From Suillus spraguei (Eukaryota > Basidiomycota > Agaricomycetes > Boletales > Suillaceae): 64,000 bases of DNA. The notes beneath the pieces are model-generated. The model saw nothing but the letters and a program-made list of their open reading frames with translations, was not told the DNA's origin and did no database searches. This document shows, piece after piece, positions 1-64,000 of this stretch (position 1 is the first letter of the stretch; each line of letters starts with the position of its first letter). The stretch is taken from the NCBI GenBank assembly GCA_016800925.1, contig JABCPU010000339.1, forward strand, positions 1 through 64,000, in the 5' to 3' direction. A program made the position numbers and the translations under genes.

Positions 1-801
1 ATAGTGCAATAAAGATGATCATCTTTCCGTCATGTAACTCGGCTTCAGTTGCCGTCTTATCTTCAAGGTCTAACGGCCAACAATGCCGCTTCTTCTACTC
101 CGTGGCAGTTCGATTTGCCGCCGCCAGTTTGTAAAAGTCCGCCCTGTTATTCATTGGATTGTGAATATCCCTTCCCAAGCATTATCAAAGTGAGTTGTTG
201 TCACAGGTCATATGCTTAGCCGCGAACCCACTGCGCTATGCTGGACCCTGAGTATATTGAATATTGGATGCCCCGGGTGCCTCCTTCCTCAAGTTCTCTG
301 CTTCGGACCTGTGACATTCCCACCAAGTACTGTCCCGACCTCTATTGATGATGATTTTGAAGCTCACATGCTGCCGCAGCTGAACCACGTGTGCGTGCCG
401 CTCGCATAGACCGACTGTTTTTACGTGCGCCTGTAATATTTTGCGCTGGAACTACCGTCAGGACACGGTTAAACTACTACATATAAACGTAGTCGCAGAG
501 TTCTGCCGACCACCACTGTGGCTGTTAGGCGGTGAGTGACATAACGCTCGAGGCTCAGCGGATAGGTGCGTATAAACTGAACGCGGTAAGTCTCAAATCT
601 TCAAAGACAACTGCCTCATTTACAGTGAGTAATCACTTGAAGACTTTGGCGACTTGATTCGAAAAACATTTCAATGTCATCTAGCTCTTCCTGGACGTGC
701 CACTCTTGACACCTTCACGTACATCACTCGTCTAAATTTTGAGGGTGGTTTGTCGCCGCTGAGGATCATCTCATCACTGACGCATACAAGTATAGGATAC
801 T
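1..801. other. Intergenic, no gene seen
   Basis: Short frames here do not resemble coding sequence. There are TATA-like stretches near 481 (atataaa) and 571 (tataaa), about 320 and 230 bases upstream of the first ATG of the small secreted protein. Either could belong to its promoter if the transcript has a long leader, but nothing in the sequence proves it. Confidence 0.4.
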
Positions 802-987
802 ATGAAGATCCAGTTCGCCTACCTCACCATCCTTGCCGCTGCCGTTGGAGTGAAGCCAGCTATCGCCCATGGTCCATGCGTTTCCCTGTGCTACGACATT
901 CCGTCTACTGCTGACTGCGGGGAGTATTACGCACCATACTGGAACAGTTCTCTCAACTGCTACCAATGCTGTGGTGTCATCGGGTAG
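802..987 (+). CDS. Small secreted cysteine-rich protein
   Basis: A 61-residue product. The first 22 residues form a typical signal peptide: Lys at position 2, a hydrophobic core, and an Ala-Ile-Ala site just before His23. The predicted mature part is only about 39 residues and has six cysteines (26, 30, 39, 53, 56, 57), suggesting three disulfide bonds, plus an Asn-Ser-Ser glycosylation sequon at 48-50. The start is the only ATG giving a leader. It stands alone with no close neighbour. Small secreted cysteine-rich proteins of this kind are common in fungi and often act outside the cell, for example at host or substrate contact, but no named family is recognised and no function is claimed. The small size leaves some chance that the frame is fortuitous. 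Confidence 0.5.
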   Translation: MKIQFAYLTILAAAVGVKPAIAHGPCVSLCYDIPSTADCGEYYAPYWNSSLNCYQCCGVIG

Positions 988-3900
988 CCGTCAAGTCTGT
1001 GCAGATGATGTATTTCATCTACCTATCAAAGCCAGTTTCTCTTAGGCAGACAATAGAAGTAAAACGTTGACGTTCCTTATAAAAGCATTTGAGTTTCTCC
1101 ATGTGCACGCTTCAGATACTCACCCAACTTTGTGTCAAGATGATTACCGCACATGTACTCCTTAGCGTGGGAGACATCACTTATAAGCAAAACTCACACA
1201 ACGTCTCAGTATTGAGTAATAGCGGCCTTGGAAATAGGGCCGTGAATGTTGAGGCAATGTCTTGCCCCACTACTCGAGAAGTCGATGGGAATCCTGGGAT
1301 GCACGGTCCCGTTTTCGAACAATTCAAAAGTGATGAGCCATCGAACAGGCTCACTCGTGCATTGACAAACACTTACTACTTATACTAGTACTGAACTTCA
1401 CGGAAGAGCCTGCATGAACAGTCCCAGTCCATCAAGAGTCGCCCTAATGAAGCACCTGCTCATCTCCAGATCTGCGGCTACTCATGCAGAAGGTGGAATG
1501 GAGATGCCCGTTTCGTGAAAACTGAACAAGGGTTGGGAGCCAGCTCCAAGATGCGTGTGTTACCCGTAACTTTTGCTATTTTGTGTGCTCTAGTTGCACA
1601 ACAATAAATAAAAGTGGAGTCAGCCTCATGGAGCGGAAATTGACATCACAAATACGGCCCCTGCGCTTGAGATCTGGAATTCAAATTCCTGCAGTGCCGT
1701 CGCGTGGCGTCCCCGTACGGGCGCCTAACCATCATGACTAACTTTGTGGTGTCAGATGAACGGACAGACGTCAACACGACCAACTGTCGGGTTCATCTTA
1801 ATCTTAGACCGAAACTAAATTCAAGACCCCCACAGTCTCTGTCTCGTTCTTTCCCGCGTGGTTCGGTCTGTCAAATGCGAAGAAGTCCTCTCAGACTCGG
1901 TCTTCAATGACAGAACCCTAAAATCCAGCCACGTCCAAGCTCACCGTTGCGTACAACGCCCAATGAAATCTTTCCATTAAACCTGACCTGAATACCTTAA
2001 TGGACGGACGCCGACGTGCTCCACACCATCCGTCGAGTGCATCCTAAACACAAGTTGATTGAGTTTCGATAACTGGATTGTACAAACTTAGCCTTTGTCC
2101 CATCACGATCCTCATACAATCGTCGTGCCGGGACGGAAGCAGCTAGGTCTTCATCTCCCCAATTTGTTCATGACTCGTGATACAGTCATCTGCGTTGGTA
2201 ATCTGTGATAGCATCTCGGTAACTTGAATCCTGGTATGAGTTATAAATATCAATACACGCTCAACCACTCACCAACACCGTAAATGTCATGCATATCATC
2301 AGCAGCCCATATCTAAACAAATCTATCCATTGAACAAGATCAATTGTGAACTTTGTTCTAAACATCAATCGGGCCGAAGACTGAACTGTAGAAATTAATC
2401 TTACAACCCACGCCACTAGCTGGGCTAAGTTGGAATAGAAGCTAGGTTTCAATCTCTCCAATTTGGATGATTCAGGGTGCACATTATCTGGCACAGTAGT
2501 GATCAAGCACCCACATGAGCTCATGAATACGTTCAACAAGAAACCCACTCACCAGCACGGTGATAAACCAACATCCATCAATTATAGCACCCGCAATTCA
2601 CCTCCGGACTCTGCAATCATCTCAAGAAGGAAAATCAGATTAAACTTTCTCGGATTCAAAAGACTCTCACACACCCCAGATTCATCAGGGGGGTGAGATT
2701 AGTACTGTCACACAATCTTGTCTACCCTGGACTGCGTAGACTGCTGGCAGCGTGCGTGATGCGTGTATTGCACTGTGATCGAGGTGCTGGCATCAGTATC
2801 CGAGTCGTTTAACCTCCATCAGAAGCTTCTGTGGTGGACATCCATCCGGTTTCATAGTACTGCCGAGAGAAATAGAAGAGATGTGGGTGCATATCCAATG
2901 CCATCCACATGCCATCTTTCTCTCTCGGGTGGAGAATGATAGACTCCCAGCATGCATGCATGCAGGCGTGCGTGCATCGCACCATCGAGGACCCCAGTGA
3001 GATGAGAAATCGGGACCGAGTATAGGCCGGCGCCGGCAAGTATCCATAATCTAGTATCCAGGTCCAGCTTCGATGATCCAGTCTGTTCGGGTCCCGGTCC
3101 GTGTACATGAGTAGCACAGCGTCCGAAAAAGAAGTAATAAACATACCTGCAAATTTGCATCCCAGTACAGTATTGATGCCAGTACAGCCGAAATCCATGA
3201 CAAATAACTAAACTTTCGACTGTCAGTGGCGCTACCATTTTCTCTCCGATGATCGCACGTCACTGTGGAAGATGGGTAAGTGAAATTTGATCCCGATCCA
3301 TGTAGGTGGAGGTCCAAGAGCTTGTTCAAGCTGCTAGGACAGGACCAGTTAAATGGGCGCTTATAAAGCAAATAAGACCTTTCTTGTCTAGTGGCGTTTT
3401 AGTTCTGTTCCCAGTGGCACGAGCACCGACTGCGGAACTTAAGTTATCAGAGGTATCATGCGCGTCAGCGTCAAGATAACTATTAGCAGACGATAGAAGG
3501 TAAAAGTCAGCGGGCCCCGCTGTCATCACCCAAATGACACGAATACAAACGACACTGCCAGGGTCAAATAGCGATATATCGCAGTACCGTGACCGTGAGC
3601 GCAGAACAAGAACAAGACGACTAGCATGGAAGCCCAAGCGGCATGAACGCGAAGAGTTGCACCAGACCCAATAGCGATATATCGCGGTATTGTAACCGCA
3701 GAACAAGAACAACAAGCGCACCAATGTCTGGAACCTATGGCAGGTACAAAAAAAAAGAAAGCCAGAAGCGTAACAGCCTCAAGAAGCAGAACGACAATAA
3801 CCAAATGCACGTTGATAGAAGCACAAACGAAGATAAGAGCGTTTTTGCAATACCGGCGGTATGCCAGTATATGGTCACCAACTCGGTGGAGAAGGCCGGC

Positions 3901-5108
3901 AATTGAAAGAACAGCCTAACGTGAGTGCGTCCGGTTATTTCGGGTGCGTAGGTAGAGATGGTGAAACTTTTTTTGGGGGTCGCGTGGGTGGTAGGTTGAT
4001 GCCGCCACAGATGCCACTTGGAATCCTGATCTAAAAAACCACCCTGTGGAGGAGAGAAGCCAACAGGGGAATACATGAGACCGTGATCGAATTGGACATG
4101 GGTGTACGTCGCAACTCTGGAGTGAAGAGTCTTGTTCTGCAGACGAATGGAAGATTGAACAAACACGACTTGGAAGTCGAAGCCGCGGGGCCGTAGCAGA
4201 GTGCGCACAGCAAAGACGGTGGCGGAGCATGAGAGGAATCTGGCACTGGAATATCCCCAAATCCCAATAGTCCAAGGTTAACTTTGAACACGTGTACAGT
4301 ACAAAATGAACAAAACTGACGCTGCACGATTATATTGATGGCGCGTATGCTGGTGTAGATCATGTCGTGCACATGGTGTATTCCACCGTGACATATGCTG
4401 ATCATGCCGGTGGGTGCACGTTGGACGAGTGCAAATCATAGTGGAGCATTGTTGAAAAAGACTATCCTGACGCCGCATGATGTCGATTGACGCAGATCTT
4501 GTGATGAGAGCGCAGATCGTCACAGTGAAGCATGGTTGAAAAACCGTAGATTCACCGTCGAGTCATGCGGAGGATTTACATGGACTGGGGTGTCGAATCT
4601 CAAGTCGAAGCATAATAGTGCTTAAGGACCTAGTAGTGATCACGTCGAGTGCAGAGTGAGCGCATCGGTAGTGCAGGGTCGGGGGGGTTGAGATACACGC
4701 TGTATGCAGCACGGCTACATAGACGGCGTTGATCAGATCGATGCGGCGGAGATAGTACTAGGGATGCAATCGGGGGGGGTCGAGTAAATTCAGGGTCAAA
4801 TAATGCACAAGGCCGCGTGTTTTTAGTAGATATTATATTACCTAATTTAGAAATGTGTGGATCACAGCGTACTTGTCGGAACCAAATTGGAAAGTGACGG
4901 CGGAAGCAAAATTATGTCTTGAAAGGGGCCCGGCGGAGTGTTTAATTTGGTAAAATTGAAGTGAAAGAGTTTCTAAATTTGGAGATATGATCGATTATGG
5001 TAGTGTAGTGCCTCGCATGTGGGGGCGGATTAGGGTTAGATTGCCCATGAGTGTAAAACCCGAGTGAAAACGGTTCAATTCTGATTTCAATTCCTCCCCT
5101 CAAGCGTC
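988..5108. other. Long region without a clear gene
   Basis: No convincing gene was found. Overlapping minus-strand frames at about 2800-4500 are open in several frames at once and look non-coding. A diverged direct duplication is visible: the segment near 2139 (gctaggt...ccaatttg) recurs near 2440 with the same downstream actcacca motif. On the minus strand the copy at 2270-2430 ends at a good GTGAGT donor after a hydrophobic stretch, so 2261-2548 could be an exon of a lost membrane-protein gene. That is weak. Two copies of a short palindrome lie at 3571 and 3674. Confidence 0.35.
3571..3685. repeat. Duplicated 12-bp palindrome
   Basis: The perfect palindrome gcgatatatcgc occurs at 3571-3582 and again at 3674-3685. 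Each is followed about 15-20 bases later by gcagaacaagaacaa. This makes a partial direct duplication with a spacing of 103 bases. No gene is associated. Confidence 0.6.
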
Positions 5109-8098
5109 ATGGCAGACGAACCACGCTCAAAGACACAACCAAGATCAAACGTTAGGTCAAGAACAAGTCCTCCTCCCAGCGAACATGATCAAAGACCACC
5201 AACAAAGAGAGCAAGAAAAGCTATCAATTGCGAACCTTGCAGAAATTCAAAACTCAAGTGTGATAGGTCAGTACTAATTTCAATTCTACTACAAACCTTT
5301 TGCTTATGACAACAGAAATCGTCCATGTTCCAGTTGTGTTCTAAGAGGTCAGTACAGTCCTTTGACTTTTTTGAAAAAAACAAACAAACAAACATCACAA
5401 AGGCACTATCGCATTATGCTACCAGGACGCTCGTGGTCACGAATCAGACTTGAACCTACGTCCAGATGACCAGTATGACCTTTTTTCTTCCCAATGAGTC
5501 TCATGTCTTCATGTATAACCAGAAATGCCTCTAGAGTGGACCCAATGCAAGAAATAACTCGTCTGAAACACAGCGTTTCACTACTAGAAACTTTTATTAT
5601 TGCAAACCACCGAAATCTTCCATTCAAACGTCCACTAGACCCTCCAACCTCAGGTCCTCCAAGTCCACTCAAGAAAGAGCCTCAAGATTCTGACTCCGTT
5701 GATCGCGACAACGCTCCCGGCATGATCGGCTCCCAGGGACATGGCGGTTTCTACGCTGGCACTACCTCTGTCGTCACTCACCTCACAATGGTCTGTTCTC
5801 TTCCTCTCATCCATTTATCCTCCTCACACAATCCAGAACGAGTCGCGCGCTTCAGATGACCCAATGGACAGACACCCCTCCCAAGAGGGCCTCGTCACAG
5901 ACGAAATCGCTGCTTCCACTCATGAATACGACAGAGATCTCCTAGAGCTCCTCCCAGCACTCGAAACAATCGATGCACTCATCATCTACTACTTTGAATA
6001 CTGCAATTGGATTTACCGTCATGTGAACCAATCCGCATTCACTTCCGCATGGTCTCGCTTCAAGAGCGGCTCCTCCCCCGATAGAATTGTCCTCGCGACT
6101 GTCTGCATGATCATGGCTATCGCCGTTCATTACTTGCCTCACCGCGACCCCATCATCGCACATCTTGCAGATAACCACGAAGAACTCGGAAAACGCTTTT
6201 ACGACGTTATGCGTACAGCACTTGATCGACATCGTGCAGAGTCCAGAACTTATACCCTCGAACTCGTAGAATGTCTCCTCATCCGCTCTCACTATCTCAA
6301 TCTTAGCAAGACAGATAGTGAGGAAATCTGGGCAATTCGCGCCGAATTAGTCAGCATAGGCCTCGCAATGGGTCTACACCGCGACCCGTCTAGGTGGAGA
6401 ATGAACAAGGAACTTGCAGAGAGAAAGCGCTGGGCGTGGTGGCACATCATATTACTCGAACGGTGTGTCCCTTCGTTTATCTTACGTACACGCCTAATTT
6501 TTCCCAGATGGCAGGCATTCATGTTTGGCCGTCCTCTTGCCGTAGCTTCCCACCACTTTGACACCCAACTTCCCTCAGTTTCCCCCATCACTCCCACAAA
6601 CCCGCCGCAACCACGTCTCTACGCACCAAATCTCGCACTCTTTCGCCTCGCCTACGTCCTAGGCGACATTATGGACAGCGCCGTCTCGCTTCGCTCAGTA
6701 TCGTATGACACGATTATGGCACACGATAAAGCACTCGCCAACTGGATGGACACATTGCCCCAGGAGCTCGATCTGGACGAGTTCAGGATCGCACGTGCCC
6801 TCGCAAGCCATGACACCGTCACGAGAAGACTAGGCGTACAAAGCGTCATTATCCGAACAAGCTACTATCACATCCGCTTCACCCTCCACAGACCATATGC
6901 CTCCGCATCACCCTCTCGTTCCCTAAACGATAAAGACAAATCTGATAAGGACCCCAAAGACACCGCCAAATCCGAACGCCAAGCAAACAGCCTCGATATA
7001 GCAGTAGGCAGTGCCGACAAACTCATCACCCTCGTCGATCACGCCCGTCCAGACTTTCTTGCAAACGCCAGCCTAGCGGTACCAGGCCACATGTCCTGGG
7101 GCCCCTTCCACGTATTCAGTGCCGCTATGTTCTTTTCCTTCCAACTCATCTCAAATCCAAATCAACCAGGCGCAGGCCTTTTCCGCGCAAACATCAAGAA
7201 AGCACTCGGCACTCTCGATTTAAGCCGCGGACAAGCTGTTGCAGACCGCGCACTCGATATTCTAGGCGCCCTCCAACCCCTCTACGAAGTCGGATTTGCA
7301 GACATGGAAGCAAGCGAACGCGAAAGCGTCAAAGGACGTGTCCTCGGGCTTGTCAAAACCCTCGCATTCCCCTATCATGACCAATCACGTTCATCACGGA
7401 GCGTGGCAGGCGATAGCCCCAATAATTATTCAGGCAGTCCAAGCGGTTACATAGGCAGCCCAGGTGGCGGGTACGCAGCTGGGAGTCCTAATAATGGCGC
7501 AGCGGTGTTTGGCGGAAGCCCGAACGCGAGCGCGAGGAGGAATAGTATTGATTACCCGCCTAACGCGCATACAGCCCAACCGCGGTACGTACCACCCAAC
7601 ACGTCCCCGCCCTATCCCTACCCCGAAAGTAGGGGGTATAGTGATGTGAGGGGGTCATTTGATGGTACAAGGTATGCGGATGGGGCTTCGAGGACGGTGC
7701 CTGCTTCTGGTGCTGGAGCTTCGACGACGACGTATCCGGATCCGCCACCTCCTGCGCCTGCGCGAAATCCGTATCCGCCGTCTGGGTCTGGGTCTGGGTC
7801 GGCATCTGGGTCTGGGAACCCGTACCCGGCACCACCGCCACCTCCATCACAGACACAACCATATTCAGATTCTGTACGATCGTATTCAGCTCCGTCTGAC
7901 GGGAAACATCTTCAAGCCCCCTACTCCGACACACGGCCCTATCCCGTGCAAGGTAGCATAGGAGGGAGCAGTTCATCATACCCTTACGCATACCCGACAC
8001 AAGTGGAGGAAGAGTCAATGTGGGGAGCGTCGTTAAGCCAGGCAGAGTGGGCACGGTTTCTAGATGTGATGCAGCGACCTACGGGGGACAGGGGATGA
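5109..8098 (+). CDS. Zn2Cys6 fungal transcription factor (six exons)
   Basis: Nuclear DNA-binding regulator. Exons are 5109-5266, 5316-5347, 5403-5472, 5523-5790, 5837-6462 and 6508-8098; all five introns (45-55 bp) have GT...AG ends and the sum, 2745 bases, is an intact frame of 914 residues. The zinc cluster near residues 40-65 is assembled across the first three exons: Cys-x2-Cys-x6-Cys-x5-Cys-x2-Cys and a sixth Cys nine residues on, with Lys-rich RNSKLK between the second and third. A short coiled coil (ITRLKHSVSLLETF) follows for dimerisation. The middle part matches the fungal-specific transcription factor domain, including RKRWAWWH and, after removal of the last intron, ERWQAFMFGRP. 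The last 250 residues are Pro/Ser/Gly/Tyr-rich and low in complexity, as in activation tails. The target genes cannot be told from sequence; no clustered pathway genes lie next to it. Confidence 0.93.
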
Positions 8099-9590
8099 AA
8101 CTTGGACATGGGTATTAGCAGCAAGATGCATCACACGTAATCAACCGCCTTGCTACTCGCTATAGACGATCACGACAACACGACTACTACACCGCAGCGC
8201 ACTTTGACGACATGTACGTTTTCATTCTCATTTTGGATTTAGATACCTCTACCTACCTGGCATTTTTGCATCGCATTTTTCACCTATCCGACGTTGCATT
8301 CTTAATTATCTCCCATGCTCATATACATATCATGCGCATCCCATCCCACCCCATGTCCATGTCCATCACGTACGGTATTTCGTTTTCTTTTTTTGTTTGG
8401 TTGTCATCGAATGGCGAATGCATGATTGAGACACCGGGTAATTTTTGTATTCCCTACTATCGAGCGATATCGCATTCCCCCCACACACACGCATGTACAC
8501 CGACACCGAGATAATTCCCATTCCCCACACCAAACGACTATTCCCCACACACCCACACCCACGCCCATACTCCCTTCAGTTCTTGCGAGCCGCTGAAGCT
8601 TAACCCCCCTGTCTAACTCCATCGAACGGCGACCCCCCATCCCGTCCCAGCGCACCCCCCGACGCCGCAAACCCGTTACCCAAGCGTTACCCACCGCACG
8701 ACGGCCCTTGTACACGTGTCCGATCCATTCGCTTGATGTACGACATACTTACCTAGTTACCTAGCTTTTTTGGTCCTTCCTAATACTTATTTACTTATCA
8801 CTTGCTTCGTTTTTTCTCTGTATTGCGTTTTTGTGTATTGTACGTTCGTATCCGATGTATCTATTGAAAGTCCTTGGAAGGATAGTTGTTTCTTGCACAT
8901 GTTCTACCGCCCCAGCCTGAGGCAACCGTGACGGACTTTTGACAAGGTGCCTTGTCTGGGATACTACCTGTCGAAGGCTACAGCCTACTCAATTAACCGC
9001 GCGCTGCCTCACATGTATGGTTACTGCGGGAGAAATATAATTCAACACATATGCATGTTCAATTTCAACGGCGCCAAGTTCTATCGATAATGGACGGAAA
9101 TTTGCAATAAATCCCGTTGCAACGCAGGCTCGTACGTTATTTTGTTTCAGATCTGGCCATCACGTTGCGTTTATTTCAAGCAGGTGCAAGTCTAAAAGGT
9201 GCCGTGAGGTTGTCTTATCTGCCGGAGGAGGCATGGGTTTTGAGAAGGTAAGGTTTCATTTTACTTGACTTCCGAATTCGATAGGGAGAGCTGAGGAATT
9301 TGAATTTATGAGCGAGGATGTTTTTGAGACCAAAATGCTACGTACTAACTTGTGTAGCAAGAGAATCGCGAGTCCTACCCGACGATGCGGGGGCGTATCG
9401 GAAACGTTGAGCCTGAGGATCCCGATACCTACACCCTTGATCTTTTTTTTATTCACAAACATCTCGTTCGACGGCGTGGCTGGCTGCGCGCATCCCCAAT
9501 GCGTAGCTAGCATCATTTTAGCTTATATGGGGATTTGTCGACACAGATTAATCAACAGATATGTTTCCAAAGACGGTGGCTTCTCACGAG
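8099..9590. other. 3' flank and intergenic, no gene seen
   Basis: The first 700 bases are C/T-rich and probably hold the 3' untranslated end of the transcription factor. The remainder shows no coding pattern. Short open frames on both strands between 8212 and 9516 lack family motifs and splice context. Confidence 0.4.
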
Positions 9591-9593
9591 ACG

Positions 9594-11358
9594 GGGAACT
9601 CGACGCCGAAACCAGCATAAACAGTCCATCTTCACATCTGGTAGCGGATGATCGCTCGTCCCTGCATGAAACCTGCGGTTGATGATCCTCGTGAGCATAT
9701 AAGTACTACCAGTATAATAATATAGGAATTGATCTTGCTTGTGGCCCCACCACATCACAGGCGACCCACCCATGAGGTTGGCGGACGTCTGGATGTACCC
9801 GTATGTGGTTAGCTGGGGGCCGTGTGGTCGGAACAGTGCGCGAAACAGGCAAATACAAAGAACGCTGTACATAAGTTCCAAATCTGCACGGATTTTACAT
9901 AGACAGTAAGCGTGAACCTGGGCATCCACCGTCTTGTCAGCGGTGAAGTCATATGCGGAGAATGAAAGCCCGAACATGCAGTCGGTTATCGTGATGGTGT
10001 ACAATAATTCCGAATTTCGATGAAAAACTAGAAGTGAGCAGCTCACGCAAGAAAGGCTTCGCGAGGAGAAGTACGACACATCTGATGAGTGAAAATTGAC
10101 TTCGTCGCCACTCGAAATCCTTTTTTGCCTTCTAGTAGCGTATATTCCTGTCTTTCATCTGGGATGACATTCGCAACGAGCTCCGAGTGATGCAGCCCAG
10201 GTGTCAACGATGCCTGGACAACTGGCTGGTTGACGAAGATCGGGATCCATCCCTGAATATTGAGGACTAGAATAGTATACATGATGGGGCCGGGATTCCC
10301 ATTGGGAAAGAATGGTAACACAGGGTTTGTTGACATTCTAGTGCTGGCGTAGCTGTCCCAGATCTACATGATGAGTGCAGCCATGCTGCACATGCTGCAA
10401 CGAGCCCCCAAAGAGAAATGACAATTATTTGGATGCTGGGGTGAGCATACCATGCCGAGGGCTGTGTCTCTGACGGCTTCGCAGGACCTCCTTCCATGTC
10501 CCAGCCAGACATACAACGCATGCACCGGAAAGTAACCAGGGCCAATTGCACAGTGGACCAGTGCGGTAGTCAAGTCGAAATATGAGGAGCTCCACGTCAA
10601 TATTTTGACAACCCGCATTCCTGACAATGCGATCATCACCTGGAGGAGCCGACACCCAAACTGAGGAGAGGTAACCCTGCGACGGCAATAGACACCGTTA
10701 TATTCGGACCGTCTGACGCGAGGGCGGAGTCATAACCCAGGACAACTGAGGATGAGGTGTAGGATACAATGCGGACGGCCATGATACCATTAAGCAGGGC
10801 ACCAATAGCGTTATGATATCTATGAGCTGCAGCGAGAAGACGCAGACTGGTATTGAAATTAAGTCGAGACTCCGTGGCTAAGGCAGAGCGCAATGAGATG
10901 CTGGCGTGTGAAAAGCCTATGGGCTCGGTGCATAATGTGACGATCAAGTTTAGTATCAGGGTCAGTATCTCCATCTGCAGGTCCAACTGAGTTATGGTAG
11001 CATTGTCAATAGGCTCGATGGAGACCACATTGATCACGGTTACTCCCGACGGTAGTAGAAATCGGTTAGACTTGACAGTGGACCTCGTGTCAGAGATTAT
11101 TATTGGGCCAAAGTCCTGACGATGCGGGAACGCGTCGTATGCAAGAAGACTGCATGGGTTCCAAGCTTGTTCTGTCGGTGTGGAAGAAGCTGGCATGAGA
11201 AGAGACAGGACGCCTAGCACACTATGGATATACGGATCTCTCGCCTGATGACCACAGTGGCTTCTGGGCGTATATGGAACATCATGAATCATGATGGAAG
11301 GGCGGTAGACCGGTGGTTCGCCAGAATTGACAGAGGATTTATTTCTGCCTCGCGGCAA
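9594..11358 (-). CDS. Multi-pass membrane protein, Agaricomycete family of unknown function
   Basis: A multi-exon minus-strand gene whose pieces follow the order of a family of uncharacterised membrane proteins found widely in Agaricomycetes (my recollection of the family). N-terminal part 10636-11358: a hydrophobic block ILTLILNLIVTLCTEPIGF followed by LRSALATESRLNFNTSLRLL. Next come membrane segments near 10430-10640 and 10380-10480 (IVISLWGLVAACAA), then GLHHSELVANVIPDE near 10170, and a C-terminal tail PQLTTYGYIQT...WWGHK...HAGTSDHPLP...VKMD near 9800-9620. The likely stop is TGA at 9594-9596. Introns are short, but two joins (near 10500 and 10680) need a frame change I could not assign to a splice site, so exon borders are tentative and the gene may be damaged. 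The start at 11358 is also uncertain. Confidence 0.6.
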
Positions 11359-11889
11359 TCAAGATCGACTCTGGATTCAGTCAAGCCTGATACTATATCT
11401 CCTTGCAATTGTACTATAAACATATCTGTGCATGAGATTTGATGGTGAGGATAAGACTATTGTCATACTAACCAACAACCCCCGGTGATGTTCGACATGA
11501 CATGTGATGGATTTAATGAGACAGATGAATAATGAATAATCCAAGGTGATGGTACTTACCGGTGAAGTTTGAGTTACCAGTTCTCGCGCGAATGACCGTG
11601 GCATCTGGGTCCAAGAGTATGTGGCTATTCCCTAATTCACTCGACTTCGTCCTTCTTTCCTCTTTCTTGTAATATTGGTGCCGGTGATCATTCCTCATTT
11701 TGGCACCAATACTGCCTCTGCCGAAGACCACCCCTTGGTTTCCCTTCAAGCCGAACGTCATCATGAACAAGTAAACCTCTCCGACCTGCGTGCGAAGGAC
11801 GAGTCGAACAATTGCTGTAACCCATCCGCAGTCATCGTAAGATTGTCTCTCTTCAGCAGTCGTCCAGAAGACTCCATGGGGCATGAATG

Positions 11890-12690
11890 GGTTCGGCTAA
11901 GCGGCCTCGATGTACACGATGTCATGAGGAGCTGTCATCCGCACAATAACGACAGGCGACCGCCGTCTTTGCTTATTCTCGTCAACACATGATCTGTATT
12001 ATGTTTGTCAACCCCTGTTTAGATATCTTGCAAGCTCACGTAGGACCCACATTCAATGTCCAAGCGTAACCAGTACACGCGCAACCTTGACGCGTTCATC
12101 TCCTTATCACTCTCTTTCCTGTCATCACGCGACACATTGGTAATGATAAAAATGGTCAGTACTCTCCTGCTGTGTAATTCCACTTGGGAAGAAGGGGATT
12201 TGTTTGCACCTAAGGTACGAATGCAATAGCGGCTACCAGTTTGGAGTTTGCATTTTCTCGCGTCGCATTTTGCACCCAGTTCCTCGCGTCTGCATAAGAC
12301 ATGGTAAAGATTCTAGGAATGAAGAGACGCAGGTCATCAGGAGTGCAATATTAATGCAAGAGTACTTCCAAGAGGGGGGCTCAGAGTGTGGCCTGCCAAA
12401 GAAGTGACCTCAGGCTATCGTGAGAATACGTTCAACTGTCTTCCAGCACAGACAACTCAACGTTGCAACATGCACGGGCTCTGCTACGGATGTGACCTTA
12501 TCAAAATATCGAGAGCATTAGTTGGGCGCTAGCATCAATATTATAATACTGTACAGTCATACCCCGAGTGCACCGCCACGAGCGTGATGGACGAGTGAAA
12601 CTCCGACCGAATCGGCCGGCAAGCCTGAGTCTCGGAGTCTGTAACAAATACTCGTCACTTACTAAGACTCAGTTCGGCAACCAGATGTTG
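11890..12690. other. Intergenic, no gene seen
   Basis: No coding pattern, repeat or RNA gene was recognised. It separates the host-like genes from the transposon-rich part of the window. Confidence 0.35.
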
Positions 12691-12876
12691 ACCAAACCTC
12701 GTGTGAGGTGTTCTCGGCTGACTATTTGCCGAAGGTCGGAGCTTGAATGACATGGTCGAATTCGGACTAACCCTAGTACGCTGATATCTATCAGTATAAC
12801 TTGAATACATTGTTGATTCTCTTGTGAGAAGAGGCTGACGAGGACAGGGAGAGAGGGGGCTATAAAAACAAGGTAC
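12691..12876 (+). repeat. Left arm of an inverted repeat pair (LTR-like)
   Basis: About 185 bases that recur in reverse complement at 13644-13829. Matching blocks include tgaggt...ctcggctgactattt, gaaggt.ggagcttgaatgaca, and ggactaaccctagta followed by gatatctatcagtataac. The arm holds a TATA-like ctataaaaacaagg. The two arms lie about 770 bases apart and face each other. They may be two solo LTRs of one family or a foldback element. Confidence 0.75.
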
Positions 12877-12957
12877 TGACAAGGACAGGTATCAGGATGG
12901 GTATTGAGCAGGTGAGCTTTGCATTCATGGGTCATGTCAGACACATGTAAAGTAGTG

Positions 12958-13070
12958 CTATAATAAAACTATTGAGTCCCATCCATCCTCGAGCTCATTT
13001 TCATTGCCCTCAACATCTGGCAAACAAGCTATGGGTAAGACATCCTTATTCTTGACAAGCCCTTTGCCAG
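12958..13070 (-). pseudogene. hAT transposase C-terminal relic
   Basis: The minus frame ends with LVKNKDVLPIACLPDVEG...NELEDGWDSI, which matches the usual last residues of basidiomycete hAT transposases (compare LVKDQDVMAVAVMPEVIGEE at the end of the hAT copy at 49530). Only the tail remains; upstream the frame runs into a minisatellite. It lies between the two inverted repeat arms. Confidence 0.6.
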
Positions 13071-13194
13071 TGTTTAACGCATATGCCCAGCACACATCAG
13101 CAAATGCTGATGTGGCTCGAACATATGCTAACAACACCTGAAGGCACCAGAATGAGAGGAGTGGAGGTACAGGTGAGAGTAGACAAAAGCAGAT

Positions 13195-13350
13195 AAGCTC
13201 AGGCAAGTGAAAATGAGTGTAGGTGGGCCCAGACAAGTTCAAATGAGTGCAAGCAAGCAGACGGATACAGACAAGTCCAGATGAATACAGATGAGCCCAG
13301 ATAAATACAGACAAGTACAGATGAATACAACCACAAATGAATGCAGGTGA
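13195..13350. repeat. Degenerate ~20-bp minisatellite
   Basis: Repeated units of the form acagacaagtccagatgaat are present, best preserved at 13262-13325. The array produces long but meaningless Leu/Cys/Ile-rich minus-strand frames. Confidence 0.65.
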
Positions 13351-13643
13351 GTTGAGAGAGAAGAGAAGAGTATGGCTGAAAAATCCGAGAAGCAAGGCAT
13401 GAGGGGGAAAAGCTGAGGAACATGGTTTGAGTGCAAGCCTGAAGAGGCCAATGGGGCGCGGTACGCTTATGTTGGTTGAGCCTCTGCAATATATGTCAAT
13501 GAGTTATGTCTAAATTTTTTTTCTCTTTCACTTACTATATAGTCCAGTGTAGTAGTGTAGAAACATCTCAGTTCTTCAAGAGACTGAGATGTAAGTCTGT
13601 ACTAGATTCTCGTGCGTCAGCATTGACTGACAAAAGCAATAGT

Positions 13644-13829
13644 GTACCTTGTTCTTATAGCCCTTCTCTCTCTGTCCTCATTAGCCTCTTCTCGCAAGAG
13701 AATCAACAATGTATTCAAGTTATACTGATAGATATCAGGTACTAGGGTTAGTCCAAATTTGACCTGTGTCATTCAAGCTCCAACCTTCGGCGAAATAGTC
13801 AGCTGAGAACTTACCTCACACCAGGTTTG
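13644..13829 (-). repeat. Right arm of the inverted repeat pair
   Basis: Reverse-complement copy of 12691-12876, starting gtacctt and running through gagaatcaacaatgtattcaag and ctagggttagtccaaa to ccaggttt. It shows substitutions and small indels against the left arm, so the duplication is not recent. Confidence 0.75.
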
Positions 13830-13956
13830 CCTGCCAAAAAATTCTTAACTCTAACCCCTAGTCCAAATTAGGCTAGGGCAGGAGGAACAGCTTCAATATT
13901 AGTGGAGCTATTGTCAAGTTTCAGCTACGCAAGCATATAGTACCTAGTGATGGCAA

Positions 13957-14386
13957 ATGTAAAAAATATATCAACCCTTGTTCCAAGGAACATCAATCAT
14001 GGCCAGAAAAGCCAAAAGAAACTGCAGCTGCCAATGCTCAAGCTTTCTGTCATAAGAAACACCACCCACTGCCCAATGATGTCCAACCAGCAGTCCACCA
14101 TGATGATGATGTAGAGAATGAGTGTGGTTATGAAGGTGGTGTCGACTGCTACTGGACTGAAGACAGTGATTACACATCAGACTCAGATTCAGACTGGTCT
14201 GATGGTGATGAGAGTGTTGTGGAGTTTGAGGGTGAAGAGCTGGAGCAGAATTTAAGAGCATTAAGAGCTGAGGTGGCACTAAGGTACCAACAAAATATGA
14301 AGAAGTTAGTGTGGCCTCAAAAATGATGATGAAAGGGTGGTGGAAAGTGGAGAGCAACAGGGCTTTGGGGTAACAGGGAATTCAAT
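13957..14386 (+). pseudogene. DDE transposase gene, 5' piece
   Basis: An acidic frame with DSDWSDGDESVVEFEGEELEQ followed by NLRALRAEV, then after a frame break WWKVESNRALG and TGNS. This order (acidic stretch, GEELEQNL, W.K.E.NR.LGYTGNS) is that of the N-terminal half of an abundant DDE transposase of Agaricomycetes (recollection). At least two single-base breaks are visible: near 14320, and at 14370 where gggtaacagg replaces an expected gggtatacagg. The matching downstream half is at 17131-17910, so the gene was split by the LTR insertions. Confidence 0.6.
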
Positions 14387-14786
14387 TTGAATGGCACAGC
14401 GCAATGCTCAGCTCCAAATCCCCTTTCTGTTCCCTATAAATACTTGTCAATAGCATTGTACTTCTTTAACTTGAATCTACTTGGTCTTGAACCCTGAAAT
14501 CCAGTAAGCTTCTGATAAGCTTTCTGTCTTTATCTGAACTTCACTTGAGCTTGTTGCTCATGTGTCTTTGACATCGCTGGACTTTGACCCCTGTCATTGT
14601 CTCTGATAACTATTATGTCAAGACAGACATATAGTTAATCTTAGAGTTGTTGTGTCTAAGTCTAGCAGGTTGCTAGCCTTGCATAACACAACTTAGACCT
14701 CCAGCCTAGGGAGATAAGATATGCATGAATAGGACAGCCTTATTGGGCGTTCATCGCAGACACCATCCAAGTTCGGTAACAGATGG
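14387..14786. other. Unassigned, LTR-like stretch
   Basis: About 400 bases between the DDE gene piece and the outer solo LTR. A TATA-like ccctataaatac at 14433 and a local palindrome (tgtgtctaag...cttagac region at 14650-14700) suggest regulatory or LTR sequence. No boundaries with a target duplication were found. Confidence 0.35.
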
Positions 14787-15613
14787 TGTTACAGTTGTAC
14801 ATGCCCCTATTCATTTTCCTCTCTACCTTGTATATCACATGATATGGAGCTTGCTACTCAGACATTTCCATCACTTCCATCAGACATCATGTGATGTCCT
14901 GACTCCCCATGACTTAATTCTTGGATCCTGCCGGTTTAGCATATGTGTATGCTAAACACATGCTCTTCACTTGACCCATGCATCTCAACATGTTGTATGA
15001 TATGTGCCTTCCCTTTTAGGATACACACTTACATTCTCATGGTTACCTGGTCTGTGCGCACATATTAACCTATATAAGTACAGTGTACTTGTAGTAGATT
15101 CCTTACTTTAATCTTACTGGGTTTTATCTAGAATCTCCTTCCCTTAGGCCTCTCAACCTAAGTTGTCTTGTTACGACCATGCAAAACCAGAGATTAGCAA
15201 GAAGTCCTGGTCTTACATGGGGTTGTACCGGAGGGTTGTAAGTCAAAGGGGCTTGGCCTCAGCTCGTATGCTGTGCCCCTTACCCGAGTATGTGCCCTTA
15301 ATTTCGGATGAAGTCCAAGGGAGAGTTCTGGTGGAGTCCGGATGGAGGGTCCGGACGAACTCTAAGGCAGGATAGCTCGACAGAGCTCCGATGGACTTCC
15401 GGATGAGCGCGGGAATGCGCCGGAACTATTTCCGGAAGGTAGGGAGTAATGGTAACACTACTGGAACAAGTTCCAAGTAGAACGGATGAAGGATGGACCG
15501 CTGGACAAAGTCCAGGGCAGGATAGGAGCAGAGCTCCAGAGGGAAAGATGATCCATAGATGTCAGAGGATAGGATAGGATGGATCCGAAGGACTAGGGGT
15601 CCGAAGGTCCGGA

Positions 15614-16113
15614 GCTCGGAGGAGCGGAGGAGCGGAGGAGCGGATGATCGGAGGAGCGGAGGAGCGGATGATCGGAGGAGTGGAGGAGCGGAGGAGCGGA
15701 GGAGTGGAGGAGCGGATGATCGGAGGAGCGGAGGAGCGGATGATCGGAGGAGTGGAGGAGCGGAGGAGCGGAGGAGTGGAGGAGCGGAGGAGCGGAGGAG
15801 CGGAGGAGCGGAGGAGCGGAGGAGCGGAGGAGCGGAGGAGCGGAGGAGCGGAGGAGCGGAGGAGCGGAGGAGCGGAGGAGCGGAGGAGCGGAGGAGCGGA
15901 GGAGCGGAGGAGCGGAGGAGGAGCGGAGGAGCGGAGGAGCGGAGGAGCGGAGGAGCGGAGGAGCGGAGGAGCGGAGGAGCGGAGGAGCGGAGGAGCGGAG
16001 GAGCGGAGGAGCGGAGGAGCGGAGGAGCGGAGGAGCGGGGAGGGAGCGGAGGAGCGGAGGAGCGGAGGAGCGGAGGAGCGGAGGGGGAGGAGCGGAGGAG
16101 CGGATGATCGGAT
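15614..16113 (+). repeat. 9-bp tandem array (ggaggagcg)
   Basis: Roughly 55 units of ggaggagcg, with interspersed ggatgatcg and ggaggagtg variants at the left side and few interruptions (gaggaggagcg near 15916, ggggaggga near 16036). Because the period is a multiple of three and the unit lacks stops in the plus frames, it opens two long plus-strand frames rich in Glu, Arg, Ser and Gly. These are artefacts of the repeat. Confidence 0.95.
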
Positions 16114-16754
16114 GATCGGATGAGCGTAGCTCTGTGGATCTTAGAGGAAGTGTTGGCTACTAGAGAGGAGTAGGTCCGGATATGGTGTAGAGATAGTATA
16201 GACTACTCTGGACAAGGTCCGGAATAGAAACAGACAGTATAAGACTACCAAAGGTAGAGTCGGAGGTGAAACAGATGATAGAAAGAGATGGACGAAGTCC
16301 GAACAGATTATAGGACATAGGATCAAAGCTCCGGCCTAGGGAGTAATCCCTTAGGCCTGAGTTGGAAGCTTACAAGGGCCGGAGCCCAAGTGCAAGAACG
16401 GAGACGGAGTTATATAGACATGATAACAGGATACAGAGTAGTCAAAGGAATATACAGAAGTAGGAACAATGAATCAGACTAAGGTCTGCAGGAGTTGTAC
16501 TACATGTTTATATACTGTAGGAGCATGCCGGAGGGTAAGTACGGATAGTCCGAGGCTATGTCTGAAACATACGGAAAACACATTAGTAAGTACAGCGGGA
16601 CATAAGGCTATGAACTCGGAGATGAAGCTTGTATGAAATACTTATCAAGACGGAGGCAGAGATCACCGAGAACCGGAAGCACAGAGATACCCAGAAGCCG
16701 GAGACACAGGTATATTCTAAAAGGGGTAATGCGCAGGTGCGCGGGAATAGTTCG

Positions 16755-16825
16755 GATATGAACTCGGATCGGATATGGACACGGATCGGATATGGACACG
16801 GATCGGATATGGACACAGATGGATA
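16755..16825 (+). repeat. 17-bp tandem array (ggatatggacacggatc)
   Basis: About four units in copy 1 of LTR family A. The same array is expanded at 38860-39085 in copy 3. Since 17 is not a multiple of three, each unit shifts the frame, and all three plus frames stay open. Confidence 0.88.
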
Positions 16826-17130
16826 TGGATTGGAGTGGATGGGTGGATCGGATATGTGAACTGGATTGGATGGGTGGATCAGATATGTGTAGGTTGGGTG
16901 TCTGGATGTCCATGGATTGGATTTGATCTAGGCCTGAATGTACGGTATATGACATGTCTAAATCATCTCTAAGTCTAAGCACTCCTTAGCCTTAGTCTCT
17001 ATTCTTGATCTTATACTTGACTTAGCTAAGTCTTGTACATCAAACCTTTATTCTTGTGCTTAGGTCTAGAACTCTCAAGCCCTAAGCTCTCTTTTGAGCC
17101 TGCTTGTTAGAACTACCTCAGTTTGTAACA

Positions 17131-17910
17131 GATGGTACAGACTCCAAAGGCTCATATAAAGCCTACTCTGGGTCATCAGTCAGAAACCCTGCTCACATAT
17201 TTGGTTACCTCTCTGATCTCTCCATGGACTCAGATACCGAAGACGAGCAAGATAATACCAAACAATTTTCATACCATTCCACAGCACCACAACTGAAGCG
17301 TCAAAAATGTGATGTCCCATATTGTGTTGAAAGGGCCAAAAAGCAGAAGCAGCAACTTGAGGACCTTGCAGCAGCATTACAAGACATTGAAAAGATCATT
17401 TTGTCCAAAAAGACTCAATTTGCAGGAGGGATCCATGGACTCCAAGCAATATGAGCTCACACCATCCAACGTCATCTTACCTTGATCATCTGTAATGGCT
17501 GAAAATTCACTGATGCATCCCAGCATGCTGCAGAATCCCATGGCTTTGCATCAGGATGGGGTGAAAGACAGCTCCACAGCTGGACTTGGACTTGGGTAAA
17601 CTTGCGTGAGCTGCCAAAATCTTACTGTGGGTGTCACACTAAGGTATACTCACTCCTTATCAATCCTGACATTGCTGGAGAGTACAGGACTTACCTTTGG
17701 TCTAATAAATGGGCTGTTAACTCCAAAAAACTTGCTCAATTTACCAGTGGGAAGTTGATTCACAGTGCTGCCAGCAAACACTTGCAGCACGTGGTTGATG
17801 AAGAGATGCCAAAAGGTTTGGGAAAGTACCTGGAGTTGGAACTCTTTCCCCACATCCACATGAAAGTTGCACATGGTATTTCCTTAAGCAATGCTCATTG
17901 CTGGTGTTAA
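17131..17910 (+). pseudogene. DDE transposase gene, middle piece
   Basis: Continues the gene begun at 13957. Visible landmarks are GYLSDLS with acidic residues, KCDVPYCVERAKKQKQQLEDL, DIEKIILSKKTQFAGG (about 17390-17430), then after frame breaks CHTKVYSLL, SNKWAVNSKKLAQFT, VDEEMPKGLGKYLELELFP and KVAHGISL (to 17890). This is the order of the helix-turn-helix part of the same Agaricomycete DDE transposase family. The catalytic DDE part that should follow is absent: the sequence passes into LTR-like DNA at 17905. Several frame breaks (for example near 17450-17600) make it non-functional. Confidence 0.72.
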
Positions 17911-18229
17911 GGTTGTACTCAAAGAGTAATGGATCTAAAGGGCTTTGGCCTCAGCTTGTATGCTATGCCCCTTTCCTGGGTATTGCCCTTTATTTCAGAG
18001 GTGAAGGTATATGTCTGAAGCATCCAAAGATAGATACATATCAGATCCAGACATCTGGAGGTAACAGATATAGTTTGTCTGAAGGATATTTGCATGTAGG
18101 TATGGAATGAGGTATAAGACTAGTTTCGAACAGTGTCCTAACTAGAAACTAACAAAGATAGACTACCCAAAGGTAGAGCCAGAGATATAGACTATAGGAG
18201 ATAATCCTAAGTCTCGGAAGTTGACTAGA
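17905..18229 (+). mobile_element. Degenerate LTR of family A
   Basis: Begins TGTTAAGG and contains aaagggctttggcctcagcttgtatgct followed by gcccctttcctgggtat, a diverged version of the first 150 bases of family A LTRs. It is cut off at its 3' side by the start of copy 2. Only a fragment. Confidence 0.6.
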
Positions 18230-18860
18230 TGTTACAACCATGCAAAACAGGGGCTTCTAAGAAGTCCTGGTCTTACATGGGGTTGTACTGGAGGGACAGA
18301 AAGTCGAAGGGGCTTGGCCTCAGCTCGTACGCTGTGCCCCTTACCTGAGTACGTGCCCTTAATTTTGGATGAAGTCCAAGGGGGAGTTATAGTGAAGTCC
18401 GGACGGAGTCCGGATGAACTCTGTAGGACAGGATAGCTCAATAGAGCTCCGAAGGACTTCTGGATGGTAGGGAGTAATGGTAACACTACTGGAACAAGTT
18501 CCAAGTAGAATGGATGAAGGATGGACTTCTGCACAAAGTCCAGGGCAGGATAGGAGCAAAGCTCTGGAGGGACAGATGATCCATAGGTGTCAGAGGATAG
18601 GATAGGATAGGTCCGGAGCTTGGAGGAGTGGAAGAGCAGAAGAGTGGACGAGCAGATGATCGGATGAGCATAGCTCTATGGATCTTAGGGGAAGTGTTGA
18701 CTACTAGAGGGGAGTAGGTCCAGATATGGTATAGAAATAGTATAGACTACTTTGGACAAGGTCTGGAATAGAAACAGACAGGATAAGACTACCAAAGGTA
18801 GAGTCGGAGGTGAAACGGACAAAGTCCAAAAAGGATATAGGACAAAGGATCAAGGCTCCG
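18230..18860 (+). mobile_element. Solo LTR family A, copy 2, 3'-truncated
   Basis: Starts TGTTACAACCATGC and follows copy 1 through caaagtccagggcagg and the ggatcaaggctccg block, with no 9-bp array (only a few degenerate ggaggagtgg units at 18620). The match stops at about 18860, eight bases before the left tip of the KDZ element. The remaining 3' part of the LTR is not found beyond the right tip of that element. Confidence 0.75.
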
Positions 18861-18868
18861 AGCCCCTT

Positions 18869-18945
18869 CAGTGACAAACTCCGTACTATACGGGTCACCC
18901 GACCCACATAATATCCCGTCAAAGACGGGCCAGCGGATGGTGGGC
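18869..18945 (+). repeat. Left terminal inverted repeat of the KDZ element
   Basis: Starts CAGTGACAAACTCCG. Compared with the reverse complement of 36538-36614 it shares CAGTGA, CTCC, TATACG, the 13-base core CATAATATCCCGT and GGGCCAGCGGA at corresponding positions, with only one base of length difference over the span. Confidence 0.82.
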
Positions 18946-19455
18946 CGAGGTTATGTATATCCTCGATGTTGACGGATGGGCCGGGGGGAATATTATTTCC
19001 GATGGAGACGGGTGGGCCGGGAGACTTATATTTTCGGGAGAGACGGGTGGGCCGAGGGAAACATGATTTCTAATGTTGACGGATGGGCCAGGGGGATATA
19101 ATCCCCGACAGAGATGGGTGGGCTCATCTGGGTAGTATGTAGAGTAGGATATTATAGACAGCTGGGCTGAAGAGAGATGCAAGGCAAATATTATTGCATA
19201 GACGGGTGGGCCGAGGTAAGAGAATATTACATATACGGGTGGGCCGAGGTGAGAGAATATTACATATATGGGTGGGCCAAGGTGAGAGAATATTACATAT
19301 ACGGGTGGGCCGACGTGGGGTGTATTACATAGACGGGTGGGCCGAGGGTGCAGTAAAATATTTATTGCATAGACGGGTGGGCCGATGTGGGGGAATTTTA
19401 CATAGACAGGTGGGCCGAGGTAAAATATATTACATATACGGGTGGGCCTAGATAT
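18930..19455 (+). repeat. Left subterminal minisatellite (GACGGGTGGGCCGAGG)
   Basis: About 15 units of roughly 33-40 bases, each with a conserved gacgggtgggccgagg core and an A/T-rich linker such as agaatattacatata. It lies immediately inside the left terminal repeat and is repeated in reverse complement inside the right one. Confidence 0.9.
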
Positions 19456-19599
19456 GTATCATAAAGACGTACAGCTGATGTAGCCACCAGAGAATCAAAC
19501 ACATAGGATACATGCACCCTATGAGTGGATATACCTACCATCAACCACCAAAATCTAAACCCTGAAGCACAAAAACCTGAATTCATCATGTCTGACATT

Positions 19600-21870
19600 C
19601 ATCGATAATTGAGGTGCCGGGTGCCGGGTACCAAGTCCCGAATCCAGGAACTCGAAACTGGAGATGCAAACTAGAGATTTCCTGAATTCCAGATACCCGG
19701 ACACCCGAAACACAACACACAAGGTGAAAGATGTAAAGTCCATGTGTGGAGTCATCTAGTGCTGAGTGCCGGGTGCAGGTGCAGAGTACTGAAACTAGAA
19801 ACTAGAAACTCGAGATTTGAGACAAAACAGACATCTACCAAAAATGTGTGGATCAAAGTTTTGTTGTTGCCTGACATGTGTCTGAGTCCGAGGACCGAAC
19901 CCCGAAATTGTAGACTACCAGATTTCGGGATTTGGGGTTCGGCACTCGAGATTCAAGATTTGAGATGAAAAAGATATCTACCAAAAATGTGTGGATCAAA
20001 GTCATTTTATTGCCTCACATTGTTTTCGGTCTCAAGTGCAAAAGCCAGAGTACCGAACTGCGAACCCCTAAATAGTAGACTACCAGATTTTGGAGTTTGG
20101 AGTTCGGCACTTAGAATGTGTGGATCAATAGGTGTCTATTGCTTCACATTGTTCTGAGTCCCGAGTTGCGAGTGCTGGGTGCCGGGGTTCAGGGATCAGC
20201 ACTGACAATATGTTGCTCAAGATCTTTCACATTATGAGTACCAAGTCCCGAGTGCCGAGTGCTGGGTGCCGGGTGCCGGAGCTCGGAAGTCCCGAGTCCC
20301 GAGTGCCGGGTGCCGGAGTTCGGGGTTCGGCACATACAATATGTGGATCGAGGACTTTCACATTGTTTTGACTGCCGAACCCCGAGCTCTGGCACCCGGG
20401 AGTTAGCACAATGTGAGGCAATACCATAATATTGATTTACACATGTTGAGTGCCGAACCCCGAGCTCCGGCACCCGGGAGCGAGCACAATGTGAGGCAAT
20501 ACCATGATATTGATTTACACAAGTTGAGTGCCGAACCCGAGCTCCGGCACCCGGGAGCTAGCACAATGTGAGGCAATACCATAATATTGATTTACACATC
20601 TTGAGTGCCGAACCCCGAGCTCCGGCACCCGGGAGCTAGCACAATGTGAGGCAATACCATAATATTGATTTACACATCTTGAGTGCCGAACCCCGAGCTC
20701 CGGCACCCGGGAGTTAGCACAATGTGAGGCAATACCATAATATTGATTTACACATGTGGAGTGTCGAACCCCGAGCTCCGGCACCCGGGAGCTAGCACAA
20801 TGTGAGGCAATACCATGATATTGATTTACACAAGTTGAGTGCCGAACCCCGAGCTCCGGCACCCGGCACTCGGTGTTTGGCACTCAACTTGTGTAAATAA
20901 ATATCATGGTGTTGCCTCACATTGTGCTCACTCCCGGGTGCCGAGCTCGGGGTTCGGCACTCAACTTGTGTAAATCAATATCATGGTATTGCCTCACATG
21001 GTAACCCAGCACTCGGTGATCGTGATTCGGGACTCAACTTTGTATTGCCTCACATTGTTCTAACTCACGGGTGGCGGGGTTCGGGGCTCGGTGTGAAAAT
21101 ATATGGATCAATATCTGTCTCAGTGTTATGAGTACCACGTCCCAAGTCCCGAGTGCCGGGTGCCGGAGTTCGGGGTTCGGCATTCAACATGTGTACATCA
21201 ATATCTTTGTATTGACTCACATTGTTCTCACTCCCGGGTGCTGGGGTTCGGGGTTGGGTGGTTAAATATGTGGATCAATATCTTTCACATGGTTATGAGT
21301 CCCGAGTCCAGATTCCCAACTGCCGGGTGCCGGAGTTCGGGGTTTGGCACTCCCCACGTGTAAATCAATATCTTGGATTGCCTCACATGTTTCTCACTCC
21401 CGGGTGCCGGGGTTCGGGGGTCAGTGATAAAAATGTGCATCGACATCTTTCACATTGTTATAAGTTCCAAGGCCCGAGTCCCGAGTGCCGGGTGCCGGAG
21501 TTCGGGGTTCGGCACTGAACATGTGTAAATCAATATCTTTGTATTGCCTCATATTGTTCTAACTCCCGAGTGCCGGAGTTCGGGGTTCAGCACATCAGAT
21601 ATGTGGATCGATATCTGTCACATGGTGATGAGTCCCAACTCCAGGGTCCTGGGGTCCGGGGTTCGGCACTTCACATATATGGAATGATATGTTTCACAAT
21701 GTGACCCGGCACCCGGCACAAGGTAATTCGACAGAGATGTTTCAAATTCTTTAAATTGTGTGTTGTGTTTCAGGTAGCCGGATATCCGGAAGTCGCGAAA
21801 TATCAATTGTGAATCTCCATTGTCCAGTTCCGGATGTCCGGACTTGGCATCCAGCACTGACATTCATTCA
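19600..21870. repeat. Left CpG-rich satellite block (78-bp core array)
   Basis: Built from variants of a unit holding ccgagtcccgagtgccggg, ggagttcggggttcggcac and an A/T-rich part (acatgtgtaaatcaatatc, attgcctcacattgt). At about 20380-20865 six units repeat with a strict 78-base period, so the minus strand stays open with a 26-residue repeat (PELGVRHSTCVNQYYGIASH core). At about 20870 the orientation flips, giving a large foldback. No gene is present. Confidence 0.9.
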
Positions 21871-21900
21871 AACATTGTATATACATCTATGAACCTACAA

Positions 21901-24037
21901 TTATGTAGCCATTTCACCCTCATCAGCAGAGGGTTCAACCTTCACCTCAACATCCATATCATCAGAATCATATTCTGGGACAAGGTTGCCCGGATCATCT
22001 GGGTCCACAAGTTCGCCGGACGTTTGTGGACCCTCAGGCTGAATCTGGCTCAGCTCAAATATGAGACCCTCAATGATAGATGCAGGCTGGACTTTCGGAG
22101 ATGGAGGCTCCATTCCTGCCATATCCAAGTCAATGAGGGGAGCAAGTGCAGATGGGAGTGGTGAGATGGCCAGGGGGACGGATTGATCAAGCAAAAAGGT
22201 TGCATTGACAGGAGAGTCGGGAAGTGGAAATGAAGGGTGCCGGTCCATGACTTTGCGACGAAGGCCCTCATGGAGGCGTTGCAGGGTATCAATCTTACCA
22301 TCCTGCTCCGCCACACGAGCCTCAAGAAGAGCAATTCGAGCGGCACCATCCCGAATCGCAATTGCCATGGAATGGAGATCCGGCATGGGAACATCCAGTG
22401 CCGGACGAGGCACTGGGGCGCTTGAAGACGGAATAGCTAAGTGAAAGATAAGGTCAGATGGTCATAGACAATTGGGGTGACTCACAAGCTGATGCAGGTG
22501 CAGGTGTCTTGGGGGCAGTGATTGTCTTGCTGCGCCCACGGGACTGTGCCTTGGGTGTGGTAACAGCAGGGACAGCTGGAGTGCCGGAGGGGCCACGAGA
22601 TTGACTGCGAGTTCGGGCTTTGGACTGCGAGGCAGCCGGCGCATTGGAGGGTGCTCTGGAAGGTGTCCTGGAGCGAGCCTGCCGGTGGTAGACTTCCCTC
22701 GAATACGTTTTGGCGGGGATCCCATGGATGCTGGGACACATTTGATCTTCTTGGTGGCGCAGCGGACGCACGACAAACATGGGGCACGGGTCCTCCTGTC
22801 CAACCGAGTGGCGCAGGGCCACTTCTCCTGGGTGCAATAATGGCAGGGGTTGTTCTGTGGGTTCCATTAGTTGATGGACTCATTGGAATTCATTAGAGTA
22901 CTCACTGGGCCGGGAATGAGAATATCACCTGTATCCATGACTGCAGGTTCCTCAGCCGGAGTGCTGGACATTGCCTGGGGGGTCTCGACAACCTCCGGAC
23001 GACTGCCGGAGGTGGCCTGACAATGGGTAAGTACAGGGGGAGGTCCGGACAAAGAATGATGACTCACCATCACCTTGGGTGGACTGCCGGCAATGAGCTG
23101 ATGATACATAAGCATTTTTCCAAGTGCCGGACAACTAAATATTACTTACTGAAGCAGGACCAAACAATTGCTTCTTTGGGGAACGTGGTGAACGAGGGGA
23201 ATGAGGCGTCCCTACACCAATTGTGGAAGGCCGGGGAACGTTGAGCGCCGGCACTCCACTCGAAATAGGCTACAGAAAATTGAGAGAATGAAAACAATGA
23301 GCTGGACGACATACCTGAACAATTGTGTCTTCATCATCTTCCGACTCCACAAGCACATTCTGCTTGACATGGCGAGTTGCCTTGACCCGCTTGCGACCCT
23401 TCTTGGCCGACTTCGGAGGTGAGGAAGAGTGTCCGGACATCATGGGGGACTTCCTCTTCCTGCTCCCTTCCACCTCCGGCTCTGGGTCAGCAACAACCGC
23501 CTTACCTTTTCCTTTGTCCCGGAGCTCGGAGGTGGCATGGGTGGAAGAACCAGCGACATTGCCGGCGATGACGGGTGGGGAGGGAAGGTCCACAGTGATT
23601 GGGCCAATGGAAGGGTTAGGCATGACAGGGAGATCACCTGAATGGTCACCTAACGCCTCCCAGGCGCGAATCTTGCTGCGCCAGGAGTGTTTCAACACCC
23701 GGGGGTCGTCATGACCGATGCTGTGCCAGTTGGGCCACACCCGGGGAGTCATGGACCTGACTCTCATCAACTCCTTGGAGCAGGATGCAATGATGCCGGG
23801 CATGTAAGGCCCTTTCTCATGCTCCCGGACAATCTCAGCCTACCCAGATCTTAGAAAAACCAAAAGTAAAATTAACACATGAATGGTGCTTACCACAAGA
23901 TTAGTGACTTGTGCTGTCAGAGCAAGGTGGGCTTGGCCAGTGCCGGCAGGCATGAGCCGAGCCCCGGCGATGATGCCCACAATCTGAGCAGTGGTTGCCT
24001 TGAGACTGGCCAAAGAGGTTTCAACTGAAGTAGACAT
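21901..24037 (-). CDS. Cysteine-cluster protein of the KDZ element (function unknown)
   Basis: A multi-exon minus gene. The start chosen is the ATG at 24037 (MSTSVETSLASLKATTAQIV), with a GTAAGC donor after TNLV near 23892. The next exon (about 23842 down to 23310) has PGIIASCSKELMRV and VWPNWHSIGHDD, then Pro/Ser-rich and basic stretches (KSAKKGRKRVKATRHVKQ). A later exon near 22850-22700 has paired cysteines: Cys-x2-Cys then Cys, and CLSCVRCATKKIKC, suggesting metal binding. The C-terminal exon (22413-21901) begins with a heptad-like EARVAEQDGKIDTLQRLHEGL and ends acidic. Proteins with this layout (helical head, basic middle, Cys cluster, coiled coil, acidic tail) are frequent beside Agaricomycete transposons (recollection). 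A DNA-binding helper role is an inference. Intron borders between 23310 and 22450 are only partly resolved. Confidence 0.65.
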
Positions 24038-24256
24038 TTGGATTGACTTGAAAGATGTGAAAAGCTGGAGATAAGTTTGAAATCTGTGATCACTTGGATG
24101 AAGTTTCAAAAGAAACCAGACAATTGAAGGACAATCTTGATAAGCGTTGATTGTTTGTCTTTGTTTGGTCGTGGTTCAACTTTCGGCCGTTGCCAGCCAT
24201 GTGTTGAACTTCGAAGTTATCAGTTATCAATCAGTTTGATCAGTTGATCAGACATC

Positions 24257-25274
24257 ATGAGATCTCAACCAGCAGTCAGATTTTATGAACCTCCGGTCAC
24301 TGAATACAACTCAATGGATGTGGATGATTCAACCGAGTCCCGGATTTCACTAGGTATGTTGTGCTTTCAGTACAGCTCTCAATTGACCGGAGATGGACCA
24401 GATGCACTGGATGATGTATACCTTGGGCCGGATGATGAGACTGAGTCCCGGATTTCATCAGGTATGTGTTGCTTTGAGTATATCTTACAATTGACTGGAC
24501 ATTTATTAGATCCAAGTGAAGATGTATACCTTGGGCCGGATGATGAGATCGACTATGATTCTGGGTCATCAGGTGTTCCGGATGTCTTGGATGCAGTTTC
24601 TGGTAGGTTTCTCAATTCACATTTAGATAATCCAACTTTGGATGTTCATTCAATCCATCCAGATCATTTATACCCGGCTCAGCCTGAGGAACTGCCTTTG
24701 TTCAACGATCCGGACTTGTACCTAGGGCCTGATGATGATCTTATTGATTGTGATGAAGCACCGGAATGTGCTGATGTTGAGACTGATGCTCCGGCTATCC
24801 CAGGAATAGCAATTCCAGGTGAGTTCACCCATACAATCTCATTTTTATTGTTGATGTGATGTCCCAAGCACATGCAACACCTCCTAAATGTCAGTCCCCC
24901 ATACCAGAACTCAGCAATGAAGACCTGCGTGCCATGCTTAGGGAGTTCATGCCCCTAGGGTCATATGATCAAACAGAAATGTGAGGATTTAATTGTTCAT
25001 CATGTATCTTTCTGCTAATTTTCTTGAAGTTGAATCAATTCTGGATCGCCTGGACCATTACCAACAGCGTCATGACCATCTTCTGGAGCCTACCGTACAT
25101 CAACTCCTCGAGGCTGACCGACCATTCCGAGTGGCTTGGGCTGACACATCCGACAAACTCAGAAGAGCTGATATGGACCTCCGGAGGTTGCAAAGGGCCA
25201 AACAGATGAGCTCTGAATTGCTGCTTGTATTAGATACCCTCATTGAAAAGTGTGATGATCAACCCCATATGTAA
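24257..25274 (+). CDS. Acidic YLGPDD-repeat protein of the KDZ element
   Basis: Spliced plus-strand gene of no recognised family. The unspliced frame is open from ATG 24257, but good splice sites suggest introns. Two adjacent 108-base units each consist of about 60 coding bases (VYLGPDDE, then ESRIS) and a 48-base intron-like segment opening GTATGT and closing CAG or TAG. A third YLGPDDE and a fourth YLGPDDD follow. Further introns at about 24830-24880 (GTGAGT...AAG) and 24980-25029 (GTGAGG...AAG) lead to the last exon, which encodes a helical domain (SILDRLDHYQQRH...LRRADMDLRRLQRAKQMSSELL) and stops at 25274. The product is strongly acidic with a helical tail. It is divergent from the cysteine-cluster gene, 219 bases away. 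Function is not known. Confidence 0.55.
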
Positions 25275-25278
25275 ATAT

Positions 25279-25690
25279 TTTGATATTCATTCACATACTT
25301 ACATCATGTTCACCACTGAATTTTTCATGTATAACAATGACATTTCCAATTGATTTTAGATGATGCACACACCCAATTGTCCCATTCCAACAGCCAATTA
25401 TTGATTCCCGGGGTCCGGAGCTCGGTGATTGGGATTCATCCGGAACTCGGTGATCGGGTTTCGTGATATTTGGATTTTCATTCACATACTTAAATCATGT
25501 GAACCACTGAATTTTTCATGTATATCAATGACAGTTCCAATGTATTTTAGATGATGCACAAACCCTAATCTCTAATACCAACTACCAATGATTGATACTT
25601 GGGTGCCGGACCTCGGTGATCGGGAGTCGTCCGGAACTCGGTGATCAGGATACGTCCGGAACTCGGTGCTTAGGATTCAACATTTTGGAA
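25279..25690 (+). repeat. ~195-bp direct repeat, two units
   Basis: Two units, starting near 25283 and 25478, share ttcattcacatactta.atcatg, ccactgaatttttcatgtata and tagatgatgcaca. Each then ends with copies of a short CpG-containing motif, gtccggaactcggtgatcggga. The motif resembles the CpG-rich part of the satellite blocks. Confidence 0.8.
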
Positions 25691-25807
25691 GTGGGACACT
25701 GTGTTTTAAGAAGTGTGACAAATGATGAAAATGTGGTAAACATGGGGGCAGTTTGGTATATGTACATTATTTCCTTCCCCTTGCCCTGGTTACTCGAAGT
25801 GTACTCT

Positions 25808-27626
25808 CTACCGGCTTTTGAGACTTACTCCGGGTGGTCCTTGCGGATGGTTCAATGACAGCTTTCTTGCCTGTATACTCCTTGGTTCCGGCGATGCGTT
25901 CCTCTCTTCCACTTCCTCAGTGATCCCGGCCAGGAGGTCGCCCATCCGTGATGTCAAAAGTGCACCTGCCTTGGCCGGCCTGGCCGGGCGAGGCTCCGGC
26001 ATTGAACATGGAACTTCTGTCTCCTTGGGTGCTGAAGATGGGTGTGCTATTTGTCTGGGTTTCTTCAGTGGGGATCGACCATCAGCCGAGTCATCATCAA
26101 TGTCATCCTCCTTGTCATGAGTTTCACTGTCGGTATCACTCTCGGCTTCGGTTGATGGATCCCGGGGCCTTCGGAGAGTTCCACTCTTCTGCATTCTCAC
26201 TTGACGAGTCAGACGCGATGGCGACTTGCCGGATACCCAGATGGTACCATGTCCCCATCCTTGTTCTTCCATGCTTTGAACAGAAATGTTGAATCTTTTC
26301 CTGTTTCCTGCTGAGCATACCAGAAATTGAGCAAGGCCGTTGTGTCCCAGTTTTGCAACTTCGAAGGCTCCTTCAGGTCAATATCCGCCGGAAGATACTT
26401 CTTGCCACAAAGTCATCCTGACTTTGTACGAGGGCACTCCATGGCACGACAGCCTTGTCATTCCCGGAACATATTCCTGTGTCCACGCATTCAGCAACAG
26501 CTCAGATGTTGCCACGAAAGACTCACTGTAGTGCGATGTAAGAAACGCCCTGACTATGGCTTTCTTCTCCTCAAGTTTTGTTTCCGTGATGTCTGGAAGC
26601 AACGGCATCCCATTTCCATCTTTGTCGAGTTCCAAAGCTGGTTTTCTGACTCTTTTGCGACCTCCCTTGACCTGTCGTCCTCCGTCCTGTGCCCCGGCAC
26701 CTATCATTGTGATGATCAACGAATTCATTCTTGCATCCAAAGTTCAAACACTCACCGAACTGTTCCTGGGCGTACTCCTGCCATACTGGCTCAATGTCCT
26801 CCCAGTCCTTAGTCTTCATGAAGCTGTCCCCATCTCCTAATGCCTCATTATCATCATGCCTGCACACATATATTGAGATCCAAGATCGGCGATGACGGAC
26901 ACAATTGACTTACATCCCGAACAGAACCTCTCCCTGTTCATTCTTCCAAGCTGACAACACAAAAACTCTCATCCCGCATTGCCTCCACATCTCTTTCGAA
27001 AAGTGCTCCATATATGCCGGTCCCTTCTTACGAGCAACTTCTGCTTGTATCTCCGGAGGAGGAAAGCTGTTTGACCATTCTTCCGCTGTTTCTTTTGCCT
27101 TCTCCAACTCGTCGTCGTCCAATTCAGCCATGACTCTCTTCACAGCCCCCTGATAATGTTTGAACATACTGGGATCTCCCGGCTTTGCCCCGGACTCGTC
27201 CTCAATCCTCTTTAGCACCTCTTCGCGCTTCTGCTGGTAGACCACCATCCTAGGCGTCCATTTCCTCCCATACTTTATCATGTCCTTCCTTTCCTTCCTT
27301 TTCTTGTTGTTGAACAACCAAGTGTTATACATCTGAGAGTTGATGGAAGAATAAGATGTTAAAAATTGTAGTTTTTCAACACAACGAAGACGCATCACCT
27401 GCTTCCTCTTTTTCCATTGTCCTTGGTCGACTTTAGGAGCAAACAACCTGGCTGCCCTGGCAATTGCAGTGAAAACCCCTCGCTTCTCACCCCTTTTGGC
27501 CGCGGTCCACTCAGGAAGGTAGTTCTTCAACTCCGAAATTTCGTTTTCCGTGAGCTTCTGTGTCTGTGGTTGACGTGCCCTATTTCTGCCGGAAGTCAAG
27601 TGAGTGGAATGACCCGTCCTTGCCAT
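25808..27626 (-). CDS. KDZ-associated partner protein (family of unknown function)
   Basis: Starts at ATG 27626 (MARTGHSTHLTSGRNRAR). Exon 1 to about 26914 holds ELKNYLPEWTAAKRGEK, VDQGQWKKRKQVMRLRCVEK, KWTPRMVVYQQKREEVL, SGAKPGDPSMFKHYQGAVKRV, FPPPEIQAEVARKKGP and MWRQCGMRVFVLSAWKNE; it ends at a GTAAGT donor. After the intron: HDDNEALGDGDSF, KDWEDIEPVWQEYAQEQFG, a second intron (GTGAGT...TAG), then GGRKRVRKPALELDKDGNGM. The tail contains AVVPWSALV, KEPSKLQNWDTTALLNFW and an acidic, Ser-rich end to 25808. One frame break is likely near 26410. The same domain order is very common in Agaricomycete genomes beside KDZ transposases (recollection). It lies head-to-head with the transposase gene, about 310 bases apart. 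A role as accessory transposition protein is inferred. Confidence 0.75.
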
Positions 27627-27935
27627 GGTGAATCAAATTGCAGAATGGGCTGAGGATAAGCAAGGTGGAAGAATGAACGAATTGACAGAAGTTGATCTTT
27701 GACAAAAGCCTAACAGTAGCTTAATTGAGCTATATTGGTCCCGAAGCCATAAATGGACATAAATTTGTAATGAGTCGCAGGACTGTATGACACCACAATG
27801 TAATAAAAATTCATTCCACCTGAGCAGATGCTTTGCTCGCAACATTAGCATTATAAAATAAGATGAAGATAGGTAGATGCACCCCATTGCAAAATCCCAC
27901 AGGGTAGAAGCAAGGGGCAGCAAGGGTAGAAAGAT

Positions 27936-30900
27936 TTGGGTCAAGGTCCCACTTGCAAGCACAAGACGACGAGCCTACAGGTCCATGCCTCCTCTCCCCC
28001 AGAATCACCAACACTTCAGCCTGTTCAGGCACCACCTCCTTGGGATGACTTTCCTGACAATACATACGAGCAAGACCAAGGCTCATTTGAGCCATTGCAA
28101 CTCCCAAAAACCATGGCAAGTTCATGTTAAATGTTGGAGTGTCATTCAAACTATAGCTCAATATAAAAAATGCAGAGTCAAAATGACTACCTCAGGCAAT
28201 GGCTGCCAAGGCAGGAATCATATCTGCATCACCTCCTGGATCGAGAAGCTCCACCAGAAGACAGGAGATGCATCATCTGCCACCAGGATGGGGTCTACAA
28301 ATGTCAAGATTGTCTTGGCGAGCCTCTCTATTGCACGGGCTGTTGCAGGAGTCAACATCGTTGCAATCCTTTCCACTGGATCAGTCAATGGAATGGTCAA
28401 TTCTTCGAGCGGAGTTGTCTCGCTCATGTGGACTCACCATACACCTCGGGCATGATGGCAAGCAATGTCCGGTGCTCACAGATAGGTGGGATTTGTTCGA
28501 AGGAGATGAACCTGAAGATCAGCTTGAGCCCGAAGATCTTCCGTCTGTGTCGGGACCTGAGTTCCAGCCGAAGGAAAACACCATGGTCATCGTTGACAAG
28601 TCCGGAGTTCACCGCCTCGAGGTTCGCTGCTGCGATTGTCCAAATGCCATGAGTCCGGACATTCAAATGTTTCGGCATGGATTTTTCCCTGCATCGTTTA
28701 ACAGGCCGAAGACCGTGTTTACCTTCGGAGTGCTGGATGATTTTCTATTGGACAACCTTGAATGCGGCACCTCCGCAATGAACTATTACAGTAAGCTCCG
28801 GCGAATGACCTCGAGCATGTTTCCACACCTTGTTCCGGTAATGCTATTTGTGCTTCATCTAAAGGACATGATGTTGACACAGGCCGTGGCAAGGATCGAT
28901 ACAGAGAGCTCATGAGAGTCGCTCGACAGTGGAGGCAGTTGAAGACCATGAAATGGCATGGCTTATGGCCATCGTTCCTGACATCCCGAACGCAGGAGAT
29001 CTTGCATTATTTTGCCCGGCATGTCCTCAGCCTGGGATTAATGTATCTTTGTCAGGGGATGAATCACTTGATGAGTGAGTCATGTTCAATACCGAAGTGA
29101 ACTCGGCGATGATAAGAACTCCAAGCTGGAAATACACCCGGTCATTTGTGATGGACGGAAATTTCAAAGCTGAACACCTGCATCCCATTATCCCCTCGAT
29201 GAGTTTGGCTTTCAGATGGGCTTGGATTCATGGTCGGAAAGGACAGGTATAACATGCATCTTGCGAGGCTGCTGACACGGTGGAAAAATCGAGCTGCAAC
29301 AATCACCGGCGGTCAATCAAGCAAATGCGGCGCGGCACAAGCTCGAGTCCACAGGAATCGGGGAGTTGCCTGCGCCCGGCATGGGTGCTTGTCCCTCACT
29401 CGATGGTTGATTTTCAGAAAGGGGAAAGGCAAGCCAAACATGCCAATCACATTCACTAGTTGACCATGCATCATTTGCAGACAAATGAACATGGACTACG
29501 CCTTTGTGAGGCTGCCCAGCACAACATGAAGGCATTACCAGGGCTGTCACCTTCTATGACATCAATTGTCAATACAACAAGCACTTTTGTGTTCGGGTGG
29601 ATCGAAGCCGATACCTTGACATGGTACCGGAACTGACCATCATTCCTGGAATCGGTTGTGGCATGTGCATGGACATCAGGACAGTTGCTATGTCCGATAT
29701 GCTTCAAATTTTATTGAAGGCATTGGCCGGATTGATGGAGAGATCATGGAGACCCTATGGGCGCGTCTCAACCTGATTTCCCCTGCCGCTCGGGGAATGT
29801 CATCCCCGCACCGAAAGGAATGTCTTGATTATCAGATGAATGATTCCAATTTCTGCAAGATGATCCGCATGAAAAGGACTCTTTGCCGGAAATACAAGCT
29901 GGCGAAGAATGGCATCGCCGAAAGTGGCAAGGCTTTCGACAGACTTGATGAAGCTGCACCCAGCAATTTAAAGACACAATGGTTAGCCAGCGAGATGGTC
30001 GCTCAGTCCAAGAGAATCAGGGATCCTGCGGCGATGGATTTATATGAAATCAATATCAAGAAGGGTAAGTTAACATTCTTTGTCTCCGTGGAGCTCCGCA
30101 TTCATTTTTCACTTAGCACCAAGCAAAAAGGAGATCGAGCTTAGACTACTAGAAGGGGTAATGCCCGTCATGCAGCACCCTCTCGCAGATCTGTGGCAAC
30201 ATGGATATCCATTGGGTTGGCAATTGAAGAGGCTCAAATTGCATTGCTCATCGAGGTCCGCAGAATTGGAAGACGATCGATGGAGACACAGAGATTAGAT
30301 ATCGCCCGGCAACGCGATCGTATTCAAGGCCAGATAGATGAATTCACTCGGTCTGCTCTTACGCATCTGGGAGAGGGATTTGATGCAGATGACGATCCTG
30401 ATGACTTGAACATAGATATTCTTGACGATATCGATGATGACCCGGCGGATTTCACCGAGACATCTGATGCATGGACAAACTCCCCTGAGCTCACCATAAT
30501 TCCATTGCCATCAAACCTCGGGGTTGAACATTGCAGACGCTGTATGGCAGAGGATCTGATTCCGTTGGAGATGTCCCTTCGTGAAGGGCAGGCCAATGAT
30601 GCCCTGCACAATCTCCGCATTCACTTGTGCAACAAGGCTATCCTGTTCCGAACAACAGTTAGGCAAGCCAAATCTCAAGCCCTAAAAACTCGAGCGTGGT
30701 CCCAGGTGACATCAGTGCAGCAGGCAGTATCCCTACATGCCAGTATATATACAAAAACCAGGAAGCAAATGATACAACTTGAGCCGGGGCCAGACCAGCT
30801 TCAGAAATACAAACCCCTGCTTCGCGAGCAGCTCAAAATCAGCACTGCCATCGGCGATCCAAACGCCCGAGGTCAGCGAAATGAGTCCCTCGCTTGGTTC

Positions 30901-31283
30901 TGGTCAGTGGAAGTCGACATGGAGGGTCCAGAAAATTCCTGGAATGAGGAATGTGAGTTCGGGCATGCTTGATATATTACGTGGTGAGCTGACAGGACCC
31001 ATCCCAAGTTTACCGAGTTCATTGGCTTCGGGCAAAGGCACTACGGGATCGATGGATGGAAGAAATATCATTGGTGCAATCAGAGATGGATTGGACGTGC
31101 AACTTTTTCTTGTGGAAGGCAACCACATGGGGTGCCCGGATGCAGGAATCATTGTTGAAACAACTTCCGGGTCATGCATGCTATGCCGGAAGGCAGTCTC
31201 AAATGTATTCCTTACTAGCTCAGGATGCACAGGCAGCATTTCAAGACCTGCAGCCCTCGTTGATCGATGGTGCACATGAATGA
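27936..31283 (+). pseudogene. KDZ transposase with CxC2 zinc-binding domain (frameshifted)
   Basis: DNA transposase of the KDZ superfamily. In order: PPPWDDFPDNTYEQDQG (about 28045); the CxC2 cysteine cluster CIIC...YKCQDC...LYCTGCC...H..NPFHWISQWNGQFF (28265-28410); LTIHLGHDGKQCP; PDIQMFRHGFFPASFNRPK; DRYRELMRVARQWRQLK after a GTAATG...AAG intron at 28838-28893; LALFCPACPQPGINV; FVMDGNFKAEHL; WHVHGHQDSCYVRYA and NFIEGIGRIDGEIMETLWAR (29656-29780), the conserved KDZ core; then the C-terminal helical part to YRVHWLRAKAL and the stop at 31283. At least five single-base frame breaks (near 28430, 28965, 29210, 29300, 30190) interrupt it, although nearly every family landmark is still readable. 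The transposase is most likely dead in this copy. The divergent neighbour is the partner protein. Confidence 0.85.
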
Positions 31284-31454
31284 ATTTGTTTTGCTGATGA
31301 AACGCATATTTGACACCCAAACATTGAGTCCCGGGAATTGTCCGGGTCAGCCCATGTCGGAGTTTGAATTTCTAATCCATCCATCAGTGACTCATATCAT
31401 CAGCTCTTTACCATCTGTCAGTGTCATTCCCAGCGTCACACTCTTGCATTAGCC

Positions 31455-32256
31455 ATGCCTGAAACTCCTGCATCCACATCTGGCACTCCAAATACTGGAC
31501 ATCACTGGCAACCCATGAAGCTGAACCTTCAAGATATTTCTTGTACTTTGAATATGGCTGCATCGCGCATCCGCGCATGTATCTCTCAATATCAGATGGA
31601 GGCTGCTAACAACCCTCCCTCTTCTGCCCAGATCATGTACTTTAAAGCTGGGTTGCAATGGGAGATCAATGTAAGTGACTGATTACCGGATGACCGGCTG
31701 ACTTTTTTGGGCAATGCTGAGATTTCCAACAGACATTTGTTACGCCACTCCTGCAGTACTCAGCTGCAAGGAACATCGTTTCTGTTGTTCCAAGCCCCGT
31801 CGCTCATGTCCTGACATTGTATCCCATGCTCACCTGGAACACTGTTCCAGACCACATCTTTTCATCCCACCTATGTCAGTTTGATGATGTCGCAGCTCTG
31901 GGACATCCATCCCGGATTATTCCCAGCTATGATACTCCATGGTGGATGGGACACACCGAAATTCCGATGAACCATGGCAATGGGGTCAGATCATGAGGTC
32001 CTGTGTCGTTCACTACCAGCATTGGATGGTAAATGGAGTTGAGGATGATGGCTTGGTTCTTCCTGAGGAGGTAAATGACTCATCAGGCCCATCAGTGATG
32101 GGACTTAAGATGATTCGAGCACGCCTGGTAGCATTGATGGAGGAGCAAGATGAGGGTATCCATGAGAAGATGGCAGAGGTGAAGATGTACACTGACATGC
32201 TACAGAGATTGAAGAGAGGCAGGGGAGTGGAGTCCTCTTCACTGTGTTTAGATTAG
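31455..32256 (+). CDS. Second accessory protein of the KDZ element
   Basis: Exon 1 runs from ATG 31455 to about 31671 (WQPMKLNLQDISCTLN...ASRIRACISQYQMEA), ending at a GTAAGT donor. The acceptor is CAG near 31730, followed by TFVTPLLQYSAARNIVSVV, HVLTLYPMLTWNTVPDHIF and DTPWWMGHTEIP. The frame then shifts by one base near 31980 to RSCVVHYQHWMVNG and ends with a helical tail (MGLKMIRARLVALMEEQDEGI) at 32256. It follows the transposase stop by 171 bases on the same strand. No family is recognised by name; context and size suggest an element-encoded helper. The frame shift makes this copy suspect. Confidence 0.6.
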
Positions 32257-32419
32257 AATGGTCTTCATTTCATACATGATGTAAAATATTTTATTCCGTC
32301 CAAATGATTGTCTTGACTCCCGAATATTTTGTTCCGGATTTTGAGGACTGGATGTCAAGATCCGGATGTAGAGTCCTAAATCCCAAATGCTGAGTGGTGA
32401 ATGCCTGAGTGCAATGGTA

Positions 32420-34190
32420 CTTAGAGTTTGGGACTTAATTCATGGGACTCGACTTCCGAATGGCAAGATTGCCTCACATATTTCTGAGTGGCGAGTCATG
32501 AATCTTAGGTACCGAACCCCGAACCCCACAATTGTGGACTACCGGATTTCATGGTTTGGGGTTCAGCAATCAAGGTTCGAGATGAAATAGATATCTGTGC
32601 GACAGTGCGGGGTTCGGCAGTCAACATATGTGGATCAATAACTTTCACATTATTCTGAGTGCCGAGTCCCGAGTTCCGGGTGCCGGGCCTCGGCAGTCGG
32701 CGTTCAGCACTTCACATGTGTGCATCCATATCATTCACAATGTTGTGAGTCCCGAGTCCCGAGTCCCAAGTTCCGGGTGCCGGGCCTCGGCAGTCGGCGT
32801 TCGGCACTTCACATGTGTGCATCCATATCATTCACAATGTTGTGAGTCCGAGTCCCGCTGCCGGAGTTCGGGGTTCGGCACCCAACATGTGTGGATTATT
32901 CTGAGTGCCGAGTGCCGAGTTCCGGGTGCCGGGCTCGGCAGTCGGCATTCGGGACTTAACATGTGTGCATCAATATCATTCACAATGTTGTGTGTCCCGA
33001 GTCCCGAGTTCCGGCTGCCGGGGTTCGGGGTTAGGCACTTTACATATGGGAATCAGTATCTTTCACAATGTTGTGAGTCCCGAGTTCCGGCTGCCGGAGT
33101 TCGGGGTTCGGCACTCAACATGTGTGGATCATTGTGAGTGCTGAGTGCCGAGTTCCGGGTGCCGGGGCTCGGCAGTCGGCGTTCGGCACTTAACATGTGT
33201 GCATCAAAATCATTCACAATATTGTGAGTCCCGAGTTCCGGCTGCCGGAGTTCGGGGTTCGGCACTCAACATGTGTGGATTATTCTGAGTGCCGAGTGCC
33301 GAGTTCCGGGTGCCGGGGCTCGGCAGTCGGCGTTCGGGACTTAACATGTGTGCATCAATATTATTCACAATGTTGTGTGTCCCGAGTCCCGAGTTCCGGC
33401 TGCCGGGGTTCGGGGTTAGGCACTTTACATATGGGAATCAGTATCTTTCACAATGTTGTGAGTCCCGAGTTCGGGGTTCGGCACTCAACATGTTTGGATT
33501 ATTGTGAGTACCAAGTGCCGAGTTCCGGGTGCCGGGGCTCAGCAGTCGGCGTTCGCCACTTAACATGTGTGCATCAATATCATTCACAATGTTGTGTGTC
33601 CCGAGTCCCGAGTTCTGGCTGCCGGGGTTCCGGGTTCGCCACTTGATATGTGGGAATCAGTATCTTTCACAGGGTTCGGCATTCGGCATTCGGCACTTTA
33701 CATGTAGGACTCAATATCTTTCTCGTTCTTCTGAGTCCCAAGTCCGGACTGCTGGCTGCCGGGGTTCGGAGTTCGGCCCTCAACATGTGTGGATCAATGA
33801 CTTGCACATTATTCTGAGTCCCGAGTCCTGAGTGCCGGCTGCCGGGATTTGGAGTTCGTCATTTATGATATGTGAATTCACATCTTTCACATTGTTCTGA
33901 GTCCCGAGTCCCGAGCTCCGGCTGCCTGAGTTTGGGATTTGGCACTCACTATATGTGAATTCATATTTTTCACATTGGTGTCAGTCCTGAGTCCCGAGTG
34001 CCGGCTGCCGGTGTTCGGTGTTCGGCAGTCACAATGTGTAGGTCAAAGTCTGTTGCCTCACATTGTGCTGCCTCACACTTTCCTGAGTCCCGAGTGTGAA
34101 GCCTGAATTCGGACTATCGATCATTGAGTCCCTAATTTCGAGGATCGAGTCCCGAGTCCCGAGATACACATAGTTAGGGACTCAATTCAT
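32420..34190. repeat. Right CpG-rich satellite block
   Basis: Irregular tandem repeats of roughly 75-95 bases, each with gagtcccgagttccggctgccggg, ggttcggggttcggcact and a linker acatgtgtgcatcaatatcattcacaatgttgtg. It is the same family as the block at 19600-21870, in the same orientation as the outer parts of that block. It separates the second accessory gene from the dioxygenase gene. No gene lies here; open frames are repeat artefacts. Confidence 0.9.
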
Positions 34191-34300
34191 GGAACTCGAC
34201 TTCTGACTTGAGTTCCAGAACTGTTGATGCTCTCATTGGTACATGGTATTCGTGTGTTGCTACTAACATGGGTCACAACTCTTTCAACTTCTTTGATCTT

Positions 34301-35607
34301 TCACACCGTGCTTAGTATGTGGCCTTCGACCATAGCCCATCCACATGAGGGAACCCCGGCATAAATGTGCACAGAATCCCTCATATACCATGCCCAAGCA
34401 ATCCGATCCCCTTCCCCTCCATCAACACCATGTCTCACAATTCTTCCTGAAAATGCAATCATACAGCCGGAATCATACCTGAATTCCAGCTGAAGGCTTG
34501 GCATACTCATCCGAGCATTAGAATAGTTCCCCATGGTGGTGAGAATATCGAAGCATTCAGGAATCGATAAATGGTCTCGATGATTGGGAGTTTCCCGATT
34601 GGAAATGATGGAGAGGCTGTTAAACACGGATGCCCAGTACTGCAGGGTCTCTGGCATCTGTGGCAGTTCCTTGCTCACTGCCTTATCTCCGAGGTGTGAC
34701 AAGGCTCGTAACCCTGCAAAATACTGCTGAGGATGCATGACCCTGAGTGCCGCCGATGCGATGGCTGCCGGCCTTGCAATAGCTTTCAGGATATTCTCGG
34801 AGGAGGGTCCCTTCAATGATGCGGATACCTCCGGATCTGACAGATTCTATGGGATTGGTGAGTTTGACTCCAGAAATCACCATCTCATCACATCCTACCT
34901 CGTGGCCCTGTGAAACCATGCCAGAGATAAATTGATGCATCCGGGAGTTGACCCAACATTTTCCGAGCCCTGTTTGAACCATTCTTGATTATATCGCCAA
35001 TTGCCATCAGCCTTTACACTTTTTTTCGAGGCTTGGACCCAGCAAATTGGTGGCCGCCCTGATTTCCTTCTGTAGGTACCATTTGATATTCAATATCCAT
35101 TGAGTAACAATCTACACATTACGCACCTGGGTGGTCTCGGTCAGGGCGTCCGGAAGGTACCATGCGATGATGGTACCGGAAACATCGATAATTGTGGCAG
35201 GTTTGTCCACCACCTTTGTGCCCTCATGGCCAGGAGGACACCTCTCAAGCAACTTCTCCTCTTTCTCCTCATTATGCCCAGTGTTCTTTGGGGATATCAA
35301 TTTGCTATATCTTGCAATATCAATCTGTATCTTAACTGTCATGAAGGAATTTGAATGATCAAACACATTTTCAACATCTGCAGGAAGACCCACTGGGATT
35401 TTTATATGCCTTTATGAGTACATCAGCCAAGCGATCGCACGCCATCACCAGATCAGTGTCCAGGTTTGGAGAAGGTATAACCGGTTCTCCTCCAGTCTTC
35501 TCTGCATTGAATTTTTGTTCGGTATATGCCCCTGCTTCATGAGTGATGGCCAGGGCCCAAGTGCGCCAGATTTTTATGTCACAAGTGGACATGGAAGAAG
35601 TGTTCAT
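34301..35607 (-). CDS. TET/JBP-like 2-oxoglutarate/Fe(II) dioxygenase
   Basis: Members of the TET/JBP family oxidise 5-methylcytosine (TET) or thymine (JBP) in DNA with Fe(II) and 2-oxoglutarate. The C-terminal part is one unbroken frame (34816-34301). Numbered within that frame, SNRETPNHRD supplies His79 and Asp81 of the metal-binding HxD motif. After FDILTTMGNY, LQLEFRYDSGCMIAFSGRIVRHGV supplies the distal His129, and GDRIAWAWYMRDSVH supplies Arg138 for 2-oxoglutarate. The N-terminal exons start at 35607 (IWRTWALAITHEAGAY, DTDLVMACDRLADVLIKAY, GLPADVENVFDHSNSFMTVKI, KLLERCPPG, IIAWYLPDAL), with introns near 35070-35130 and 34855-34907. Single-base breaks occur in A-runs near 35405 and 35028 and near 34920. 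So the gene may be inactive even though its catalytic residues survive. It lies inside the KDZ element, between the right satellite and the right end. Confidence 0.78.
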
Positions 35608-36144
35608 GTTGCAAGTTGATATTGGGAAATCAGACGCTGAATGCTGGATGTCCAGACTTTGGTGTTAAAGGGGGTGGAGATAGCGAGGATCAGATAAGGG
35701 AACCTTGGATGATGTTGGCTTTCAAAGCTGTATTATCATCCATTGCTCAATGAAATACCAGATGATTGGAAGTGTGCTGGATATCTGATATTCATTTGTC
35801 CAGACCCGGGTTCGGAACTCCGGAACTTGGTATGCTTCACTCAAATTTCGGGGGTTGGAACTGGGTGTCTCGTATTGACTGAATTATGTGTCGAGACCCG
35901 GGTCTCGGAACTCGGAACTTGGTATGCTTCATCTGATTTTCGGGGGTCGGAGCTGGGTGTCTTGTAGGGCAACACAAGCCTCGCACCCCAGTTTCCACAT
36001 TCTACAAGACAACCTAAGCGTCACAAAAGGCCATGTCAAGACAGCACCTGCTGCTCCAGGAACTCAGTAACTGTGATTTATTACCTCCTCTGATTCAGAT
36101 GATATGCAACTCCCTCAGCTCCGTCATGTCTACCATTATCATAC
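35608..36144. other. Spacer with a short direct repeat
   Basis: No gene. Two direct units at about 35803-35880 and 35893-35965 share gacccggg and cggaac...ggaacttggtatgcttca, and end with tttcgggggt.ggarctgggtgtc. They carry the same CpG-containing gcggaactcgg flavour as the satellites. Confidence 0.55.
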
Positions 36145-36540
36145 ACATGGGCCCACCCGTCTATATTTTATACCACCCTCAGCCCACCCGTCTAATATAA
36201 TATACTGTACAACACCCTCGGCCCACCCGTCTAATAAATATTTATATAACACTCTCGGCTCACCCGTCTAATACCCGTCTAATTTAATATGTGTCTGGGC
36301 CCACCCGTGTATGTGATAACAAGTACCCTTCACATACCTGTCTATTTGATACACATCTACCTTGATACACCCATCTACATGATATCCAACTACCTCGGCC
36401 CATCCGTCTACCGGATATTCATGTACATCGGCCCACTCATCTACTCTACATATTCCTTGCATGGGCCCACCCGCTGTCATCGGGAATAATATTCCTCCCA
36501 GCCCATCCGTCATCAACGAGGATATTTCTACCATGGGCCC
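36145..36540 (-). repeat. Right subterminal minisatellite (CCTCGGCCCACCCGTC)
   Basis: About ten units of the reverse complement of the left subterminal minisatellite, with cggcccacccgtcta cores and A/T-rich linkers. The inverted orientation relative to 18930-19455 supports the two as matching ends of one element. Confidence 0.88.
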
Positions 36541-36614
36541 ATGGTCCGCTGGCCCATATCATACGGGATATTATGCACGTCCGTTCACTCGTATAATATG
36601 GAGATAGTTCACTG
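36538..36614 (-). repeat. Right terminal inverted repeat of the KDZ element
   Basis: Read on the minus strand it starts CAGTGAACTATCTCC and contains TATACGAG, CATAATATCCCGT and GGGCCAGCGGA, matching the left terminus. Immediately outside it begins the truncated coding sequence of the Plavaka partner gene. Confidence 0.82.
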
Positions 36615-37727
36615 TAATATGTGATATGAGTCAGTGAAAATTCATTTGAGAACTGAGTTCTCACTGAATCTGTAGTGTGACAAGCATCCTGCGACTTGGA
36701 TAGGGTTCTCATGAGCAGCACAGGGTCTTGCTTCAAGCTAGCTGCAGGTTGAGATGTCTCTGGCTTGAGGTCTGAGTGAGTCGAGTCAACCTCCATAGAA
36801 TAGTCATCAATGTCAGATAGCAGATCACAGTCACTTGCAGTGGCATCAAAGTCTTCAATTTCACTGGTAGATGAAACCTCCAGGATGTCTGCTGCCTTCC
36901 TTTTGGAAACAGGCTTAGGACGAGGCATTGGCCATGCCTCACTACTCTGAGTGAATGGAGGCTCAATATATGCGCTGGCATCAGATTCATTGAGTGTGAG
37001 TCCAACAGTAGTCTGTAAAGATAAATCAGTTGTGTGAAATATCAATAAACAAAGGAAAAAATCACTGTAGCTAGTCCCTTGCCTTTCTTGACCATTGAAC
37101 GAGCAAGCTGGCATTCTAATGAATCATCCTCCTCCTCTTCATCATCAAAGCCTCCAACAAGCACATCTCCAGATTTTTTGGTGGTTTTGGCCAAGGCAAC
37201 ACTCTCAACAGTGACTTCAGAAGTCCCTGTGAGCCGGCTGAAGATAGTAGAAGGGGGAACTGAGGTAGAAGACTTATGAGTTGATGGTGTATGAGGCTTG
37301 AAAGATTTGTTGACACCAGAGATCCAGCTCTGTGTTACGACCATGCAAAACCAGAGATTAGTAAGAAGTCCTGGTCTTACATGGGGTTGTACCGGAGGGT
37401 TGTAAGTCAAAGGGGCTTGGCCTCAGCTCATATGCTGTGCCCCTTACCCGAGTATGTGCCCTTAATTTTGGATGAACTCTAAGGCAGGATAGCTTGACAG
37501 AGCTCCGATGGACTTCCGGATGAGCGCGGGAATGCGCCGGAACTATTTCTGGAAGGTAGGGAGTAATGGTAATACTACTGGAACAAGTTCCAAGTCGAAC
37601 AGATGAAGGATGGTCCGCTGGACAGAGTCCAGGGCAGGATAGGAGCAGAGCTCCGGAGGGAAAGATGATTCATAGATGTCAGAGGATAGGATAGGATGGA
37701 TCCAGAGGACTAGGGGTCCGAAGGTCC

Positions 37728-38229
37728 GGAGCTCGGAGGAGCGGAGGAGCGGAGGAGCGGAGGAGCGGAGGAGCGGAGGACCGGAGGAGCGGAGGACCGG
37801 AGGAGCGGAGGACCGGAGGACCGGAGGAGCGGAGGACCGGAGGAGCGGAGGACCGGAGGACCGGAGGAGCGGAGGACCGGAGGACCGGAGGAGCGGAGGA
37901 GCGGAGGAGCGGAGGAGCGGAGGAGCGGAGGAGCGGAGGAGCGGAGGAGCGGAGGAGCGGAGGAGCGGAGGAGCGGAGGAGCGGAGGACCGGAGGAGCGG
38001 AGGACCGGAGGAGCGGAGGAGCGGAGGACCGGAGGACCGGAGGACCGGAGGACCGGAGGACCGGAGGACCGGAGGACCGGAGGACCGGAGGACCGGAGGA
38101 CCGGAGGACCGGAGGACCGGAGGACCGGAGGACCGGAGGACCGGAGGACCGGAGGACCGGAGGACCGGAGGACCGGAGGACCGGAGGACCGGAGGACCGG
38201 AGGACCGGAGGACCGGAGGACCGGAGGAC
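37728..38229 (+). repeat. 9-bp tandem array (ggaggagcg / ggaggaccg)
   Basis: Same position in the LTR as the copy 1 array but with two unit types. The left half mixes ggaggagcg and ggaggaccg. The right part, about 38021-38229, is a homogeneous run of about 23 ggaggaccg units, a variant absent from copy 1. Confidence 0.95.
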
Positions 38230-38859
38230 CGTGGATCTTAGAGGAAGTGTTGGCTACTAGAGAGGAGTAGGTCCGGATATGGTGTAGAGATAGTATAGAC
38301 TACTCCGGACAAGGTCCGGAATAGAAACAGACAGTATAAGACTACCAAAGGTAGAGTCAGAGGTGAAACAGATGATAGACGGAGATGGACGAAGTCCGAA
38401 AAGATTATAGGACATAGGATCAAAGCTCCGGCCTAGGGAGTGATCCCATAGGCCTGAGTCGGAAGCTTACAAGGCCGGAGCCCAAGTGCAAGAACGGAGA
38501 CGGAGTTATATAGACATGATAACAGGATACAGAGTAATCAAAGGAATATACAGAAGTAGGAACAATGAATCAGACTAAGGTCTGCAGGAGTTGTACTACA
38601 AGTTTATATACTGCAGGAGCATGCCAGAGGGTAAGTATGGATAGTCCAAGGCTATGTCTGAAGCATACAGAAACACATTAGTAAGTACAGCGGGACATAA
38701 GGCTATGAACTCGGAGATGAAGCTCATACGAAATACTTATCAAGACGGAGGCAGAGATCACCGAGAACCGGAAGCACAGAGATACCCAGAAGCTGGAGAC
38801 ACAGGTATATTCTAAAAGGGGTAATGCGCAGGTGCGTGGGAATAGTTCGGATATGAACT

Positions 38860-39085
38860 CGGATTGGATATGGACATGGATTGGATATGGACACGGATTG
38901 GATATGGACACGGATTGGATATGGACACGGATTGGATATGGACACGGATTGGATATGGACATGGATCGGATATGGACACAGATTGGACATGGACACGGAT
39001 TGGATATGGACATGGATTGGATATGGACATGGATTGGATATGGACACGGATCGGATATGAACACGGATCGGATATGGACACGGAT
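38860..39085 (+). repeat. 17-bp tandem array, expanded
   Basis: About 13 units of ggatatggacacggatt with c/t and a/g variants. Copy 1 has only about four. All three plus frames and all minus frames stay open through it, producing spurious frames up to 230 codons. Confidence 0.9.
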
Positions 39086-40281
39086 GGATATGGATTGGAG
39101 TGGATGGGTGGATCGGATATGTGTAGGTTGGGTGTCTGGATGTCCATGGATTGGATTTGATCTAGACCTGAATGTACGGTATATGACACTCTGGATCTTT
39201 CCGCTGAGTGTGAACTTGAGGTTTCTGCCAGTGTGGTTTGAGGTTAGATTTAGAAAGAAAAGTGTTGATTCTGTCAGTAATAGCATGACTGAAGCTGTGA
39301 GAGACTCACACAAGTGCATTCTCACTGTCTTTATCAGCACATGTTGGCCCCTTGTTATCACCGCCATCATGGTGAGAAGGCCGCATGCTTATCTCTTCTC
39401 ATGCTTGACTGATGGATTCCCTGATTCCCTTCTTCTTCTTTCTCTTACCAGAACCATCATCAAGGCTATTATTATCCTCCAATGCTACATTACTGGTGAG
39501 TTCTCCTTGAGCCTCGTCATCGACAACTAATGAAAGACTCTTCTCTTTTCCAGAGACAACCTTCCTATGATCCTTGGGCCTCCCTTTTGGAGCAGGGCGC
39601 TGTAACAGACAAACTCAGGCTGGGCTTGAAAAGGTAGTTTTTGCATGATGTCTCATACTGGGACTTTCCTTACCTTAGGTTCGCACTTTTGATGATTACA
39701 TAAGCACCTTACCTTTCACTCTTTGCACCACCAAGGATTCTACTTAGTACCAGTACTGTTAGCTCCTCTTTTGATTGAGTTCCTGGGCAGCTTACCATAG
39801 CTCCTCACTCATTTGAGTTCTTGTGCAGCTTTTCTCTTTGTAGCTTTTCTAGTTTGGCAGCTTTTATAGCTCACTAGTTAGCTCCTGGATACCTAGTTTT
39901 CTAAAGTGAACACTACCACTGTCTTTGACTGTTTCCTCTCTCCTTCCCTTGAGTTTTGGCTAGTCAGAAGCCCTTTGGGCTGAACATACTGCTCCCTGCT
40001 TCTTATACCTGCCCCCCAGGCAGGATTGTTTCTCTACAGCGCACTGGCTGGGCCTTTCTGGTCAGCATTTTGACCTGGTTTTCCTCCATCTCAAGCTCTA
40101 TTCCAGCCATACGTTCAATACCTGCCTGGTTGGCCACCACCTTTGCAGCCTTTGCATCTTTGGCAGCAGCCATCTCCTCTGTGGTACATCGGTGACCTCT
40201 TGCTTGAAGAACGATCTCACCAGGATGCTTGTTTGCATTAGTTGGACGAGTGCGACATGGAACAGTGTGTTCTGAAGACAT

Positions 40282-40620
40282 GGCTGATATGGAAGGGAGT
40301 AGGGAGGCAGGTAGTCTATGCTGGTGGTTGTTGGGAATGAGCTGGGAGTAGCACTTTCAGGCCAAATTTTTTTGAAGTACCTCATGGTCTGTACCCTGAC
40401 TCCAAACACAACCAACATGTTTTCAGACGGTGATACTGGCTCACTTTGTACTTCTACAGATTCTTATCTACCCCATCTTTTCAATCAGTTCTTTACTTCT
40501 AATACCTCAAGTCATCCTGAGGACCGGTGAGATCACAATGCTCTGCAATTACATTGTGGGCATGAAAATTGTCGCCATTATTTCAAAACTCATGGGGACG
40601 CACAAAACACAGGAACATGG
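40282..40620. promoter_or_regulatory. Shared upstream region of partner and Plavaka genes
   Basis: A 339-base gap between two divergent starts (40281 minus, about 40620 plus). It probably held both promoters of the element. No clear TATA box was identified. Confidence 0.3.
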
Positions 40621-41659
40621 CCCACCCCATAATTCCAAACCCACTAGCAGATATTGCTAAAGACTCAGCTCCTGAGTATCATGTTGCGCTGGCAGACCAG
40701 GAGTTCAATTTTCAAGAGCTCGAGCATCAAGACCAATATATTGAAAATGAGGACCACCACCTCCCGCTGCCTCCCAACATTGACACTGAGTTTTGTGGTC
40801 CAGGAGACCACATGTATCAAAATTTCTGTAAGGTGCTTAATGGTAATGCTTTGCTTTGATTGATGATATATCCGCTTATTCAAAACCTCTAGCCCATCTT
40901 TGTGATGCACATGGTACATTCCTTCCCCCTGGAAGTGCACCAGAGCCTCTCTCTGAAAAGACATCCGATGCCTGGAGTCCATTCTGAAATCGCACTGAAT
41001 TTGAGACAGCTGAGTTTTTTTCGTTGAAAATCAGATGCCTGCAACTCAGATTAACAGATTGCTTGATTTGTGGGTGTCAACTCTCACTAAGCACAACGAT
41101 AGACCTCCATTTGCTGACCATCATGATCTCTATAAGACCATTGACAACATTCCAGTTGGTGATGTCAAATGGCAGTCATTTTTGGCACACTACACTGGTG
41201 TGCGACCAGATGTTGCACCACCCTGGATGGATCAAACATTTGATGTTTGGTACCAAGACCCACATCAGGTCGTTCGGAACATGCTTGGAAATCCAGACTA
41301 TATACAAGAGTTTGATTACTGCCCATATCACGAGTTTTCAACTGATGGTGATGTCTGGCAATGGAAGGACTTCATGTCTGGCGATTGGGCCTGGGATCAA
41401 GCCATAGGTCCTAGTATTTATCTCAGGAAAATAACCTCTGACAATTTTCAGGATTTAATTGTGACTGACCCAGAGACGCATGGATCAGCATTTGTGCCTG
41501 TGATCCTGGGTAGCGACAAAACTACAGTGTCTGTTGCAACTGGAAATAATGAGTATTACCCTCTCTATGCCTCCATAGGGAATGTTCGCAACAATGTCTG
41601 GCATGCACACCGTGAGGCGCTTGCTATTACCGGATTTCTAGCTATACCTAAAAGTAAGT

Positions 41660-42425
41660 ACCTCATCAATGCATCACACCTCATTAGCTTCTTTTTGAAC
41701 TTTGTCCTGTGGAACCACTCTCTCACCTCACCTCTGGAACCACATTCTCCGCTCCCTGTCTCTAGCTTGCCGGTACAGTGCATCACACCTCATCAGCTTC
41801 TTTTTGAACTTTGTCTCATCTCTCATTCTCTCACCTCACCTCTGGAACCGCATTCTCGGTGCACCATATCACACCTCATCAGCTTCTTTTTGAACTTTGT
41901 CCTATGGAACCGCTCTCTCACCTCACCTCTGGAGCCACATTCTCAGCTCACTGGCACACCACACCTCATCAGCTTCTTTTTCCTTTCTCCAGCTTGCTGG
42001 TGCACCACACCACACCCCATCAGCTTCTTTTTAAACTTTATTTCTATTCCCCAGCTCACCGGCACACCATCCTTCCTTTCTCCAGCTCACTGGTGCACCA
42101 CACCACACCTCATCAGCTTCTCTCTCTCCAGCTCACTGGTGCACCTCACCACACCTCATCAGCTTCTTTTTGAACTTCCTGGCACACCACACCACACCTC
42201 ATCAGCCTCTTTTTGAACTTCCTGGCACACCACACCACACCTCATCAGCTTTTTTCTGAACTTTATCTTTCCTTATTTCTATTCTCAGCTTACTGGCGCA
42301 TCACACCTCATCGGCTTCTTTTAGAACTGCACTCTCACCTCACCTCCACACACCTTCTCAGCTTCTTTATCTCACAGAACCGCATTATCAGCTCGCTGGC
42401 GCTGACATGCACCAAACTGGTCTGG
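41660..42425 (+). repeat. Intronic VNTR (ctcatcagcttctttttgaac)
   Basis: About nine irregular units of 40-95 bases carrying cacctcatcagcttctttttgaac, ctctcacctcacctctgga and cagctcactgg.gca. It fills the left side of the long Plavaka intron. One more unit lies at 43975-44040 beyond the solo LTR, showing that the LTR inserted into the array. The apparent extension of the transposase frame to 42216 is an artefact of this array. Confidence 0.85.
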
Positions 42426-42429
42426 TGCA

Positions 42430-43974
42430 TGACTGACTAAGCACTACTGCAGCTGACAAATAGTACCAGGACTATAATAGCTTAGTGTTCCTCTATTCAG
42501 AAATTGATCCATGACTCGGAACCGAAAGTTTCTTTTTGCTCGTAAAAGTTTCACTTATTATTTCTAATTCATTTTTCATGGGTGTGTTTATGTATGTTTG
42601 GCTCCAGAAACTACTTTATAAATTTTCCACAGATGTCAGGTGACCCCAGCAAAATAATTACATAAAGTTACCCTGCAGAGAAACTCATGAAACCCCATAT
42701 GTTATACTCACGTCATTTCTATGCATCTACAAAAAAAAGTGCGAATTTATGCTTCAAATATTACATAATTTATATTCCTCCTAGGATAGCCACTAATAGT
42801 CACCTGATCTCAAATTTATGCATAGCCATTGAAATCTCACATGACTTCTTCTCACACCCTTGAGCATATTACAAATCAACTATGACAATATTCAATAAAT
42901 AGGGTAGGTTAGCACCCCTACAAAATGTGGGAAAACAGTAGCATAGCCATTCATTTTGTCTATATAAGACCCACCTTTTTGTCAATAAAAAAGAGAGATT
43001 TTCTCCCCCTCAGAAATATAACTGAGAGTGAAGTGTGACCAGCTCTATCAGTACACTGTCAAGAACATTGTCAACAACAGTAAGATTGGAAGTCTACTCT
43101 GTGAGATAGCACTACCTTGAGCTCACTGTATCTGACAACCAGCAAGACAACAATTTTTTTTTCTTTGACAAATTCATTCTAGTTTATTTCATCATCTTTC
43201 TCTCTGTTTTTCTTTCTCAGTTGTCTGTTTCCTTGCTTCTGTTTCTTTTGAATCTTTCTCTTTTCTTCTTTTTCTTTGATTACTGGTCTCTCTCTCTCTT
43301 TCAAAGTTTGTTGGTGCTAAGTGTCCTTGTGTTTCTGATATTTGTGTTGTCTCTTTAGTCTATCTAAGGCCAGAGTAGCTTAGTGGGAGAGACTTCAGAG
43401 GTTGATAGCAACACTCTATCTCGCACATCTGAGTAGTGATACTGAGTTAAGGTCTTCACTGACTGATAGACTCTAGTTATTGAAAGGGGACTTGGTATTG
43501 AAATCCAAGGATGTCCGTTCCTGCTAACTGCTTAATACTCATAGTGAGTTCCTTGGCAGCAGGTTCAATAGTTAAGCTAGAGACTCTTGAAGCATTGACC
43601 AGTCTTGACCAGGGATTCTACCTGCTTGTCTGAGAAGGTGATTGTTGCAACTTCCCACAAATTGCAGAAGCACAGTTGTTGCAAAACACCTGCATTCCAT
43701 TGAGGAGAGAAATTTGGCCAGTTACTTCCATTTCTTAGTTTGTTCGACTTCTGTGTTTTTCTTTGAAGTTTAGTTGTTTTGAGAATCCTTGTCATTGTCC
43801 AAGAGTTTGCTGATTCTCACAGAAGTGGCTCATTTGCTGACCATAGCCTGAGGAACATAAACAGCCACCCATGTACAACCACATTATCAGTCATTGGTAT
43901 TTGTCTGAATCACTGACCATGGAGATATTTGGTTTTATAGGTGTTTATCTATAGATCATCTATCTAAGAAGACA
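42430..43974 (+). mobile_element. Solo LTR (1545 bp) in Plavaka intron
   Basis: Starts TGACTGACTAAG and ends AAGAAGACA, flanked by GTGCA at 42425-42429 and 43975-43979. Removing it and one GTGCA restores ctggtgcatcacac..., the normal VNTR unit, which independently confirms the borders. A TATA-like tctatataagacccacc is at 42958. It is unrelated to family A. Confidence 0.78.
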
Positions 43975-44891
43975 GTGCATCACACTTTGTCAGCTTCTTT
44001 TGAACTTTATCCTTCCTTATTTCTATTGTCCTTATATATAACTGACTGATGCTTTCAACAGTAACCAAAGAACATGCTTCTGATCCAAGGTTCCGCAAGT
44101 TTTGCCGCCAACTATTTCAGTCATCTCTTGCCAAGATTCTTGAGAGGCTCCAGCCTGGTATGACAGAGCCTGAAGTGGTGCGCTTCAGTGATGGTCACTT
44201 TCGGCATGTCATCTATAGTGTGGGACTTTACATTGCTAATTACGAGGAGCAGGTGTTGTTGGCCTGTGTTGTTTGAGGCTGGTGTCCAAGGTAAGTGTTA
44301 TGATACCTCTCAGCTGACTACTGGTATGCTAATGATTCAGCAGATGTCTAGGATTGCGCAACAATCTGGATGAACCAGCCAGTGGGTGCTGTCACAAACA
44401 TACAGAAGCCCTCATTGAGGAAGCAACCCTTGGTGACTTATGGGACGAATACGGCATTGTTGGGGATCTTGTTGTAGGTTCAAATTTTATAATTCATTTT
44501 AGTATGCTAATAATACCTCTTAGCCATTCACAAATGATTACCCTCGAGCGGACATTCATGAGCTCATTGCCCCTGACCTTTTGCACCAGCTCATAAAAGG
44601 TACCTTCAAGGATCATATTGTAGATTGGGTTGAGAAGTACTTGCATCAAATGCATGGGAAGATGGAGGCCAATCGTATCATGGACGATATTGATTGAAGG
44701 TATGAGATTTGTGTACATATACTAGCTATCTAACTATGGTGTAGAATTGCAGCGACACCATTGTTTGCTGGTCTCCGGCACTTCCCTCAAGGACACAGAT
44801 TCAAACAGTGGATGGGCAATGATTCGAAGGCATTAATGAAGGTAGGTCTTCATTTTCTATTCAAGCTTGTTACTTTATGGTATCTATTCAG

Positions 44892-45768
44892 TGTTAGCGA
44901 CCTAGCCAGGCGCTAATGAACTTGAGTGGTGTCTGCAACGGGCGCTCTATCAAGAGCGACGGCTTGTGCATATCGGTCTCCTAGCGCAGAGTGCGCTAGT
45001 TGTGTTGGTTGGAGGTGGGCGCTACGCGCTGTCTCACAACCTACGTCACAGAGACAAAGTTCTTGACGACAATCAAAGACGTAGAAGTGATGAGCTTCTT
45101 CGAAGTTTGAATAGAGACGATAAGCTTATCAAAAGGAAGTTCAGGGTCGAAGATCAAGTAGATTCAAGTTAAAGAAGTACAAAGGCTATCTGCGCGTATT
45201 TATACGTAAGATTGAAGCGGAGCACGAATATGTAAGTATCGCTAGATTAAGTATGAGGTCAGATAGCCAATAAGATGATGCATTCTCATGAACGAGTCAG
45301 AGGCGTATCAACCAATGAGAATGCGCATGTGTACAAAGGAGTCATAAGTGTGGAGCCAAAGGTATAAAGGGTATGAGCCAATGAGATGACGCACGAGTCA
45401 AGAAAGGTAAATGATAAAAGCATAAAGCATAAGATGATACCAAGATGTCCTTGAGGGTAGACAGGGGGTTCCTGTGAACCGAGCAGGTGTGCGTGTTGAA
45501 GCGCAAGGTGATGCAACAAGTGCAAAGGAGGCACTTGAAGCGCGCGAAGCATGAGAGGCGTGTATAGGCACGGAGAAGGTAGAAGGCACGTGAAGTGGGC
45601 GTGTTTAGCGATGATGGAGGAGACCAGCATAGGCAAGGTAGGGAGTGACGATGGCAAGCCAGATGAGGTAGCAGAGGACGAGGATGGAGGCCACGTCAGG
45701 ACGAGAGTAGACGGCGACGCATAGGAGGAAAAATGATAGTAGGGGCGCAAGAAGGTGTTCTTGTAACA
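44892..45768 (+). mobile_element. Solo LTR (877 bp) in Plavaka intron
   Basis: Starts TGTTAGCGACC and ends CTTGTAACA, flanked by TTCAG at 44887-44891 and 45769-45773. The original intron acceptor is part of this duplicated TTCAG, so the spliced junction after KALMK (VYLPAI) is preserved. No coding sequence inside. Confidence 0.85.
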
Positions 45769-46557
45769 TTCAGGTGTATCTACCTGCTATCGAGGGACAT
45801 GTGCCCATGGAGGTAATTCAAACATTTCGTGCTTTCCTCGAGTTCTGTTACCTCGTCTGCCAAGACATTATCACCAAGAAGACACTTGATGAAATACAGG
45901 ATGCGCTTAACCGTTTCCACCAGTACCAAGAGATTTTCAAAACTAGTGAAGTTGTCACAACATTCTCACTTCCCCGTCAACACTTGCTTCAACACTATAT
46001 CCATCTCATTTGCCTTTTTGGCACTCCAAATGGTCTGTGCTCCTCTATTACTGAATCAAAACATATCAAAGCAGTTAAAGAACCATGGTGGCGCTCAAAT
46101 CAGTATAAGGCACTTGGTCAGATGCTGGTCACTAACCAGCGCCTTGACAAACTCACAGCAGCATGAACTGACTTTACAAATTGTGGGATGCTTGATGGGA
46201 CATGTCTTTCAGCGGCTATTGATGCACTAGGTGAGTTTGAAAGTGCTACATTTGATGTACTACAACTGACTCTACAACAGAACAGATCCAAATCACAAAC
46301 AACCAGCTGGGAAATATTTTACAAGAGGATGCTGAGCATGAGGTGAATGTACGAGAAGATGAGGATATTGGGGATGTTGAAATAGACTCCAGCCCAACTG
46401 TGATCCAAGCACACGTGGAATTGGCAAAGACACCTTGTAAGTTCATTCATTTTCATCCTTGTTTATTTTTACTGATATCACACTGCACCAGAATGCAACC
46501 GTGCACACATGGTCTCTGAATTAGCATTAGAGTTGTCAATTCCGCAACTCCCAAATA

Positions 46558-48174
46558 CAGTGGCTCAAAAAACTGTCCGCATGTTTTGGCATTTTTCACT
46601 ATCTATAATATTGTGTGAGAACAAACAAATGCCTCAAAAACATGCTTATACCATATTGTAGTATGGCTTCAGGGCTTTCATTTGAGCCCTACACCGTGGG
46701 AATCGGTGGAGATATGGTGGAGATACAAGGCTCACAAAATGGTGACTCATGCGGACAGTTTTTTGACTCAAGTATTTTACAGTAATAACCAGGTATTCTA
46801 GTATTTTGTATGACCTCCCTTGGCTTTAATTACTGCCTCTATCCTTCTAGGCATACTCTCAATTAATTTCTGGCAATCCTCAGCTGTGATCTTCCCCCAT
46901 TCCACTGCTACTCTCTCCTAAAGCTCCCATACTCCTTTAGGGGGGTTTTCATAGGCTTGAAGCTTTTTCTTGAGTGTTCCCCAGAGATGTTCAATGACAT
47001 TGACATCAGGAGACTGTGCTGGCCAGTCAAGAACATTGATGTTATGTTCTTCAAACCATTCCCTAGCTCTTCTGGATGTGTGCTTGGGATCATTATCCTG
47101 TTGGAAAATGATATCTTCTTCATCAATCCCTGATTCTGCCAAGCTAGGCAGCAAGTGGTCATTTAAAATGTCCACATACTGCTCAGCATTCATCTTCCCC
47201 TCAACCTCAGCAAGCATTCCCACACCATTCCATCCCATACAGCCCCATACCATTAAAGAACCTCCTCCAAACTTGACAGTCCCATTAACCTCTCTGTCTG
47301 TTAGGCCATCTCCCTTCTTTTTCCATACATACACCTTCCCATCTGACCCAATCCTATTGATTTTGGTCTCATCTGACCATATAACACGCTTCCAGTCCTC
47401 TACAGTCCAGTGTTGATGAGCTAAGGCAAAGGCTAGTCTTCTCTGCCTATGTTTGATGGAGAGAAGAGGCTTTTTCTTCTTTGTTACTGCCTTGAGATGA
47501 GCTGCCTTGAGAACATTCCTCACAGTTTGTGAAGAGACAGGGGTAGTGATGGTGGAATTGATATAATGGGTGGCTTGGACAGCATTATCAGCCTTTCCTG
47601 TAGTGATATGTTGGATAATAGCCCTTTTGTCAGTAGAGGTAAGCTTGGATGGACGTCCTCCACAAGAGTTTTCCTTGTCTGGGTGGCTTTCTTTGATGAA
47701 CTTGGCCACAGTGGACTTGCATACTCCAGTTCTAGAGGAAATTTGGCGAGCAGAGAGGCCAGCATAAGACAGAGAGAGGATATTATCTCTTTGAGCAGAG
47801 GAGATGGCTTTCATGGTGATTATGACTATGATACATGAGATATTCTGGTTTATATAGTTAGATATAGTCATAAAATAACATAATGACACCACTTTATAAT
47901 TTATATAATAGTGGCATGATTTTTATGGTGTCATAAATAATGATTTATATAGTTTTAATATACACTCAAAAAACTGTCCACATGAGTCATCATTTTATAA
48001 GCCTTATATCTCCACCATATCTCCGCCGATTCCCACGGTGTAGGGCTCAAATAAAAGCCCTGAAGCCATACTACAATGTGGTATAAGTATGTCCTCGAGG
48101 AATTTGTTCATTCTTACACAATATCATAGATAGTGAAAAATGTCAAAACATGCGGACAGTTTTTTGAGCCACTG
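46558..48174 (-). mobile_element. Tc1/mariner transposon
   Basis: 1617 bases bounded by inverted cagtggctcaaaaaactgtc tips and a TA dinucleotide on each side (46556-46557 and 48175-48176), as expected for this superfamily. The terminal inverted repeats are long, about 220 bases. Each has a second copy of the ctcaaaaaactgtcc box, in opposite orientation, at its inner end (near 46760 and 47970). The element is inserted in Plavaka coding sequence. Confidence 0.93.
46798..47814 (-). pseudogene. Tc1-type transposase with one premature stop
   Basis: Cut-and-paste DDE transposase. The start is taken at 47814 (MKAISSAQRDNILSL) rather than the further upstream frame, because a helix-turn-helix begins there (AGLSARQISSRTGVCKSTV), followed by a second (TVRNVLKAAHLKAV). 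Catalytic landmarks are IWSDETKI for the first Asp, IFQQDNDPKHTS for the second Asp, and WPAQSPDVNVIEHLW for the third acidic residue, here Glu. The frame hits TAG at 46918-46920. Reading on in the same frame gives ERVAVEWGKI...CQKLIESMPRRIEAVI, the normal family end, stopping at 46798-46800. So the only visible lesion is one nonsense codon after the catalytic core, which trims about 40 residues. Confidence 0.9.
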
Positions 48175-48772
48175 TATGTTGACCTGCTTCCTCTTTGCCC
48201 AACTCAATCCAAACGACCTGCGTGATCCTTTACAAGTTCCTCTCACATACTGTCCCCAGTATGATGAGAGAATTAATGTTTTCAATTCAACATGTTCGAG
48301 GTTTTTTGCCCCCAGCAATCTTAGCAACATCGGTGGCATGCATTGTGAGCACATCTGTGCATGTCCAGCATGGAGAAAGGAGCACCCACATTATGACTGC
48401 ATCTTTGTCAACACAGATCTGGACCTTGAGGGAATGAGGGGTATGAGTGTTGCTCGAGTACTGACCTTTTTCTCTTTCACTTACAGGGCTGAAACATATC
48501 CATGTGCAGTCGTGCGATGGTTCGACACCCTTGGAGATTTGCCTGACAAGGACACTGGGATGTGGGTAGTGCAGCCTGCTTGCCACGCTAACAATGCTCC
48601 CCATATCTCTATCATTCACATTGACTCAATCTACCGAGCTGCTCATCTTATTCCCATCTACGGTAGTTGAATTGTTTCCCTCGACCTCCAGCACTACCAT
48701 ACTTATGATTTCTTCCATAAATTTTACATCAACAAATATGCTGATCATCACACATTCGAAATTGCATCCTGA

Positions 48773-49529
48773 TTTTATATATGTCATACTACTTATTATG
48801 CTTAATTTGATTTTCACTCTTGCTTGCCTTGATCTGCTTTCAGTCAAGGAAACAAAGTACAAAAAGCAAGAAGTAAGTAGGTCTATACTTGACGAAATAA
48901 AGATAAAAATAAGTATGGTAAGGAACTGGTCATTTTACTGATGTGGCACGTGACTGAGTGATGATGATGGCTTGGGTGATATCTTAGTTGAGTCAGTGCT
49001 ACTGAGCCAAGGGCTGCCAGCAGCTGCATAGCTCACCATTTAGCATGGCAATCACAATGAGGCCTGTGCAACTACATCACCAAAGTTTCCTATTCCAGTG
49101 ATGGTATGCTAAGGTCACATCAGCACTTATAAGAGCTCTAAGGGAAGGCAGGAGTATCAGGTCACAGGGTCTGCCTATCTGGTCATACCTAGGTTCGTTT
49201 TTTTTTGCTAATGTGCTGCTCAAATGCTGATCATTCCTCAGCTGCTAGCAACATATCTGCTGATATGTCCTGCTAAGCTGTTTTCATTATTCTATCTGGT
49301 TATCACACTGATATATAAGGAATAGCATGGGTAACCCATGGGTATTCAAGCCTGTATCCATACCCATACCCATGCCACACCATACCTGCATGGCCAGGTA
49401 TGGCTATGGGTACGAGTCCACAGGTATAGGTACAGGTTCACAGGTTCATGGGTCTTCAAGTACAGTAAAGGAATACACTGAAATTCACAAAGTCAACTAC
49501 AATATGACCTACTACAAATTAATTAGATC
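48773..49529. other. Flank of Plavaka and end of hAT element, no gene
   Basis: Contains a segment near 48906-48945 (aaaataagtatggtaaggaact.gt.attttactgatg) that recurs near 51467-51500. Inverted acccatgggta motifs at about 49327-49345, with related tacccat and atgggta copies to 49412, are of the kind seen at hAT element ends. No full terminal repeat could be set. Confidence 0.45.
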
Positions 49530-51027
49530 TCATCCTTCTTTGAGCTCCTTCTCTTCACCAATTACCTCAGGCATCACAGCAACAGCCATAACATCTTGGT
49601 CTTTGACAAGCCCTAAGAGACTCCATGAACCTAAGTAATGCACAGACAGATTGTATAGACAGGCGACTGCAGACATGAGATAACAAGAGGTGGCCATGGC
49701 TGAAGATTTGCTCCACATCAACTGAAGTTGCTATATATAATGAGTGAGATTAGTTACCAGATGCAAGACAAAAAAACTCACCAGGAATTGACAGATAATC
49801 TAGTGCCATCCTTGAGAGTTGAGGATACAGTGCCTTCCGTTCAGTCCACCAAGCTAAGACATCTGCAACATACTCTGGATTTATGCTGAGATATGAATCA
49901 AGCTTGTCACAGAGCTCTGACTGCTTGGCTGCCACTAATGTAGGAAGTTTGTCAAAGATGTTATGAACTTGTTTCTAGTCAATAAATAGTGAGAAAACCA
50001 TAAAGTGAAACAAGACAAGACATACTATTGATGTTTCATGGACTTCATTCTCACCCATGGTATCATCTATGTCTATATCATCAGTTGTTGCATAAGAGCA
50101 CTCAAATTCCTCATGGACAATATTCTCAGCAGCATTAATACATTCAGCCCTCCATCTGGCCTCTTTGAAATATGAAAGTTTGTGATGATGATGCAGCACT
50201 AGAAGCATCAACTAGTTAGATACTTGTAATGTAGGGACAAAAAACTCACCCATTGTAATCCTATAAACCTCTGACCAGTCAGTCATATTATAGTAGTGAT
50301 TTAGTGTCTTCTTTGCCAGTCCAAATGATGCTTGAATAGCAGGCTCGTAAGTGCATGTGATAGAATCTGTTGAGAGCTTTCTGTCAATCATGTCCATTGC
50401 TGGAATGACTGTTGCAAAATTTAGTGTTGATTGAGAGAAAAAGAGTGTTGTGTCCTCAAGTATCTGTGTATTATGCAGTGTCAACACTGAACTTTCAAAG
50501 TAAGAATGTACTGTACCTTTAGAACATCATGCAATTGTTGTGCGAGCTTCCATTCTTTCTCACTTAGCTCATAGTTTCGAAGTTCCATGTTCTTGTCAGC
50601 ACAGATCATATCAATGGCTTTGCAATATTCAAGAGCGAAGGCGAGCATGTCAAACATTGAGTTCCATCAAGTTGTGACATCATGTGGCATGATGTGCTGA
50701 CTAAGTTTGCAGGCTTGAAGGACTTTGTACCACACTGGAAGAAGCTTAGTGGTCAAGTGTATAATTTTGAATGCTAGTTTCTGGAGCTACAATAAAGGTC
50801 AGTACTTTGTTATATTACATGTGCAAATTAGTCACCTTCACAAGGACAAAACATATAGGTCTGACACTGTTTCACACAGCATCATGTTCACATGCTGACA
50901 ATTGCTCCATCTCGTCAACCCATCCCTCACTATCATCTATCTCTTCATCATCTCCCTCATTCTGTCCTGATTTATTACTTGTTACCACCTCCTCAATGTC
51001 TATATCCTTTGCAAGGTCTTGAAGCTG
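49530..51027 (-). pseudogene. hAT transposase, 3' half, decayed
   Basis: Minus-strand exons. They begin with an acidic linker (about 51020-50880, DLAKDIDIEEV, GWVDEMEQL), then LQKLAFKIIHLTTKLLPVW. HDVTT*WNSMFDMLAFALEY follows, where TGA at 50667-50669 replaces the Arg of the conserved TRWNS motif (CGA to TGA fits a C-to-T change). Then ELSEKEWKLAQQLHDVLK, LEDTTLFFSQSTLNFATVIPAM, KTLNHYYNMTDWSEVYRI, HKLSYFKEARWRAECI and the hAT dimerisation domain DVLAWWTERKALYPQLSRMA with DYLSIP. After a GTGAGT intron come DVEQIFSHGHLLLSH and LVKDQDVMAVAVMPEV, ending at 49530. The N-terminal zinc-finger and first catalytic part are missing. Confidence 0.82.
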
Positions 51028-53360
51028 CTATTCTGCTTTGTTTATAATAGTCAAGCCTACAGGGACAGGTGTGTCCTCATCACTCGTGCACTGCTCCCTG
51101 TTTGCTCTACTATGCTGTTATCATTCGCCTCCTGTCACTCATTTTCTTTTCATCTCATCTTATTGTGCATGGTTTCAGGTCTCCACCAGTACCTCCGCCC
51201 AATGCTTAGTTATTTTTTACTACAGTATTTCCATATGTTGCTTCCTTGATTTCCCCTTGTTTACTTCAGACAGCCTCCTTTCTTTTGCTTTCCTGCTTGC
51301 TTTTAGTATGCTTGTTATTGAATGAGAATTTGCTTTGTGCGCAACAAAAGTAAATTAAGTGAAATAAAAAGTAGAAATCCAGACGATGAGTGGCCTTTTT
51401 CAACTGGCCATCTACTTATTTTCATCCTTGCTTATGTCTGCTTATTGTACGAGAAAAGTTAAAAATAAGCAAGGTAAGGAACTAGGTGTTTTACTGATGC
51501 ATGTATCAATCCAGGAAGATAACTATTCTTTGTGGCTATCACAACCACCTCTGCAGTGATGGGTGCTATAGAACATAACAACAACTAGAACAGGTGTAAC
51601 AAGTCAACACGCATCGAGGGGGATGCATTGAACAAGGAATGGGAGTCAATGTATTGAGTCCAGATGACCCAGGGCACTACCCCATCATGATCAGATAATT
51701 GTCCAGTTCATTTTCCATTTGCATCGTTCTCAAACCTTGGCATCGACAATATTTCAGGTAAGTACCATAACTTCATCCTTCAGGAATCATTATAATATTA
51801 GTTGTCTAGCTAGATTTTGAAATCTCGACCAAGCTGTGGTGATGACTGCATCAGTAAACTAAAACAGCCTGTACAGAGCTGTACAGCTCTGCACAGAACC
51901 TCCCAGTGCCACAGCTCCCAGTGCCACAGGGCTCACAGTGACACAGCTTCATTTAGTAAAATAACTTCACACTTTTGACATTTTTATTTGTCAATGCCAG
52001 GAGTTGACCTTAAGACCTCATACACTCAGCAAGCAACAACAACACATACATACCATTACACTATAGTGTCTTTGTTTCTCACAATAATATATATACCAAT
52101 GATTCTCAAGCCAACATATTGTCACCAAGTTGAAATCTATAGCCAAACCTCACAGTAACTTCAAACCTCATTATAACTTGACCTTCTTGAAATCTCCAGG
52201 AAAAGTAAACCTTATTGTAATATATTTTTGACTAGGAAAACTAGGAGCTTCAGTACAAAGTGTAAAAATTGCGAATTTTGACAAGTTTCAGTCAATAGGC
52301 TTAGCACTTTTGTCCTAATAATGAATTTTAATAAGCTTTAATGCATACTAAGGTTTAGTGTTTGAAGTTAAACCAAAGAAAAAGACTTGATGAACATTTT
52401 GTAAATACTTAGGCTTAGTGTTGATGTTCAACCAAAGAAAAGACTTTGTGAAATTTTTGTGATATATGCTGAGAGTTCTGTGGCATTGTGGCACTGGAAT
52501 ACTGGGTATTTTGTGAGTCTGTGGCACACTGTGAGAACTGTGGCTCTGTGGTTCTGGGATCTGGTGATTCTGTGGTGTCTGTGACACTGTGAGGGTCTGT
52601 GGGAAAAGTTGTAGTTTGCTGATGTGGCTGGCACGGGTTTACGCTCTAGTATACCTGGCGGTACACAAGGGGTGGTAAATTGACAGACTGATGAACATGG
52701 TCATTGGCCAATGGGCAAGGCATTGGCATGCCATACATGGATCTAAAGTACTACTGGAGCAGGGTGGGCGCAGGTCCTAGGGGGTGCCAGGTGTCTAGTA
52801 CTGGCAGGAGTCCTGGCTTGTAGTCGGTTCTCTAGATAGAGACCTCCTGCTACAGAGGTTTGGCCTTGGATTTGCCCGGTAGTCTCGCCCTGGTACACTA
52901 CTCGATATGTATGCTCGAAGATTTTTTTTCATACACTGAATAGCTCCGTAACCTGTCAAATACGAAAAGCTAATGGTTTCCCAATGTAAATCAAAATGTG
53001 CAGTACAGTGCACAATTGGCTCCAATGACCTTTCACAAGCCATAAAAGGATAAAATAAGAATGGGCCTCGAGCTTGAGGCGGCAAGTTAACATACGCGAG
53101 GGGACTCATCGGTGTGACATCCTTTGTGTATAGTTTGCTTGAATGGCGTGGAAAATTCGTACAGCCTTAGAACATCGAACAATATTCCGAGAGCTGAGGT
53201 GAGCGTTTGAGCAAGCGGGAACTAGACTAATTGACACATCTAATGGAAAACATCGAGCTCTTTGTCAACATTACACACGCATCTAGGTGGGGTAGTTACT
53301 ACGATATACAAATATTGCTATATAGTATTAAATATCTCAAACCTATACACCAGTCAGACA
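51028..53360. other. Repeat-rich intergenic, no gene seen
   Basis: Contains ccagtgccacag-type short repeats at 51870-51960 and their reverse-complement kind (tgtggcactgtg) at 52470-52610, roughly 600 bases apart. Between them lies a two-unit direct repeat near 52355-52460 (accaaagaaaaagactt...). This may be a small non-autonomous element with inverted subterminal repeats. Open frames rich in Ser, His and Pro here come from the repeats. Confidence 0.4.
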
Positions 53361-56300
53361 TCAGTCGATGCTCGCATTGGCAGCCTGCAGCACAACCACC
53401 GCAGTCGCACAACCAGAGGCAACAAAGGCAGTCGCAGCATCCCCTATAGTGTTCCTACTATCATCCTGCCCCACACTACCCCGTTCCCTCAATATGTTCT
53501 CCAGCTCTCCTGTGAGATCATCCGATTCAAGGCGGTGTGAGCGCCCAACAACAACCAACACGGGTTTAAGCGTAGATGCCTGCTGGATAGCGGAATGCAG
53601 CGGCATCGATGATGAATGCTCAGAGAATGTGATGCGAGACAGTGCAGCGCGGATTGAGGGATGTATGTCGTATGAGGAACACGAGTCGACGTATTGCTCC
53701 CAGAGGATGGTATCGGCCGTCTCAGATTCGAAGCGTGTTTGTCCGTACGATATGCTTGACATAATAACAGTCTACAAGAATTGCATCAAAAATGACAATA
53801 AGTACATGTAGTCAACGTACTGATTGAACAGGTATTCCGTGATGTCCTGTTTCCCACGTTTCACCACTATCTTCCTCTGAGTATGCGATCGACGGCCATT
53901 GAGCTGCAACACGCTCAATGACACTTTTCGACATCCGCACTACCGTCGCACTAATTTCAGGATTAGTACAAAGCTGCATCACAAACTCGAGCGCCAGCCG
54001 ATCATCTGGACCACCAAAAAAGGGAAAAAATATGTGATGTGCACTCCCGGAACCAATACCAGAGAGAGAAGTGCCCGGATCGATGAATAGGGCAACATCC
54101 GTATTGCTCTCTGCTAATATTCTGCGCACGAGCTGCGAGTGAATTGTGGCTGCCAGACTGCCCGCACCTGTTGAGCCGCTGGATAACGCTTCGAATGAAT
54201 TTGGTGCGATACTCGTACTGTGTGGGCTATATGGGTCTTCAGTCGTATCTCCAGAAAAGGACCAGGGCGGGAGCCATTGTAAGAGGATGAGCTCAGATCC
54301 ATCTCGTGTGGCATGTTCGGAGATAGTTTTTGGCATGTCCTCATATGGAACAGTAGAAAGCGCAAGTGAAACGCGTACATTATTGAGCTCTCCAAAGGTG
54401 CGGAAGACGTCCAGAACCGGGTCAGTGTGGATGAGGGCGTCCACTGCTGACGAGTTCACGATGTCCAAATTATGGTCTGACATCTGAATTAAGTGAAGAG
54501 CGTTTACGGATATCTCAGTTCCTTGAGAAGTTGGGGCTAAGGGTGACGGCAGTACCAGTTGGGTGGCCACCAGCATTCCCGACGCGTGGTCAAATTTGTC
54601 AAGGACAACAGTGAAGCGGGAGCGCCATGGTTGACCCTCAGTCATGGGAAACTGGCCGTCAGCTATATCTTCATCCCTGTCTCCAGTTGACCGATATGAA
54701 ATATCTTCAGCTAGTGCACGAACCTGGCGTTCAGGAGGATAAAGGAGGGAGACCAAGGGTGTGATTATGAAAGCCATGACTAGAGCTTCGAGGACAAACA
54801 TAGAGAACATCCTTTGGGTCAGAATACCGGTAGAAAGCCCAATTTTGAGAATGATCAATTCTACAGGACTGAAGGAAATTGTCAGGACTAAACATTCTAG
54901 AAAAATCAGACAACTGACCCTTTGCAACACATCAACGATCCAACGGTACTTGACTCTCGCCAACTCAATCCGGAAACTCGAGTAGTGATCGTACAGGCAC
55001 TGAATTTTCCAACAAAATCCAGACTTATGATTGCAATGATGAATCCCAAGTGTTACCTGCCGGAAGCGTCAATGGATGGTTAGTGTAGGTCGCGATCGGT
55101 AAGACAGACCATTGTTGAGTAATCCAAGATCGGTATTCAACCCAGAGAGCGTGAAATACTGTAAAATGGTGAGCCATATTGATCACAGCAAATCTAGGTT
55201 CCATACCAGAGGCAAAATACGATTGTCACCATATCTTCAACCTTCTCCGTCAGCAAGTTGGCAAGGGCTCCTTCGCGGGGAACAATGACACCGGTCAGGA
55301 ACGCGCCTAAATATGAAATAAAAACAGCTTCGGAACAGCAACCTAAATCGCTCACCAAAAATTGCGCTGATCCCCACAATATCCATAGTAAATGCACATA
55401 CCCAAAGCAGGACCACGGTGACAGCCATGAAGAGCACCGTAGGGCCGTTCTCCGTGCTTCCGGTGAATCTAGCGAACCGCAGCAGCTCGATTCTAACCGG
55501 CCACATGAGAAATGCTGTGAATGCCACGTATGTCAGAAGGGTCCTTAGAACTGTAAGTGCAGAAAATCCATTGACGAAAGCCACGGCCAGTGCCAACAGG
55601 CTCCAACAGACTACGTCGTTATACGCGCCGGCTGACAAAACAACGACGCCGACCGTCGTGTCTAGGAGCTTCTCTGCGGTGAGCATGCGACAAAGAACGG
55701 GGAAAGATGTTATAGAAAAAGACACGCCCGTAAAAAGCATAAAGTATGTAAACTCGATGGGGGGACCTATAAAATTGTGAAAGAGTGGCACAGAGATGGC
55801 AGCACCGAGACTAAAGGACAGGACCATGGTGGAGAGTGCAATAAATAGAGATAAGCGAGTATTACGTGTGATGATATTTGCGTCAATTTTGAGACCGACT
55901 ATGAAGAGAAAAAGGTAGATGCCCATGTTGGCAACTAGCGAGAGATATGGGAGGGATTGAGCAGGGAACATATGCTTAGTGAAACCAGGTATTCGTCCCA
56001 TGGCAGTGGGACCTACAACCGAATGAGTAGCTATTCGTACGATGTGAGAAATGACCTGACCGAGAAGAATTCCGCTAAGAACTTCAGCAGCGGCCTTTGG
56101 CTGTCTGATCTTGCCTAAACACACTGACAGCAATTGTCCCATCATAATAATCATACCTGAAACCAATTTAAAATCGATGCTACTGAACATTTGGAACAGA
56201 GGATGCTTACATATTTGAATTATCCATAACCTCAGTGCTTCGAAGGTGGTAAACGCCATAGGTTCTACTCTTGACAACAAGCCACCCTACAGCTCTCCTT

Positions 56301-56400
56301 AATTGTGCAAAATGAGGGCGTCAAAGAAAAAAACACCCACCTGGCTCGTGGATGCCTTCTCCCACATTCGAAAAACCAACGCATCTAAAAACTTAGGCAT
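53361..56400 (-). CDS. KHA1: K+/H+ antiporter, Kha1 type (CPA2 family), copy 1
   Basis: Intracellular-membrane monovalent cation/proton exchanger. Exons read: 56341-56400 (MPKFLDALVFRMWEKAS), 56211-56286 (GGLLSRVEP, LRLWIIQI), 56061-56156 (GKIRQPKAAAEVLSGILLG), 55356-56012 (PTAMGRIPGF, FLFIVGLKIDANI, VGVVVLSAGAYNDVVCW with the Asn-Asp ion-site pair), 55207-55306 (VIVPREGALANLL), 55158 onward (YFTLSGLNTDLGLLN), then KFSACTITTRV...WRESSTVGSLM, PVELIILKIGLSTGIL and a long cytosolic tail ending in an exon to 53361. In the tail, WRSRFTVVLDKFDHASGMLVATQLV and FFGGPDDRLALEFVMQLC match the Kha1 C-terminal nucleotide-binding-like part. All introns are 48-54 bp with GT...AG. Two joins do not keep frame: a run of four T at 55214-55217 (five in copy 2) and ccc at 55045-55047. 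These may be lesions or sequence errors. Confidence 0.85.
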
Positions 56401-58981
56401 AGGAGAAATATGGATATGAGGAAATCTAACCTTGAGTGGTCTGCACTTGTAATACCAGCCGTGAGAGCGGATTTCCATCACTGACGCTGGCTGACTTATG
56501 GCAAAGTTCCCTCTAGTCTCCTGTGACGTAGAAAAAGGTTTGTCAGCGAGGCTGGGAATTCTGCCGCGTGGCCATATTTCATGTGTTCGAGGGTGTTCGT
56601 GGTGCGGATTTGATTTGAGGACGTGTTTATGATGGTTTGCTGATAGATAGGCAGACAATGAAACGATTTGTCGACAGTTGGTATGTCCAAGTATGCTGCG
56701 CAAAGCCGGTCCTCGCACATCTTAACTGCTAGCCAAAGCATCGTAATGGCAACCACCATGACTACGAATTTGGGTGTTCGTGAGATGGAAGGAGGAACTT
56801 GTTCCAATGCCCGCTTTGCTTCCCGTAACCTAGTAGGATGATGCCACATGGAAGGTTATCCTGTCAGCTTGGAGCTCGCTCGTCGCTCGCGTGTTCCCTG
56901 CTAGTACTCTGTGTAGTCCGATTTGTTTCAGATGTTCACTTTAAGATCTTAAGCTGGGGTTAGACGCGGCTTGCTGGTAAGTGTTGGCGGAGAAAAGAGT
57001 GTTAATTGCGCTGAACTTGAAGGCATAGCAAGAATTGAAACCTAGATTAGACCCCTTAGGTTTGCACACGATTACAACTCACCGTAAACGTGGTGATTAT
57101 AATGCAAGTAATTAAGGCCCTGGCATCTGTGCAGGCCAGCAGCACTAAAATCTACTGGACCCTGAGCACTGACTGAATGCTAGTTTGGATTGTTTGGTAA
57201 TTGATTTGGTTGCCAGTGTGTTCTTGTGCGGCAAAACTTTGGGAGAAAAAGGATTCGAATCACGGAAGGTCCAAAGGCGGAACAATTCATCAGTATCGCA
57301 TATGATGATGTCACTTATTGATCCACCTGGAGGTACCGCTCATTTGTGCAACTATTGATGTTAACATTCGCAGCTGGGATCCGGATGGCTACCAGAATAC
57401 AATAAAGCGCCAAGGACGGTGCCATGACAATACTGTTGGCTTAGAACGGATTTCTATTGAGTGACCGGCAGCGGCTCCACAGGGAAATATATATCGCGTC
57501 ATCTCGAGTGACTAGACCATCATCCGTGGATTCAGTCGCGCGTGGAGTAATGTGACGAGTGAGCAATTTGTCTGAATCTTGAGATGTCGAGGTCTCCGAA
57601 TTCATTTGCTGCTTGTGTGCAATTCTAATGAGATTCCCGAAAATTTTGGTGGCACGTGCCCAAAACGTTGATTGGCATAAGCGCCCATGTGAAGATCCTC
57701 ATTCTCGTGCTTGACGAGAATAGAACAGGTCCGTGCGCGCGCACTCAAATAGCTCTCCCCGCTTCATGATTTTTCTCTATCGACTCGGAAAACGACAAAG
57801 TTAATCTTCCCATCATCTCCCATACGCCATTGCACTTACACTCTGGGATCATGGTTAGGCCGGGAGGTCAAAGATATCTGTAAAGTGTGTTTCTCAGGCT
57901 AGCTACTTTCATATTGACGAAACAACTCGGCACTGTTGCTAGGCTCCCTTCTCTTCTTGGACCGGTCGCACGAGCATAATCGTGCGAGTGCCGAGCGCTC
58001 ATGACAGCAGTCAAAGACATCTTCGCTGAAGAACCAGATTTCAGATCTGTTCCTCGACGAAATCTACACCTGCAGGCTTGCACTCAGTTCGGCACCAAAT
58101 CATCATCAGGCTTTAGCTCATTACCCTTATCTCGCAATCTTCGGCGATGACTCAGATGAAGCTAGTGAGAATGAGCGTACTTATGCATGACATTGCAGAT
58201 GATCACACTACGGACAACGCGCCGCCGCCACTCCAACTCTACCTTGTCATCTTCTACTGAATTTTTTAGTTGACCAATCAAGCTCAGAGAGTGCTATATC
58301 TCTCAGTACCATTGATATATGGTGCAGGTAGGTTTGGGAACTCTAGTGGTTCGTCACTAGCCTCCTTGGCATTTGCAGGCTTTGGGCTTCAAGGGTCTGA
58401 CCGGGATTTTGATCGTTGGTTTTTCGAATTTTTAGTTTTGTCTTGCCATAAAAATATGGGGGTATGACTCGGAGACTCGGTGTCACACACGTATATTTCT
58501 ATGGCAATTTGAAGGAGTATCAGAAACAGGAATCCCTGGGGCCTGGGGAGTCCCTGCGAATTTCCTTTTTTGTCACACGCGCACACTGCTGTACACAAGG
58601 GCCCGGTAGTGGCTGAGCGCTGAATGTGGCAAACAAAGCTGCGTAGACCGAGGTAAAACACTGAAGAGCCGGTCCGCGGATCAAGATGAACATGTCACTA
58701 TTAGGTTCAACGTTCAGTTACCTCCGACAGAAACCGGGTCCTATAATTACTCTATGCCATACCATCGTTATGGAGAATGTAGTCGTACGATCATATAATT
58801 GCCAAAGCGCTAAATAACCACACAGCTTTAGGCCGAAAGACCTTTTGCCGATATCATTGGCGAATTCACTCCGACGACGGCAAAATGGAAATCAATAGGC
58901 TACAACTACCAGGACTGTAAATAGTACATATATATACAGTACAGCTATATACACCAGATACAGGTTAGATGTCTCCTCAGC
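56401..58981. other. Intergenic between the two antiporter copies
   Basis: Includes the upstream region of copy 1. A minus frame at 56496-56849 has one possible membrane segment (FVVMVVAITMLWLA) but no splice or family support. Nothing else was recognised. Confidence 0.4.
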
Positions 58982-61900
58982 TCAGTCAGTATCAACATTC
59001 AAAGCCTGGAGTACCACGACAGCAGTCGCACACACCCGATACAACAAACGCAGTTGCAGGATCACCAATAGTCTTCCTAATAACATCTTGCCCCACGCAA
59101 CCCCGCTCCTCGAGGATCTTCTGCAGCTCCGATGTGTGATCCTCACCCGCAAGGCGCCGTGAGCGCCCAACAACCACCAAAACAGGTTTGTGCTCAGACG
59201 CAAGCTGGATGGCAGAATGTAGCGGTAGCGGCGATGAGTGGTCGGAGAATTTGATTCGGGAGAGGGCAGCGCTCAGTGAGGGGGTGTGTCATCCGAGAGT
59301 TGAAAATTGGCGTATCGCCCCACAGAACGTTATTGGCCGTCTCGGATTGGAAATGCATTTCGGTGTCGGCCTGGCCGTAAAAAGTGTCTGGATAGGTAGT
59401 ATTCTACAAAGTATGGATCAGAAAATAGGCGAGAAAGAGAAACAATATAACGTACGGGAAGGATAGGCATCTGGTATCCTGAATCTAGCATTTCTATGCT
59501 TGCTTTCTCCTCTAGATGTGCGAGCGACGGCCTTTCAACCGCACCACTCTCAGCGCTACTTTTTGACATCCTCACAATCGTTGCACTAATTCTTGGATTA
59601 GCACAAAGCTGCACCACGAACTCGAGTGCAAGCCGATCATCTGGACCGCCGAAAAATGGGCAAAATATGTGCCGTGCACTCCCAGTGCCGGTACCAGCCG
59701 GATCGATGAACAGCGCAACATCCGTCTTGCTCTCTGCAAATACTCTGCGCACGAAGTGTGAATGGATCACGGCTGCGGACTTGCCAGTGTGCTTTGATCC
59801 GCCAAAAAATGCTTCGAATGGGTTGTGTTCGATTTTCGGGCTATGTGGGCCAGACAGGTCTTCACTTGTATTGCTAAAGTTGGACGATGGCGATAGCCAC
59901 GGCAAGAGGAGGAGCTGAGACCCATGTCGTCTGGCATGATCAGCCACAGTACCCGGCATATCATCATAAGGGACGATTGAAAGCGAGAGTGAAACCGGTA
60001 TATCATTGAGTTCCCCAAAGGTGCGGAACACATTCAGGAGCGGGTCAGTACGTATGAGGGTGTCAACCGCTGAGGACTTCATGACATCCGAGGTACGGTC
60101 CGACAGCTCAATCAAACGGAGAGCGCCCACGCTAATCTCAGGCATTTTCACCTTGTCAGATGTCCTCGTCGACGTATTTGATTGGAGAGTGGCGACAAGA
60201 GGTGATTTAAGAGAAGGCGGGCACACCAGTTGGGTGGCCACCAACATTCCAGACATGTGATCGGATCTGTCGAGCACAACTGTGAAGCGGGAGCGCCATG
60301 GTTGATCATCAGTCATGGGAGACACACTATCGCTCTTGTCTTCGTCCGGATCTCCGGTTGACGCTCGTGAAACACCTCCAGCTATCGCACGAACGCGGCG
60401 TTCGGGAGGGTAAAGTACAGAAACGAGGGGTGTGGTCATGAACGTTAGGACCAATGCTTCGAAGACAAACATCGAGAATACCCTTGGGTGAGAATTCCAG
60501 CAGCGAGCCCAATGTTGAGCACGATCAATTCTACAAGACTAAAAAATGTCAGCGATTGGATAAGATAGAGAAAATTAGACAACCAACCCTTTGCAAGTCA
60601 TCAATGATCCGACGGTGCCTGATTCTCGCCAACTCATTCCGGTAATCCGTGAAGTGATTGTGCATGCAGTGAATTTTCCAGCAAAGTCCATGCATATGAT
60701 TGCGAAAGTGAATCCCAAGTGATACCTACCGCAAGGGTTCGTCAATGAACGATGTGAGTCATGATTAACAGGACAGACCGTTATTAAGCAATCCAAGGTT
60801 AGTGTTTAAGCCAGAGATTGTGAAGTACTGCGAAGTAATTAGTCTTATCGAAGGCGACAAATTCAAATACTCATACAAGAGGTAAAAATATGACCGATAC
60901 CATATCTTCTAGCTTCTCCGTTAGTGCGATAGCAAGACCGCCTTCCCGGGGAACAATGAGTCCTGCCAGGAACGCCCCTACAGCATAGATGAGGAGGATT
61001 GAACGTCATAATCACATGACATTACTCACCAAAGATAGCATTGACACCCACAATGTCGGTGAAGAACGAACATGCCCAGAATATTAAGATGGTAACTGTC
61101 ATGAAGAACATAGTGGGCCCATTCTCGGTGCTTCCGGTGAACCTAGCGAACCGCAGTAAAGCGATTCTAACTGGCCACATGAGAAATGCTGTGAATGCTG
61201 CGCATGTTAGGAGGATCCATAGAGCAGTAAGGCCGGAGGTCGCATTAACGAGAGCCACGGTTAGTGCCAGGAGACACCAGCCAACTACATCATTGCATAC
61301 GCCAGCTGAGAGGACAACGACGCCGACGGTGGTGTCAAGGAGCTTGAGTGCGGTGAGGATGCGGCAAAGAACGGGAAAGGCGGTAATAGAGAATGAGACG
61401 CCGATGAAAAGCATAAAGTAGGTATACTTGACGGAAGAAGGAATGAAGTTGTGATAGAGTGGTATAGAGATGGCAACACCGAGAGCAAAGGACAAGGCCA
61501 TGGCAGAGAGTGCAATGAACAACGATTTGCGAACATTACGCTTGATGGTGCTCAAGTCGATTTCAAGACCGACTATGAAAGAGAAAGAGGCAAGGCCGAT
61601 GTTAGCGACGAGGGAGAGATATGGGATAGATTGAGAGGGGAAGATGTGCTGGGTGAAGCCAGGTATTCGTCCCATGGCAGTGGGACCTATGATTTAATGA
61701 GCAGCTGTTAGTACGATATGAGAAACGACCTGACCGAGGAGAATTCCGCCAAGGACTTCAGCAATGACTTTCGGCTGTCTGATCTTGCCAAAGCAAGTGA
61801 CAGCAACTGACTCATCATGATAATTATACCTTCCACTGGTTTAGAAAGATGTTGTAGACTTGAAAGAGAATATAGTTACCCATTTGTATTATCCATAGCC

Positions 61901-62079
61901 TCAGGGGATCTGAGGTCGTGAATGATGAGGGATCGACTCCTGACAATAAACCGCCCTGAAAGGTTGTTGAGTTGGGCATAGGAGGTAGGTTGTAGAAGAA
62001 CGGCTCACCTGCCTGAAGCTGTCGCCCTCTTCCAAAGGCCAGAGACAAGACCGACGAGTGTATTTGAGAAGTCAGGCAT
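58982..62079 (-). pseudogene. KHA1: K+/H+ antiporter Kha1 type, copy 2, frameshifted
   Basis: Tandem paralogue of the gene at 53361, same strand and same exon-intron layout. It has ATG 62079 (MPDFSNTLVGLVSGLWKRA), GVDPSSFTTSDPLRLWIIQM, PTAMGRIPGFTQHIFP, FSFIVGLEIDLSTI, VGVVVLSAGVCNDVVGW, FLPL then YFTISGLNTNLGLLNN, KFTACTITSRITGMSWRESGTVGSL, and the tail FTVVLDRSDHMSGMLVATQLV, FFGGPDDRLALEFVVQLC. Exon 1 (62009-62079) is 71 bases, so it joins out of frame. The GKIRQPK exon is one base shorter than in copy 1 (61786-61808). The last exon needs one base less in a C-run near 59280 and another shift near 59030 to read AALSRIKFSDHSS, VLVVVGRSRRLAG and CATAVVVLQALN. Four independent breaks make a functional product unlikely unless they are assembly errors. 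Confidence 0.75.
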
Positions 62080-63033
62080 CCTAAAGATTGATATGGGGGT
62101 TAGACTGAGACAAGCTGAGTCTGATAACGAGTTTGAGAGCGGAGTTTATATAAAAGGCATGGCTAATACGCCCACACGGTGACGCTAGTACACAACTCTG
62201 ACAGTCCGTCCGTAGGCTGTTCAAACGATCAGCGCCAAGAAAGGGTATCAGGTACATTTCCATCAAATGCCAGAATAAACGAAGGGTCACCCAAATATGG
62301 GAGTAATCTCGGCAGGGATAAATACTCTTGTAGACTAGTCGCTGGTCGACCCTGTCTGCATCGCCCTTATCCGTCATACTGGCAGCTGACACTCTCGCGA
62401 CACACGCCTTATCTAGCAGGCACCAGATATTCAACGTTTACTTGGTTACAACGAATCGCTCCATATTCGAACTCCAGCGAACTTGCAAACTTGGTCATGT
62501 TGTGGCGAATTAGATGGTACCTGCCTTCGGTATACTTTTGGAACTATTGACTAGAGTCACAAGACCAAGTCAACGAGAACGGTCATTCAGGAAGTTGTCG
62601 TTTCCCGCAAGCCAATGTATAGCTAAACCTAAAATTGCAGCCGCGGAACCTCGTTGTGCCAGCAACTCGAGCAGCTTCAATATGTAATTCTTCTTATCAT
62701 CCCGAATTTCACACCACTCGTGTCAACCTACATACTCAATGAGATGACAGAGGCATGACCGCGCCCGGTCATCGTCCAAGTCACCGTCCGTGCTTCTTAT
62801 CCTAATTGATAACCACATAACCGGTTACCAGTATCATCGTCACCCTTCTTCCCCTTTTACATCAATCGTCTCCAAGTAATTATTCCTCAATATATTTAAG
62901 TTGACATCTCATATACAAAACACTGATCTGCTTCATATCCATCGCTAGCCAGCTGACATCCCCTGAATACAACGTAGGCGACGGGTGACGCTCTACTCTA
63001 CTTCTAAGTACTTCTACTACACTACACAATACA
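62080..63033. other. Upstream region of antiporter copy 2, no gene seen
   Basis: No coding pattern. It probably contains the former promoter of antiporter copy 2 and the 3' flank of the small gene beyond. Confidence 0.35.
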
Positions 63034-63821
63034 TCATGTATGAACAAATTGCCTCACTTTGGCAAAAATCATGTACTGCTCCGACAGTTTACAAGGACTG
63101 TACAACTTGACGCAACTGTAGCGTGTAATGCAGCGATATCGGGTCCAGTCACCCATAAAGGCATAGCTGGCGCAGCTTGTTGCTACTAGAATGTAGCTGT
63201 TGATCCCTAAATGTGCTGTAAGGGTATATCTGAGCAAGATATCGGAAGCTATCACAGGCTCCTTACCTAGGGCAAGCGGCCAGACATATCGCAAGGCTTC
63301 GTACCTCTTTGGCTATATATGTGCATAAGACCCGTTTATAGGGGAGTAAGCTGAGTTCCGTTTAGGTCTTCCACCGTGGCCACACGACTCTCTCTAGCCA
63401 GTAAAAAATGAGAATGGCAGTCCATGAATGAAACACTGGACTTACCTCTTGCAGTTGATTGTACAAGTCAAATGACAGGTTAAGGCAGATATCGCCCAGA
63501 GATACAGCCCTTGAGAGACTTTCTCTCGTTCTCTTATCGATAAGCTGATACATGACAGTCCTCATTGCTTGTATGCTGCGAACGCCCGAATGAGACGTTT
63601 GTGCATTAGATAGAGAGATCATACAACTCTTACCGACTAAGTTGTGCTACATCGCTCTCGTCGCCGTGACTCATAAGTGCGGTACATTGCCGTAGCACTT
63701 CACTGGTCTGCTGATACCACGTCTGGACCATTTCCCGGGTGCCCATCGGGCAATCGGAAGCATACTCCACGGAATCTCCGTGATACACAAACTTCTGAAT
63801 GATCGTGATCGACCGCGACAT
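63034..63821 (-). CDS. Small spliced protein of unknown function
   Basis: Exon 1 starts at ATG 63821 (MSRSITIIQKFVYHGDSVEY) and ends at a GTAAGA donor after DVAQLS near 63634. The acceptor GCAG near 63578 restores RIQAMRTVMYQLIDKRTRE, then RAVSLGDICLNLSFDLYNQLQE and a GTAAGT donor near 63445. The following exon is less sure. It may use TAG near 63412 and stop at 63313-63315. Or it may continue through YEALRYVWPLAL (GTAAGG donor near 63270, CAG acceptor near 63221) to LGINSYILVATSCASYAFMGDW and stop at 63034. The regular 50-60-base introns and continuing frame argue for a real gene. No family recognised, no signal peptide; helical, probably soluble unless the last exon is used. Confidence 0.5.
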
Positions 63822-64000
63822 GACAGTTTATGAGCTTGGGGGAAAAAAGGGTTGTTGAGTTGGCTGGAGATTGACCGCTTGAGCGCGCACCTTATATCTT
63901 TCTCAGCAAAAATAACTCCAGAAGCGAAACAATCAGGTGCCAACGGACACAGCGCACCAGGGAATCGTGCCCACAAAAGTGGGTTTGGTAACTCTTGTAC
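63822..64000. other. Upstream region of the small gene
   Basis: Contains a TATA-like ttatatc at about 63892-63898, some 70 bases upstream of the ATG on the opposite reading. Nothing else was seen before the window ends. Confidence 0.3.

Follow-up and report, generated by a model that had tools for sequence, protein, structure and literature searches.

Plant VANDAL transposons encode anti-silencing proteins for which an effect on methylation has been reported. These proteins are named in the introduction of Kojima 2025 (PMC12730594), a study of complete TET+ Kyakuja transposons from Agaricomycetes, including Boletales, which have 7-bp target duplications and for which an escape from silencing is proposed. 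The same paper states that what TET genes do when carried by mushroom transposons is without experimental test. Oxidised 5-methylcytosine (5mC) has been found in the transposons of two mushrooms and linked with silencing (Licyte 2022). TET+ KDZ transposons are already known as a kind, and the element described here is a further family. The sequence-only reading of this DNA held that the complete boundaries of such a unit may be new; complete TET+ KDZ boundaries were already published (Kojima 2025, PMC12730594). The main text of that paper contains neither Suillus nor the words 'accessory' or 'subterminal', and the literature searched, as far as its text was available, contained neither the family nor its accessory genes, nor any study that compares CpG decay in TET+ repeats with that in TET-less ones.

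The window is a stretch of 64,000 nucleotides from Suillus spraguei. As read from its sequence, the segment at 18860–36623 is one delimited six-gene DNA transposon of the KDZ type, present in many copies (Table 1). Its identity as a multicopy six-gene element of the KDZ superfamily, with TET+ Kyakuja as the nearest described relative, is close to certain. Like TET+ Kyakuja, it combines a KDZ transposase and an AG-type TET in one delimited unit and has 7-bp target duplications (Kojima 2025, PMC12730594). The termini differ. Two Laccaria Kyakuja families have 5'-CA..TG-3' ends and no inverted repeats, whereas the present element has the ends CACATATTA...GGGGCTC and an imperfect 145-nt inverted repeat. 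The CA..TG rule is given for these two Laccaria families only, and we would file the element under KDZ, nearest to Kyakuja. Zisupton and Dileera belong to the same transposase superfamily, but they produce 8-bp duplications (Kojima 2025), in contrast to the 7 bp found here. As for VANDAL, anti-silencing encoded by the element itself has been proposed for TET+ transposons, although the proteins are unrelated.

Table 1. Coordinates of the element and its features in the window.
Feature	Position	Strand	Remarks
Whole element	18860..36623	.	conserved termini and collinear copies
Left terminus GAGCCCCTTCAGTGA... and left arm of imperfect inverted repeat	18860..19018	+	
Left subterminal minisatellite, units with GGGTGGGCC	19010..19448	+	9 units
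Accessory gene g1	21901..24037	-	exon structure settled only in part
Accessory gene g2	24257..25271	+	tentative model; probable coiled-coil C-terminus (by eye)
Accessory gene A	25767..27626	-	about 5 exons; homologues named Suillus
KDZ transposase with CxC2 cluster	28187..31283	+	5' exon uncertain, possibly starting upstream
Accessory gene g5	31455..32256	+	246 aa, one 62-nt intron in C236, C341, C365 and C304
Internal tandem repeat array, g5-to-TET interval	32593..34061	.	
TET/JBP dioxygenase	34301..35342	-	Pfam Tet_JBP 1e-14; TET model 4e-15
Right subterminal minisatellite, GGGTGGGCC unit inverted	36150..36472	-	4 units
Right terminus CACATATTACAGTGA... (minus-strand reading) and right arm of imperfect inverted repeat	36464..36623	-	

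The boundaries had been placed at 18869 and 36614 by the sequence-only reading. The inverted repeats and inverted minisatellites on which it relied are present, but the true ends lie 9 bp further out on each side, giving an element of 17,764 bp. In this outermost extension, GAGCCCCTT precedes the left CAGTGA and CACATATTA precedes the right one. The genome was searched in full (86.2 Mb in 1256 contigs; copies carry contig labels, the window being C524). Among the distinct ends recovered by blast search, 53 of 55 start exactly with the conserved first seven bases, GAGCCCC in 20 left ends and CACATAT in 33 right ends; the exceptions are L003 and L027. The 20-bp flanks of these ends include 54 different sequences. 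Because the termini are the same in 53 of 55 ends and start 9 bp beyond the earlier coordinates, the element was delimited as in Table 1. The two arms of the imperfect inverted repeat (18874–19018 and 36464–36608) match at 77% over 145 nt; genome counts were 172+185 for their core, CATAATATCCCGT, as opposed to 2+0 for a reversed control. The minisatellite sequence GGGTGGGCC occurs nine times in 19010–19440, and its reverse complement four times in 36150–36464.

Six other copies (C304, C324, C236, C365, C341, and C1) are collinear with the window copy, with a base identity to it of 97.8%–99.7% when gaps are left out. Copy C365 ends 17 bp short, at the end of its contig, and C236 is missing about 0.5 kb at g1/g2. 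C304 shares both flanks with the window copy and is probably the same locus. Perfect target duplications, exactly 7 bp long in each case, flank 4 of the 14 two-ended copies (C1, C236, C297, and C150), a set that is not fully independent since the window copy and C304 share both flanks and C341 and C493 share the left one. Two of the four, C1 and C236, are full length. The other ten two-ended copies, including the window copy, have no perfect duplication; C378, which has two right-type ends, was left out of the 14. Empty sites, whose comparison had been suggested as a check, were present for two insertions. An uninterrupted target for C297 occurs at C23 with 1 mismatch, and 26 uninterrupted repeat copies match the C1 target with 3 mismatches each, the maximum allowed in that search; reversed controls gave 0 in both cases.

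The same ends also enclose shorter sequences. Seven copies of 7.1–11.0 kb (C38, C297, C299, C323, C376, C150, and part of C306) have in common with the element mainly its left 2.9 kb and right 0.5 kb. No stop-to-stop frame longer than 179 codons was found past position 3000 in the two derivatives examined, C323 and C376. Ends without the six genes had been named in advance as grounds for regarding the unit as an assembly of separate elements. Such ends do exist, but both ends nonetheless co-occur in the six collinear copies. Because both ends co-occur around collinear full-length copies, the most plausible view of the 7–11-kb copies is that they are non-autonomous derivatives of the 17-kb element, probably mobilised in trans. 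If the enzyme described below is active, the derivatives could also profit from it.

Gene order in the element is g1(-), g2(+), A(-), KDZ(+), g5(+), TET(-). The cysteine cluster is located before the transposase domain and matches Pfam CxC2 at 28187–28912 (5e-26). Pfam KDZ (PF18758) matches over the cut-off at 29620–30141 (E 1e-15), as it does in C304 and other copies of the family. Together with the Tet_JBP match in Table 1 and the collinear copies, these matches bear out the earlier list of six genes, a CxC2-KDZ transposase, a TET/JBP enzyme, and four accessory genes. In the window copy the KDZ frame is broken at two places, after 29189 and after 29201, by private losses of 1 bp each. Assembly errors may account for these breaks and are a fair alternative to decay, because private 1-bp indels are present in all seven aligned copies. 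No copy was found with all six genes intact; in C236 the CxC2 exon is short of one base, and the g1/g2 segment noted above is incomplete. By eye, g1 has basic and acidic stretches and a Zn-cluster-like cysteine pattern near 22745–22860, and its exon at 23273–23839 has 153 reported genome matches. A Pfam search of g1, g2, A, and g5 gave no match over the cut-off. Profiles of A and g5 compared with solved structures found no credible relative (one gave a match at E 0.096, the other none). Member-wise Pfam searches of the same two families were likewise without a consistent match: for one, 12 Pfam families appeared, each in 1–2 of 35 members (best 0.0012), and for the other a single family appeared in 1 of 34 members (0.05).

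In C236 and C341 two introns (57 and 52 nt) interrupt the TET gene, which reads as 310 aa; in the window copy the same model stops after 92 aa, a break for which an assembly error may again account. Two distinct sequences among solved structures match it, both aligned as CcTET of Coprinopsis cinerea (7vpn, 7w5p; 8jkk) with E about 6e-38. In this alignment the HRD motif corresponds to His326–Asp328, an Asp to Asp337, and the second His and the Arg are kept. The protein differs from CcTET, with which it was compared by sequence alone, in having Ser for Gly331 and a shorter N-terminus. Asp337 is described as indispensable for 5mC, and at 331 Kyakuja usually have Gly or Ser (Kojima 2025, PMC12730594). 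HxD, the Asp337 equivalent, and Gly or Ser at 331, which define the AG type, are thus all found in the element's TET when aligned with CcTET. The predicted enzyme belongs to the CcTET type, retains the catalytic residues, and would be expected to oxidise 5mC.

Catalytic positions have decayed in many homologues. In 120 TET homologues the 337 column holds 72 Asp, 21 Asn, 2 Gly, 1 Cys, and 24 gaps, and among 58 residues the Arg column holds 31 Arg, 14 Gln, and 5 Trp. HxD, His, and Arg are all kept in only 28 of the 51 rows that have all six columns; cut gene models leave gaps in 17 to 62 of the 120 rows, depending on the column. The Asn, Gln, and Trp residues are what CpG transition produces there, because the Asp337-equivalent and Arg codons sit on CpGs (in the window, C before GAT at 34549–34547, and CGG at 34405–34403). 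A stop lies inside 22 of the 150 genome TET matches scored, and 128 are stop-free. Comparison of C236 with nine diverged copies gave dN/dS values of 0.37–0.74, and the 36 pairwise comparisons among those nine gave a ratio of means of 0.51; with divergence this small, values below 1 are weak evidence for selection on TET.

The gene set is conserved beyond the collinear copies. Gene pairs were counted with every listed TET row (150), with 143 of the 152 matches for A, and with 75 of the 153 for g1. Gene A lies on the expected side and strand of TET, 2.5–9.5 kb away, at 67 of 150 TET loci (controls 3, 2, and 0); this is a lower bound because contigs often end inside the element. Pairing of A with g1 was seen in 69 of 143 cases (controls 0 and 0), a figure that uses a partial g1 list, picked by visual inspection from contigs where A or TET also matched, and is not a genome-wide rate. 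A diverged copy, C294, retains the order TET, g5, KDZ, A with the KDZ core cut; a look for conserved gene order around other KDZ loci had been suggested as a check. Homologues number 174 for A (120 of 120 among the matches listed are from Suillus), 89 for g5 (88 from Suillus), and 239 for TET (117 of 120 among the matches listed). TET, A, and g5 are all present in at least 13 Suillus species among the matches listed. Contigs in common, again among the matches listed and counted on unique species-contig pairs (84 for g5 from 88 rows, 114 for A from 120, 116 for TET from 117), number 19 for g5/A, 14 for g5/TET, and 7 for A/TET. Two contigs were taken as the same when species and length agreed. 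Sharing on long contigs may be a chance meeting of genes; on contigs under 150 kb the counts are 8, 8, and 2. Across many Suillus species g1, A, and g5 turn up together with the element, and none of the three has a known match.

An excess of transitions at CpG is the expected trace of 5mC deamination. Relative to other C/G transitions, CpG transitions are 15.0-fold more frequent per site-copy in the 17-kb TET+ family (220/8383 vs 73/41590), 13.5-fold in the TET-less derivatives (339/3149 vs 163/20501), and 17.2-fold in Copia (81/779 vs 22/3629), this control being one family with 10 copies of 0.95 kb. Ratios based on variable sites, with 95% bootstrap intervals, are 15.7 (12.1–20.9), 11.5 (9.6–14.0), and 13.0 (8.8–21.1), respectively. 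The majority base was taken as the ancestor, and the window copy was omitted from all counts, C304 being the same locus. For the family-level counts, stretches that aligned poorly in the 17-kb and derivative families were dropped; a separate count over six blocks retained them. All six blocks of this unfiltered count show the excess. It is lowest, at about 3-fold, in the left repeats, where the alignment is poor, whereas the TET gene has about 19-fold and the right end about 21-fold. No TCG preference was found among the CpG transitions. A Tc1/mariner family (window 46632–48100) was considered as a further control and was unusable, its 40 scored copies being almost identical.

The CpG excess is what deamination of 5mC would leave, and therefore the element has been methylated and was not shielded more than other repeats. 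A smaller methylation footprint than in TET-less repeats was not found, the CpG excess being equal within error in the derivatives and the one Copia family. Protection limited to the ends was also considered, since CpG observed/expected is higher in the subterminal repeats (0.91–0.93) than in the genes (0.52–0.62), yet the right end has an equal CpG transition excess and the idea was rejected. There is no sign of lasting self-protection by the predicted TET, and the equal decay argues against it. A genome with many TET loci, TET-less derivatives with the same ends, and CpG transitions as a readout makes the self-protection idea testable. Brief TET action during transposition, or action on the whole genome in trans, may be compatible with equal CpG decay.

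The explanation that we somewhat favour overall is a KDZ element with mobilisation in trans, a TET that acts briefly or genome-wide, and no unmethylated state in the long run. The transposase would bind the inverted subterminal repeats and would also mobilise the 7–11-kb derivatives in trans. TET would oxidise 5mC at CpG, acting either for a short time upon activation of a copy or genome-wide in trans, and would not hold the element unmethylated in the long run, because its copies, like other repeats, lose CpGs by transition. For the brief-or-global action of the predicted TET taken by itself, the chances appear about even. That the unit is instead a chance assembly of separate elements could draw on the other contents enclosed by the same ends. 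This has a negligible probability and was rejected, given six collinear whole-unit copies, 7-bp duplications (around the full-length C1 and C236 among others), the uninterrupted target repeat for C1, and the empty site for C297. It has also been proposed that TET acts in cis and keeps the element's own DNA unmethylated, so that the element escapes silencing (Kojima 2025, PMC12730594), and the sequence-only reading likewise held that the enzyme counters silencing of its own element. The predicted active site, the 128 of 150 stop-free matches, and the CpG-rich subterminal repeats agree with this view. However, CpG decay is as strong as in the TET-less derivatives and one Copia family and extends to the TET gene and the right end, so that cis protection seems unlikely.

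A wider role is possible, though doubtful: TET may work genome-wide, or 5hmC/5fC marks may regulate or even silence transposons, this element included, with 6mA as the main substrate in one variant. Oxidised 5mC is enriched in retrotransposons and DNA transposons and tied to silencing (Licyte 2022), CcTET also acts on 6mA and a non-target-specific action has been proposed (Kojima 2025, PMC12730594), and equal CpG decay in three families is in keeping with an activity that has no preference for the element. A gene of no help to its carrier should, however, be lost more often. Loss of function is the core of another reading, in which the TET gene is a passenger no longer needed by the element, and the catalytic columns do decay by CpG transition (of 96 residues at 337, 21 are Asn; of 58 in the Arg column, 19 are Gln or Trp). 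The passenger reading is nevertheless very improbable, given the occurrence of TET with A and g5 in at least 13 Suillus species among the matches listed, the predominance of stop-free matches, and dN/dS below 1. Besides the favoured explanation of brief or genome-wide action, the accessory proteins (g1, A, and g5) and TET could form a sequence-guided demethylation machine, in which these proteins direct the enzyme to the CpG-bearing GGGTGGGCC subterminal repeats for the brief span of transposition, a role compatible with the absence of long-term protection. We consider this quite unlikely; if true, it would be an enzymatic counterpart of plant VANDAL anti-silencing. Whatever their role, accessory families A and g5 give specialists new parts to study.

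The codons of the TET gene for the equivalent of Asp337 in CcTET (window 34549–34547) and for the Arg (34405–34403) are carried on CpGs. Methylation of the TET gene would therefore tend to disable its own enzyme.

The element lies beside or within other repeats. It is flanked by direct repeats at 16000–18860 and 37330–39125 (spacing about 22,095 bp, 93%–96%), and the sequence at 18230–18850 is itself repeated, with about 40 copies scored. The sole other occurrence of the right flank (36624–37187) adjoins the collinear copy on contig C304. An ORF at this boundary extends into the end of the element and produced no match in a Pfam search; it is perhaps a host gene interrupted by the insertion.

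Many contigs in the assembly terminate within copies of the element, so the number of full-length copies is underestimated. One further region, C378:97874–115566 (ends L015 and L016), is bounded on both sides by right-type ends and is either a recombinant or two nested elements.

Other transposon sequences and a Na/H exchanger ORF were identified in the window.

Features in the window outside the six-gene element or at its right boundary
Feature	Position	Strand	Match
ORF at right end of element	36449–37123	minus	
Plavaka transposase fragment	41035–42213		PF18759, 2e-56
Tc1/mariner element	46632–48100		DDE_3, 5e-16
Na/H exchanger ORF	55240–56280		2e-21

The Tc1/mariner element has 356 candidates in the genome, and the 40 full-length copies scored are each 100% identical after rounding. 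Such near-identity indicates a burst of recent date. Plavaka is a further superfamily linked to TET in fungi; no TET match was found near the fragment within the window. In the region 53812–60472, the Na/H exchanger ORF is neighbored by two ORFs (53812–54963 and 59330–60472) that appear alike by eye.
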